From: Halichondria panicea
Lineage: Eukaryota > Porifera > Demospongiae > Suberitida > Halichondriidae
Length of the DNA: 64,000 nt
Reading direction: 5' to 3'
Assembly: GCF_963675165.1 (NCBI RefSeq)
Contig: NC_087381.1
Location: 5,209,378 to 5,273,377 of the forward strand
Both the position numbers and the translations under genes were made by a program. Shown here piece by piece: positions 1-64,000 of the stretch. Numbering within the stretch: the stretch's first letter is position 1; each line of letters begins with the position of its first letter. The notes under the pieces are model-generated. The model had not been told where the DNA came from and ran no database searches. It saw nothing but the letters and a program-made list of their open reading frames with translations.

Positions 1-86
1 TGGCCATTAAGGGGGATACCAGTTTTGAAACTAGATCTAATGGTTCAATTTTATCCCCAAATGAAAAACGGGTGTCAGGGTGTTGA

Positions 87-1210
87 TCAGAGCTCGTGCA
101 GTTGCAGTCGGTCTGTTGGGGAGACTAGCAACGAGTGTGGCATCTGTCAGGAGAGGGAGGAAGGTGTGAAGAAGTGCGTGTGTGAGTTCAAGAGCAGCTA
201 TGAGAACTTGAGTCAAGACGATGAGGCTTTGTTGAAGATCCTCGATTTCCCTTCGCGGGTGAGTCAGTGACGAGTACTGTGAATACAGTGTATTTATTTT
301 GTTTTGCCACTCCATTAATAATTAGGGTAATAATTATTCTCCATAGATGGCTGTTATTGGATTTCAAGAGGGAATTCCCCCTTCGAAGAGGCCCTGAGGA
401 TATTTGAGGTGCTTAACAGTCAGTACCTGGACCTCAACTCTGACCGGGCTCTCGTGGTAACAGACAAGGTCATCGCCAAAGAGTTTGAAATGGATGGTGA
501 GTGCTCGTTTAATTTATTATGTACTGTACATACATGTACAATTAGGTTCAGGTAGTCTATTAAGTTAGAAGAGTACTGTACTATACGTACAAATACTCAA
601 CCCTAATGGCTATATAGATGATCATGTTTGCCATAAATACTGCGATCTGATTGGCTAAAGGAAGTGTTCTATCCAACTTATAAAATCATGTACTTCACTT
701 AGAAAATCATGTAGCAAAGATTAGCATTCAAATCTGATTGGCTAGATACTCATGGTTGCTATGATCTAAAATGCTGTTTAGGAAGTTTCCACATGATTTA
801 GAAGCCCTCAGGGCTAGTAGAACCCTCACTACGTTCGGGATACTACAACCAGTCCTTTGAGCTTCTAAATCATGTAAAAACTTCCGAAACATTGTCTAAC
901 TACATGTACAGTCCTGTGCCTGCATGGGTTCATTAGATACAATAATTCTATACCCATGACTGTGGTTAATTCTGTTAAGTTAACGATCTATCATTTATGT
1001 ATAGTATTGATTGGATAAAGGAATTCAAGTAAAGAACTTCTACCCCTGTATTATAAACTTCTTTCTTCAGCTGGTGAGACCTTCTCTGAGAGGTCAGAGG
1101 TCAACCTGGAGTTCACGTTTGATGTGTTTGAGTGTGGTGATTCTGACAAGGAACAGTAATGACATTTGCAAGACTTCTGATACTGCCGGAATCTATGGCT
1201 GTCTCAACGT
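87..1210 (+). pseudogene. TBC/Rab-GAP gene copy 1, internally deleted and frameshifted
   Basis: Remnant of a Rab GTPase-activating protein, recognised by comparison with the fuller copy downstream. It keeps the Cys-rich exon ending at 258, the TBC exon with RWLLLDFKREF (347-496) and the next exon (from 1071). The three central TBC exons that carry the catalytic Arg and Gln fingers in copy 2 are missing; the intron at 259-346 joins the flanking exons directly. In the RWLLLDFKREF exon a run of five C replaces four, shifting the frame after KREFP. In the next exon two bases are missing after TFDVF, giving a stop within a few codons. Any upstream part lies beyond the left edge. The exon order and intron sequences match copy 2, so this is a DNA-level tandem duplicate and not a retrocopy. 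Confidence 0.75.
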
Positions 1211-1221
1211 TTTATGGTAAT

Positions 1222-1290
1222 CCAGGTACTGACTGTTGAGCATCTCAAATATCCTCAGGGCCTCTTCGAAGGGGGAATTCTCATATGGTA
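1222..1290 (-). repeat. Inverted fragment of the TBC exon
   Basis: The minus strand reads the start of the same TBC exon (GAATTC, five C, then FEEALRIFE-coding sequence and the NSQYLD stretch). It has the five-C version, so it derives from copy 1 and not from copy 2. It sits just after the last copy-1 exon, where copy 2 has ordinary intron. Confidence 0.7.
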
Positions 1291-1539
1291 ATTCATGTAG
1301 TACCAATATGACAGAGCCTCTATAATAATAGTAAATTATATGCATGACCTTTACAGATACACGTGTATATGAATACTGTAAACGTGGATTCTCCGAAAAA
1401 ATTATACTGTACATTCCTAAATAATCATCACACACAGAAAATTCACCGAGTGAGTATACATACAAGTTGCACGTGTATACTATTAAGAAGCCAATATAAA
1501 TTCTGAATTATGCCTGAATTAAAGAGTTGCAGATTGTTC

Positions 1540-4500
1540 GTGCGCGCAGTTGCAGTTGGTCTGTTGGAGAGACTAGCAACGAGTGTGGCATATGTCAAGA
1601 GAGGGAGGAAAGTGTGAAGAAGTGCGTGTGTGAGTTCAAGAGCAGCTGTGAGAACTTGAGTCAAGATGATGAGGCTTTGTTGAAGATTCTCGATTTCCCT
1701 TCGCGGGTGAGTCAGTGTATTAAGAGTAAATGTGCCGAGTACTGTGAATACATGCATATTTTGTTTTGCTGCTTCTTTAATTAAGCTAAGAATGTAAGGA
1801 ATGTTGCCCATTATATATGTAAGGGCGTATGGAATCCTATATAGAGCTTAGACTAATAGAGCATAAAGTTCATATTTAGCAGTTACAGTTTCTCGCATTA
1901 AATGTGTACGAGTAAATACTTGTGCACGGTTACATACATGTGCAATGTATTCGAACATTGACTCACCTCCACACACACACCACATTCACTTACCACCCCC
2001 CACACACACTACACACACACACGCACACTCCTCCCACACAACACAGGTGTACGCAGCTCGCCGGCCTGTCCAGTTGGAGACCAGCTACCCCAAGGCCAGG
2101 AGAATAGTTCTCAGAGATGTGGCCAGAACTGACAAGAACTATCACTACTTTACTCACAAGCGCAACCTGAGGAAGGTCCACAGAATACTCCTCACCTACG
2201 CCATGTTTCACCCGGGTGAGTTAGAGCTATAGTATATACTGTACGCAGTTTAGAAGGAGTGGTCTGTATAAGAGTTCTCCTAATTGCTGTAATTGCTGTA
2301 ATTGCTGTAATTGACTTTATTTATTGTGTATGTATAGTTCTTCAGTACACATTACAGTCACGTATTAAGTTTTCAGTGACCATGGTAATTATAAGAAACA
2401 TACTATCACATGTAATATCTAGTGATTTGATTGGTCATTCTCCCCCCTCCAGAGGTTGGCTATGCCCAGGGCATGAACGACATCCTGGCCCGGTTCCTAG
2501 TGGTGACAGACTCGGAGGTTGACTCGTACTGGCTGTTTGCCAGCTACATGTCCAAGAAGAGAGAGGACTTCCTCGAGCACACCATGATGAGGAAAGTTGG
2601 TGAGTGCAGTGGCTCTTGTATCACTAGTGCATGTAGTGTGCTGTAATAGAGTTGTGATTTGCATTAACGATTACCAATTAAGTGTGGCCCGTACACTGTA
2701 CAAGTTAGGTGTGTGTGAGTATATAATTGTAATAGTTTGCATTGTCTGAATGCATGTTTTCCTGTTGGTCTGCAGCATTTGTGAAGAACCTGGTGAGGGA
2801 GGTGGATAGAGAGTTGTACGGCTTCTTTGACAAGTCTGATTGTCGTGACTACCTTTTTTTGTCACAGGTGAGTGGGGTGTGTCCATGCATGGGAAATTAG
2901 TTGCTTACTCCTATAGTTGAAGGTTGCTCGTTTGAATATACTACACTGTTACCTCTATACAGTATATAGACTACATCAATTTAACCGAATGCGTAGGTGG
3001 TGGTGTGATATCCACATTACAAACGCACTCTGTAGTGTTTTGCACTGTAACAATGGTTGATCTTTACCTAACACAAATCCCTGTAGTGTTTTGCACTGTA
3101 ACAATGGTTGATCTTTACCTAACACAAATCCCTGTAGTGTTTTGCACTGACTGTAACAAAGGCTTCGTTAAAATAATATCTCTTTTCCCCATGCATAGAT
3201 GGCTGTTGTTGGACTTCAAGAGGGAATTCCCCTTCGAGGAGGCCCTGAGGATATTTGAGGTGCTCAACAGTCAGTACCTAGAGCTCAACTCTGACCGGGC
3301 TCTCGTGGTAACAGACAAGGTCATCGCCAAGGAGTTTGAAATGGATGGTGAGCTCGTTTAATTTAAGGATAATAATTATGTACTATACATACATGTATGT
3401 ACAATTAGGTGCAGGTAGTCTATTAAGTTAAAATAGTACTATACATACAAATACCCAATTGCATGGATAAAGGAATTCGAGTACTGTATTATACACTTGT
3501 ATATTTTCTTTCTTCAGCTGGTGAGACCCGCTCTGAGAGATCAGAGGTCAACCTGGAGTTCACGTTTGATGTTTTCGTGTGTGTGGCCATTCTGACAATG
3601 AATAGTAATGACATTTGCAAGGCTTCTGATGCTGCTGGAATCTATGGCTGTCTCAACGGGTGAGTGAAACATGACCTTGTATCAATACTGGCTCTATTGT
3701 CAATCAACTGTGCCAATTAAGGCTGGTATAGTTTACTTAGAGTACTCTATAACTTAGATATGTGTACAATGTATATTGTCTTCGCACTCCATGTGTCACA
3801 TGGTAGTTGATATATAGTACCAGCTAGTGCAGAGGAGGTCCGACATGCGTGCACGGATCACTATAAGTGCTAGTGCATTTGGCCTGGACATTATCGTGAC
3901 CCCATGACCACAATGCACTGAACTTATAGAGATTCGTTTACGCATGTCGGACCTCCTCTGGTACCAGTGTGACAATGCCTCTACAATATACATGACCTTT
4001 ACAGATGCATGTAAAAGTAGATTCTCCGAGATATACATTCCTGCTGCAAATCAATCTTGGATCTTTGCTAACTGCTTCTATCTCTATAGCTCATGCAAGC
4101 TTTGAAAAGGCTGTAAAAGGCTGTAGGGACGAGCTATAGCTAGGTTTTCACAGTTGTGCAAAATAGCAATGCTAATTCTGGGTGTGGCTGTCCGTTTTGG
4201 GAGGTTGTTTTCAATTGCTAAAGCTGATTAGGACTATAGAAAACTGCTCGTTATACGCAGTAGAAAGGTGGCCGTTCTCTGAGTGGTTGCTTTACATGCA
4301 TTGTAGTTTCAATCCAGACCTGAGCTCTTGGCGGTTTTATAGCGTGTGGTTGCTCTTCCGAAGTGGTTGTTATGGAGGTTCCACTGTAATGAAAATATCC
4401 TTTCAGGTAGTTCTTTTGTTGGTGGTTCTATGATCAAGTTTTCAAGTTTTTAACTAAAATTAATGTCATTCCAATGCACAGACTCTCCATGAAGATGAAT

Positions 4501-4590
4501 CTGACTGAAGTACTGACACAAGCAGAGGAACTGTTTTACAAGTATTGTAGACAAAACATCACTAGGGGATTTGCTGAGATAGACTTTTAG
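1540..4590 (+). CDS. TBC domain Rab GTPase-activating protein, copy 2 (one frameshift)
   Basis: Predicted Rab GAP that would speed GTP hydrolysis by a membrane-traffic Rab. Exons by GT-AG and reading frame: Cys-rich exon from about 1540 to 1706 (start unclear), 2047-2215, 2453-2599, 2776-2867, 3199-3347, 3518-3659, 4482-4590 with TAG. The TBC signatures are in order: VLRDVARTD (arginine finger), GYAQGMND (glutamine finger), YWLFASYM, RWLLLDFKREF, and the C-terminal LSMKMNLTEVL helix. Splice phases agree at every junction except 2867/3199. There, seven T at about 2853-2859 give YLFLSQ and put RWLL out of frame; six T would give YLFCHRWLLLDFKREF. This is therefore either a one-base sequence error or an inactivating frameshift. 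The N-terminal exons are not identified. The subfamily (TBC1D15/17, 16 or 25) cannot be settled by eye. Confidence 0.8.
1970..2046 (+). repeat. CA/CCAC-rich simple repeat at a splice acceptor
   Basis: A C/A-rich low-complexity tract runs right up to the AG that precedes the VYAARRP exon of the TBC gene, in place of a normal pyrimidine tract. Confidence 0.7.
2279..2313 (+). repeat. 9-bp tandem repeat in a TBC intron
   Basis: TAATTGCTG is repeated three times with a partial fourth unit. Confidence 0.8.
3025..3150 (+). repeat. 51-bp tandem repeat, about 2.4 units
   Basis: The unit begins TAGTGTTTTGCACTGTAACA; the first two units are essentially identical and the third is truncated. It lies in the intron before the RWLLLDFKREF exon and is absent from copy 1. 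Confidence 0.85.
3824..3960. mobile_element. MITE in TBC last intron, 7-bp duplication GTACCAG
   Basis: Ends CAGAGGAGGTCCGACATGCG and its inverse. GTACCAG lies on both sides (3817-3823 and 3961-3967). The matching intron of copy 1 (about 1300-1320) reads GTAGTACCAATATGAC with no insertion. Related sequence lies at 5160-5230 and 39290-39372. Confidence 0.75.
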
Positions 4591-4844
4591 TTCGATCATT
4601 ACTGTTAATTTAATCGTATTTTTTCTCTCATCCGCGTTGTATCTACGTACAGTGCATGTATAAAATTATCCTGTTTTCCTGCGGTTGCTAGGATATGGCC
4701 AGTGTGTGGTACCAATCTATATTACTAAATTAGAAAATCGATATTACTGTTAATACAAGAGTATGCAGTAATTATGATAGCTGCCCACATAATAGCATTA
4801 GTATAAATATCTATTACACATTTATTTCTGACTGCGGCTATATA

Positions 4845-5044
4845 TACCGTATAGCGGGTAATTCGTGGTTTTCGTGGTTGGAGCTCTGACCACGAATATT
4901 TTACCCACGAATGAAGCGACCTTGCCTACCTTTACCTGCAGTGCAAGCAGCAACCACGAAAATATTATCCACAAAATGTCTCAATATATTGCTGAACCAC
5001 GAATATTTTGTCCCCCAAAAATTACCTGCTATATATACGGTATA
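4845..5044. mobile_element. MITE of the TACCGTATAGCGGG family
   Basis: Terminal inverted repeats TACCGTATAGCGGGTAATT and its complement enclose about 200 bp rich in CCACGAA/TTCGTGG blocks. Other copies lie at 14012-14219 and 32395-32600; partial copies at about 18790-18840 and 62135-62170. Confidence 0.8.
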
Positions 5045-5360
5045 TACTGTTATGTATAATTATATACATTACAATAGCTAGAGTCTACGTACTGCTTAAT
5101 GGAGTACATCTGTATATATAGGTATAATTATATAGTGGGAGTATAATATACTGTATCAATATAAAGGAAGTCCGACATGCATGCGTACAAATCACTAAAA
5201 GTTCAGTATCATTGCGGTCATGTGATAACGTATACTACCTGCATCCCTCCCTTCCTAGGAAGTTAGGAACCTTCCCTATATGATTTGTACTGGCAGTTAC
5301 ATAAGTACACATTTATTGTACAGTAAGAGTTACTGCACTTTGACTTTGATGTAGTACTAA

Positions 5361-5727
5361 TGCACCTATCAATTTCAGTCCCCACTACCCCCCATGCGGG
5401 CTATGTCGGGGTTTAGTGGGGATTTGATTTACATCAATATCAACTGCCCCACCCCAGGGGGCCTGGTTGAAATCAAATCCCCACTTCTCCTCCCATGCAT
5501 ATACCCCCACTTAACAATCCCGGGATTTGACTATACACGCGTGCATGCATGTGCTATACTTTTCCGGACATTACTGTTATAAGTTTGTATTTGAGGAAGT
5601 CAAATTCCCCACCCTATCCCACACCTCGGGGTTACTTGCTGAATCAAAACCCAAACAAAACCCCACTATGTCCCCACTATGCCCCGCAGGGGGGGGGGGA
5701 TAGTGGGGACTGACATTGATAGGTGCA
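5361..5727. mobile_element. Inverted-repeat element with GGGGACTG ends
   Basis: Starts TGCACCTATCAATTTCAGTC and ends with the near-perfect inverse, about 35-bp arms, flanked by TA. The interior is C-rich with repeated CCCCACT motifs and a G9-G10 run at the right arm. Confidence 0.7.
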
Positions 5728-5874
5728 TAATCAATACTGTAGGGTCCCTAGACCCCATTAGGGTGACAAGGTTTTGCATACCTGGCCTAAGACCATGCAA
5801 ATGCACTAGCACTTGTAGTGATTCGTGCACACATTTCGATCTCCTCTGGTTACAATACCAAATACCTATACTGC

Positions 5875-6305
5875 CTAATGGAGTACATCTGTAGCCTAGT
5901 GAGAGTATACTATTACAATTGCTAATGGAGTACATCTGTATAGCCTAGTGGGAGTATACTGTTACAATAGCTACATGCCTATAGGGTAATGGAGTACATC
6001 TGTGTAGCCTAGTGGGAATATACTGTTATATACAATAGCTAATACATGCATGCCTAGGCTAATGGAGTACATCTGTGTAGCCTAGTGGGAGTATACTGTT
6101 ACAATAGCTATGGAGTACATCTGTAGCCTAGTGGGAATAATAATTATTCCCACTATAATTATCGTATAGCATATACTATTACAATAGCTATACTGCCTAA
6201 TGCATGCATGGAGTATAACGTACATCTGTATAATTATATAGCCTAGTGCATGGGAGTATACTGTTACAATAGCTACTGCCTAATGGAGTACATCTGTAGC
6301 CTATA
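5875..6305 (+). repeat. Degenerate minisatellite, about 7 units of 50-75 bp
   Basis: Repeats of TAATGGAGTACATCTGT, TAGCCTAGTGGGAGTATACT and GTTACAATAGCTA. Unit length varies through internal TATA/GCATGC expansions. A single unit also occurs at about 5098. Confidence 0.8.
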
Positions 6306-6407
6306 GTAGGAGCTAGCGTTCAATTGGAGACGGATCGGCCTGGGGTCGAGGCTAGTATAGGCGACCTAGCGTTCAATTGGAGACGGATCGGCCTGGGGTC
6401 GAGGCTA
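6306..6407. repeat. Tandem pair of TAGCCTCG-family right ends
   Basis: About 50 bp beginning AGCGTTCAATTGGAGACGGA and ending GGGGTCGAGGCTAG occurs twice in direct orientation. It matches the right half of the family seen at 20763-20840, 22018-22092 and 56535-56629. Confidence 0.7.
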
Positions 6408-6884
6408 GCATGTACATAGAAAATTCTGATGTATATACACATCACTCCTTTTTCCAACTTTTAGCTGGTTGAAGCTTATCAGCTCTACAGCATATAGATG
6501 TAAGTGTGCTTTTTAACAAAGAATCCACTGAATGGTATACGAACCTTTGAATTTTAGTCAATTAAGTTATGACAACACTGTGAAGGTCAACCTCAACACA
6601 AATAATAATTATACTTTATAGTGAGAGTGCTGTATTTAGCTACAAATTTACTGGGGTATAAATTAATCTATACCTGCATGCCCATTAGGCATGTAGTCTA
6701 TATAGTTAGTACTCCCATGCATGAGGTATATGGGTATATGAGTATAGTGTTACATGCAAGCTATATATACACATGCATGCATGTATACTAGTATACTGGA
6801 GTTTGTCACAGCTTTGTTAGTGGCTTGTATTGTGAGTATATATATAATAATACTCGAATTTCAACATTCACCTTTGAACAACAG

Positions 6885-7583
6885 TGGTTTGCACAATAGT
6901 TGTCCAGAGCAAATTAAGGCAACACAGTCAATAGTAAAACCACAGTTATCTTTATAAGGTAGTCAGCTATGAATATCATAATAATTATGCTGTTGTGTAA
7001 CAGGCCAGAACAAAACTGTGGATAGGCGCTTGATTCCTGACCTCCTTCAAGGAGGGCGGCGGCGCTCGACTACTTTAATAACCTTCGTGCGGCTACGCCT
7101 CGAGGCATAATCACAATAGCATTAGTGAAAAATTGTCCATGCAGTTTCCATAACATTGTAGTGCATGCGTACTACTTATAAATGTAAATATCTTATGATT
7201 GGAACATTTCTAAGATAATATGCTGATACCATTGTGTATGTGAATATTAAAGCTACAACATATCCAAATAATATATTGGGTGGTTTTGTGGTGATTAATT
7301 AATAGAACAGTAAAATTGTTATAAGTGGGTAATCGGGTAGGAGAGAAAAGACCAATGGTTTCCGGCTATGGTATGGGATTTTGTTGCTCTGTAACTACAG
7401 TGCCCATGCAGAATAACAAGTAAGGACTCTTTACAGAGCAAACCCAAATACTTGTATGAAGAAACGTCAGCCACCTAGAGTAGCATGCATGATGATATTC
7501 ATAGCTGAGTACCTTAAAAGGATTATTGTGGTTTTGCTATGCCTTATTTGCTCTGGACAACTGTTGTGCAAACCACTGTACCC
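6885..7583. mobile_element. Inverted-repeat element with ACAGTGGTTTG ends, about 700 bp
   Basis: Left arm 6885-6965 and right arm 7506-7583 are inverse copies (AGTGGTTTGCACAA, TTGTCCAGAGCAAAT). Direct repeats of about 85 bp (6790-6880 and 7590-7680, with GTTTGTCACAGCTTTG) flank it. The interior at 7186-7345 resembles one arm of the large palindrome at 32.6-33.9 kb. Confidence 0.65.
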
Positions 7584-8084
7584 CCATATAGCTAGGTTTG
7601 TCACAGCTTTGTGGTTTAGTGGCTTGTATAATTATTGTGAGTATAATAATACTCTGAATTTCAACATTCAACCTTGAATGATCTTCAACCTACTTGAAAA
7701 GCACTGTATATATATAGTACCTCATGGGAGTACTATAAATAATTATCTACATGCCTAATTAATGGCCCATTAGGCATGCATATGTAGTCTGGTTAGTACT
7801 CCCTGAGGTGTATATGCATGGGGGTAAATCTGTATAATACACAAGTGTGCATGCAGTATAATGCATAATTATAAGTACAATGTGGTTACAAGCTCTATAT
7901 ACACTGCATGCTGCATGCATGTTATATACTGGAGTTTGCAGAATCTTTGCATAAAAGTGTTGAGTACTTTGCAATAGCTATATACATGCCTAATGTGGGA
8001 GTATACCTTTACAAAAACGACATGCCTATAATGGGGGTAAATCTATATGCCTCTCTTGGGAGTATAATGTTACAAGCTATATAC

Positions 8085-8260
8085 AACAGCAGTTGTGACA
8101 CATGTACGATCGAGTGCCATATTGGCTCAGTAGTGACGTAGGCCCTATCGAAAGCTGCAGGCCCCGACACTATAATTATACTGAGCCAATAATTTATACA
8201 GTGAAGCTGTGTAACAACTGATTTGTTGCATTCTTTTCCGTGTACACATCACTCCTTTTA
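8085..8260. repeat. Dispersed repeat, second copy near 36.9 kb
   Basis: GTTGTGACACATG, then TTGGCTCAGTAGTGAC and its inverse, then AACTGATTTGTTGCATTC and CATCACTCCTTTTATA. The same blocks in the same order occur at 36911-37110. Confidence 0.7.
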
Positions 8261-8325
8261 TACGACACCAATTAGTATGGTATATACATGCATTATAAAT
8301 GTGTATATAATATCTACATACAATT

Positions 8326-8471
8326 ACACTGTAAAAAATGATGTGTGCATGGTTTTGACGCAGAGTGCGTAACTATTGTGGCAAACGTGCGTTTTTTCTT
8401 GCGTTTTTTCCTGATAATTGCCACAATAGTCACGCACTTGCGTCAAAACCACACACCATTTTTTACAGTGT
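8326..8471. mobile_element. MITE with ACACTGTAAAAAATG ends
   Basis: Near-palindromic 146 bp; arms contain ATGGTTTTGACGCA and CTATTGTGGCA. The terminal motif recurs at 12366-12448, where it lies inside another element. Confidence 0.75.
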
Positions 8472-8603
8472 ATGCATGTGTATAGCTTGTAACATTATAT
8501 ACTCCCAAGAGGCGTACAGATTTATCCCCATTAGGCGCATGAATGCATGTATAGCTATTGCAAAGTACTCCCACAATGCATGCACGTTAAATTATAGGCA
8601 TGC

Positions 8604-8694
8604 TAGCCTCGATCCCAGGCCGAGTTTTCGCTTTTATAACGGTTAGGCGAACCTAACCGTTATAAAAGCGAAAACTCGGCCTGGGATCGAGGCT
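8604..8694. mobile_element. Perfect hairpin element, 44-bp arms and 4-nt loop
   Basis: Arms begin TAGCCTCGATCCCAGGCCGA; loop CGAA at 8648-8651; no mismatch seen in the arms. ATAGGCATGC lies on both sides (8594-8603 and 8695-8704), a 10-bp target duplication. Confidence 0.85.
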
Positions 8695-9238
8695 ATAGGC
8701 ATGCATGCATGTGTAATAATATATGTATATTATAGCTAAACGAAGTACTCCATACATGCAGAGGCGTACTATTCTCCCATAATGAAGTGTAGATCTATAC
8801 ATGTATACAACGTACTGGAATTAAAGTTTCCCGGTGAACCCAACGTCATTGAAACACCAACTTAAATCAATTTGTAAAAACCGCCAAATCGGTTCAAACG
8901 GCTCATTCGAATTCGCCAAATAATTATAATAATAATACCCGCCAAATTTTCCAGTTAGTGTACAGTATAATGATACTCCATTACGTCAATTAGGCGAAAG
9001 AATAGCTGTATTAAAATCAACAATAATTTTGTAATTCTTTCTTCAGCGAAGTGATCAACGCTCGCAAAGTTTACATTATTATTTTGTACATTTATATACT
9101 CTTTTACTCTCTTTTACCAACTTGTGCGTTATTCGGAGGCTCCACAGTATTGTGTATTAAATTAATTTTCTTATTTTGCAAAAACATAATTATTAATATA
9201 TATAAGCTACATACGTATGACGTAGAGTCTATATAATT

Positions 9239-9512
9239 AGGTCACTCCAAGTGATACTCTGGTTTCTGGTCCACCGCCCGCATCAGATTTTATTCTTGGA
9301 TTTCTATCGGATTTCTATCTCATTATTTCTACTACGCATGCGCAGAATGGTCCATGTGGTACAAAATAGTGTGATAATGATATTCATTTGCAAAATAATG
9401 AGATTCATAAGGTGAAATTGATAATGACATAAGAAAAGCCGCCCGCCCGCATCCAATTAGAAAAACTTCAAGGCCAGAAACCAGAGTGTCACTTGGAGTG
9501 GCCTTATAACTA
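9239..9512. mobile_element. MITE with TCACTCCAAGTGA ends
   Basis: Left end AGGTCACTCCAAGTGATACT followed by CTGGTTTCTGGTC; right end is the inverse (GGCCAGAAACCAGAGTGTCA). Confidence 0.7.
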
Positions 9513-9539
9513 CTAAATTATTCAACTTATTATTGTAAA

Positions 9540-10206
9540 TTTACAGTGGTTTTCCATACCTTTGCAGGCTATACTCCAAGAGCACTGCAACCACAATGTA
9601 GTGATAACCTGTCTGTGTTATTTTAGTCCACCCACACATCACAAAAATCAATGACGGGTAAAATACTGGCTATTGCAGACTTTTCACACAGGTTACTACT
9701 CTACTTTCACAGCACTCCTTCTATTCACAGCCTTGAGGTCAACAAGCTGCTTTCGGAAATATCCAATTTTGAGCCTAGTAAATACAGGCCCTCCGCTCCC
9801 TATAGCTATACATACAAGTTTTAGCTCGCCACAATGAACCAAGCAACAAGTTAGCTGAGCTACCATCAGAGCTACCATCACTTCAGTCAGATAAAATATG
9901 AGACACCTGGAACATTTAGCGGCTATTATAATTATTTGGCGAGTGAGCTATTAGAATTTGGCGACTTTTAATTTGACATCTTAGGCTACTACAGCAATTA
10001 GGTCCACTAATTTGGCAGTTTTGAAATTGCCAAATTAAAACAGTTACAGTTTGCATTTTGCAGGCCATAGCAAGTAATTTTGTTGGCTTGTAATGTTACT
10101 AACAATCATAACAGAAGCCAACCAAAATACTATATTTACTACATAATGATTGTGGTTGCAGTGCTCTTGCAGTATAGCCTGCAAAGGTAAGGAAAACCAC
10201 TGTAAA
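9540..10206. mobile_element. Inverted-repeat element just 3' of the HSPA12-like gene
   Basis: Arms of about 55 bp at 9540-9598 and 10150-10206 share TTTACAGTGGTTTTCC, CCTTTGCAGGCTATACT and GCACTGCAACCACAAT. The right end lies 46 bp beyond the stop codon of the HSPA12-like gene, so the element may lie in its 3' transcribed region. Confidence 0.7.
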
Positions 10207-10252
10207 TGCATGTGTACTTAAAAACACATGCAGTAATGTATATGTAAATCGT

Positions 10253-13200
10253 TTAGTCATTTTTTGCAGACAGAAAATCAACAATAATTTTGTATTCGTT
10301 CTTACTCAGCTTGTCTCGTGCACAAACTTGTATTTCAGTGTGCGTCACATCGAAAACTACCTCGATCTCCCTATCCCGACCAGAGCCAGCGATATTGATA
10401 TCCATTTTGGCTAGCTCAGTGACATCACGATTAGTTGTGTACCATACATTGTTTTGTGGAGCACTGTAGAAAGTTAACCTAATGGTTTTCTGTGAGCGAG
10501 AGGCTGGTGAATAGTTACAAACAAAAACTTCGTTTGTGCAAATACTCTCGCCTCTCTCGATAAAAGTTGAAAATATATTTGCACACCACTTTTTGGAGCA
10601 GTTATCTGCATCGTCGACACGGTAGTCTAATCGATGTTTATCTTTATCAAATGGTATTCTACATTCGATACCATACGTAGCATCAGCCTTTCGCTGCTGT
10701 ATCACACTAGGATCACATCGAAACGCCAGTGCACCTCTCACTACGGCTAACTGTGGCTCTGGTGGACAACTATACTGAATTTTACTCGTACCAAAGTTGC
10801 TGCCAATATCTGCTTCAAGTTGATCTCTCAAATACCTGCACCCGCCAAATCCGCCTACCCAAAAAATGGTGTCGATTGTTGAAACCAAGTTATTTTCTTT
10901 AATGTGGTCACAGATCAATTTACCAATTTCTTTAATTGTAGGCTTGAAAAATTCGGCCATTTGTTCATACGATAATCTCATTCGTGATCCATCATCCTCG
11001 ATCCCTACATTTGTGTGGCCTAACATTCTTGCCTGTTCTGCTGCCTTCGTTTCCATCAATTCACCAAAGTCTTGTGCAAATGCAAAGGGAAATTCGACAA
11101 CAAAGCTTTCTTTGCTTCCTGGCACTTGATTGCCAAAACATATTTTTTGTTCTTCAAACTTTGTGTACACGATTGAATTCATCTCTGACACCCGCTTTGA
11201 TTTGTCCGCAGCTCTAGGTACATTTAAGTACTGAACAAAATCAGGATCACCAACAAAATCACTCAAAAAGTCCCGAAACCTTTCATTAATGGTTGTTCCA
11301 CCACTCATGTTACCTGCCGAAGGTACTAATTCTTCAACATGAACACCGACAATTCCATGGGTAGCTATATCCACAGTACCGCCACCGCAATCAACAATCA
11401 TATAGTATTTCACATCCTTTATGGAATTTCTATCTTTTGAAATCGCCTTCTTGCACTCGATTGCTGCAGATTCGGGCTCCAGAGCAAGAGATAGTTTTTC
11501 GGGATGAGATTCCCCCATTGATTGACGTTGTCCTGGTTCCGCTGCAGAATCTTTTAACTTTCCCATTGTCACAACAGGATCACATAAACCAGCCTGAAAT
11601 GTGCGTGCATGCATGTGCATATCCATGGGACAATAATAAGAAAAGCATATATAATTTTTGTTGGTGCAAATGTTCGTATGGCCATTTAACTATTTAAATA
11701 TTCGTAGCTCAGGATAGTTGCGTTGAATCTATTGTGCCAGAAACATTTTGCAGTTGTAGATGCTCTATATACTGATCCGAACAAATTTCCACTATTGATT
11801 ATACAAAAATAACCCGGTATACAATATGTAAAATAATGTAGTCTGTTTCCTCTCATGCAAATCATTCATGCATGCACGCATGACTATGTCTATAATTATG
11901 GAGTATGGAAAACGGACTAGGTGATGTCCCTATATAATTGTTATACTGCATATGATTAATGTGTGTGTATATATAATATAAAGAACTATCTTGTACGTTT
12001 GGCAGCTTTATAATTACTATCAGTATAGACCAGTTGCATGTGTAAGAGCTAATCAGCTTTTAATTGCTGTGACGTCACGGCTGGATGCCGGCGTGAGCGT
12101 TAGATCTATATGCACAAGTCAGTGTAAAATTCATAAATTGAGACTTTACAGGTGTACTGTGCGCATGCTATTCAGTGTATCCCAGTAAGAAACAATTTCT
12201 GCTGAATCTGCAGTTCTCCCATGTGCAAGTTAGTGTTTGTTGCAAGTCAAAAGAGTGTTCAGTTCTATAGAGATAGAGACAAAATAGGCAAATTTGTGGA
12301 CTTAAATGCATGTTTTGTGAGAACACAAGGACAAGAGAAAACTGTTTCCTTTCATAGACTTCCTACACTGTAAAAAATGATTGAAAAAAAGTGCGGTGAG
12401 CACACTAAAACCGTCGCATATAGCACACTTTTTCAATTTTTACAGTGTATATAGAGACCCAAGCAAGAGAGCTGAATGGCTAGAGCTTCTCCAGCTGAAG
12501 AAGAAAAGTGTCTGGAGAATACTAGTGAACCTGGCTTGAAAAAATTTTCCTGGAGCTAGCTGGAGTAGCTCTAGCCATTCAGCTCTCCTGCTTGTGTCTC
12601 TAGGAAGTCTGTGAAAGGAATATAGTTGTCTCTTGTCTTAGTGTTTCTCTGGAACATGCATGTATTTAATTATGTCTAGTTATATTGCCTTTTTGTTCTA
12701 TACCTCTAGAACTGCATGTACACTCTTTTGACTTGTAACAAAGACCAACTTGCACATAGAGAAATGCAGATTCATTAGAAATTGTTTACACTGGGATACA
12801 TTGAATAGCATGCGCACAGTGCATGTGTAAAGTCTCGAATTTTACAATGACTTGTGCATAGATCTAACGCCCACGATGGCATCCAGCCGTGACGTCACAA
12901 GGTAATTACCAGCTCAGCACATTCCATCGCTTACATGAAAAATAACTGGTCTATTTGTAACCCAGTGAGTGGGAAGATCAAAGCAATCCAGTGTTCTGTA
13001 ATTGGCATGTCGCATCACTACCATAACAACCATGGATATATTGCACTGCATTATAATAATGGCATATTGCACTGGGATTATAATTATGCACTTGCACTGT
13101 GTGTAAATGCAGTCAATTTCGAGAAAGAAATCTGGTTTTGGACTTATCACCCATCCGCCCCACCCAATAACTCATTTTGTCCTTTTATAGGCTACTACTT

Positions 13201-16200
13201 TTTCCATTAGTTGTGGGAACAAAACCTAAGAATTTAGGGTGGAACTGAACTAGCAGGTGGAACCAGTTGCAAGCTAGCATGGCAGCATAGATAATTATGA
13301 TGGCAGAGAGAGAGAGATACCAACACAGAGGGAGAAATACCACTTAACATTTAAGTTGAGAGCTGTGGCAACAGCTAAAAGAGCATAATAACTGCTGCTG
13401 TGCAAGAGTTTGGAGTAAACATGACCGATAAACGCCCATTTTGAATAAGTGTCTATAAACTCCCCCTTTACAGACTATACTTCAATATGAAATAAACACC
13501 CGGGCGTTTAATCAAGTAGATACATATACTAATTAGTTTGCATGGCCAGTGAAATTACCATGTATCCAGCCTCCCGCATCATTTTTTTTCCACTTGCTTT
13601 CCAGATGGCAGGGACAGTGATAACCCAGTCAATGTCTGTAACTTTTGGAGTGCTTTTGTGAAGCCCGAAATCTTTAAGTTCTCCGAGAACCCTCTCCTTT
13701 AGGTAGCATAGAATGTGTGCAATCACATCGATGAGAAAGTACTCTTTTCCATTCATAGCTTGGATCTTGTGGTTTCTACCAACATTCTAGAACGTGTGCA
13801 TGTTTATTATGATTAGTGTTGTCACATGATATCCAGCTAATCAGCTTATCTATAATAGTATTATAGTCACATGACCATCATGTTTTTAAATCTTAATCCA
13901 CACGCGTACTAAGTGTGCTTTTATTAACAAATTATAGGGGGCAATCGGAAGAACTCAACGTACAAATTAAAACATTGGTTAGGTATTATGTTCTATATTT
14001 AAACATTGCATTACCGTATAGCGGGTAATTTTCGTGGGGTAAAATATTCGTTATTTTCGTGGCCAAGCTGACCTCCACGAAATTTTAACATAGGTGTGGC
14101 TTACCGGAACATAGAAATACAGGCAGGCAACGAGACTAAACGAAAGTTGTACTCACAAAAACCACCGTTTCTCGAGTTGAACGATTTTTTACCCCACGAA
14201 AATTACCTGCTATACGATATGAAATGTCAAATTGTCATGCACCCACTCAATATTTGTACGTTTCGTGTCAACTGGTAACTTGTTTAATTTGTCATTTCCT
14301 CTGCAGTGTATAGTAAACAAAGCAAAAAGTGGTCATCTAGCTAGAGTTAGCACCTGGACCTATATAATGCATGGTCTATATAGTGTCAGTCAGTGTCACT
14401 CTTTGGACTCCCGGTCCAGTCTGTCAAGTCTACCAGCTCTTCACTGATGCCTCGGTGAAAGTGTCAAAGCTATATGTAACATAAAGCTACGATATTATCC
14501 AACCAAAATGCAGGTTGAATCTGTGCATGCGCGACATGCGGTTGCTTTATCAACCAGAAGGATGTGTAGCAACAAAATTGAGTTCTCACAGTTGAAGACG
14601 AGTTTAAGAGGAAGAAAACGGCTAAAAGAAGACTCTAGAACACCAGGAGAGCTTGCAGAAGGCTACTTAGAGATTTTGTAGAGAACAGACAAGAAAAAAC
14701 GTTGACAACCAGCAACCCTTTTGAAAATGGAGGATAAACAGCGTATATGCTTGCTTTTTATCATGTTCCAGTGTATCATGTCAGAAGAGGAAATATGCAC
14801 CGCTATAGCAGAAGAAAAGTGACAACCGTTTTGAAGCAAATACGACTTACAAGAGCCTGAACAGGCTTAAATGGTGGTGCAGTACACTTTTACATGTGCA
14901 ATATTCCGCTCAAAGAACTTAGCACTCCCAACACTAATGCCTGTTCAATGATAGCCTCGAGACCAGGCCGATTAAAATACGGCCTGGTCTCTATTGCATG
15001 GGTGATAGTGCACATGCATGCGCGAACTGAGTCACCCAGAATCTGGGTGACTCGTTATACTTTAGTAAACGTTTGTAAAATTATACCGTAAACTAGTTTC
15101 TTTCTTTCCGTATTAATTTTAACAAATACTTGTCTCCTGTGAAGCTGTGGCTTATGCTCTCTATTGCGTTGTCGAGAAGACTTGCTGGCTAGCTGTGGCC
15201 CTCTATGGTGTTGTCGAGAAGGCTTGCACACTAGTCTGAAGCCAGAAGAAGCTCTCATTTGTACAGAAACCAAGTTCAACACATCACGACCATCCAACCA
15301 TCATAGAGGTAGATGAGAGCCTCTTCTGGTTTCAGACTAGTGTGTAAGCCTTCTCGACAACACCGTAGAGGGCCACAGCTAGCTAGCTAGGCTATAAAGC
15401 TTCATATACATAGTAGATAGTACGTGGGCGTGTATGGACCACGCTAATTACACATGCAATAGGTACCAGGCCGTATTTTAATCGGCCTGGATTCGAGGCT
15501 AGTTCAATGACTGCTAAACTGAACACTGACACGACACCCCTCCTGACCCTCAGCCTCGCTGCTAAAGAGCAATGAAATAACACAGATCATCAGAAAACAT
15601 GACATAAACATTGCTTAGAATTATGTGTGTAAGTTATTATTTTTCTTGTTCTCTCACTGGAAAAACGTTTCATTCTAAATAAAAATGCAATAACAAGTGT
15701 GCAATAATACTTCCGGGTGTGCGATATGGAAAAATATCTGCACAACACTTGATGATGAGTCGCTTCTTAATGTAAAACGCTGATGTCAGCACTTATTAAA
15801 AAGCAATAAATAGCTATATTATACATAATAGCTATCCTTATAATTATCATAATGAACATTTTGCACTTTGCTGCATGCAATTGCAAAGGCAGAATCCAGA
15901 ATCACTAACGAAACTCAACGAGTGCATGCATGCATGCATGGGTAATGATTGACCGTGATTGTTGTTAGAAACGATTGATGCCAAAAGTCCAAGTCTAATG
16001 ACTGGATCAGCAGAGCCTTGCAGCTACCAATTAAAAAAATATATAGCTGCCCTTCTATAGTGCAGAGCTAACTACTAAGTAATATAGAGTAGCAATTAAC
16101 ACTCCATGCATGCATGGACAAGTGTTCTACGCACTCTTCTGATCTTCATTGATCCTTGAGAAGCTGTAGCTAGCAGTCTACACACACACACGTTTGAATT

Positions 16201-16716
16201 TTTGAATCGGCAAGCTTGCAAGTTTGCATGCGCATGCGCACCGAGGTAGTATAGCATGCAGCATCACATGCAGGCTTCGCAGCATCATGCTGTATATATA
16301 TAACTTATAGCTTATAATTATATATATACACATCACATGCATGTACTTACTTCTTTTCTTTGAATTTCCTTCTTGATTTGGGTAAAGAAAGCAGAAAGTG
16401 GTCTTTCTTTCTTTGAAAGTTTCAAATATTGATCTCTTGCTTGATATCCAAAGGATTTCATGTTGCCAAACTGGTCAAAGAGGATGCAAGAAGGAATTCT
16501 CTTTCGACCCTCAGTGTCAAGTTTCAGCATCACTGGCTCCAATGCAGAAGGGTTGGGGCATGTCCTGATGTCAGTTAGCTTTGATACTGAACAGTGTGTC
16601 GTTCCAAAATCAATGGTAACGATGGAGTTTGGTGTCGAGCGAAAAGAGTCAGTTGAACGCTTAGTTACTCGAGTTGCTTTGGAAGAACCATTCTGGCTTT
16701 TCACTTTATCTGCCAT
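10253..16716 (-). CDS. HSPA12-like: HSPA12-like (HSP70-superfamily ATPase) protein
   Basis: Actin-fold ATPase of the HSPA12 branch of HSP70: nucleotide-binding domain without the usual peptide-binding domain. Three exons on the minus strand: 16716-16351, 13786-13559, 11593-10253; all junctions in phase 0, about 644 residues, near the usual 650-690. Exon 1 has VTIDFGTTHCSVS (phosphate 1); exon 2 ends WVITVPAIWKASGKKMMREA; exon 3 continues AGLCDPVV, then ALEPESAAIECKK, DCGGGTVDIATH (phosphate 2) and FWVGGFGGCRYLRDQL (adenosine site). The MADK start is the first in-frame ATG. Introns are long (2.6 and 2.0 kb) and full of transposons, yet the exons are open. Family known: vertebrate HSPA12A/B; substrate unknown. 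Expected to be cytosolic, as no signal peptide is seen. Confidence 0.9.
12025..12955. mobile_element. Foldback of about 930 bp with THAP-domain remnant, in HSPA12-like intron 2
   Basis: Arms are inverse copies from TAGACCAGTT inwards and include TGACGTCACGGCTGGATGCC, GCGCATGCTATTCA and GTCAAAAGAGTG. In the left arm the plus strand encodes TVSFHRLP and, beyond a nested MITE, RDPSKRAEWLELLQL. This matches the middle of THAP zinc fingers (VSFHxFP...W). A CxxC pair (CMFC) lies just upstream in another frame, so the domain is broken. THAP domains occur in P-element-type transposases, which suggests but does not prove the origin. Confidence 0.6.
12366..12448. mobile_element. Nested 83-bp MITE with ACACTGTAAAAAATG ends
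   Basis: Inserted in the left arm of the THAP foldback between CTTCC and TATAGAGAC, with TA on both sides. The right arm (around 12600) lacks it and shows the uninterrupted site. Confidence 0.8.
14012..14219. mobile_element. MITE of the TACCGTATAGCGGG family, HSPA12-like intron 1
   Basis: Ends TACCGTATAGCGGGTAATTT and AATTACCTGCTATACG; same CCACGAA-rich interior as the copy at 4845. Confidence 0.8.
14447..16247. mobile_element. TGCCTCGGTG-family element, long copy
   Basis: Begins TGATGCCTCGGTG and ends GCGCACCGAGGT. The right 400 bp (GTGCAGAGCTAACTACTAAGT, GACAAGTGTTCTACGCACTC) match the 619-bp copy at 56779-57397. The longer interior carries the 550-bp foldback at 14952. Lies in HSPA12-like intron 1. 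Confidence 0.6.
14952..15501. mobile_element. 550-bp foldback of the TAGCCTCG family, 9-bp duplication
   Basis: Ends TAGCCTCGAGACCAGGCCGA and its inverse. Inner arms repeat CTTCTCGACAACACC-type blocks around a centre near 15285. GTTCAATGA occurs at 14943-14951 and 15502-15510. Confidence 0.85.
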
Positions 16717-16839
16717 ACTCTAACAGACTAACTCTTTTTGAGTTTGGAATGTCTATAATTGACCTGGTGAATCTCTTTTATAGGTAAAAGTGGTAGCTCT
16801 GATCAGGCTTCCGCCGCTGGCATGACTTAGTGTGAATAT

Positions 16840-17352
16840 TTAACTTTTGCGAGTTAGCAGAAAAATTGGCCCTTTGTGATCTAATTATTGCGTCCTGGCA
16901 AGGATCGTAATAGATTTTGCGATTTTATTGTTGCGAATTGACCCTCGCAAAGTTCGCATTAATTATGTTGTATGGTAAATTATACAGGAAGTGTCAAGTG
17001 AATGTTCATTGTATAAAAATAGTCAAAGTCACGCATTTCTGTATTAAAATAGCCTGCTGCCCAACTCCAACTGATAAGCAAGAATGGACAATGACAAGTG
17101 AGCTATGATTATATTTAGTGCATGCGTTGCCACAATTATTATTACTCCACAAGCATGAGAGTTGTATAATGCATGTCACTTTTACCTTGGTGTGTTACTA
17201 TTTAACGGGCTAAAAATTTACTATTATAGGCACCATGCTATAATAATTCCTTAACCTAAACTGGTATACTGGTAATAACACACAATCTTTGCCAAGCGCA
17301 TCACAAAAAGGGCCAAATTTCTACTCATTCGCAAAGTTTTCACCAGCACAAC
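16840..17352. mobile_element. MITE immediately upstream of the HSPA12-like start
   Basis: Arms 16843-16913 and 17284-17350 are inverse copies (TTTGCGA, TTGGCCCTTTGTGAT, GGCAAGGAT). The left arm begins about 125 bp from the ATG, so it may overlap the promoter. Confidence 0.65.
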
Positions 17353-17354
17353 AT

Positions 17355-18060
17355 TCTAGTAATACGGTTATAGCCTCGTCCCCAGACCGAGTTGTCTCTA
17401 TAACGCCAACTATAGGCCTGGTAAAGATTGTATATATGCATGGGCATGACAAAATATAATTATAATGTCATAGCATTCTAGTGCAGAGCTAACTACTAAG
17501 TATAGAGCAAGTTGCTACTCTATACTAGCAACACTCCATATATGGACAAGTTTTTCTACGCACTCTTTTGAAAAGCTGCAATGGCATTCCATGCATGCAA
17601 CCCCTGAAACCCACCCCCTAGCCCTAGATCCGGGCCTGAGTAGCAACATTGACGACCATTACCAGCTATAGGATGCGATCATGCAATTTTCAAGAATGAC
17701 TACCATTACCTACCCAGCTCCAAAAAGTGGTCAGGCCAAAACCTGACCAGCCTGACCGCTTGCTACAGCCTTGAATTTTATCAACCGGGGTTTGCACCTA
17801 TACCGCACTTGTTTTAAGTTTCTACACAAAGGTCAGCTCCTCTTCTACAAGCACAAGTATAGTTCCATAAGCTTTCTCACCTTGAAAGGGAACCCCAAGA
17901 GTGCATGTAGTGGTCAATTAGTTATCGTCCACAGCTATCGATTATCGGTCTCTATACATTTTACTGCTTTCTATTTAATATCAACTATACTATTATCGAC
18001 TAGCAACAACAAAGTGTATCATAACGAGGCAAAACAGTGCAATTTAACGCACACCATCAT
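17355..18060. other. Repeat-derived stretch, no firm gene
   Basis: 17372-17440 is a TAGCCTCG-family fragment and 17470-17590 matches the right part of the TGCCTCGGTG family. From 17770 an open frame lacks splice support. Confidence 0.4.
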
Positions 18061-18066
18061 CTTCAG

Positions 18067-21000
18067 TAGGTCGGACAACCCTTTACCTGAATTTTCTTGT
18101 TTCATTTTTGTGCAAAGGTATATCTGAACAGACACTATACAAGAGTACAGAACAAATGTACATAATTATAATTATAATTAGAGGCTGAGGGTTTTTTCCG
18201 TTTCTGTGGCATGATTCCTCTTTGTGGAAGCTTTTTCTTGTTCGTGTTTTGCCTCTCCGGTGCTATCCTTTGCCTCTCTTCTGCTTTCTTTTGCATCTTT
18301 TCTACTTTCTTTGTTTTGGCCTGATCTCTTTCAGCTGCTTTGAAAGCTCTTTTGTTCACCTCGGGCACCATAGCATGCCATCCATGCATACTCCATGGCA
18401 GCCGTAGAATCACAGCACAAAGTCTAAGACTTAGGTTCCTCTTCATAAAGCACCCATCTGGTATTTTAGAACCCCTGAGTACGATTTTCTACCTCACATA
18501 CGTCTCTCTACCCAACACATGGCATCACATCTAGTTTTTCCATAACCTATTTTGGACGCATCGAGTAAATTTATGGGTGGACAGTTCTTCTACCATCAAC
18601 ATAGAAACACTACAATAGCTGACTTACTACTTACTAGTAACCTAAAAGTCGATGACTCTTGATATCTCTTTGCAAACTGACACACTAGAGCGAAAGTATG
18701 GATTACCGTTGTATTTCTCCATATATAGTAGCCTAGTCGATATTTGATTGATGCTTGGCCGATAATACGTGGGTTAGCAATCCTACACAAAAATTAAGTC
18801 CACAAAAATTATTAGAATTACCTGCTATAACGTGCAAAGATTTAAAGGCGTGGCTTCCGGTAAGCAGCCATTCCGCGAACATTGTGCAACGAATGCTTTT
18901 AGAGGCCAATCCACGAAATATAAGTGCCTCGAAAATTTCGCGCTATATACGCTATACAGTGTATAATCCACATAATTACACCTATACATGTCTAGCTTTG
19001 ATTTGCATGATTTGTTTTGCAATAATTATATGAAATAATTACTTGCACTGATTGTGCATGGTTTCTTGATTCAATCACAATCGCCATGTACATTGTATGA
19101 CGTTTATTTCATTCCAGAAAACCACAGCATGAGGGTGCTGCTAAAGAGACTCCTGTTGCTAAAAAGTAAAGCAATCAGATTCCATAAGTACTTTTATCAG
19201 AATATACACTTGGGCTATCTCGATCGGTCACTTGTTTGCATGCTCCTTGATTTGTATTCTCGGCCAATCCTTACGTATTTTGTATACGTGGCGTATTAAG
19301 TGGTCATAATACTATCACGCCACATGTGCATGCATGCATGGTAACAGTTTTCACTGTGTAACTCGTGGTTTATTCCAGAGAATTGGGTCAACCATCTGAT
19401 GCCACTGCTGCTGATGCTAAAGGGAGACATCAAACAAAGTAAGCCCGCATGCATAAATTATATAGTACCGTTTCTTCTCAGATAGATATAATCACTTTCG
19501 AAATTCAAATGTAAATTTGAAAAAACATATTCCCCCTAATACTTTTGAGCAAAAGCAAAACATGGCGAGAAGCATTAGCACAGCGCAGCTTGCAACCCTC
19601 GTTACTATAGCTTTCACATGCACTTACCACTTACCTTTAGTTGTTGTAAAATTAATTATGCCTCGAGGCTGCACGAGGTAAAGCTGACTGTGTGTGTGTG
19701 TGTGTGTGTGTGTGTTCCAGCTGTAACTGCTCAACGGTTGCAATTCGACGAAAACTAACTGCTTCTATAGGCTTCTAGCCACATTGTATTGGATTTTGAT
19801 TCGTGGATTAGCAAACTATAGCTTCTTTCTCGAGTTATGGCTATAGTTTGACTCACATTGAAGGCTGTTGCAGTCTCTTCAGAACTTTCATAGCATCATC
19901 TGTTCGCACAAACTTTCTATTCAACATATGAGTTAGCCTTGCACTAAAGCGCTAGCTTTTTGTTAGCTACAAGAGTCAGATAATATCTGTTAAAACAGCT
20001 AGCTATAGCTAGCTATAGTAGCCAATTGTGAAATTGATCTCTTTATACACACCCTTTAATTATTCCTGTGGATGTAATGCGCATGCGCGCTCTTTCCCCA
20101 CGTGTGAGAAAATATTATCCAAGATCTAGATCCTCTTGGCAGAACCATATTTTTTTTGAGGGCCTGGTAAGCCACAAAACACTACCATATAACAATAGAT
20201 AACAATATGCATGTACACTTTTCTTCTCAGTTATGATAGATAATTATATATATACACTGAACTCCAGATCTGGAAGAATCAATTTTTTTCTTTCTTGAGG
20301 TCCACATATAAATACAATAGATAACAACGATAGATGCATGTCTTTTCTTCTCAGTGATAGATAAGCTAACTTTAATGTAAAATTCATTGAGCGAAAGCAT
20401 AACATGGCGAGAGGCATTAGCAAGCACACGCTTGCAACACTCGTTAGTCCTGTGTTTGTGCAGCTTTATGAATTAAAAGGCTGAAAACTCTCCAGCATAT
20501 GCTGAGTGTTTGGTTTCCGTAAAATTAATTTCCTAATGCGAATGTTTCAAAGAAGTGACGATCTTTTTTTAGGAATAATTCAGAGTGCTTGTCTCGCTCT
20601 GGAACCCCTCTTTCAAGAATCCTAGATCTGCCACTGCAACGTCACTATCCTGAGCTGTACAATTAAATGGTTAGCAGTCCATATGAAAGGGTCTAGTTCG
20701 ATCACTTTAAATAGCTTATTTTGTGTCCCATGCAAACACACACCAAGCACTCTTAGACTACCATAGCCTCGATCCCAGGCCGATCCGTCTCTAATTGAAC
20801 GCTAGGTCGCCTCCTCGGCCTGGTATTGATTGTATCTGGGCCATGTGCTGTGGTTGCTGTGGTTGCTCTGGTATTCGCTAAAAAAGAGCGAATACCTGAG
20901 CAAGGTGGAGCGAATAGAACACTAATAGTGTATGTAAGCATACTTACTCTGTAAAATCACCGTTAAATCACAAAGAACTCCGTGTCATAGGTCTATTCTT

Positions 21001-24000
21001 TGCAAGTTTAGTTTGTCATAGATATAGGCTTAGCTAGCTAGAGTGTGAGGAGCTGTCTTGTGCAAAGGAAGAAAGAGCATCACTCTTGTGAAAGAACAGA
21101 CCTAGGTTCTCAAGTTTCTGCTATCAGTGGCTACCTTTGATTGACTACACAATTTAATACAAGCGCTTGATTAGACCATTGATTGCCAGATACACTTGGT
21201 AGAGTCTATCCTCAGACTCTGGCCATCGATCTCTTGTATACTATGCTCAGGTGTCCACAAGTGGCTGGGCCTGGGATGTATTGTCAAGGTGAGCGATATA
21301 AATCAATAATACCCTTTCATCATTGGAAATTGTACACTATAGCCTATAGCCCAATCCTTGGTATCTGGATCAAGATATGACATTACGGCACTGGCACTGG
21401 TGTTGTGTTAGCCTCCTTCACCGGCCTTCAAGGAAGTGCGGCCTGGGATCGTGGGTAGTTTGTGTGGACCATCACTGTGAGTTACAAAATGTATAGTGGA
21501 ATGGTGAATTTAAGTTCATACTAATTTGTATACAGGAGCAAAATGGAACCTTCCCCTCCAGCCCCTGTCGTACTCCTCCTAGCTGATGGGTGTGAACTCA
21601 TTGAAAGAGGATGCCCCAGTGCCACTTGTGTCCTTCCCAAGGGTCCGATCTTATAGAACTACCTGCACTAAAACTACTGACGTGGAATGGCTCTTTCAAC
21701 ACTTGTGGTTGCTATCCTGACCAGTGACATCAGGATTCTATACTGTCTCTTGATGCACTGTGAACACACAATCTTTGTTATGCCACCTGAAGGCTTAGCA
21801 GGCATATCCAACGCAGTATTTATTCAGTCTTCCTGGAAGCTCTTGTTTGAGATCTTCGCTTCTAAACATCTGCATTTATTATGGACGCAGTACTGCTGTG
21901 CACAGTATTAATTTCTAGTGTCATTATATCATTATATTGCTGTATTTTTAGCCAACTGTGATAAACTGAAGATTTTTACAGTACATAGCTGATACTTACC
22001 AGTTTCCGGTCACGCCCAGATACAATCAATACCAGGCCGAGGAGGCGACCTAGCGTTCAATTAGAGACGGATCGGCCTGGGATCGAGGCTAAGACTATAC
22101 CACCTCTGCTGCGCACGCACAGGGTATAAGTATATTATTATAGTCTCTATAACATCATGCAATTGTAAGGCCGTATATATAGCCATCAATTTTTAGCTGG
22201 TCAGGTTTGCGCGCCAAAAGTTGCTGCCACGCCCACTTCTGGTACAGATAGTTGTGGCCAGGAGGGGGGCTCAAGCACCCCAATTCAGTAAATGAGAGTA
22301 ATAATTATGCTTCAATGCATGCATGTGTTTATGATTGTAGACTTATGATTTAACCAAATGTGTCACATGCACTGTATATGTCACTTTTAGAAAACAGTTT
22401 CGCCATCATGAACCTGCTAAACCTCTTAGTGAAAAAGAACGGTGAGCCTCATAAATTCTAGCTGATGATTATACTCCTCAATTTCCTCCAGGCTTGAGGC
22501 TACAATCCGGGGGTAAACAAGTTGATCTTGACATTTTATATACGTACATGCAGGCATGACTGCATTACCGTTTAATCTTATATTCAATATTCAGGCTTCA
22601 TGATGACAGGAAATATGCAGAAGAAAAAATTAGAGAGTAATTAATTATTTGTTTAATGTATGTCAGAATGAATAATTATTATACTATGCAGACTTGAGGC
22701 TGAAAACAGTCAGTTAAAAGCAAGGTAATTATATAGATCAGCAGTAACTGTGCTTTACTGTACAACCACCATGCCCAGTCTTAAGGAAGAGAGAGAATAT
22801 TCAACTTATGTAGCAGCAAAAATTTGTCAGTAAGTAAATTAATTATTATTATTGTGTATCAATTCCCTCCATATACATGCAGGCTTCAGCAGGATGAAAA
22901 TCACGAGTTGACGACAAGGTATTGTGCATGCTTCATTGTAATGCTAAGTATTAGAAGCATTATAAATATATATAGTTAAAGCTAATAGCCTCGAATGGTA
23001 TATATATATATGCACACGAGAATATAATGTCAGTGATAAACGAGACGAAGACGAGTTGCATGGTTTATCAGATTAACTCTTACCACGTGGTATAATATTA
23101 TTATGGTTGCATGGTATATAATGTAGTATAACAGCCACGCATGCATATATATATACCATGGGCTATGCAGGGGAGGTGCTGTGGGTGTTTGAGCACCCCC
23201 CCCCTACCTGACTCTACTTAGCTTACTTGAAGATCCAGTTGAGCTCAGCACTCCAGATTTAGCTTGTTAGCTACATACTGAACTAGGTATTCTAGCTATA
23301 TTCACCTAAGAGAGTGGTTTTTAGTTAGTAGCTGGACTCCTGATTAATTTTTTATTGATTTGCATACTGGTTTTGCAAACTGCATGGAAGGTCACAGAGG
23401 GTTCAGCTATTCACTTCCTGCATGCACTGGGTGGAGCTCAATATAATTAAAACTAGTAGCCTCGAGACCACGTATTTTAATCGGCCTGATTTGAGGCTAC
23501 TGTACTAGCTAGCTGCCTTGTACAGTGCATAGAGGACTGCAGACATCCAAGGGCCTCGAGAGAGAGACTTGCCAATACTGACCCGCACAGTTGCAGCCCC
23601 TTGTTTCTTTGTTTCTTTTATGTAATAATATAATGTTATCCTGAGATTATCACGAGTCTGTGCCTGTAAGGCTCCCAATTGAGATGGACAAGGAGGCTTT
23701 GCTAAGTATATTCGTATGTAGGCTTCTCTATGCATTGGGCCACGCCCAACTATGCAGATGACGTCACTAATAAGAGGTGTGGTTTCCGGTCAACAAAATT
23801 TCGGCGCTGTGCGGCTAAAAATCGGGCGCAAATCTTTTAAAGCACCCCCTTCTCCAAAATCCCCCTGTGCATGGTCAGACAGCATATTTGCTATATACAC
23901 AACGGAAGCCTCTAATCTTTGGTGCAAAGTTTATAAAATACTGCATACATTTTGCAGCAACCAACAGGAAACTGGAAATCCCCCATTGAATGACAGTAGT

Positions 24001-25077
24001 CAAGGAAATCGAGGTCTTATTTCCACTGTGTCTGGGTACGTAAGTTAGTATCGTATTATTATCGAGATTACGCCCACCCTAATTGCATGCTACAAAGCGC
24101 TACAGGTGGGATGGGCTTAATTTGCTTAATTTGAAAACAGTATAGTTTTACCTCGAAATTAAGCGAACTCATTAAGAAACTGAGTCTTTTCTGTCTGCGT
24201 CTGAGGCTTGCCAGCTCTTGAAATACAACGAATACATCAATAATATAAATTATTATTACTACAAATTGACTTTGCATTGTTGTATATATACAACAATTTG
24301 TAGTTTCTCAGGCCCTCGCGCTTGGAAATTGGCAGCTTTAAAAAGTTAAATATTACGTGACCTCAAATTAAAGGCACTAAAAGAAAAGAAAATGATAAAT
24401 TTGTTTTTTTGGTCATGAAATAATTATGAGAGTTAGTAAAAATTATGCACTTCCGCTTATTGAGGAAGTTAGGGGTGTGTTTCAATTAAAATTCTATGAA
24501 CATCATTCAAATGCCTCAATCCCTTGCTATTTTAGCCTAAGAAACTACAAATTGACTTTGCATGGCCTAATGCATGGGTAAATAGGGATAAAGAGTCAAG
24601 ATTCTGCATCAGAAGGTTGTTTCTTGTCACTGTCAGAGTTTTCAACAGAGATTCAGAGAAGATTGAAGACAGCGCAGCTTGCAGCACTCGTTATTAATTA
24701 TATATATATATTTCAGAGCTAACCAGCTTGCACAAGAAACTACTGCCAAACATTTCTTAACAACTGCATGCTCACTAACAAAATATGCATCACTTCCTGG
24801 TGGGCATATTTTCGAGGTAAATTAGCCTATGCAAGAACTTTCACTCAAAAGTGGGGGTGGGCGTAATTTAGGACGTGGGCGTAATCTCGGTAGACTACAG
24901 TATATATTGTGCATGTTAAGTTGCATGCATGCGCACTGTAAATGTTATAAATTTTTATCGTAATGAAAAGACTTTATTGGGTATGTGTGTGTATAATCGA
25001 TTGTCAAAACATCTACTTTTGTGCAGGGGATGTGGCTTAATTTATCTGCGTTGCCAGCCCAAGTTTATGGCTGTTAA
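18067..25077 (+). CDS. Unrecognised coiled-coil protein built of phase-2 micro-exons
   Basis: Exons by AG/GT and frame: 18067-18117 (uncertain), 19118-19165, 19379-19438, 22391-22441, 22492-22512, 22595-22636, 22692-22724, 22779-22829, 22883-22918, 23958-24035, 24717-24816, 25027-25077 with TAA. The first ten have length 3n and both introns in phase 2. Together they give about 207 residues without a stop. Five successive small exons start a new codon and then Leu (LEATIRG, LHDDRKYAEEKIRE, LEAENSQLKAR, SLKEEREYSTYVAAK, LQQDENHELTTR), a charged heptad-like helix. The last two exons read ANQLAQETTAKHF and GMWLNLSALPAQVYGC. The start is not found, and exons may be missing in the 3-kb intron 19439-22390. 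Function unknown. Confidence 0.6.
18180..18446 (-). other. Lys/Glu/Arg-rich open frame, possible remnant
   Basis: A minus-strand frame of about 90 codons with EVNKRAFKAAERDQAKTKK then QKKAEERQ, a basic coiled-coil composition. It lies opposite an intron of the coiled-coil gene. No homologue recognised; it could be the C-terminal part of a dead transposase or chance. Confidence 0.25.
19688..19714 (+). repeat. (TG)n microsatellite
   Basis: Thirteen or so TG units, in a long intron. Confidence 0.9.
20763..22092. mobile_element. 1.3-kb element with 78-bp TAGCCTCG-family inverted ends
   Basis: Left end 20763-20842 (TAGCCTCGATCCCAGGCCGA to GATTGTATCTGGGC) and right end 22015-22092 are near-exact inverse copies. 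Flanks read AGACTACCA and AGACTATACCA, an imperfect duplication. The interior has no clear transposase frame. Confidence 0.7.
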
Positions 25078-26048
25078 AAGCAAATCTAGACCCTTTCAAA
25101 CCCTCCTAAAGCTTCGAAACAATGCCCCTCGCTGCATGGTATAGGCATCAGATGCACTTAGAAATGTCGAAAATATTTTTCGATTGTTGTCAAGTTGCTA
25201 GAGGGATAACAAGTCTTAAGTGTTGTCCCTCTAATATATAGCTAACTATAAGTGTACTGTGTCTCCTATCATAGCTCTCAAGTATATATATTGTAAGCAG
25301 CATAATTATCTTATATACAGACAGTAAGACAATTATATTTTGTCTATGCATGCATGGGGTTTGTCTTTTTGTCCATTTTTTCCATCGCTATAACGGCGGC
25401 CTCGCATTAGCGTTTTTTTGAGAGTATATGTATTAGTTAATTCGACATCTCGAAGCCATTATCGATTAGTCACATGCGGTCACTTTTCTTTGAGCAGTAC
25501 TGTGCGAAGTGTACCTCGAGGCACGATATTAAATATACCACGTGAAAGAGCAGCTCAATGCGCATGTGCTGGTACCTACAGCGTGTGCATAGCTCCAACA
25601 CAGCGTGGACAAAAAAATTTTGAAAATAGTCAGTAGTGCGGCCGGAAAAAGACGGCTTCAGCGGGGAAAGGGTTAAATACTGACCTATACTTCCAAAATC
25701 TGCCTATCATTCTGATAAAATAATGTTATAAAGGTGCCTATTATGCCAGTATAATTCTCACCAAAAAAATGTACCTACTATGCCTCAAAATTATGCCCAG
25801 CATAATCTACCAACCCCTACCCATGCACACATCAAGGTGTTGCAAGAAATGGTTCAAAAAAGATGAACAACCCTACTCCACAGACTCCCAACCCAAAGTG
25901 TCCTGTTTTTACCGCACTGACAAGGCTAAATTACAAAGGTAAAACTATTACTATAGAGCTATATACAAATGTGTGTCCCATTTGAGTGTTTTGGGCAATG
26001 AGATAGCTACAGGGGGCAGAATCTTCATCTTATAGTGATCTATATCAG
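25078..26048. other. Stretch with no recognised gene
   Basis: AT-rich sequence. Open frames here (for example 25418-25636) show no splice context or domain. Confidence 0.4.
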
Positions 26049-26057
26049 CTACTTAGC

Positions 26058-26827
26058 TAGACTCGCAAGCCACTCCCTTTTCTCTGATTGGACGGGGGCG
26101 GGAGAAAAGGGACTGGTGACTCTGGGCTATACAGCTTGTGTGTAAGTCTGGAATGCTATTAAATAATAATGTCACGTGCAAATTATGCGTCAAAGCAGAG
26201 TCAAAGCTAAAGGCAAGTATACAGATCTAAGTAAGCCAGCCTTTTGATATTATGGATCCTTGTACCACAGTGTCTGTTGTGCCACAACTTGTGGATTAGC
26301 ATGGAACAGCTGATAAACGTAGAAATCTTGGCAGTCCTTCTTGAACCGAGGAGTGGCAGCGATGTTAAGACAGCTTGTAGAAGTCTGACAACTACTCTCA
26401 ATTCAACTGCTGCCCTCTGCCATTATCTTTCTTGCATTGTACAGGTTATCAAAAGCCTTGGGCAACCAATAACACACTGACTTTCGGCTGCCAGTTCTCA
26501 TCAGAAACACAGTTAATCTCTGCTAGTCTCTTAGATAGTCTAGGATATAGTCATATCCTAGCTGAATGCCTGATGTTGTTATTACTCCATCAATCGTCTC
26601 TTTTCTAGCACTAGCATCCATTCTCAAACTGTAGCTAAGAAGCCCGCGATCACTTTTGCAGGCTACGCAATTCTACTTAACCTCACGCAATTTTTGGATC
26701 ACGTGGAAAAACCAATGAACAATCTCTACCCAAATTCTGGTAGAGACAGAAGCTGTAGCCCAGAGTCACCAGTCCCTTTTCTCCCACCCCCGTCCAATCA
26801 GAGAAAAGGGAGTGGCTTGCCAGTCTA
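26058..26827. mobile_element. 770-bp element with about 85-bp inverted ends, 9-bp duplication
   Basis: Arms contain GCAAGCCACTCCCTTTTCTC, TGATTGGACGGGGG and GGGACTGGTGACTCTGGGC. CTACTTAGC flanks both ends (26049-26057 and 26828-26836). The interior has short open frames without a recognised domain. Confidence 0.8.
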
Positions 26828-26839
26828 CTACTTAGCTAG

Positions 26840-28541
26840 CTAGCTATTAACCAGAGGCTATCACTGCATGCACTGGATTAAGGTTAGGTATACTGTTCCA
26901 CCCACCCACGCTCATATTTGCGTGGGTGTTCAATGCAAGTTCAGTGTAAAATGGCTCTCATCTGGCAATGGTCACTTGGCGTCAATTCTAAGAACGAGGA
27001 AACCCCTCCTTACCGTATAGTCTGCTGTTTCTTATTATACGAATAAAGGGGCAGGGCGACTCGAAGAGTTTTCCCCAAGAGAGTAAGTTGAAACAAAGTT
27101 ACGGCCATTTCTAGCTGTTTTTGTAGGCTAATATGGCGACTGTAGAGTAGTAACAAGGATATATTTTTTGCTGTAAGGTCTCTATGAACAAGATCTCTTC
27201 GAGTCGCCCTCCAGTAAGTCTTTAGGCATCGAATACTGGTCAGAAAGACAACCTGGAAGCTATGCAGTCAACAAAACTTGACGCCAAAATTTTCAGTTTT
27301 TTCCAGCTGACCCCAGACCACTTCATTGGATTACAAGACATAGATACTTTTAGCTATAATAATAGCTAGCATTGTTTCACGTTCTCTTTTCATTGATAAT
27401 CATTGCAAGTTACAAAAATAATGTTGTGGTGAGAAATAAAGAAAATAAATATCTTATGAATTATTCATGAGCAATTAGTATACCTTAACCTTAATTAAGC
27501 TAGGTGACATTATGATGACCACACCCAGTTTAATACTGAGCATGACTGAGAATTCTTGATGAGTCATGCAGGAAACTAGATCCAGACTATCACCTCAGAA
27601 CTAGAATAGCTACACTTGTAAAGCATTGAAAAACAGTTGTTATACAATGTGATTCCCCCCCTCCCCTATCAAAATTCCTGGATACCTTAATTTGGAGATT
27701 TGGTGAATTTTACTGAAGGTTGCCAATTTTAAATTAAAGTTTTCCGGTGGATGCAACGTTATTGCCTGCATGAGACTAAGAAACAAGCGGCTCCTATACT
27801 ACCCTCGAACAAAGTGAAGAATCCAACACTGGAATCCCACCAACATTTCCCTACATCCAGCTCCTCCCCCATTGCAGTAAGAAATCCCAGCGTACTGCTC
27901 AAAAAACGAGGGCTCCTACACAAAGCCAAAAAAGAAACCAGAGCTTCTGTCTTCCATTCGTAGTTATGTTATTATGCAGATATTGAAGGGGCGGGGAAGC
28001 GAGCTATCTATAGCAGATGTAAAGTTTTTACTCTTTTTCACATCGTTTATACTGAAAATCATCGGAAAAAAAATAATTATAGTGAAAGCACCGCTGCCTT
28101 GGTGGATCGATGTGCCAAACCTACATAAGCTGCTAAAGCTACTAGTATAGTATTCACATGATATCATGATGAACACAATTACTGCTGGCAGGAAGAATCA
28201 CATGGAAACTCAAAGTAAAATTAAATGTGTGGCTAGCCAGAAGAAGATAGCCATGCGACTTTTGACCTTAGACCTTTGTTGGAACTAGCTTACCTTGCAC
28301 GTTGGCTATAGCCAAGGATGGCCTCGAGGTTAACGTGGTGGTGCTCAACGCGCAGCGAATGCATTACGTAACTAAGAGGCCATCCAGCATTAAAACACGT
28401 GACTTGGCTATAGGTGGGTTCTAAAAGATTTAGTACTGTCACGTGAGCTCTAGCCTCGTGGTGCGTGTTAAACCAGTTTTGCACCTGTTCATCCAGCTAT
28501 GTTTTAAATCAGTTGCTGGTAGCTATAGCTGCTGAAACGTT
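26840..28541. other. Stretch with no confident gene
   Basis: A 70-codon plus frame at 27751-27963 is Lys/Ser/Pro-rich without support. 28305-28425 is a small inverted repeat (AAGGATGGCCTC / GAGGCCATCC) within 250 bp of the next start codon. Confidence 0.4.
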
Positions 28542-30382
28542 ATGGCGAGTTTGAGTAGGTTCGCAGATCCAGTAACTGAGAGCAAAGAGGACATACGATC
28601 TAAAGCTATCCCTGGTAAGACGAAAGCCATTACATCTTCAAAGCAAGCTGAGCCTATTTCTCCAGATGAAGAAGCGATGGTCAAGTCAGCAATTTGGTAT
28701 TATAAACACATGATGGCAAGGCCTTGCACTGTTTACTACAATAATTGTTGGTCTGCGTAGCTATATATCATAATGAAAACATCACAATATCCAAAGCGTA
28801 CAGAAAGTTGATGAAAAGGTCATATACCGTATATCTTCTAATTTATCGGACAGCAAAAAATAATTATTTTGGAAATTGTCCGGGTATAATTGGAACAGAT
28901 TTTTATAGAGCATGCAAAGTGTCCGGAATAATTAGAACAAGCAAGCAGCTGCATGCGAGCTAGCTAAGTTTAATAGAACAAGATACGACTGAATAGTTGC
29001 AATAGCTATCTAAAACTAGCTCTCAAAGCTATCTAACTGCAGCACTCTAAGTCTTACTTGCCGTCTATGATCAACTTTTCAAGGGTGTTGTCCGGATATT
29101 TAGAACAAATGTAATATTAAAGCACTGGATTGTCCGTTGTATTAGAACAATGAAAATTGCCCAAAAGAGTGTCCAGGGAATTAGAAGTGTCCGATAAATT
29201 AGAAGATATACGGTATGCATGTTTTTATCTCAAATTTGTTAATTTCACAAGTTGAATAGGAGTGGACTCAAACACATCAAAGTTGATAATATGCCAATAA
29301 TTATGAAGATACAACTGATCTCGATCATATACAGCTGCTCAAGAATCAATGAAGTGCAAAATAATGCTTGGTTCTAGAGTTCTGCCTAGTTTTGCTTACT
29401 TGGAATGTCATTGCAGTCTTTTAGAAGAGTGCGTAGCAAAACTTGTCCGTGGAGTGTTGCGCTACTAGCTTTATGTTATGTAGCTTTGAGACCTCCACCG
29501 AGGCATTAGCACCGGCGGTGCTTTCATTTATTATTGTAATTAATTATTGCAAATAATATTATCAAGGTTCCTGTGCCTGTAATTATGCAGTTCCTCTGCC
29601 AAGATAAATGTTGCGTTCGGGCATCATCAAGGTAACACAATGGAGGACGCAGAAATGAGAAGCCTGTGGAATAAATTGTTTCTCAAAGATGCTGAGAGAG
29701 ATTTTCCCCAAAGCTGCGACCACTCCAAAAAAAATGAAATCCGCCAAGACTATTGCAAAAAGTTTTTGGTGAGATATGCATAAATATTTTGTCAGTATAC
29801 CATATCTGTTGCATCTTCCACAACCATTAGGAAATTGCTGACAGTGTTAAAGAAGAGCTCATTAAGAGAATTACTAATTGCTTGGAAGCTAGTGTCAACT
29901 CTAGTCAACGGCTGATCCCTGAGATTTACCTGAAAGAAGTTAAAAGGGCCCGTGAGATCCTTTGGGAGCAGCTTGTTAATAACGAAATCCCAGTTGACAA
30001 GATATCTGTAAGTTAGCTCAATGAACAGTTAGATTTGCAGTGCAAAATGCCTCTTTGCAGGGTTGTCAGGCTCATTTATATAATTACGAGCTCAATTATT
30101 ATGTTCTGAAAAATGTAACAGCATAATTGTAGACCCATTGCAGTGGGTGTAGTTCTGAAATCACGTTTTGAATAGCCGCCATTTTGAGGTACACATGCAT
30201 GCAACAGATTTGTGCAGCTCATGTGATTTTTGAACTCCTATATTAGTAAAACCAGTAGGTTTTACATAGGATTGGCAGTGGGTTTGCCCGTGTTTAGCAA
30301 TATTTCAATTATTTTGACTCATGTTCAAATTGTTCTATCTCTGCAGGGAAAGGCCACATCAAGAAACTGGATGAACAGATAG
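28542..30382 (+). CDS. Small alpha-helical protein, unrecognised
   Basis: Exons 28542-28696, 29591-29768, 29831-30007 and 30347-30382 join in frame (phases 2, 0, 0) to about 181 residues ending NWMNR and TAG. Text begins MASLSRFADPVTESKED; middle exons read EDAEMRSLWNKLFLKDAERD and EIADSVKEELIKRITN, then YLKEVKRAREILWEQL. Two successive exons are each 59 codons. No membrane segment or signal peptide. All-helical, charged, likely cytoplasmic. The junction after DKIS is phase 0, so splicing instead to the phase-0 exon at 37769 would give a longer protein with a second domain. Intron 1 is about 0.9 kb and carries two elements; intron 2 is only 62 bp. Confidence 0.65.
28825..29216. mobile_element. 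392-bp inverted-repeat element in intron 1
   Basis: Ends ATACCGTATATCTTCTAATT and its inverse. The interior repeats TGTCCGG / ATTAGAACAA motifs several times. Confidence 0.8.
29380..29508. mobile_element. Short TGCCTCGGTG-family derivative
   Basis: The inverse strand runs TGCCTCGGTGGAGGT, AGCTACATAACATAAAGCTA, then jumps to GACAAGTTTTGCTACGCACTC, i.e. left and right portions of the family with the middle missing. Confidence 0.6.
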
Positions 30383-31072
30383 TTTATTTAGCCTTTTATC
30401 TCTCATTTCATAATCCATAAACATTTTAATGAATGAATATTTTCATTTTAAAAATTGCACTATTTCGACGTTTCACCGCTCTTTGTCTGACTGACTAAGT
30501 AAGTAAGTAAGTAAGTAAGTTTCTTGCCCAGCATTTACTCCAAGTACAGCCATCTCCAGGACATTCTGCACAGGGTTTCCAAACGACTACAACCTGGATT
30601 ACAAAGCGCTTCTTCAGATTTGCGATTGCTTCCACAAGGCAGATGACCTCTCAGTCTCTATTTCTCTTACCTAGACAATTCCGCCATCTTTAATGGCTCA
30701 GCAATTGCGTTGTGGCCAATAATAATAGATAGGCGTGGCTAATAAACCGTGCGCCTAAAATCAGTGCAGCAGTGCTTTTCCAGAGCCTGAGGTGTTCCTT
30801 TTCTTCACACTGTTCAGCTCTAGCTCCCTTTCTCTGACAGGCATGCTATATGCACTGGCTAGATATCATGCTCTTAAAATGGCTGTCATTTAATACTGAT
30901 TCGCAAATTCAACATAATTATCAAGCAATAAATTATTACTCATTATACTATAATTATTAGTCCAGAGATATTCGAGAAGATATCTGATTAGTCCTGTCTT
31001 CTCTTCTTGTACTGCCTCTTGACGTTCCACTTATGCATGTCATGATACGTAAACTGTACTGAAAAAGAAGGG
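30383..31072. other. Stretch with no recognised gene
   Basis: Contains a GTAA/AAGT microsatellite at about 30496-30520. Nothing else supported. Confidence 0.4.
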
Positions 31073-31630
31073 AATCCGACTAGAAAAACATTTGCAATGT
31101 GAAAAATTGCTAGGATTGGCCAGGGGAACCACAAAAAAGCGTGGGAACAAGAAATCAGACGAGAGCATAACTCCAATCCGTTACAACGTCATGAACATGT
31201 ACAATACATAGTATATTAAATAATAGACTGTGTTCCAGATCCACCTATCAGCTTCCATCCACCACATCATTCCATGCAGTCACCAGTACGGTCCGTGCAT
31301 GTTACTACGCATGGATGGACTGTGTGTACCTGTGCTCAACACTGCATGTATTAGGAACATCAATTCATCACAAATCATCATGATTATGTGCCCCACATTC
31401 TAAAATGGATGTATAATAAATATATATAGGGATTGGTCATCATTCCACCAGTAAAAATTGCGTGGCATATTGGCTGGGAAAACATGGGAAAACTACCAGT
31501 ATACATGTGATTGACGTTGTAACGGATTGGAGTTATGCTCTCGTCTGATTTCTTGTTCCCACGCTTTTTTGTGGTTCCCCTGACCAATCCTAGCAATTTT
31601 TCACATTGCAAATGTTTTTCTAGTCGGATA
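31073..31630. mobile_element. Foldback with 128-bp arms
   Basis: Arms 31073-31200 and 31503-31630 are inverse copies (AATCCGACTAG, GGAACCACAAAAAAGCGTGG, CGGATTGGAGTTATGCTCTC), with about 300 bp between them. Confidence 0.8.
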
Positions 31631-31681
31631 GTAGTAGGGATAAGGACAAGAACTTCTATACTGACTCCCAAGTGTCATCCC

Positions 31682-32281
31682 CATAGGCTCCAACTTTTTT
31701 TTCGAATAGCCTTCAGGGACAGTTAGTAGATAAAAAAAGGTTGACGAATATTATAAGCATACACTTTTCAGTACAGCGCAGATAATGAGGTATAACTATA
31801 GTGGTGCAATGATGTTACAGTAGCTTAAATCGGAGGCACACATCGAACATCGAACATAAGTATCACCTGCATGATTTAAGACATAATTATGATTATTGGT
31901 GTATGTGTAGTCTTTGTCAATTACCTTTTGAGCTACTCCCGATTCCAGGGAACTCGGCAATCCAATTGCGATCAAAGTGACACATCCTTCTGGGTTTCTT
32001 GTTCGAAGGGCCTGGGTAGCTTGCCATGATGAGAGACTTGAGTGTCACAGACCGTACAGTACTGTCACTCAGAAGTAGTTTTATAGGCGATAGGAACTAT
32101 TATTGATAGCTATCATCAATGATTGGTAGGTTGTGGTCGTCACACATAGAAATGATGATTACAGTACAATTTTTCATTTCCGGGACAACAACAGTGAACA
32201 AGTAGGGCACTGCGGGACCCTAAGATAAAGTTGAATTTCTAGGACTGTCCCGGAGATTCCGGTACAGTTGGAGCCTATGCA
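31682..32281. mobile_element. 600-bp element with ATAGGCTCCAAC ends
   Basis: Inverted ends ATAGGCTCCAAC / GTTGGAGCCTAT, flanked by TCATCCCC and GCATCCCC (7 of 8 identical), consistent with an 8-bp target duplication. Confidence 0.6.
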
Positions 32282-32394
32282 TCCCCATGCAACCAAGGAT
32301 ACAGCTGAGCTGCCTGAGACATGGAGAATGGCTTGTATATATTTTGCAGTTTTGCTGTTCCAGTAACTAATAAAAAATGTTCAATTCAGTTCAT

Positions 32395-32600
32395 ATACCG
32401 TATAGCGGGTAATTTTCGGGGGACAAAATATTCGTGGTTCAGCAATATTGAGACATTTCGTGGATAATATTTTCGTGGTTGCTGCTTGGATTGTAGGTAA
32501 AGGTAGGCAAGGTCACTTCATTCGTGGGTAAAATATTCGTGGTCAGACCTCCAACCACGAAAACCACGAATATTTCACGAAAATTACCAGCTATACGGTA
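32395..32600. mobile_element. MITE of the TACCGTATAGCGGG family
   Basis: Full-length copy in the opposite internal orientation to 4845-5044; it shares the GGTAAAGGTAGGCAAGGT segment. Confidence 0.85.
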
Positions 32601-32636
32601 CTTCACACAAAATTAATGTCACAAATCATAATTATA

Positions 32637-33874
32637 TACAGTTCATTTAGTCTAGAGAGTAGATTACCACAAATGTGTGAGTAGTTGTACTTAAATGTTA
32701 ATATCTTTTGATTGGAGCATTTCTAAGAAATGGTGTTGATACCCGTGTGTAGATGAATGACTGAACTACAACATATCCAAAAATATTTCCATGGAAACAT
32801 ACGGTGGTGGGTTTGTGGTGATTAATAGAACAACAGCAAATTGTTATAGTGGGTAATCGGTTAGAGTAATAAAACAGTAATCTAGTACAGCTAAGGTCCT
32901 AGACTTCATCACATAATTGTTCAATGGTTTAGGTATCCTGGCCATCCCTTTATGGGTGTTACAAATGTTCACAGTGTTTATAATTCATGATTTACTGGTT
33001 TTCAGGTACACTTTTGGTTAGAGTAATAACTTTTTTTAAATTAATAGCTTAGCTTTCAAATTTCTGTAGTAAGTTTACAGATAAATAAGCTACATTTTGA
33101 TACCAAGACATCCTATATGCTTATTCCATTGCTGAGATAACACTGAAAAGCTACATAATTTACTATTTTCTACTGTTTTGATGACATCAGCAGCTGCAAA
33201 CCACAAACCAATGATGCTTTAATCAACCACAAACGTAATTAAGAGTGGGCGTACAGTTATTGTACGCCCACTTATGTGGTTACTTACAGTGTCATCGATT
33301 TGTGGTTAGCAGCTTGTGATGTCATCAAAACGGTAGAAAATAGTAGAATAGTAGTTTTTCAGTGATATCTCAACAATGGAATAAGTATAGAGGATGTTCT
33401 TGGTATCAAAATGTAGCCCATTAATTTATTTGTAAACTTACCAGAGAACTTTTAAAGCTAAGGTATAAAATTTTCAGAAGATATTACTCTAACCAAAAGT
33501 GTACCTAAAAACCGGTAAATCATGAATTATAAACACTGTGAACATTTGTAAGACCCATAAAGGGATGGCCAGGATACCTAAACCATTAAACAATTGTGTG
33601 ATAAAAGTCTAAGACCTTAGCTGTTTAAGGTTAGTGTTTTATTACTCTAACCGATTACCCACTATAACAATTTGCTGTTGTTCTATTAATCACCACAAAC
33701 CCACCACCTTATGTTTTCATGGAAACGTTTTTGGATATGTTGTAGTTCAGTCATTCATCTACACACGGGTATCAACACCATTTCTTAGAAATGCTCCAAT
33801 CAAAAGATATTTACATTTAAGTACAACTACTCACACATTTGTGGTAATCTACTCTCTAGACTAAATGAACTGTA
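32637..33874. mobile_element. 1.24-kb near-perfect palindrome
   Basis: Arms of about 600 bp start TACAGTTCATTTAGTCTAGA and meet at a 5-nt centre near 33256-33260 inside GTGGGCGTACA...TGTACGCCCAC. Only scattered substitutions and small indels separate the arms. A single-arm relic lies at 7186-7345. No open frame of note, so probably a non-autonomous foldback. Confidence 0.85.
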
Positions 33875-35371
33875 ACTATAGCCAAATATAGAGCCAACTG
33901 TTCCGAACACACATAAGAAAATAATATAATTATATTCATTGCAATGTGCTCATTTCCACTATAGTAAAATTCATCTTTCCCCTCCTTGTTTTCAGCCGCA
34001 TTTTGAAGGACCTAGCCATATCTAGCTTATTCAGGTACCTTTTCTTGCCACCTTCAGTTGGTCTTGTTTTGAGGATAAATAACCTTCTCTACAAATTGTG
34101 CTTTTTGCTATCCATTTTCATTCACGATTGCATGTATATAAAAAGATATAATTATTGATTATATCACTGCAATGGGTATCTCTCTATACAGTATAAGCGA
34201 ATAAACAAAATTTGTTTATTTAATTGGCGGCTCAGACGTGACTATGCTAATGATGCATGCATGTGCGCCGACTGCTTAGTTTTAATATTGGCGGCTTTAA
34301 ATTTATATAGTGGATCTTCAGTAAAATTTGCCAAATTCCCCTGTTAATAATAATGATTGTGTTCTATTGAATACACGCATGCTTTCTTTGCAATTATATT
34401 CTCGATACCTAATATAAATTATGGGTGGTGGCATGCATGTACTTGTAGGCGTAGCCGCACAAAAAATACGGACTGCGTGTGTGTGTCTACAGCTGTAATC
34501 ACACGAGCAACCACGTGGATATATACGTGGAGCCTATTAATTCCACATGAAAAAAGCATGCTATTCTCAAATACTAGCTAGAACACTGTACTGAAGTGCT
34601 AACTCTCGGCTGTTGTTTATAATAATATGTATGAAGCATGGAAACTGGCTAAGTATAGCATGTAACATGAGCAATTATCAATACAGCTAGGCATGCTGAA
34701 ACTTTTGAAAACGAAGCTTTAGTATGGATGAGACTGACCTATATATACTGTGGACTACTAGGATCACAGCAAATTCAGTCAGCAAAGAAACTTATAGAAT
34801 AGCTCTTATGTATGTTCTGGGGCTAGGGATAAACAAAGAAACTATAGAACCCTAATTATAATTCTAGCTCTTACTTCACCTTGCCAGTGCCTGCATGTTA
34901 TATATGAGTGCTACAGTAATTGATGTATAGTTTAATACAGCCGAGCGCCACCATATTAAATTTAAGCACCACATGGGCATCAGCATATAATTTTTGAGGC
35001 CCTAAAGGAAGCGCTTAAACCGAAGCGCCTATACCTTCTTAATTTCTGGCGCTTATAAAAGGCTTGTTTGAGACACCAAGAATCATCCTTGACTTTTCAC
35101 ACGTCTAAACAGTTGTCTAACCCATAGCTACAGTCAATGAATGTTGTTCATGAGTCAGTTCGCAGCTAGCCTCGGAATTCAGGCTGATTAAAATACATAT
35201 TATTAGCCTGGGGAGATCCCAGGGTACCACGGATCTCCCTTTTTAGTCTAGCTATTGTGGCTTTACTACAGCTATACCAGCTAGCTATTTATTAGCTATT
35301 GTAACTTGATTCAATGATTGTACCTGTTGTTTTGATGTATCAACTGCCAATTAAAGGAGTGTTCAAAGTCA
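33875..35371. other. Stretch with no recognised gene
   Basis: AT-rich, with a small inverted motif around 34216-34300 (TTGGCGGCT) and a TAGCCTCG-family scrap near 35167. Confidence 0.4.
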
Positions 35372-36100
35372 ATCATACGGTGGCTAAGGTGAACTACTAG
35401 TAGCGCTCAGGGCCATGTGATAGTTTACCTACCTTAGCTACTTGATAGTTCAACTATCTAAGTTTGTAGTTCATGCAACCTTAGCTATACTTGATAGTTC
35501 AACTATCTAGCTAAGTTTGTAGTTCAACCTTAGCTACTTGATAGTTCACCTACCTTAGCTACTTCGCAGTTAACCTTTGAACTGTATGATGCATGTTAAT
35601 TCTGCTGTAGCCGGCTAAGCCATACTCTACATAGCGACTAAATATAAACGTAGACAACTTGAACTGCATGTCACAGTATTGTATTGGTCTGGGGCCAGAC
35701 CTTTTCTCAGAGGGGGGAGGGGGAAGAGCTAGGAGAAAGAGGTCCCCTAATCCTAGCTCTATCGTATTGTATTGTATTTGCTGAATAACATGTAACTTCC
35801 AAATGAATAAGTGTGGTACTCTCGTCTTGGCATTGCTGTTACCCATATAGGGTAGAACTGACCGGCTGCAGATAATCCTCAGTACCTGTATACATTATAT
35901 ATGTAGCTCTTATTATTGATCTCTAGTCGTTATGTAAATGTAGAGCATGCATGGCTACAGCAGCATTAATTAGAATTAACATACAGTTCAAAGGTCAACT
36001 GCGAAGTAGCTAAGGTAGTTGAACTATCACGTAGCTAAGGTAGGTGAACTATCAAGTAGCTACGATGAACTGCTAGTAGTGCTCAGGGCCACCGTACGAT
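35372..36100. mobile_element. Asymmetric foldback with internal repeats
   Basis: Outer ends ATCATACGGTGGC and GCCACCGTACGAT; left arm 35372-35603, right arm 35970-36100. The left arm has extra copies of TTGATAGTTCAACTATCT. 35604-35969 is unique sequence. Confidence 0.75.
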
Positions 36101-36378
36101 CAGGTTAGCCTATCTATCTATAGGCAAGCTAGTTGACTGTTCGTGGCAGTTAGCTAGTTCTACGAAAGTCTATTATGGGACTTTCCATAGTCTTACTGCC
36201 CAACGTGTGACCGGAAGTGGGCGTAACCCCAACTCTCTTTGCGCGACTTTCACTACTCACGCTGCGCACTCTTAGCTTGGAACCCCCTTTCCTGGATCCG
36301 CCACTGGGAACCAAGGCTATGGTGCATGCAGCTAGCTAGCGAGTGAAACTGAGCTATGTCACACCCATTTTCTCTATA

Positions 36379-36404
36379 ACTAACCCTAACCCTAACCCTA
36401 ACCC
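36379..36404 (-). repeat. Interstitial telomere-like repeat
   Basis: About four CCCTAA units, the animal telomere motif, directly beside TAGCCTCG- and GGCGGATCC-type repeats. Confidence 0.8.
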
Positions 36405-36910
36405 ATATTATACTAAGCTTTAGAAGCACCACCATAATTTAGGCAACAGCTGGGCTGAACACATTTTGGGTGTGGAGAAACATTGAGAGAATAATAATAA
36501 ATCATGTTGAAATGTTGAAATGTTTGATTCTGAGTTCACCGAGTCAACCAGCTGTAGTTTTACTGTTAGCCTTAAATCCAGGCCGATTATATAGATATTT
36601 TAATCGGAGACTAATCTATATGGCCTCGTTCCCAGGCAGAGTTGTCGCTAAAATAACGCTAGGTCGCTTAAGGCTAATCCCGATCAATTTGATAATATCG
36701 ATTTGATAAAACACATCGAGTCGATCCTTTACCAGACGAAATCACCTGATTTGATAAAATACATCGAGTTGATTGAGTCGATTGATAATTTATCCTTCCA
36801 GTTTAAGATACAAACACAGTATTTTGTATCGCCATTGAAACAAAAAAGGCTCACCATAAATTCCTATATACACTTGAGTAGTGAGAGCGCACCGAGACAT
36901 TTTACGTTAT

Positions 36911-37110
36911 AGTTGTGACACATGCACGAGTGCCATATGGGATATATTGGCTCAGTAGTGACTTAGGCCCGAGGGCCGCAGGCCTCGAGGGCAAAGGCAC
37001 TACTGAGCCAATAATTATATCCAATGTGCGCACGAGTGAGCTGTATAACAACTGATTTGTTGCATTCCTTGTGCATTCCTTTCCGTGTACACATCACTCC
37101 TTTTATAGGA
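36911..37110. repeat. Dispersed repeat, copy of 8085-8260
   Basis: Same ordered blocks as at 8 kb, with an internal inverted pair TTGGCTCAGTAGTGAC / CACTACTGAGCCAA. Confidence 0.7.
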
Positions 37111-37253
37111 CAACTAGTTTTAACTACTTGTGGTGGCTGTGGAATGCACCAGACGCATGAAAAACGTTTTCTGCCTACCACTGAATCTGTTAACAGTGTT
37201 ATACTATAAAAGGGACCGTTTCAGGTTACTGGTTAGAGGGTGGGCTTTAGGTA

Positions 37254-37440
37254 ACTTCAGCCATACTGATGCCATACTACTGTGCCAGTATCTAGATAGT
37301 GGCACAGTTCACGGCTTGACTTGTACCATATAGCAGATATTGGCACTTCAGCCATACTGATGCCATACTACTGTGCCAGTATCTAGATAGTGGCACAGTT
37401 CACGGCTTGACCTGTGCCATATGGCAGATATTGGCACAGT
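37254..37440 (+). repeat. 91-bp tandem duplication
   Basis: Two nearly identical units beginning ACTTCAGCCATACTGATGCC. Each contains a hairpin CTGTGCCAGTATCTAGATAG... with GTGGCACAG. Confidence 0.85.
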
Positions 37441-37462
37441 GTTTCCTTTGATCTGCCCCATG

Positions 37463-37703
37463 CAGTGGTGGATCCAGGAATATTGAGAGGGAGGTTCTAA
37501 AAAAAAAAGGTCATTACTTTTCCTAAGCAATGAGCATGCGCAATAGAGAGCCCTGCCCACATATCAATAGAAATCAGCCTAGTAACTATACGAATCACGA
37601 TCATTTAAGCTGAGTTGCTAGCTTGGTAAGTTGATCTCCAGTGTGCTCTTGTGTGAAAGGGGGGTTCCATGGAACCCATGGAACCTGTCTGGATCCGCCA
37701 CTG
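37463..37703. mobile_element. hAT-type MITE with CAGTGGNGGATCCAG ends
   Basis: Ends CAGTGGTGGATCCAG and its inverse CTGGATCCGCCACTG. Such ends are familiar from Tip100-like hAT elements. Flanks TGCCCCAT / TGCCCACT are close to an 8-bp duplication. Single ends of the same family lie at 20620-20637, 36285-36308 and 40423-40437. Confidence 0.7.
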
Positions 37704-37768
37704 TGCCCACTCAAAATGCAATATAAGTATTATAGAAGTATCATACTTTAAATATTTCTACTGTGCAG

Positions 37769-38575
37769 ATGGAGGACATTGTGAGAATGGTTGATCTCTT
37801 GAAACTTCTATTCACTCCAAGCACTGACTCAGATCAAGAGGTTTCGAACATGAAAACACTCGAAACTGCTTTTTCTATTCTTGTTAATGTCCCAAATGTC
37901 AGGGAAAATTTTCCTCAAAGCATATGTGTAAGTTATTATTATATCCATGCATGCACGCATAATCAATGATGTACGTACGAACATTTTATACAGCTTGACG
38001 AATCCATAAACAGTGAATTTGCTGAAAGTGCATTATCGCTATGTGAAAGAATGAGCACACGAGTCCCACCATACCTCGCTTCCATTAGTAAAGAGTGCTA
38101 TGTGTCAGAAGTTCATGAGCTGAAATTTGTAAAAGGATATTTAAACCCTGAAGAAGACCCAGAAATGCCTATGAACTATCTTCGCCCAATTGTTTACTAC
38201 AACTATGAAGGACACGTTCTTATTCCGGGAATGGTGGTAAGCAGCCGCCGTGTCATTGATGCTCATAATCTGGGAAATACTGGCCAGGCTGATTCAACAC
38301 AAAATCAGGTACCGATTTGGAAAAATTCATTGCAATATCAGCAAGACTTGTATGTAAAATTATTGATTATTATGTGTGTCCAGGAGTAAATAATGGGGAG
38401 TAAGTTATTTATTGCCCAGCATGCACGAGATGCTGCACTGTGTGCATGTGAATGCAGTGGATGAAATCTGCTTTTGGGCTTATATAATTATATAGCTGCA
38501 AAGTCTTGAGCATTGCTTGTTGATACATCCATGCAGTGTGGAAGCAATTCAGAGTCTACACAAGAGGAAAAATGA
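37769..38575 (+). CDS. Downstream exons, possible MIEAP-like C-terminal domain
   Basis: Exon 37769-37927 (53 codons, MEDIVRMVDLLKLLF to NFPQSIC) and exon from 37994 join in phase 0. The second reads CERMSTRVPPYLASI, SEVHELKFVKGY, then YLRPIVYYNYEGHVLIPGMV, and ends at CAAAATCAG before a GT. Three phase-0 endings are possible: an acceptor at 38381 (GAG, TAA), an exon at 38537-38575 (CGSNSESTQEEK, TGA) or one at 39133 (GGTSEHSLREL...). The PPYL and RPIVYY...GHVLIPG pattern is reminiscent of the C-terminal domain of mitochondria-eating protein (SPATA18), but that is a weak call. It may be a separate gene or the 3' half of the gene starting at 28542, since both use phase-0 junctions on the same strand. 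Confidence 0.5.
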
Positions 38576-40862
38576 TCTCTATACGTCACTGCTTCAACTG
38601 GATAGCTTAGAACTATACCACTTTAGGCGTTGTTATTGTTACATACTATAATTATAATAGCTAGATTGGTTATATAGTTTATTGTATTATAATATAGATC
38701 TATAGCCATGCCCCAATCGTTTGTATAACATACCTTTGGTTCTATCACTATAATTTTAGCAAAAAAACATTTTGTGAAAAAATGGGGAAGAGTAGCTATA
38801 ATTATATATAGGGTTGTAATAGCATGCGAACTGAAGTAACAAAACAAGAGTGTGGGTTAGGCTGCCACTGCAACTTTGACTTTAGTTTCCAGCTCACCTC
38901 ATGGATTTGCCAATTGACCTTTGTACCTTGTTATTATGACATTATTGCATTACGTAATGCCTTTTTGCTAAATCCTGACTGAACATTTCAAATTGAACGT
39001 TTGTGTAATTATAATGGATAATGGTAACTTCTTGCTTTGCTGTTTCTTGGCAGCTATACCATAGTATAAAACAACAATCAGTACCGACATTTTTTCAAAC
39101 CCCTAATACACTGTAGCTATTTATCCTCACAGGGAGGAACGTCTGAGCACTCTTTACGCGAATTAAGTCACGGCACAATGGAATGTGATTATTCTAACGA
39201 CATACACAATCTCTTCTTAGCCACATCACTACAAGGTTCAGTCAAGGGCGTATCTCTGTATACGCCCTTGGTTCAGTGCATTGATGCATGTTATTTGGGG
39301 TCACATGTGATAACGTCCAGGCGAATGCACTGAACTTTTAGTGATTTGTGCACACATGTCGGACCTCCTCTGGCATAACAGGCAAACAGTTGTATTCTAG
39401 GTCATTGTCACTACTGCATGTTCCTCTAAATGTTGTTCGTGCTTGCGTTCCATGCGATCACTAGAAATAGAGGTAGGGGAGCCACAAATCACAAACAGAT
39501 ATAATTATGTATTAGTTAATGTATTAGTTAATGTACAGTGTAGAGAGGGGTTTATGACAGTAAACCTCCCGACTACAAGGGCGTAAGCCCGAGGGGGAGG
39601 TGTGGTTTACTGTCATAAACCCCGAGGCACTGTGCGATATATATGTCCCATCTGATTGGCTGACTGGTTGCTATGCATCAAGCTGCATGACTACCACATA
39701 GCAACACTATTCAAACAAGAAGACAACTAGGAAAAAATAGCTTGTTCACACCAGGGCTGTTGTCCACACTCAAATCCTTGCGCAGCCTGGACAGAATAAT
39801 ATGAGCAGCCAGCCCCTCCCTCTCTCTGTTCAATTAGTAAGCCCCTCCCTCCACTTACTACGCAGCAACCAGAGAAGAACTGAACAACACAGCTAGCTCT
39901 AGACGTGACGGTGTCTAGACCAGCTCTCTTCAGCTATGCCAGGCTAGTAGGCAAGCAAAGGTAAGCTTAAAATAGCCACTCTTATATTATTACTAAACTG
40001 GCTTCTTTTTATTTAATACAGAAGCTGAACAGGCCTAGTGCAGTGCGTTCAGTTCTAGTGCTAGTGAGCAAGGTGAGCCCTAGCCCTCTCCCAGAGTGTC
40101 TCTAAAGCAGCTCCTTCTGCAAGCACACAGCAGAATTTTTGATGAACTAGTCTACAGACTACACCCTCTGTCTCTATGTTTTCATTTATGACATTTTGTT
40201 TCACATGCAAGACATTTTCATTCATCGAAAACACCATTAATTTATTTTTACTGCATATGCTTGAGGTGCCAATAATTTATGAGCCATATGTTCCCTTGTA
40301 GCCCTGAGGTGCCAATTTATGACAGTTAAACCCCACTAGACTACATGGCAAAAGTGTAGTAGGTGGGAAATATATGCACGTATATATAGACCACAATTAT
40401 TGATTAAGGCCATGTATCAGTGGCGGATCTAGAAAAAGTGGTAGGTAATAGGTGCTGAGCAAGAGAGGCAAGGAGTATTCTGCGCGTTCAACTTGAAGAA
40501 ACAGCTCCTATATATATCAGGTGAGGACATGATGAGGTTGGTACCAAACTGTAGTGCACACCCTCGGCTACCTGCTAAATGACGTCTCGGGGGTATCCAC
40601 ATACATGCATGGGGGTAAGAGATTAATGGAAAATTATACTTATAATTAGCATAAAATTAATACTATAGAGACAAGTGTATAAAATTAGTATAATGATCAG
40701 TAAATTTAGTCAACAATAAATGCAACAAAACTAATTATACTAAGCTAGATACTATAATTATAAGTGCATCATTCTAATACATTACAGTCTGCTATTATTA
40801 ATAATTAATGAAAGTACACATTGTTGTTTAGTCGTAGTACATTCTTGTTTCTTGAGGTGTCC
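38576..40862. other. Intergenic stretch between the + gene and receptor A
   Basis: Holds a fragment of the GTCCGACATG MITE family (39290-39372), a hairpin GGGTTTATGACAGTAAAC / GTTTACTGTCATAAACCC at 39548-39625 and a single hAT-type end near 40423. No supported gene; an exon at 39133 could belong to the upstream gene. Confidence 0.45.
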
Positions 40863-41305
40863 TCAGAGTGTGCCCCCGTACACAGGACAAGGACCCACGT
40901 CAAAACTGTACTGTTTGCTCCCATTATTCACCACAGGGAGTCCTACCTCGTCATACTCCGAGTCCGCAGTTGCCTCTGGCACTTTATTGAGAGGAAAATT
41001 GCTCATGTTCGTTTCTTCACTGTTCACATTCCTGATGCTGTATAGAAAAAATTATTAACGCATATAATGTGTAAATAACAGCTAGCGCTATCATGCATGC
41101 ATTGACCGACTAAAGAGTACGTTAAGTTGTTACTATATCTTTCGTAATTATACGAAATTATTGAATCAGTGGGAGGGAATGTTTGGTACCTTGTCCCTTT
41201 AAAAGAGTTCTGAGCGATAGGAATTTTGTTTCAATGTTTCTTGGTGGCTATCACAACAGCTAAAAATACAAACATCACAAAAATGATAATACTTGTAGCT
41301 ATCAC

Positions 41306-41899
41306 CAGGAGCACGTTACAGAAGGCGCGTCTTACCTCGGGAATCGCATCTCATGGAAGTTTGCAAAGCATGACCTTATATGCAAAACTACTAAGTGGGT
41401 CTGCGGGCGAGTGCTAATTGAGCTGACGATGCACTTTTACAGAGCATAGGTCAATAAAAGTGAAAAGTTACAGCTAGCTAGCTAGATATAGGCCTGGTAG
41501 TAAGCTCTCTCTTCTAACAACCCCAGTAAGACTCCCTACTGCAAAAACAAAACGCCTAGTATGTGTTAGTCTAAGTCTAGCAAACTTTCTCTGTACAAAG
41601 TGACTGGATATGCTCCCATTTTAGAACTTTCTGTACCTTACCGATGACAGCCTCTTCCATGATGTATACCAACATCCATCAAAGATCTAGCTATTCATTT
41701 TAGCTCTTTCTGGCTCAACCTAGCTCTCCTGCTGCTGCATTACATACAAAATCTGTTTATAATGATATTCACAGGCTGACCGCGGTCTGTACTTTATGTA
41801 CTGCACACTTTTCTTGGCAATGCCGCGTTTAGGAAAGCACACGAGATGCGATTTCCGAACCCATGCACAGTTAGACGCTCCTTCTGTAATGTGCTCCTG
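41306..41899. mobile_element. 594-bp element with CAGGAGC ends inside receptor A membrane segment
   Basis: Inverted ends CAGGAGCACGTTACAGAAGG and its counterpart. CTATCAC at 41299-41305 and 41900-41906. Excision in silico joins ENTVGSVIA to TSIIIFVMFVFLAVVIATKK, one continuous membrane helix. The second copy of the family is at 43528. Confidence 0.8.
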
Positions 41900-43527
41900 C
41901 TATCACAGAGCCCACAGTGTTTTCCATATCGACTTGTACTGGGCACTCCAAACTATCGAAGTCAGCAATAACTGCAAGTTGAATTGAGGTTAAGATTAAA
42001 ATTCTGAATAATCACAATTGAAGTGGAATGAATCCATTTCTCTATAATTTATACTCAAGCACTTCTGATGTGGACAGATCACTTGAGCTCAACAATGTTG
42101 CCCTGTATGTCACATGCTGTGGAGAATCAGCACAGCATTTCAGAAATGCGTTAAACAAGAAAGTTGAGTTTAAACGACAATTACAAGAAGCAATGACACC
42201 TTGCACAAGTGTGGTAGTGATGTCATCAGTTTTCTGAACCATTTCAGAGGCAGTGTACTGACTGCAATCACGTACACCACCAAAACGGAGTTGAATTATA
42301 AGACCTGAAGTTAAGATAATTGTACTTGAATTAATTAACGAGTATCATGAATCGATTCAGGTATTCTTATATGCATGCATGAGTAACATGCACAGTTGCA
42401 ATTGTTGCAACACTTCGTATAATTATGTATAACTAAAGTCCTCCGTATTCTCACCTTTACATGATAAATTTGGCAAACTCCATACACCAGCAGTGCCATT
42501 ATTATTGCTGCAGAGTCTCGTATAATTTCCAGAGAGACGGTAGCCAGTGTTACAGCTGTGTTGAGCTACTGTTCCTTCTAGTATGATGGAACTGCTTGGA
42601 AGGTAAGTAACCACTCCATTCACAAGAGTGAGAGGAGGACAAATTGCTGCATTAAAATTTAGTTATAGCTGACAAAACTATTAGCTACACACCTTTACAA
42701 GTTGGTACAGTGCTCCAACTTCCATCAGCCTCACAGGTCACTATGGATGATTCTGCCAGTTGATAACCAATGTTACAGCTGTAAAATGCAGCATCTCCAA
42801 ATGATGTACCAGCGAAAGTTCTGGACCCATTGGGAATTGTTGGAGGATTGTCGCAGGAGCCAGGCTGAGAAGCTACAGATGTGCATAAAAGCCATGTTAC
42901 GAACAGTTTTTTTTTTTTAACAAGTCGAAAACTATTGATTTTACAATAAAGGTACAGTATATAGATCGGTGTGCTATATACTTGGCGCTTTAATTGTAAC
43001 TTTGTATAGTTGCATTTTTAGTATGTGGGCATGGCGTATCTGTGTGTTATCGTTATAGTGTCTGCTAACCTCACAGTTCACTGTAGCTTGCCCGAGGGAT
43101 GATAACTATACCCTCGTTTAAAGCATCCATGAAATGAACTCTCATGATCGCCAAACATTACAAATTGGTCTGACTATATAATTATATATATATATATAAT
43201 AGTATTCGAACTTCGGCTAGCTTGACAAGTCATGCATGCACTGTAGCCGATCCTGAACTTTGGTAGCCAGTGTCACAGGTGTATAGGTCACTATTCCTCC
43301 TGCTATACTATGCTTGTTAGTGTACCAGGTGATCCATTGAAAATTAATGACGAGTCACAACTAGATCTATAGCTGTGATTTGTATGAATGATAGATTTTT
43401 TATGCTGTGTAAAGCAAATGATGCCACAAAATTGCTACAGTAGGCTATTAAATAGGGATAGTGGACAGTGACACCCTTTATTACACCTAATAAAAGTTAG
43501 TATACACACATACATAATTAGTATAAT

Positions 43528-43779
43528 CAGGAGCCCATAAGAGAAGGAACGGCTAACTTCAACGTATACTCGGGGATCACATCTCGTAATTGCCGGTGAA
43601 ACCGCACTTCCTTGTTTGGAAGCGACTAAGTGCTTGCAAACCGCAGCCCTGTATTGTGTATAACACGTGTAGGGATTCAACCACTTAAGTGACTCTGCAT
43701 AATTATATGGAAATGCGGTCATAACCACTTACGAAACGTGATCCCCGTAGTCAGCCGCTCCTTCTCTTATGGGCTCCTG
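43528..43779. mobile_element. 252-bp CAGGAGC-family MITE
   Basis: Ends CAGGAGCCCATAAGAGAAGG and its inverse; GTATAAT flanks both sides (43521-43527 and 43780-43786). Lies between CCP exons of receptor A. Confidence 0.8.
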
Positions 43780-44282
43780 GTATAATTTTTATAGCCTTTA
43801 TATAGAATGCATACCTAAACAAGTTGGCCTTGGGCTCCAATTTCCGCTATCTTGACAGACAACAGTAGCTGATCCCGACAGTTGATAGCCAGAGTTACAG
43901 CTGTACACCACAATCCCTCCTTGTATGATTCTAGTGGGTGTGCCAGGAGATCCATTTGAGATAGAAGGAGGGGAACTACAAATGGCTGCATGCAATTATT
44001 TTACTCAAATAAATTTTATTGCATACATTATTATAATTATTATACCTAAGCAGGTTGATAGAGTATCCCAATTTCCACTAGCCAGGCATAACACTGTAGC
44101 TGATCCTGATAATTGGTACCCTGTGTTACAGGTGTAGGGTGCCATATCCCCATATGTAGTGCCGGTGAAAGTCCTGGACCCATTGGGAATGGTCGGAGGG
44201 TCACCACAGGAAACAGCTATACAAAATAATGTAGAAGGTTTAATTAGTATAGTTAATGCTGTAGCAAAAATTACAATCTTAC

Positions 44283-47200
44283 GTGGGCAAGTCGGTCTAG
44301 TATTCCAACTTCCGCTAGCCTCACAGTTCACTGTAGCTGATCCTGACAGTACGTAACCAGTATTACAGCTGTACGTCCCCGTTCCTCCAAATGTTGTACT
44401 TGTTGGTGTACCAGGTGATCCATTGGAAATAGAGGGAAGAGACCCACAGGAGACGACTATTATAATGGAAAGGCAGTGCATTTTAATCTGACAACTAGCT
44501 ACTCATTGCTCACTTTCACAAGTTGGTCTAGTACTCCAACCTCCGCTAGCCTCACAGGTCACTGTAGCTGATCCTGACAGTATGTAACCAGTATTACAGC
44601 TGTACGTCCCTGTCCCTCCAAATGTTGTACTTGTTGGTGTACCAGGTGATCCATTGGAAATAGAGGGAAGAGACCCACAGGAGACGACTATTATAATGGA
44701 AAGGCAGTGCATTTTAATCTGACAACTAGCTACTCATTGCTCACTTTCACAAGTTGGTCTAGTACTCCAACCTCCGCTAGCCTCACAGGTCACTGTAGCT
44801 GATCCTGACAGTACGTAACCAGTATTACAGCTGTACGTCCCTGTCCCTCCAAATGTTGTCTTTGTTGGTGTATCAGGTGACCCATTGGAAATAGAGGGAA
44901 GGGGCCCACAGGAAATGACTAAAATATATTATAAGAGGCAATGCATTTCAATATGTTACAGTCTCGATCCATACTCATTGCTCACTTTCACAAGTCGGTC
45001 TAGTACTCCAACCTCCGCTAGCCTCACAGGTCACTGTAGCTGATCCTGACAGTACGTAACCAATATTACAGCTGTACGTCCCTGTCCCTCCAAATGATGT
45101 ACTTGTTGGTGTATCATGTGACCCATTGAAAATAGAGGGAAGGGGCCCACAGGAGATGACTAAGATGCAATGCATTTCAATATGTTACAATCTCGATCCA
45201 TAGTCATCACTCACCATCACAAGTTGGTCTAGTACTCCAACCTCCACTAGCCTCACAGGTCACTGTAGCTGATCCTGACAGTACGTAACCAGTATTACAG
45301 CTGTACGTCCCTGTCCCTCCAAATGTTGTACTTGTTGGTGTATCAGGTGACCCATTGGAAATAGAAGGAAGAGACCCACAGGAGACGACTATTATAATGG
45401 AATGTTGTGCATTTTAATCTGACAACTAGCTATATATACTTATTGCTCACTTTCACAAGTTGGTCTAGTACTCCAACCTCCGCTAGCCTCACAGGTCACT
45501 GTAGCTGATCCTGACAGTACGTAACCAGTATTACAGCTGTACGTCCCTGTCCCTCCAAATGTTGTCTTTGTTGGTGTATCAGGTGACCCATTGGAAATAG
45601 AGGGAAGGGGCCCACAGGAAATGACTAAAATAATTATATTATAAGAGGCAATGCATTTCAATATGTTACAGTCTCCTAGCTACTCATTGCTCACCTTCAC
45701 AAGTCGGTCTAGTACTCCAACCTCCGCTAGCCTCACAGTTCACTGTAGCTGATCCTGACAGTACGTAACCAATATTACAGCTGTACGTCCCTGTCCCTCC
45801 AAATGATGTACTTGTTGGTGTATCAGGTGACCCATTGGAAATAGAGGGAAGGGGCCCACAGGAGATGACTAAGATGCAATGCATTTCAATATGTTACAAT
45901 CTCGATCCATAGACATCGCTCACCATCACAAGTTGGTCTAGTACTCCAACCTCCGCTAGCCTCACAGTTCACTGTAGCTGATCCTGACAGTACGTAACCA
46001 GTACTACAGCTGTACGTCCCTGTCCCTCCAAATGTTGTACTTGTTGGTGTATCAGGTGACCCATTGGAAATAGAAGGAAGAGACCCACAGGAGACGACTA
46101 TTATAATGGAAAGGTGGTGCATTTTAATCTGACAACTAGCTATATATACTCATTGCTCACTTTCACAAGTTGGTCTAGTACTCCAACCTCCGCTAGCCTC
46201 ACAGGTCACTGTAGCTGATCCTGAGAGTACGTAACCAGTATTACAGCTGTATGTCACTGTTCCTCCAAATGTTGTACTTGTTGGAGTACCAGGTGACCCA
46301 TTGGAAATAGAGGGAAGAGACCCACAGGATACGACTATAATAATAGAAAGGCGGTGCATTATAATCTAACAATCAAAGTCTCCTAGCTACTCATTGCTCA
46401 CTTTCACAAGTTGGTCTAGTACTCCAACCTCCGCTAGCCTCACAGTTCACTGTAGCTGATCCTGACAGTACGTAACCAGTATTACAGCTGTACGTCCCTG
46501 TCCCTCCAAATGTTGTACTTGTTGGTGTATCAGGTGACCCATTGGAAATAGAAGGAAGAGACCCACAGGAGACGACTATTATAATGGAATGTTGTGCATT
46601 TTAATCTGACAACTAGCTATATATACTCTTTGCTCACTTTCACAAGTTGGTCTAGTACTCCAACCTCCGCTAGCCTCACAGGTCACTGTAGCTGATCCTG
46701 ACAGTATGTAACCAGTATTACAGCTGTACGTCCCTGTCCCTCCAAATGTTGTACTTGTTGGTGTACCAGGTGACCCATTGGAAATAGAGGGAAGGGGCCC
46801 ACAGGAGATGACTAAGATGCAATGCATTTCAATATGTTACAATCTCGATCCATATTCATCGCTCACCATCACAAGACGGTCTAGTACTCCAACCTCCGCT
46901 AGCCTCACAGGTCACTGTAGCTGATCCTGACAGTATGTAACCAGTATTACAGCTGTACGTCCCTGTCCCTCCAAATGTTGTACTTGTTGGGGTATCAGGT
47001 GACCCATTGGAAATAGAGGGAAGGGGCCCACAGGAGATAACTAAGATGCAGTGCATTTCAATCTCGATCCATATTCATCGCTCACCTTCACAAGTTGGTC
47101 TAGTACTCCAACCTCCGCTAGCCTCACAGGTCACTGTAGCTGATCCTGACAGTACGTAACCAGTATTACAGCTGTACGTCCCTGTTCCTTCAAATGTTGT

Positions 47201-49392
47201 ACTTGTTGGAGTACCTGGTGACCCATTGGAAATAGAGGGAAGAGACCCGCAGGATACGACTATTATAATGGAAAGGCGGTGCATTATAATCTGTCTCCTA
47301 GCTACTCATTGCTCACTTTCACAAGTTGGTCTAGTACTCCAACCTCCGCTAGCCTCACAGTTCACTGTAACTGATCCTGACAGTACATAGCCAGTATTAC
47401 AGCTGTACGTCACTGTCCCTCCAAATGTTGTACTTGTTGGTGTACCAGGTGACCCATTGGAAATAGAGGGAAGAGACCCACAGGAGATGACTAAGATGCA
47501 ATGCATTTCAATATGTTACAATCTCGATCCATAGTCATCACTCACCATCACAAGTTGGTGTAGTACTCCAACCTCCGCTAGCCTCACAGGTCACTGTAGC
47601 TGATCCTGACAGTACGTAACCAGTATTACAGCTGTACGTCACTGTCCCTCCAAATGTTGTACTTGTTGGTGTATCAGGTGACCCATTGGAAATAGAAGGA
47701 AGAGACCCACAGGAGACGACTATTATAATGGAAAGTTGGTGTATTTTAATCTGACAACTAGCTATATATACTCATTGCTCACTTTCACAAGTTGGTCTAG
47801 TACTCCAACCTCCGCTAGCCTCACAGGTCACTGTAGCTGATCCTGAGAGTACGTAACCAGTATTACAGCTGTATGTCACTGTTCCTCCAAATGTTGTACT
47901 TGTTGGAGTACCAGGTGACCCATTGGAAATAGAGGGAAGAGACCCACAGGATACGACTATAATAATAGAAAGGCGGTGCATTATAATCTGACAATCAAAG
48001 TCTCCTAGCTACTCATTGCTCACTTTCACAAGTTGGTCTAGTACTCCAACCTCCGCTAGCCTCACAGTTTACTGTAGCTGATCCTGACAGTACGTAACCA
48101 GTATTACAGCTGTACGTCCCTGTCCCTCCAAATGTTGTACTTGTTGGTGTATCAGGTGACCCATTGGAAATAGAAGGAAGAGACCCACAGGAGACGACTA
48201 TTATAATGGAAAGGTGGTGCATTTTAATCTGACAACTAGCTATATATACTCATTGCTCACTTTCACAAGTTGGTCTAGTACTCCAACCTCCGCTAGCCTC
48301 ACAGGTCACTGTAGCTGATCCTGAGAGTACGTAACCAGTATTACAGCTGTATGTCACTGTTCCTCCAAATGTTGTACTTGTTGGAGTACCAGGTGACCCA
48401 TTGGAAATAGAGGGAAGAGACCCACAGGATACGACTATAATAATAGAAAGGCGGTGCATTATAATCTGACAATCAAAGTCTCCTAGCTACTCATTGCTCA
48501 CTTTCACAAGTTGGTCTAGTACTCCAACCTCCGCTAGCCTCACAGTTTACTGTAGCTGATCCTGACAGTACGTAACCAGTATTACAGCTGTACGTCCCTG
48601 TCCCTCCAAATGTTGTACTTGTTGGTGTATCAGGTGACCCATTGGAAATAGAAGGAAGAGACCCACAGGAGACGACTATTATAATGGAATGTTGTGCATT
48701 TTAATCTGACAACTAGCTATATATACTCTTTGCTCACTTTCACAAGTTGGTCTAGTACTCCAACCTCCGCTAGCCTCACAGGTCACTGTAGCTGATCCTG
48801 ACAGTACGTAACCAGTATTACAACTGTATGTCACTGTCCCTCCAAATGTTGTACTTGTTGGAGTACCAGGTGACCCATTGGAAATAGAAGGAAGAGACCC
48901 ACAGGAGACGACTGTTATAATGGGCGAAATAGGTTTGAATCTGATACAGTCTCGATCCATAGTCATTGCTCACTGTCACAAGTTGGTCTAGTACTCCAAC
49001 CTCCGCTAGCCTCACAGGTCACTGTAGCTGATCCTGACAGTACGTATCCAGTATTACAGCTGTATGTCACTGTTCCTCCAAATGTTGTACTTGTTGGAGT
49101 ATCAGGTGACCCATTGGAAATAGAGGGAAGAGACTCACAGGAGACGACTATTATAATGGAAAGGCGGTGGATTTTAATCTGACAATTAAAGTCTCCTAGC
49201 TACTCATTGCATGCTCACTTTCACAAGTCGGTCTAGTACTCCAACCTCCGCTAGCCTCACAGGTCACTGTAGCTGATCCTGACAGTACGTAACCAGTATT
49301 ACAACTGTATGTCACTGTCCCTCCAACAGTTGTACTTGTTGGTGTATCAGGTGACCCATTGGAAATAGATGGAGGAGAGTTACAATTCACAG
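44283..49392 (-). repeat. Homogenised array of 22 CCP exons, period about 237 bp
   Basis: Each unit is a 174-bp phase 1-1 exon (57 codons plus split codon) and a 55-75-bp intron. Exon ranges (low-high): 44283-44456, 44514-44687, 44745-44918, 44986-45159, 45215-45388, 45451-45624, 45695-45868, 45924-46097, 46161-46334, 46402-46575, 46638-46811, 46867-47040, 47086-47259, 47317-47490, 47546-47719, 47783-47956, 48024-48197, 48261-48434, 48502-48675, 48738-48911, 48974-49147, 49219-49392. Introns are as similar as exons. The units at 46161, 47783 and 48261 encode identical proteins. Confidence 0.9.
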
Positions 49393-49555
49393 CTATAATA
49401 ATTATACGTAAACCCCAGTTATATTGATTATAGTATGCATGCCTATAGTAATTACCTATACATGTAGGTACGGAGATCCAGAAAACAAGATCAATTTCTT
49501 CCATTTCACAAATAGCTGTGGCAGATCCCAACAGTTGGTACCCAGGGTTGCATCT

Positions 49556-50595
49556 TTTTTTTTTTTTTTTTTTTTTTTTTATGAAAGATTTAGCAATTAA
49601 TTGCAAGGATACACAAATAGCTACAAAGCTAGGGTGAAGTGAGTCCTATAACATACGCTTTAATAGTTACAACATGTCAACTAGATGTGAATACAGATGA
49701 GACTTAAATGAACTTATACTAGTACAGTCTACTAAAGTAAAGTCCTTGTGGCTAACCAGCCTATTCCATATTGTGATTGCATGCGGAAAAAATGAGAATT
49801 TGTAAAAGGATGTTCTACATTGGTAGGGGACCAGAGTAAAACAGTTAACAGTTCTACTACTGTACGTCATATTTCTCTTGGTTGCTGGGTTGTTTGGGAA
49901 GTCAGTTAGATTGTGTAGTATTTTGAAAAGGTGGCAAAGCACCGCAGCAAGGCGCCTCAGCTGCAGAGAAGGAAGCCTGGTCAAGGTGAGTAATTCTTCA
50001 CTTTTCAAATTCCATTTCTTCAGACAGACTCTCATAGCAAATCTCTGGACTTTTTCTAAATTGTTTATTTCACACTTGTGAAATGGGTTCCATACAGAGG
50101 ATGCGTATTCCAGATGTGGTCTCACGAACGATGTATACAACTTTAACAGTGTTGTTGGAGAAGAATTCTCAGAGAACCTGCGATGTAGGAGACCTATCAA
50201 CTTCCTTGTTTTATTACAAATCGTATTGATGTGAGTGTGCCAGCTCAAGTCAGCCGATATGGTAATTCCTAAATACTTGTAGTTAGAAACCTGCTGCAGT
50301 ACATAACCATTTAGAAGTAGAGTTGGAGCCTTCAATGAGCGCGATGTTTTCTTAGAAACGGACATAAACTTACACTTGCCAAGATTAAATTCTAATAATT
50401 TAGTGTTCAAAAAATTTGAGACTTTAGAAATGTCCTTTTGAAGATTCACGTAGTCATTAGTAGATGTGATAACTCTATATAAGGCCATGTCATCAGCAAA
50501 CATATTTAGCTTACTGTCTTGAGAAATAACATCTGTGACTTGGTTTATGTACGTAATGAACAATAGTGGACCCAAAACCGAACCTTGGGGCACAC
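49556..50595 (-). mobile_element. 5'-truncated LINE with reverse-transcriptase remnant
   Basis: The minus frame reads GVPQGSVLGPLLFITYIN, FADDMALY (the catalytic xADD box) and a long thumb/C-terminal part ending SHLVDML at about 49670, then a poly-A of about 26. Resembles jockey/CR1-type non-LTR elements. The 5' end starts within the RT domain, so it cannot move on its own. AGATG duplicated at 50596-50600 and 49551-49555. It lies inside the first CCP exon of receptor A. Confidence 0.9.
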
Positions 50596-51339
50596 CATCT
50601 GTACGTTGCTGAATAGGACATAGTTGAAGAGACAAAGCCATTTTCAATAGCAGGTGGTGTTGAGCAGCTGGATGGAGAAGGACCTAAAACTGGACATGTG
50701 GTGCATAAACGATCGATAATTGTCATTGAAATAGACTGGCTAGATTAATATTATAGCTACACTGATATGATACCTTCAACAATACAGAGAAGAAAGATGA
50801 AGGCTTTGTTCGCTTGGTACATGCAGTAAATCATTTTAGAAACAGTAACGGATCTATACTTGATTGTAACTGAAACCCTTGACTATTATTATAGGCTAAA
50901 CCATATACAATTCAGATCTACTGTAGTACAAATGAGCACCTATATATACACATGTACATGATTTATTCACTAGTTGTATGTGGAAACCATGTATATAGAT
51001 TTGTTTATTGTTTAGAATACCTTGTTTCTAGAGGAATTTTGTTTTGTAATGTGTTTTGGCAGCAATCACAACAGTATCAATCATCTGTTCAGTACCACAA
51101 AGTTTATCACACCCGTAATAGATTTAAATGCGTACCGGACGGTATTATATCCATGGATTGACTGACTAGATTGTGTGACAGGGATGGTTCATGCATACAT
51201 GATTAAAATGGACTCAGTATTGAAGTCCAGGTGGAACCTACCTCCGACGTGGATTGGTGATACGAATGGACTTCGAGTGATGGAAATTTTGCTTTTACCA
51301 TGTAAGAGATAGATCTATTGATAACTACAGCAATAAAAT

Positions 51340-51545
51340 AAAACAACGGGCAACTAAATAACAATAATTGTAGCAATTACAAATCCCATAATAACAGCAG
51401 TGTTTTTCTTGGCTGACAAAAGAGGTTGTTGTACAGGGTATTCCAGTCAGCAATAACTGTTGGACAGGTTGCATCCCGGTTGAGACGAAGATTCTGAATG
51501 ATCACAGTCAAAGCGGAACGACTCAGCAAAGTGTTTCGTAGACAA
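51340..51545 (-). pseudogene. Relic of a CCP-receptor juxtamembrane/membrane region
   Basis: Minus strand reads VIIQNLRLNRDATCPTVIAD, then after a frame change NTAVIMGFVIATIIVI, matching receptor B 53692-53560. No CCP exons attached. Confidence 0.7.
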
Positions 51546-51557
51546 GAAGGTCAGTGG

Positions 51558-51702
51558 AGTTTAGTAATTTGCAGGCCTTGCTTTCTGTTCTTTGTCACAG
51601 CTTCCTTTTTTCTTATTTCTTTTTTTGTTCCTCCAATTCCTGCCGTAATATTTATGTTGACCTCCTGTGACAAAGAACAGAAAAAGGAGGGCCTGTGAAG
51701 GA
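51558..51702. repeat. Small foldback
   Basis: GCAGGCCTTGCTTTCTGTTC plus TTTGTCACAG and the inverse CTGTGACAAAGAACAG...GGGCCTG surround a T-rich centre. Confidence 0.65.
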
Positions 51703-51787
51703 GGCTAGGAGTTTAGTTCCAACCAATAATTATTTTCAACGAAGTGACTATTTGACTATGTGATTAATTTCTGCGCACAACCTCTAG

Positions 51788-52560
51788 ATTTGTTTATTGT
51801 TTAGAATACCTTGTTTCTAGAGGAATTTTGTGTTTGATGTGTTTTGGAAGCAACCACAACAATAGTAAACAAGTACCCAAAAAATAGACCATAATAATAA
51901 GCACGATTTACCTTGCACGAAAAATTTTTCTGGGATATTGCAGGTAAATCTATACCAGCATATTTGTCGGGTGTGACAAGGATGATTAATTAACAGAACT
52001 CCCCTGAGTGCATGATAGGAATGTTGCATGCTTAGATTTACCACAGTGTCAACCAGCAGTACATAATAAACCTATAATTGCATGCATGTAGCTTTCACAG
52101 ATCCCATACTAACAGCAGCTAGTGTTATCCATAGCTAATGAAGGAGGTTGTTGTACTGAACATTTCAGACTATTAAAGTCAGCAATAACTGCATGTAGAT
52201 CTAGTTGGACAGGACAGGTTGCATGCATTGAGGTTGAAATGAAGATTCTGAATGATCACAGTCTTATAGTTGTGAATTTGAATTTGAAATCCAAAGACAT
52301 GCACGTGCTATAGGAGGGAAGTATATAAGAACGATACCAGTACATACCAATAGGAGCTTGATTGAACGGCACAACAGACTATGTAAGAATGTGCATCTAG
52401 TGAGTATTTACATCTTAGTCACAATAGTGTGATTCAGTCATTGTTCCATTTTATTTGAGGTGTGTGTCATGATCAAGTCTTCAGCGTCTGCCCGTATGCA
52501 GGACAAAGGACTCATGTCAAAGACGTATACACCACAAGTAGTACATGAGGTAGATCGCTA
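51788..52560 (-). pseudogene. Scattered relics of receptor tail exons
   Basis: 51788-51860 keeps the post-membrane exon (TIVVVASKTHQTQNSSRNK then a GT). 52100-52270 keeps the CPT...ADFN and Gln-Asn-Leu region. 52480-52560 is a decayed tail exon. The same post-membrane relic occurs at about 50998-51075 and 60778-60830. Confidence 0.6.
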
Positions 52561-52569
52561 GTCAGTGAA

Positions 52570-53155
52570 TGACGTCATAACAAATAATTGATGAGGCAAT
52601 GAAATCAATAAGGCGGAGGTTGACCAGAAACTTTACTTTCATTAACAATAAACGGCAGACATTCCAGATTATCATCAAACCTCTTTCAGTATAATTTATA
52701 GCTGCAGGCCTTCATTGTGGCGCACAAAAGTAAAAGTTTGCATTGCAGATTATTTTGTGAGCGTCTGATTTTTAGAGACGGACAAATATTGATAAGCTAC
52801 ACTAAGAGTGTTTCAAACTATTTATTAGCCATCGATTTGATGTACAATTACTTTCTTTTTTTGTTTTATCAAGGGGAATTAAAAAAGGAGAAAACAAAGC
52901 CTCACCCCTCATTAATTTTTGATACCTCTTCGGCCTAACTTTTGGCCACCAAATATACATTAATTTGCAGCAACGTATTATCAAACTACATACTGACAGC
53001 ATTTCACACAATAAAAACAAGTGCACTAATTAATCTACATTACAGTCATGGCACTGTATAAGCGCTATATATAAATGTTAATACATTGTCAAGCATAATT
53101 ATTATTTTTAGTCTAACAAAACAATTATAGTCACTATACTGGGGTTCCATTTTAG
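52570..53155. other. Stretch with no supported gene
   Basis: Short frames on both strands only, none with domain or splice support. Confidence 0.4.
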
Positions 53156-53161
53156 TTGAGG

Positions 53162-53299
53162 TCAAGGTGATCTTTTCTTCAAAGTCGTTTGTCCGTACGC
53201 AGGACAAGGATCCACGTCAAAGCTGTACTGATTCTTGCCATCCTTCACCACAGGAGGTCCTACCTCATCATACTCTGGGTATGCTGTTGCCTCAGGCAC
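53162..53299 (-). pseudogene. Conserved receptor tail segment stranded after the gene B stop
   Basis: In frame directly after the TAA of receptor B the sequence continues VPEATAYPEYDEVGPPVV, QYSFDVDPCPAYG and stops at 53162-53164. It is 1:1 alignable with the coding tail of receptor A. The YDEV context looks like a tyrosine signalling site, by inference. Confidence 0.6.
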
Positions 53300-56200
53300 T
53301 TAATACTCCGTAGAGAGTGAGGGGATACCCACATGGGGGCGAGGGATGGTTGGGAAATTAGTTCCGGTAGTGTTCAGATTTCTGTTACTGCTGCATTTTA
53401 GAACAAAAATGAATGTTCATTGTTTTAAAGCTCTGTGTATAATTATTACTATGTTATGAAATACCTTGTCGTTTCTAAAGAGTCCCGGTTATTGGCAGTT
53501 TTGCTTCGACGTCTCTTGATGAGAACAAAAACAACAAACAGAACGAACATAAAAATAACAATAGCCATTACAGAGCTTGTAATAACAGCAATGTTATCCA
53601 AAACGGACAAAGGGTCTTGTACTGGGCATTCCAAGCTATCGAAGTCAGCAATAACTGTTGGACAAGTTGAATTGAGGTTAAGATTAAGATTCTGAATAAT
53701 CACACTTGAAGTGGAATGAATCCATTTCTCTATAATTATACTCAAGCACTTTTGATGTGGACAGATCACTTGAGCTCAACAATGTTGCTCTGTATGTCAC
53801 ATGTTGTGAAGAATCAGCAAAGCATTTCAGAAACGCGTTAAACAAGAAAGTTGAGTTTAAACGACAATTACAAGAAGCAATGACACCTTGCACAAGTGTG
53901 GCAGTGATGTCATCAGTTTTCTGAACCATTTCAGAGGCAATGTACTGACTGCAATTACGTACACCACCAAAACGGAGTTGAATTATGATACCTAAAGTTC
54001 ATAATTGTGAAATTAATCAACGAATTAATTCAGGTGTTCTTATGTGCATGTGTAACACAGTTGCTATTTCGTATTCTCACCTCTACATGATAAATTTGGC
54101 AAACTCCAAACACCAGCAGTGCCATTATTATTGCTGCAGAGTCTCGTACCGTTTCCAGAGAGACGGTAGCCAGTGTTACAGCTGTGTTGAGCTACTGTTC
54201 CTTCTAGTATGACGGAACTGCTTGGAAGGTAAGCAACCACTCCATTCACAAGAGTGAGAGGAGGACAAATTGCTGCATTGAAATTAATAGCAACTGACAG
54301 AACTATGAGCTATACATACACACCTTTACAAGTTGGTCTAGTACTCCAACTTCCACTAGCCTGACAGGTCACTGTAGCTGATCCTAAACGTTGATATCCA
54401 CTGTTACAGGTGTAAAATGCCGACTCTCCAAATGATGTACCAACGAAAGTCCTGAATCCATTGGGAATGGTCGGAGGATTGTCACAAGAGCCAGGCTGAG
54501 GAGCTAATGTAACAGATGTGCAAAAAGCAATTGCATGCATGTATTTTATTATGTATGATACAAGTCGAAACAAAAACTAAATGGAATTTACAATAAAGAT
54601 GTATAGATGTATAGATGTACATAAAAGTGATGAACTGAAAACTATAGCTGTTTATAGAAAGCTTGTGAAGCTGAGGAATCAACATAGTTTTAAAGCAAGA
54701 AAACTCTATATCATTACAACCAATACAACTTGGTCTTACTACTCCAACTTCCACTAGCTTGACATGTCACCTGACACTTGGAATACTCAGAAACTGCCAC
54801 CTACGCCTGGAACACTGTGTTACAGAAGTAGGTGGCGATTTCTCCAAAGGATGTACCTTAGTTAAAAGTCAAACCGCCCATTGTCACTGTAAAGAAGATG
54901 GAGCTGTGTAGTTTTCACAGAAAGTACCAACATAATTCTCTTGGATGGGCGCTTGCACGGTTCAGTAGCCACATAATAAAATATCCGCCCACCCCTTGTT
55001 TAGCCTAAATGAAGCTATCAAAACAAGTGGCCGGTTCGACGGTTAACTACGGAATATACCAGTGGATGTCCAAAATAAAGGTTGGAGGGTTGCACAGGAG
55101 ACAGCTGTTATACAGATCAAGGATCATGTTTGTTATTCTTCTCAGAAAAGTTATTACGCGATGTACTATGAATGTGTCAATTGAAAACTGAACTTTCAAT
55201 AACAAACAAGCAAGATGATTGCATGGGTCTTTGATTCGTACCAGCTCTACTTAAGATAATATATACTGCTCACCATTACAGCTTGGTATTGTACTCCAAC
55301 TTCCGCTAGCCTGGCACATTACTGCAGCTGATCCTGAACGTTGATAGCCATTGTCACAGATGTAGGTGGCCGTCTCCCCAATTGTTGTATCAGTGAAAGT
55401 CCTGGACCCATTGAGAATAATGGGAGGGTTGCCACAGGAGACAGCTACGGATGTAGAGACATACACATGAAATCAGGCCACTTGTATATAAGGTTTGATT
55501 GCTTCTATTATTTAGTATATATACGTGGGCAAGTTGGTCTTGCACTCCAACTTCCACTAGCTTGACAGGTCACTGTAGATGATCCTGACAGTTGATAGCC
55601 ATCGTCACAGGTGTATGTGGCCGTATCCTCAAATATCGTACCAGTAAAGGTCCTGGACCCATTGGGAATGGTCGGAGGGCTACCACAGGGGATAGCTATA
55701 CAGATGTACAGACATAATTATATATACACATGAGATCAGATCATTAATTTTGTATAGAATTATTATGTGGGCAAGTCGGTGCAGTACTCCAACTTCCACT
55801 AGCCTGACAGATCATTGTAGCTGCTCCTGACAGTTGGTACCCAGTGTTACAGGTGTAGATGGCCGTATCTCCAAATGTGGTGCCAGTGAAAGTCCTGGAC
55901 CCATTGGGAATGGTCGGAGGGTTGCCACAAGAGATAGCTACAGAATTATGCACGTACACACTAGCTCATGCATATAACTATAAAAGTATTAAAATCATTA
56001 ACGTGCACAATTTGGTGATTTTGGTGCATTTAAGAATCTTACGTGAGCAACTTGGTCTTGCAGTCCAACTTCCATTAGCCTGACAGGTCACTGTGGGTGA
56101 TCCGGACAGTTGGTAGCCATTGTTACAGGTGTATGTCACTGTTCCTCCTGCTACTGTGCTTGTTGGTATACCAGGTGACCCGTTGGAAATTGATGGTGGG

Positions 56201-59200
56201 GAGCCACAAATAGCTGTGATTACGATGAAAGAAGTGTACAGTTATTATAGCTTACAGCAGAATGCATACACATAATGAGCATGTAACGTAGATATACCTA
56301 AACAATTTGGCCTCGGGCTCCAATTTCCGCTATCTTGACAGACAACAGTAGCTGATCCCGACAGTTGATAGCCAGAGTTACAGCTGTACACCACAGTCCC
56401 TCCTTGTATGATACTAGTGGGTGTGCCAGGAGATCCATTTGAGATAGAAGGAGGGGATCCACAAACAGCTGCAATGAGTGATTAACACATTTTTATTAAA
56501 CAGAGAGTTCATTAGGAAGAGTATATACTCTATTAGCCTCGGTTCTTCCAGGCCGATTTTTTTTAATAGAGAGAAGTTGTAGGCGACCTAGCGTTCAATT
56601 GGAGACAGATCGGCCTGGGGTCGAGGCTAATACTCTATTAGAAAGAGTACTCAAATAGACTGTACATGCACAGGTCGCATTCTGCCAGACCTACGTCACA
56701 ATTAAAGTACATAATTTATACTCTTGTAACCATGCACATGCAGCCAATTGAGATACAATTGAACAATGCTGATGGAATGAAAGTACTGCGGGTGCTGATG
56801 CCTCGGTGGAGGTGCCAAAGCTACATAACATAAAGCTACTATAGCTAGCTTTTATACACACATTGATTATAATTATAATTATCATGATGAACATTTTTAA
56901 TTTTGCTGCATGTAGAATCCACAGGGAAACTCAAAGAGTGAGTAATGATCGACGATGATTGTTGTTAATAACGATCGACACCAAAAGTTCAAGTCTAATG
57001 GTGGCTGCAAGTACGTCAGCAGAGCCTTGCAGCTCTCTTCTCACTCTTGCAGCTGCTATCAATAGCTAACGTTCTAGTGCAGAGCTAACTACTAAGTAGA
57101 GTAGCAACACTCGGTGAACAAGTTTTGCTATGGACTCTTCTGAAAAGCTGCAATGTGCATTCCAAGTAAGTAAAACTAGCCATAACTCGAGAACGAAGCT
57201 TTATTTTGCAAATCCACAAATACCAAGCCAAGAAAACATGACTAGAAGCCTATAGAAACTCTTACTTTCACTTCATTGATCCTTGTGAGCAGCTGAAACA
57301 GTCTACACACACACACACACACACACACAGACACACAAACACACTATGCCCGTATACCGTATACCTATACCTTGCTTGCGCATGCGCACCGAGGCATAAT
57401 AACATTAATGATAATCATCACTCATGCATGCATTGAAAATTTCCTAATTCACATGCAGTTTATGGTTGTGACGTAGGTTGGACAGAACGCCTACATGTAC
57501 TGGGGTTTTAAGTGGAGTTGCATACTCTTCCTAATGAACTCTTGATACCTAAGCATATTGGTGTAGTACTCCAACTTACACTAGCCTGACAGGTCACTGT
57601 AGCGGATCCTAAACGTTGGTAGCCATTGTTACAGGTGTATGTCACTGTTCCTCCTGCTACTGTGCTTGTTGGTGTACCAGGTGACCCGTTGGAAATTGAT
57701 GGTGGGGAGCCACAATTAGACTACATTACATCATCTGTAATTGATCTGATTGGCTAAAAACAGTAGATTACATGGAAGCATAATCTACAAGAAGGTACTT
57801 ATTCTACAGGAAATGGGCGCATATTCTACAGGAAGTGGACACATATTCTACAGGAAATGGACACATATTCTACAGGAAGTGACAAATAATTTGCAGGAAG
57901 TTCTCAAAAGTTGAAATGAAATTTTTAGTGAAAGTGACAAGAAGATGACAAAAACATTATAAAAACACAGAATGCAATAGTTTGTTCAGTCAATATCCAT
58001 TCTTTCCATGTCCACTGTTGCTTTGTATTGCTTTTTCCAGTTGGGCATGGGCAAGGGGGGCCAGGAAGCATCAAAAACACTTTAGCAGTCGCTTGACACT
58101 TTCTATTGAGTTTTTTAAGGTTCCATGCCGGTCCAGTCTGCTCTATACCCCCTCCACTCCACCACAGAGCTTCATTCTTCTTCTTGTAGTGTTACAGTCA
58201 GTTCTAGCATAGTTTTAGGTTCTTTTTACTTGTCTGTTCTTTCCAGTATCTTCAAGAAGCGTTTCACAAGCTTTACTAAGTTTTTTCATTGTTTTGAAGC
58301 CGTCTTCTTATCTTTTTCTGTCAACTGGTGTCTCTCACAGCTCTCCAGCTCGCACAAATTCAATTTCTGTTGCTACGCACCAAACCTGGCTTTTTATAAC
58401 CACGCCTCGCGCATGCGCAATGAAGTCCAAGTTAGATAGACCACACCCACTTGTAGAATATGCGTCTTAGTAACCGCCTTGGTTACGGTTAGATTCCCTC
58501 GGCTTTGCGCCTCGGGCTAACCGCAACCGCGGAGGTTACATAGACGCATATTCTACTCTTAGGTGTAGTCTATCCTATACATAGCTGTGATTACGATGAC
58601 AGAAGTGTACAGTTATTATAGCTTACAGCAGAATGCATACACATAATGAGCATGTAACGTAGATATACCTAAACAATTTGGCCTCGGGCTCCAATTTCTG
58701 CTATCTTGACAGACCACAGTAGCTAATCCCGACAGTTGATAGCCAGAGTTACAACTGTACATCACAGTCCCTCCTTGTATGATGCTAGTGGGTGTGCCAG
58801 GAGATCCATTTGAGATAGAAGGAGGGGATCCACAGATGGCTGCAATGAGCGATTAACACATTTTTATTAAATAGAGAGTTCATTAGGAAGAGTATAATAA
58901 TACTCTATTAGAAAAAGAGTCCTCAAATAGACTGTACATGCACACGTCGCATTCTGCCAGACCTACGTCACAATTAAAGTACATAATTTATACTCTTGTA
59001 ACCATGCACATGCAGCCAATTGAGATACAATCGAACAATGCTGATGGAATAACATTAATGATAATCATCACTCATACAAGTCTCATTATTTATGCTTTTT
59101 ATGCAACTGCAAATTGTGTTAATAAATTAACAAAAGCATGAAAAATCGCTCTGTGTTAGACTAGCTAAATATAATTATATAGGCCAAGCCAACTTATAAC

Positions 59201-60555
59201 ATGTTTCACGGACTTTCATTAGCAATTTATAGACCAGCCAGGCCTGTAATATATACCTTATTATTACGGGTAATTTTAGCATTTTCAGATTTTTCTCTGT
59301 TTTTAGGATACTATTTTTGGCGGATTTGTAGCAAATACATTACCACAGTATTAGTAAAAAATGTAAAGTACGAGTTTTTAAATTAAATGGAAAGTTTGGA
59401 GTCAGATACAGATGAAAAAAAGGGCTAGCTTGCTTAGCATACTCTCAAAAGTACATTACATTATACAAAAGTACATTAGAAAAAAAGAAAAACAAATGTA
59501 TTTACTTTTTTTTAATGAGATTCAATTGCGTTATTATTATAGCGCGTACTTAATTTAGCGTTAATTACAAATTCGCTAAAATTAGTACCAGTTTATAATA
59601 AGGTATAATCGTGAACTCATTAAAAATGAAGGGAAAGTGGGTGTTTTGAGAAATTGTTAGGCTTCCCAAACCACTGGTAATTTGTGGTCACAAATAAGCC
59701 TTATAAGGGTATGAAGTGGGTGGTTGTGGGATTTTTTAGATTTTCAAAAAGAGACTCGCTGCATTCTGTGATGCATGTAATTAAGTTGGCTTGGCCCTGT
59801 AGCTACTTTACGACAATCAGGATTCATTTCCAAATTATACTCACTATCAGGGGGCACTTGTTTAAGTGTTTAGAGAGACGCATGGTCATAGGGCTCAATA
59901 AGTTTCCCGGGGTAGAAAGCGAAACACGGATTATTTCTGAGCTACACATAGACTAATCCATTTTAGAAGCATCACGTGAACCACTTCCATTGCCAATCCC
60001 TCTCAACTCTATCTATGGTGTGATAGCAGGAGTTACAAATCTTACGTTGACAAGTTGGTATAGTGCTCCAACTTCCACTGGCTTGACATGTAACAGTGGA
60101 TGATCCTGACAGTACGTAACCAGTATTACAGCTGTACGTCCCTGTCCCTCCAAATGTTGTCTTTGTTGGAGTACCAGGTGACCCATTGGAAATAGAGGGA
60201 GAGGGACCACAATCCACTATTATTTACATAATTTATATACACCACAATTAATTGTAGCATCCATACTTACCTATTATACATGTGGGTATAGAGTCCCAGT
60301 AAAATAAATCAAATTCTTCCATTTCACAAATTGCTGTGCGGAATCCTGACAGTCGGTACCCTGTGTTGCAGCTGTACGTTGCTGAGAAGGACGTACTTGA
60401 AGAGACGTAGCCATTTTGAATAGTAGGCGGTGTTATGCAGCTGAATGTAGGAGGACCTAAAACTGGACATAAAATGTATAGATGAACGGTAATTGCCATT
60501 ATTAAAAACAGACTGGCTACTGATTGACACCTTCAACAATGCAGAGAAGAAACAT
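53300..60555 (-). CDS. CCP/sushi-repeat type I receptor B
   Basis: Signal exon 60555-60531 (MFLLCIVE, short because a TAA lies upstream in frame), then CCP exons 60462-60271, 60216-60046, 58839-58669, 57719-57549, 56468-56298, 56213-56043, 55937-55767, 55695-55525, 55444-55274, 54503-54324, 54272-54081; juxtamembrane exon from 53991 (CNCRLNSTFLFNAFLKC, HVTYRATLLSSSDLS); membrane helix IAVITSSVMAIVIFMFVLFV followed by KRRRSK; last exon 53390-53300 ending SLSTEY, TAA. CCP exons are 171-192 bp, phase 1-1. Between DLSTSK and the membrane part the frame changes; a 58-bp GT-AG intron (53749-53692) would restore it, otherwise it is a one-base indel. The exon ending at 57549 lost its acceptor to an insertion, and the one ending at 55767 has AT for the donor GT; both could be skipped without frame loss. 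Predicted cell-surface binding protein. Confidence 0.7.
54733..54890 (-). pseudogene. Decayed CCP exon in receptor B
   Basis: Retains the SGSW-type end and a Cys/Tyr pattern around CNTVFQA..., but the cysteine spacing and frame are broken by a rearranged segment. Confidence 0.5.
56535..56629. mobile_element. 95-bp TAGCCTCG-family element, 10-bp duplication
   Basis: AGCCTCGGTTCTTCCAGGCC to GGTCGAGGCTA, flanked by ATACTCTATT on both sides (56525-56534 and 56630-56639). Copy 2 at about 58897-58910 shows the unoccupied site. Confidence 0.85.
56779..57397. mobile_element. 619-bp TGCCTCGGTG-family element, 3-bp AAT duplication
   Basis: Copy 2 reads GCTGATGGAATAACATT across the site; copy 1 has the element between GGAAT and AATAACATT. 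It contains a (CA)n tract at about 57303-57345. Confidence 0.8.
57717..58577. mobile_element. About 860-bp insertion with TAGACTACA ends
   Basis: Sits exactly at the acceptor of the CCP exon ending at 57549. Copy 1 (56205-56225) shows GAGCCACAAATAGCTGTG uninterrupted. Ends TAGACTACA / TGTAGTCTA. Contains a 22-bp minisatellite and an inverted GGTTACGGTTAG / CTAACCGCAACC block near the right end. Confidence 0.75.
57801..57890 (+). repeat. 22-bp minisatellite, 4 units
   Basis: Unit ATTCTACAGGAAATGGACAC plus AT, with A/G and G/A alternates. Confidence 0.85.
59255..59606. mobile_element. Inverted-repeat element with ATACCTTATTA ends
   Basis: Ends ATACCTTATTAT / ATAATAAGGTAT; the interior has AATTTTAGC / GCTAAAATT pairs and T-rich runs. 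Confidence 0.6.
59610..60045. other. Intron sequence of receptor B
   Basis: No exon or repeat recognised; the plus frame at 59684-59956 has no support. Confidence 0.4.
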
Positions 60556-60777
60556 GAATATTTATTTGGTTCCATAGATGCAGTTTAGAGATCTTGTTGA
60601 AACAGTAGATCTACCTGATTATATATATATAACTAAAACAAAAGTTTTCACCAGGATTATAGATCTATACTACACCATGGCACATGCATGCAATGAACTC
60701 ATCTATATTAAAATGAGCACTGTTGTTCACAGTCTGCACAGACTATAATTATGTAAATTATGTGCACACCTCTATAA

Positions 60778-61150
60778 TTATTGTTTAGAATACCTTGTTT
60801 CTAGAGGAATTTGAATTTGGTATTTTACGCAATTCATAAACAATAGAAAATTACCATCATCAGATTAGTACCAAAATAGAAATTTGTTACACACCCGTAA
60901 AAATAGCTATATTGTAACAGATCCACTCAATCTATTGTGCATGTGACAAGGATGGTACGGAACTCCCCTGAGTGATAACTTAGATTTATCATAACATCTA
61001 TATATATAGTGCCAATCACAGCAGCAGTAAATACAACAACGGACATTAACAAATTACATGTTATCCATAGCTCAAAGGATGTTATTGTATTGCATGAGCA
61101 TTCAAGTCAGCAATAACTGTTGGACCATTGCACACGTAATGGTATTGTAA
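60778..61150 (-). pseudogene. Relics of another receptor 3' end upstream of receptor B
   Basis: 60778-60830 matches the post-membrane exon. 61010-61145 matches the ADFN/ACSTVIAD and membrane area of the relic at 51340, heavily decayed. Confidence 0.5.
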
Positions 61151-61785
61151 TGTGTATAACATGTTGCATTGAGTAATATGAGCATACCCAACTAATAGAT
61201 CGGTCTTCCTTCAACTTTACTAGCCAATAAAACCTAATCACTCAACTATCTTACTGCATGCTCCCACTAATTGGGGAAGACAGTTGTTTTTCATCAACAA
61301 TATTTATTGCACTTGGGTCCAGCAGGAGTTATGTCTATATAATTATACTAGGTTGTGCATTCAGTTCTTTTAGCATACTATTATACTTAGCATAATTCGG
61401 CCACATTCTTACGCTGCTGATTCTTCACTATTATTTTCATGTTTCTATCATCTTAAGAATTGTACACAGCTTGACTTCACATTGTGTTTTAGCAATTTTC
61501 CACGCTACATATTCCAACAAGAGAAGAATTAAAGCATAAAACAACAGCTCGCACTGAAATCGTATATACATTAATTAATCCAAATCCACATGCCCGTCCG
61601 CTAAATATCACGTGATAATCAGAATGGAATAGAAGTGAGAGTAGAATATTTAGGGGGCCGGACTATATATAAACGATATCCCAATGGTCACCGTCATAGA
61701 GTCTCTCTAATACCCCAACTGTTTACCACAGAAAATTGACAGAAAAGGGGAAAGCAGTCTATAGAGTTAGAATTTTCACCCATAC
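61151..61785. other. Stretch with no recognised feature
   Basis: AT-rich; nothing supported. It is the first intron side of the orphan signal exon. Confidence 0.4.
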
Positions 61786-61852
61786 CTTCAACGATGCAGT
61801 GCCAGAGAAAAAAGATCAAGAGTGCTCTGGCTTGGTTCATGTAGTACGCCAT
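61786..61852 (-). pseudogene. Orphan signal-peptide exon of a CCP receptor
   Basis: ATG at 61852, MAYYMNQARALLIFFLWHCI then VE and a phase-1 GT donor, homologous to the first exons of receptors A and B. No CCP exon lies between it and the relics downstream. It could be an alternative first exon of receptor B, spliced to 60462. Confidence 0.6.
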
Positions 61853-61899
61853 TTTATAACTCAATTCAGTGCCAAACTGGGAATCATGTAAGGTAATTG

Positions 61900-62760
61900 C
61901 TTTTTTAGCTTTAACCCACTTAACTGGATGTATATGTAGCTATATAATTATAGTTGCTTTTGCATAATTAGTACTTATGGTAGATAAACATACATGCATT
62001 TACAGGCAAACCTTTCAACATACAAAGACAACGAACATTCGTCACGAAAATTGATCACATACCGAATTGAACATTCATGTGTTGCCGGCGGAATAAAATA
62101 ATTTCAGTAATCCATAGATATTGATATACAACTAAGCTATAATAGCGGGATATTTTCGAGGCATAAAATGTTTGCAGTTTTCGCTGATTGGCCTCAAACT
62201 TCGAAAACAAAGACCACAAACGTCATCATGAAATTTCATTTCAGTAATGGATATTGTTGCCTTTTGACCTCTGAGATCAAAGGAATAGCAAGTGCCAATA
62301 CATGGCATAATTTTTTTATTGCAGTAAGTTGACCTTTCGGTAAAGATTCCCACCTCCCACCCAAACTATCAAATCATTGCTTTTATAGTGACACATTCAA
62401 CGAGACATTAATGATTCCTGTGGGAAATTTACTAGACAGCATATGCATGCATGCATGGTTTCGATGCAGTTACTATTTCATTTCCAGCCACCAAAAACAG
62501 AACAAAATGTATACCGAATTATTTTTTTCACATCTACGCAGCAAGTGGTTCTATGCTGGTTTCTATATGCAGCAAAGGGTTTTTAAGGCATGGCATTTCG
62601 TGACACAAGCTGTTTATTGTCCCGGTAGTAGATTGTGGTCAAGGGCCTTAATTTAGCCATGTGAATGACCATTATCCAAATAAGCTATGTAGAATTTATA
62701 GTGGTCAGGTTAATAGTGTTGTTGTTGAGTGAGTGACTCTATGAGAAACCACACACTTAA
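61900..62760. other. Intergenic stretch
   Basis: Contains a degenerate fragment of the TACCGTATAGCGGG family near 62135-62170. No gene seen. Confidence 0.4.
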
Positions 62761-62884
62761 ATGGTCAAAATAATGGTAAATGACCTTCCGCTACCTATAA
62801 TTATAGCCTGACAGGTCACTGCAAATGAACGATCCTGACTGATATTCCACCCAATGGCATTCCATATAATAATTATATCTGTAC

Positions 62885-64000
62885 CTACATAGAATCACGA
62901 ATTTTGCTTTGATACTTCTTGAAGGCAATCACAACAACAAAGACAACAACCAGCAACACAATGACAGTCGCCATGGCAGCGCCCACAATAATAGTAGTGA
63001 AATCAATCGTATCTGGTGTATGGGTGTTCAAGTGTGAAACCACATGTAATTCTACGAGAACCAGTTCCTCATTTTTTGGGTCCAATTATCCCCCTCATAC
63101 AAATCAATGGTATTATTACCCTGTCAAAAGTGAGCTCATAACTTCCACTTGTAACTAGTACGTCATTTGGCAGTTGGGATGAGGAGAGAGTTACTTCACA
63201 CCTGTATTCTGCCTCATAGCTAGGATAAAGTTAAGCTTTCAAAACTCAAAGTAGATAAACTTGAATTTGAAATCAGCTGCTCATCATTTTTAGCCATTTG
63301 AAAATGAATGATGGCTGAAATATCTCGGCTTCATGCACAGAGTATGGCATGGCATGTCTCTTGCTATCAATCACTGCCCTTTGTGATGGACTACAAGCTA
63401 GTAGGTAGGATCAACACTACCGGCCCTTGTCGACAGGTGTGTTGTTTTTGCAAATCTCTCTGCTTTTGTTTTTTGGTTCCTAATCACGCCCATGCAGATA
63501 CAATCAATACCAGGCCTAGTTGGCGGCCTAGCTAGAAACAACGAGGCTGGAAACGAGGCTAATAATTATCATGCATATTAATTTTAGAATTGGGTTTTAT
63601 TAATTTTGGAGGTTAGCTAAGTTGTTCATAGGTAGACCTGTGAAAAATCAGCTTGTTCCACACATACGTTCTCATCTGGCAGCTGTCTGATTATACATTC
63701 TGTCTTATGCGATAGGTAAGAACTACAAATCTTACATGGGCAAGTTGGTAACCTAACAAGTCACAGTGGATGATCCTGAATGTTGGTAACCAGTGTTACA
63801 AGTGTAGGTGGCCATATCCCCACTGAAATGTCGTACCAGTGAAGGTCCTGGACCCATTGGGGATTGGTAGAGGGTCACCACAGGAGACAGCTACAGATTT
63901 AGAGACATAAAAGTAGCAATTAAGGTACACTTGTAAGACTTGATTGCTTCTATTTAGCTAGCTTAATGTATTTACAGTAGATCTAACTTTAGTGAATTGC
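62885..64000 (-). pseudogene. 3' end of a third CCP receptor (C), partial
   Basis: Membrane exon 62891-63060: DTIDFTTIIVGAAMATVIVL, VVVFVVVIAFKKYQSKIRDS, then a GT near 62886. Upstream, 63746-63890 is a CCP exon reading VSCGDPLPIPNGSRTFTGTT that then loses frame by a small insertion and lacks its C-terminal third. A TAGCCTCG-family fragment lies at 63500-63562. The gene continues past the window, so its status cannot be decided; the visible CCP exon is dead. Confidence 0.55.

What the first reader, a model, noticed from the sequence alone, without database searches (positions are those of the whole stretch)
44283..49392. 22 near-identical CCP exons with higher-order repeats
Exons and introns are equally similar, some units encode identical proteins, and a two-unit block of about 478 bp and a larger offset of 2,100 bp recur. 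This is recent unequal exchange or conversion. Because each exon is phase 1-1, copy-number change alters protein length by 58 residues without frame loss, as in polymorphic recognition receptors.
Basis: partly seen in the sequence, partly recalled or inferred. Interest (0 to 1): 0.7.

Follow-up and report, generated by a model that had tools for sequence, protein, structure and literature searches.

The report
Homogenised 22-exon sushi-domain array
An animal-type surface-receptor gene carries 22 nearly identical sushi-domain exons where its neighbouring sister gene has one, and recombination inside the exons appears to keep them alike; this is a well-marked case of a known process, in a gene copy that now looks damaged by transposons.

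Summary
The array is real: 22 sushi/CCP exons on the minus strand (44283-49392), each 174 bp, phase 1-1, introns 45-71 bp. The 478 and 2,100 bp copies are real (469 bp exact; 702 bp with 2 mismatches). "Exons and introns equally similar" is only partly right. Introns form two main lineages plus one outlier (p 0.07 within, 0.185 between), yet exon silent divergence (about 0.10) is much the same whichever lineage flanks the exon. Linkage decays inside the exon; mainly its edges track the adjoining intron. So exons behave as one recombining pool between older intron types. Simple simulations favour unequal exchange plus exon-internal conversion over exchange alone.

A tandem paralogue (about 53-62 kb) has one exon of this type at the same position; the array coalesced after the genes split (pS 0.11 within, 0.30 between). 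Exons show no indels and pN/pS 0.39, so they diversified under coding constraint. But the array gene has a LINE in its first sushi exon and a TIR element in its inferred transmembrane exon: possibly a recent pseudogene or secreted form. Copy-number polymorphism and recognition could not be tested. New member of a known kind.

The parts
44283..49392 (-). array of 22 sushi exons (U1 = 49219-49392 ... U22 = 44283-44456, numbered in gene order) with 21 internal introns
49219..49392 (-). U1, edge unit, most diverged (11 singleton sites)
48974..49147 (-). U2
48738..48911 (-). U3 (same protein as U5, U7, U14)
48502..48675 (-). U4 (same protein as U6, U13)
48261..48434 (-). U5
48024..48197 (-). U6
47783..47956 (-). 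U7
47546..47719 (-). U8
47317..47490 (-). U9
47086..47259 (-). U10
46867..47040 (-). U11
46638..46811 (-). U12
46402..46575 (-). U13
46161..46334 (-). U14
45924..46097 (-). U15
45695..45868 (-). U16
45451..45624 (-). U17 (same protein as U20)
45215..45388 (-). U18
44986..45159 (-). U19
44745..44918 (-). U20
44514..44687 (-). U21
44283..44456 (-). U22, edge unit (7 singleton sites)
47743..48689 (-). two-unit block repeated at 478 bp offset: 47743-48211 equals 48221-48689 exactly (469 bp); its ends lie in introns
46005..46706 (-). 702 bp block (about three unit lengths) equal to 48105-48806 (offset 2,100) with 2 mismatches; both ends lie inside exons (U15 and U12)
50774..50834 (-). likely signal-peptide exon of the array gene, ending phase 1 at a GT
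   Evidence: start and splice site inferred
50596..50689 (-). 5' part of the first sushi exon (E), cut by the LINE
   Evidence: acceptor inferred
49555..50599 (-). LINE fragment, apparently 5'-truncated, with RVT_1 match and a 26-base A tail, inserted in exon E; 4-5 bp target-site duplication read by eye
49456..49554 (-). 3' part of sushi exon E
44046..44216 (-). C-type sushi exon downstream of the array
43815..43985 (-). B-type sushi exon; pS 0.037 to copy 56298 and 0.113 to copy 58669 in the paralogue, although its upstream intron hardly aligns to that of 56298
42694..42860 (-). C'-type sushi exon
42455..42646 (-). D-type sushi exon, last sushi before the membrane
42055..42303 (-). conserved open exon, membrane-proximal (SEA-like by recall only)
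41306..41899 (-). 594 bp TIR element (CAGGAGC...GCTCCTG, 7 bp target-site duplication) splitting the inferred transmembrane exon
40863..41037 (-). cytoplasmic tail exon, open, with three tyrosines in the conserved part
   Evidence: acceptor inferred
60046..60216 (-). single exon of the array type in the neighbouring paralogue, directly after its exon E
60278..60442 (-). uninterrupted exon E of the neighbouring paralogue
53186..54491 (-). 3' end of the neighbouring paralogue: C', D, membrane-proximal exon, hydrophobic transmembrane-like segment (about 53574), tail

Best explanation
One sushi exon of a tandemly duplicated, ancestrally membrane-anchored multi-sushi receptor gene was amplified in one gene copy to 22 units after that copy split from its neighbour. 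Unequal exchange changed the unit number in whole-unit steps (recent blocks of about two and three units). Recombination inside the exons, most likely including short-tract conversion, keeps the exons alike while the short introns stay as older, distinct types, because homology is longest and best in the exons (the reason is inferred). Each step is frame-neutral (phase 1-1). The likely product is a long chain of near-equivalent sushi modules, adding length or valency rather than sequence diversity, as in CR1; this last step is inferred. In this haplotype the gene has since taken insertions in its first sushi exon and in its inferred transmembrane exon, so it may be a recent pseudogene or a secreted form.
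For: Single-copy counterpart at the same position in the paralogue. Array pS 0.108 versus array-to-counterpart pS 0.298 and paralogue baseline 0.288 (C') and 0.404 (tail). The two end units are most diverged (permutation p 0.00045; two at each end, p 0.016). LD inside the exon falls from r2 0.29 (<20 bp) to 0.05 (130 bp or more), permutation p 0.00015; 77 of 120 site pairs show all four combinations, Rmin 10; transversions alone, 7 of 15 pairs, Rmin 4. Upstream intron class has r2 1.0 with exon site 3 and 0.8 with sites 15 and 17; downstream intron class 0.8 with site 174; all other values are 0.31 or less. Exon pS hardly depends on intron class (exon after it 0.091 v 0.108, exon before it 0.103 v 0.104). 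Adjacent intron classes are independent (r2 0.015, p 0.54). At matched diversity, exchange alone meets the observed four-gamete and long-range LD values together in 0 to 2.2% of kept runs over eight settings; 90% exon conversion in 35 and 37%. Constraint: 22 exons of one length, 21 introns of eight lengths; pN/pS 0.39.
Against: No population or read data: copy-number change today is not shown, and assembly error in unit number cannot be excluded. The simulations are simplified (uniform mutation, one array, no selection, guessed step size and tract length, 19-22 informative sites on average against 16 observed), so crossover and conversion are not cleanly separated; with 50% conversion 9% of kept runs match and with 70%, 15-17%. 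The 469 bp block ends in introns, and the D to membrane-proximal exchange between the two genes includes introns (p 0.09-0.11 with gaps), so exchange is not confined to exons. Distance along the array predicts exon difference over all units (r 0.30, p 0.001) but not clearly among the 20 interior units (r 0.13, p 0.067), so neighbour-biased exchange is weakly shown. The excess of intron over silent exon divergence is modest (0.009-0.064) and could partly be constraint on silent sites. The lesions argue against a working receptor in this haplotype.
Confidence: 0.72

Rival explanations
1. Unequal crossing-over alone, without conversion, made and homogenised the array; chimaeric exons are crossover junctions.
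For: Multi-unit blocks at 478 and 2,100 bp and diverged end units are what unequal exchange gives; it also makes within-exon linkage decay.
Against: At matched diversity it yields mean four-gamete fractions of 0.28-0.41 against 0.64 observed, and meets both statistics in 0 to 2.2% of kept runs over eight settings. Outside the array a B-type exon has pS 0.037 to copy 56298 in the other gene against a 0.29-0.40 baseline (Fisher p 0.005 against C', counts rounded to whole numbers), while its upstream intron hardly aligns; its pS to the second copy, 58669, is 0.113.
Confidence: 0.17
2. A polymorphic recognition receptor whose repeat number or unit mix is under diversifying selection.
For: Frame-neutral units and recent block copies; sushi domains occur in fester and FcoR allorecognition proteins (PMC12065747, passages seen); the paralogue has a signal-peptide-like exon, a hydrophobic transmembrane-like segment and a tail.
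Against: pN/pS 0.39 and nine units sharing three proteins show sameness, not diversification; the array gene carries a LINE in its first sushi exon and a TIR element in its inferred transmembrane exon; no variation data.
Confidence: 0.08
3. The array gene is already a pseudogene and the array is now neutral satellite-like DNA (not exclusive of the best explanation, which concerns how the array arose).
For: Exon E is split by a LINE and the inferred transmembrane exon by a TIR element; at the border of the transmembrane exon the array gene lacks five bases that the paralogue has (read by eye).
Against: No stop or indel in 22 exons (3,828 bp) while 21 introns show eight lengths; pN/pS 0.39; all 21 internal introns keep GT and AG. 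So any loss is recent relative to array diversification. If exon E is phase 1-1, as inferred, it could be skipped in frame.
Confidence: 0.3
4. Assembly artefact: a shorter or longer array mis-joined.
For: Exact 469 bp and near-exact 702 bp repeats can mislead short-read assembly.
Against: There are 16 distinct sequences among 21 introns and 18 among 22 exons, so most units could be placed; end units diverge as in real arrays.
Confidence: 0.1

Closest known systems
Human complement receptor 1 (CR1) long homologous repeats
   Same: Membrane protein of many sushi/SCR modules with a higher-order repeat (30 SCRs, 1-28 in groups of seven; PMC10605242, passages seen); CR1 ranks first by whole-sequence score among solved structures for one array unit, though single-module scores are modest and CR2's best module scores slightly higher.
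   Different: CR1 repeats seven different SCRs as a block; here one exon type is repeated, with recent blocks of about two and three units. Size polymorphism of CR1 is recalled, not read here.
LPA kringle IV type 2 copy-number repeat
   Same: Near-identical domain-coding units in tandem, whole-unit copy differences, several unit subtypes (PMC6314250, passages seen; 1-40 units of 5.6 kb, start of the abstract of PMC11462820 in a search listing).
   Different: Kringle domain, two exons per 5.6 kb unit; the paper says that KIV-2B variants are carried as one linked haplotype, whereas here exon-body and intron variants are nearly unlinked.
Argiope MaSp2 silk genes
   Same: Repeated exons separated by small introns of one or two types; exchange between clustered paralogues (PMC9779670, passages seen).
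   Different: There introns are strongly homogenised (average 97.6%) and in some genes alternate together with the exons; here introns are in older classes and exons form one pool. The authors knew of no other gene with two alternating homogenised intron types; here alternation is only partial (introns 3-7 and 12-14, by eye).
Tenascin-X repeats
   Same: Concerted evolution within a repeat gene (title of Hughes 1999 seen in the reference list of PMC9779670; that the repeats are fibronectin type III is recalled).
   Different: By its title exons and introns both evolve in concert; the paper was not read.
Botryllus fester / FcoR
   Same: Sushi-bearing transmembrane proteins with signal sequence, in a clustered gene family (PMC12065747, passages seen).
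   Different: One sushi domain with Ig domains; the passages place diversity in alleles, gene content and splicing, not in a sushi exon array.

Membership tests
Sushi/CCP/SCR domain (PF00084) | match to the curated model above its cut-off | tested here: met
   2 of the 22 array units were scanned: 47.1 and 37.5 bits against 20.7; paralogue exon 43.1 bits
Sushi/CCP/SCR domain (PF00084) | four cysteines, conserved Trp, one module per exon | tested here: met
   22 of 22 units fit the four-cysteine pattern as one exon; in an alignment of 14 window exons (10 of the array) C3, C30, C44, W50 are invariant and C56 nearly so
Tandem exon array under concerted evolution | units more alike within the array than to the outside counterpart | tested here: met
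   pS 0.108 within against 0.298 to the single-copy counterpart
Tandem exon array under concerted evolution | edge units least homogenised | tested here: met
   U1 and U22, permutation p 0.00045
Tandem exon array under concerted evolution | recombination between units | tested here: met
   LD decay p 0.00015, four-gamete 77 of 120 pairs, Rmin 10; transversions only 7 of 15, Rmin 4
Tandem exon array under concerted evolution | nearby units more alike than distant ones | tested here: inconclusive
   all units r 0.30, p 0.001; interior units r 0.13, p 0.067
Copy-number polymorphic receptor (CR1 or LPA type) | unit number differs between individuals | not testable with these tools
   no reads or second haplotype; no genome held
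Polymorphic recognition receptor | diversifying selection in recognition units | tested here: not met
   among units: pN/pS 0.39, identical proteins; averages only, no site-by-site test; between individuals not testable
Type I transmembrane sushi receptor | signal peptide, ectodomain, uninterrupted transmembrane segment | tested here: not met
   by hydropathy and open frames the paralogue meets it; in the array gene the inferred transmembrane exon is split by a TIR element

The most novel reading that the evidence does not exclude
The short introns act as recombination insulators: their divergence steers exchange into the exons, so a pool of exons is continually reshuffled and homogenised while intron lineages persist, giving a protein whose length can evolve fast without its module sequence drifting, in a recognition or adhesion protein of an early-branching animal with copy-number alleles in the population.
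Probability: 0.12. Interest if true: 0.7.

Novelty: new member of a known kind. Interest (0 to 1): 0.42.

Why it matters
Arrays of near-identical domain exons are known, but this one comes with a single-copy sister exon beside it and with introns old enough to mark where recombination happens. The intron classes serve as markers and show that much of the exchange falls within the 174 bp exons. It is a compact system for measuring exon conversion against unequal exchange, and for asking whether module number varies between individuals in what looks like a sushi receptor of an invertebrate.

Tried and rejected
Equal exon and intron similarity was tested first with a multiple alignment, which exaggerated intron divergence (0.27), and then with pairwise alignments. 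The shuffled-intron control of that aligner gave mean p 0.28 (lowest 0.10), so values near 0.2 with many gaps carry little homology signal. Intron classes come from one clustering cut-off (0.22); intron 2 stands alone and was counted as not of the second class in the linkage tests.

A claim that B-type exons share no intron homology at all was dropped: the upstream intron of 43815 hardly aligns to that of 56298 (13 differences in 56 aligned with 8 gaps), but the downstream one looks partly related by eye, and the first 60 bases taken there already run into a 252 bp TIR element at 43528-43779.

Relatives elsewhere: none confirmed in viral contigs (48 pattern stretches); one 22-residue match at 64% in a Rickettsiales MAG contig out of 19 stretches, not followed up. 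No genome is held for this window, so genome-wide copies were not sought. No unit tree was built, because recombination makes a single tree misleading. The first simulation was not matched in diversity. In one search the exchange-only runs were shorter (600 events) than the conversion runs (1,500); one search repeated both kinds at 1,500 or 4,000 events, with the same outcome. In one search one of 15 comparison exons (C55772) was read out of frame; its figures are not used. An earlier count gave earlier borders and an 8 bp duplication for the 41.3-41.9 kb element; one search replaces them.

Papers: nine searches; two searches found nothing, and several listings were capped (20 of 172, 10 of 30, 6 of 21). 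None of the titles and abstract starts shown describes a sushi exon array of this kind in an invertebrate; the library holds open-licence papers only. Passages on sponge SRCR gene expansion (PMC10855680) were seen and not used.
Full report
OBSERVATION. A scan for phase 1-1 exons with a sushi cysteine pattern finds 22 in a row on the minus strand at 44283-49392. All 22 are 174 bp and open; the 21 introns between them are 45-71 bp, 19 starting GTGAGC and 2 GTGAGT, 20 ending TAG and 1 CAG. Tandem Repeats Finder sees the same array at periods 241 and 478. Two of the 22 units were scanned against Pfam and both hit Sushi PF00084; for one unit, complement receptor 1 ranks first among solved structures by whole-sequence score. 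Units are numbered in gene order, U1 at 49219-49392 to U22 at 44283-44456.

HIGHER-ORDER REPEATS. The exact runs of at least 180 bp in 44200-49460 are 469 bp at offset 478, 363 and 258 bp at offset 2,100, 247 at 1,622, 199 at 231, 191 at 706 and 181 at 1,187. The two runs at 2,100 form one 702 bp block with 2 mismatches, whose ends fall inside U12 and U15. The ends of the 469 bp copies fall in introns.

EXONS VERSUS INTRONS. Over 231 exon pairs mean pS is 0.108 and pN 0.042 (ratio 0.39), total p 0.063. Introns form two main classes: thirteen of one, seven of another (introns 8, 10, 11, 15, 16, 18, 19), and intron 2 apart. Within the first class two subtypes alternate in introns 3-7 and 12-14 (alignment, by eye). 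Same-class pairs (99) differ by 0.070 and different-class pairs (111) by 0.185, but the exon after the intron differs by pS 0.091 and 0.108, and the exon before it by 0.103 and 0.104. So the exon is nearly blind to the intron lineage beside it. For interior units intron p exceeds exon pS by 0.038 (bootstrap 0.009-0.064), a modest difference that constraint on silent sites could partly explain.

WHERE RECOMBINATION FALLS. Sixteen exon sites have a second state in three or more units. Their r2 falls with distance from 0.29 (<20 bp) to 0.15, 0.11, 0.07 and 0.05 (130 bp or more); shuffling site positions gives p 0.00015. Seventy-seven of 120 pairs show all four combinations; at least 10 exchanges are needed. 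With transversions only, 7 of 15 pairs and at least 4 exchanges remain, so repeat mutation at transition hot spots does not explain all of it. The class of the upstream intron is tied to exon sites 3 (r2 1.0), 15 and 17 (0.8); that of the downstream intron to site 174 (0.8) and weakly to 173 (0.31); the other values are 0.25 or less. Neighbouring introns are independent in class (r2 0.015, p 0.54). Much of the exchange therefore falls in the exon body. Against a simple neighbour-exchange picture, distance along the array is a clear predictor of exon difference only when the two end units are included (all units r 0.30, p 0.001; interior r 0.13, p 0.067).

MECHANISM TEST. A simple forward simulation of a 22-unit array was filtered for p 0.045-0.085 and at least eight informative sites, and compared with the observed four-gamete fraction (0.642 or more) and long-range r2 (0.065 or less at 90 bp or more). 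Unequal exchange alone: kept 158 of 360, 198 of 360, 130 of 240 and 197 of 360 runs, both criteria met in 0, 1.5, 0 and 0.5%; in longer runs kept 248, 243, 246 and 225 of 450 each, both met in 1, 2, 2 and 5 runs (0.4, 0.8, 0.8, 2.2%). With exon conversion at 50, 70 and 90% of events: 9.0% (67 of 160 kept), 14.9% (121 of 240) and 35.2% (105 of 240); longer runs at 70 and 90%: 36 of 210 kept (17.1%) and 78 of 210 (37.1%), each from 450 runs. The model is crude; I read it as favouring conversion in addition to exchange, not as proof.

CONTEXT: TWO TANDEM GENES. A profile built from the window's own exons finds further sushi exons on the same strand. At about 53-62 kb a paralogue has a signal-peptide-like exon (61852 downward), sushi exon E (60278-60442), then exactly one exon of the array type (60046-60216), then B, C, C' and D types, a conserved membrane-proximal exon, a hydrophobic segment near 53574 and a tail. 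The array gene keeps the same general plan: signal-peptide-like exon (50834 downward), E, 22 units, C, B, C', D, membrane-proximal exon, hydrophobic segment, tail; the number and order of B and C exons differ. The array units differ from the single-copy counterpart by 12-19%, pS 0.298, like exon C' (0.288) and the tail (0.404). So the array coalesced after the genes split. Other exons were exchanged between the genes later: B pS 0.037 to copy 56298 (0.113 to copy 58669), D 0.044, membrane-proximal 0.070 (Fisher, counts rounded, p 0.005 for B against C', 3e-6 for D plus membrane-proximal against C' plus tail). The D to membrane-proximal tract includes its introns (p 0.09-0.11 with gaps), so that exchange was not bounded by exons.

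CONSTRAINT AND DAMAGE. The 22 exons have one length and no stop; the 21 introns have eight lengths. With pN/pS 0.39 this shows coding constraint during much of the array's history. Each unit has one N-glycosylation sequon. But exon E is split by a LINE fragment with a reverse-transcriptase match (49555 to about 50599, A tail of 26), and the inferred transmembrane exon by a 594 bp TIR element at 41306-41899 with a 7 bp target-site duplication. If exon E is phase 1-1, as inferred, it could be skipped; the transmembrane lesion suggests a shortened or secreted product or a recent pseudogene. I did not try to mend either.

FUNCTION. Near-equal units, sequence constraint and frame-neutral steps fit a long multivalent or spacer ectodomain rather than a diversified recognition surface; this is inference. 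The short introns and animal-type domains point to a metazoan; a demosponge is my guess from recalled sequence style and was not tested.

KNOWN OR NEW. Tandem domain exons under concerted evolution are known: CR1 (PMC10605242, passages), LPA KIV-2 (PMC6314250, passages), Argiope silk genes (PMC9779670, passages), tenascin-X (title only). The combination here, one exon pool across older intron classes with a single-copy sister exon next door, contrasts with the silk case, where introns are homogenised. I place it as a new member of a known kind.

Noticed in passing
window 43528-43779 and 41306-41899: Two TIR elements with the same terminal sequence (CAGGAGC) and 7 bp target-site duplications, one in an intron, one in the inferred transmembrane exon of the array gene.
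   Followed up: partly
window 53186-53350: By eye the paralogue's tail exon seems to meet a stop before the conserved tyrosine-rich stretch that is open in the array gene; its tail may be truncated or spliced differently.
   Followed up: no
window 62920-63888: Broken sushi exon pieces and a further hydrophobic stretch upstream suggest a third, degenerate paralogue in the cluster.
   Followed up: no
window 51445-51524 and 52151-52199: Short partial copies of the region next to the transmembrane exon lie between the two genes, hinting at lost gene copies.
   Followed up: no
window 56250-58900: B-type sushi exons 56298 and 58669 and their immediate flanks are near-identical apart from an insertion in one upstream flank, a further recent duplication within the paralogue.
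   Followed up: partly
window 10253-11689: 478-codon open frame, minus strand, that recalls the HSP70/HSPA12 actin-like ATPase fold by motif; Pfam and solved-structure search gave no match.
   Followed up: partly
window 37254-37437: Two tandem copies of a 91 bp unit, 96% matching, not examined.
   Followed up: no
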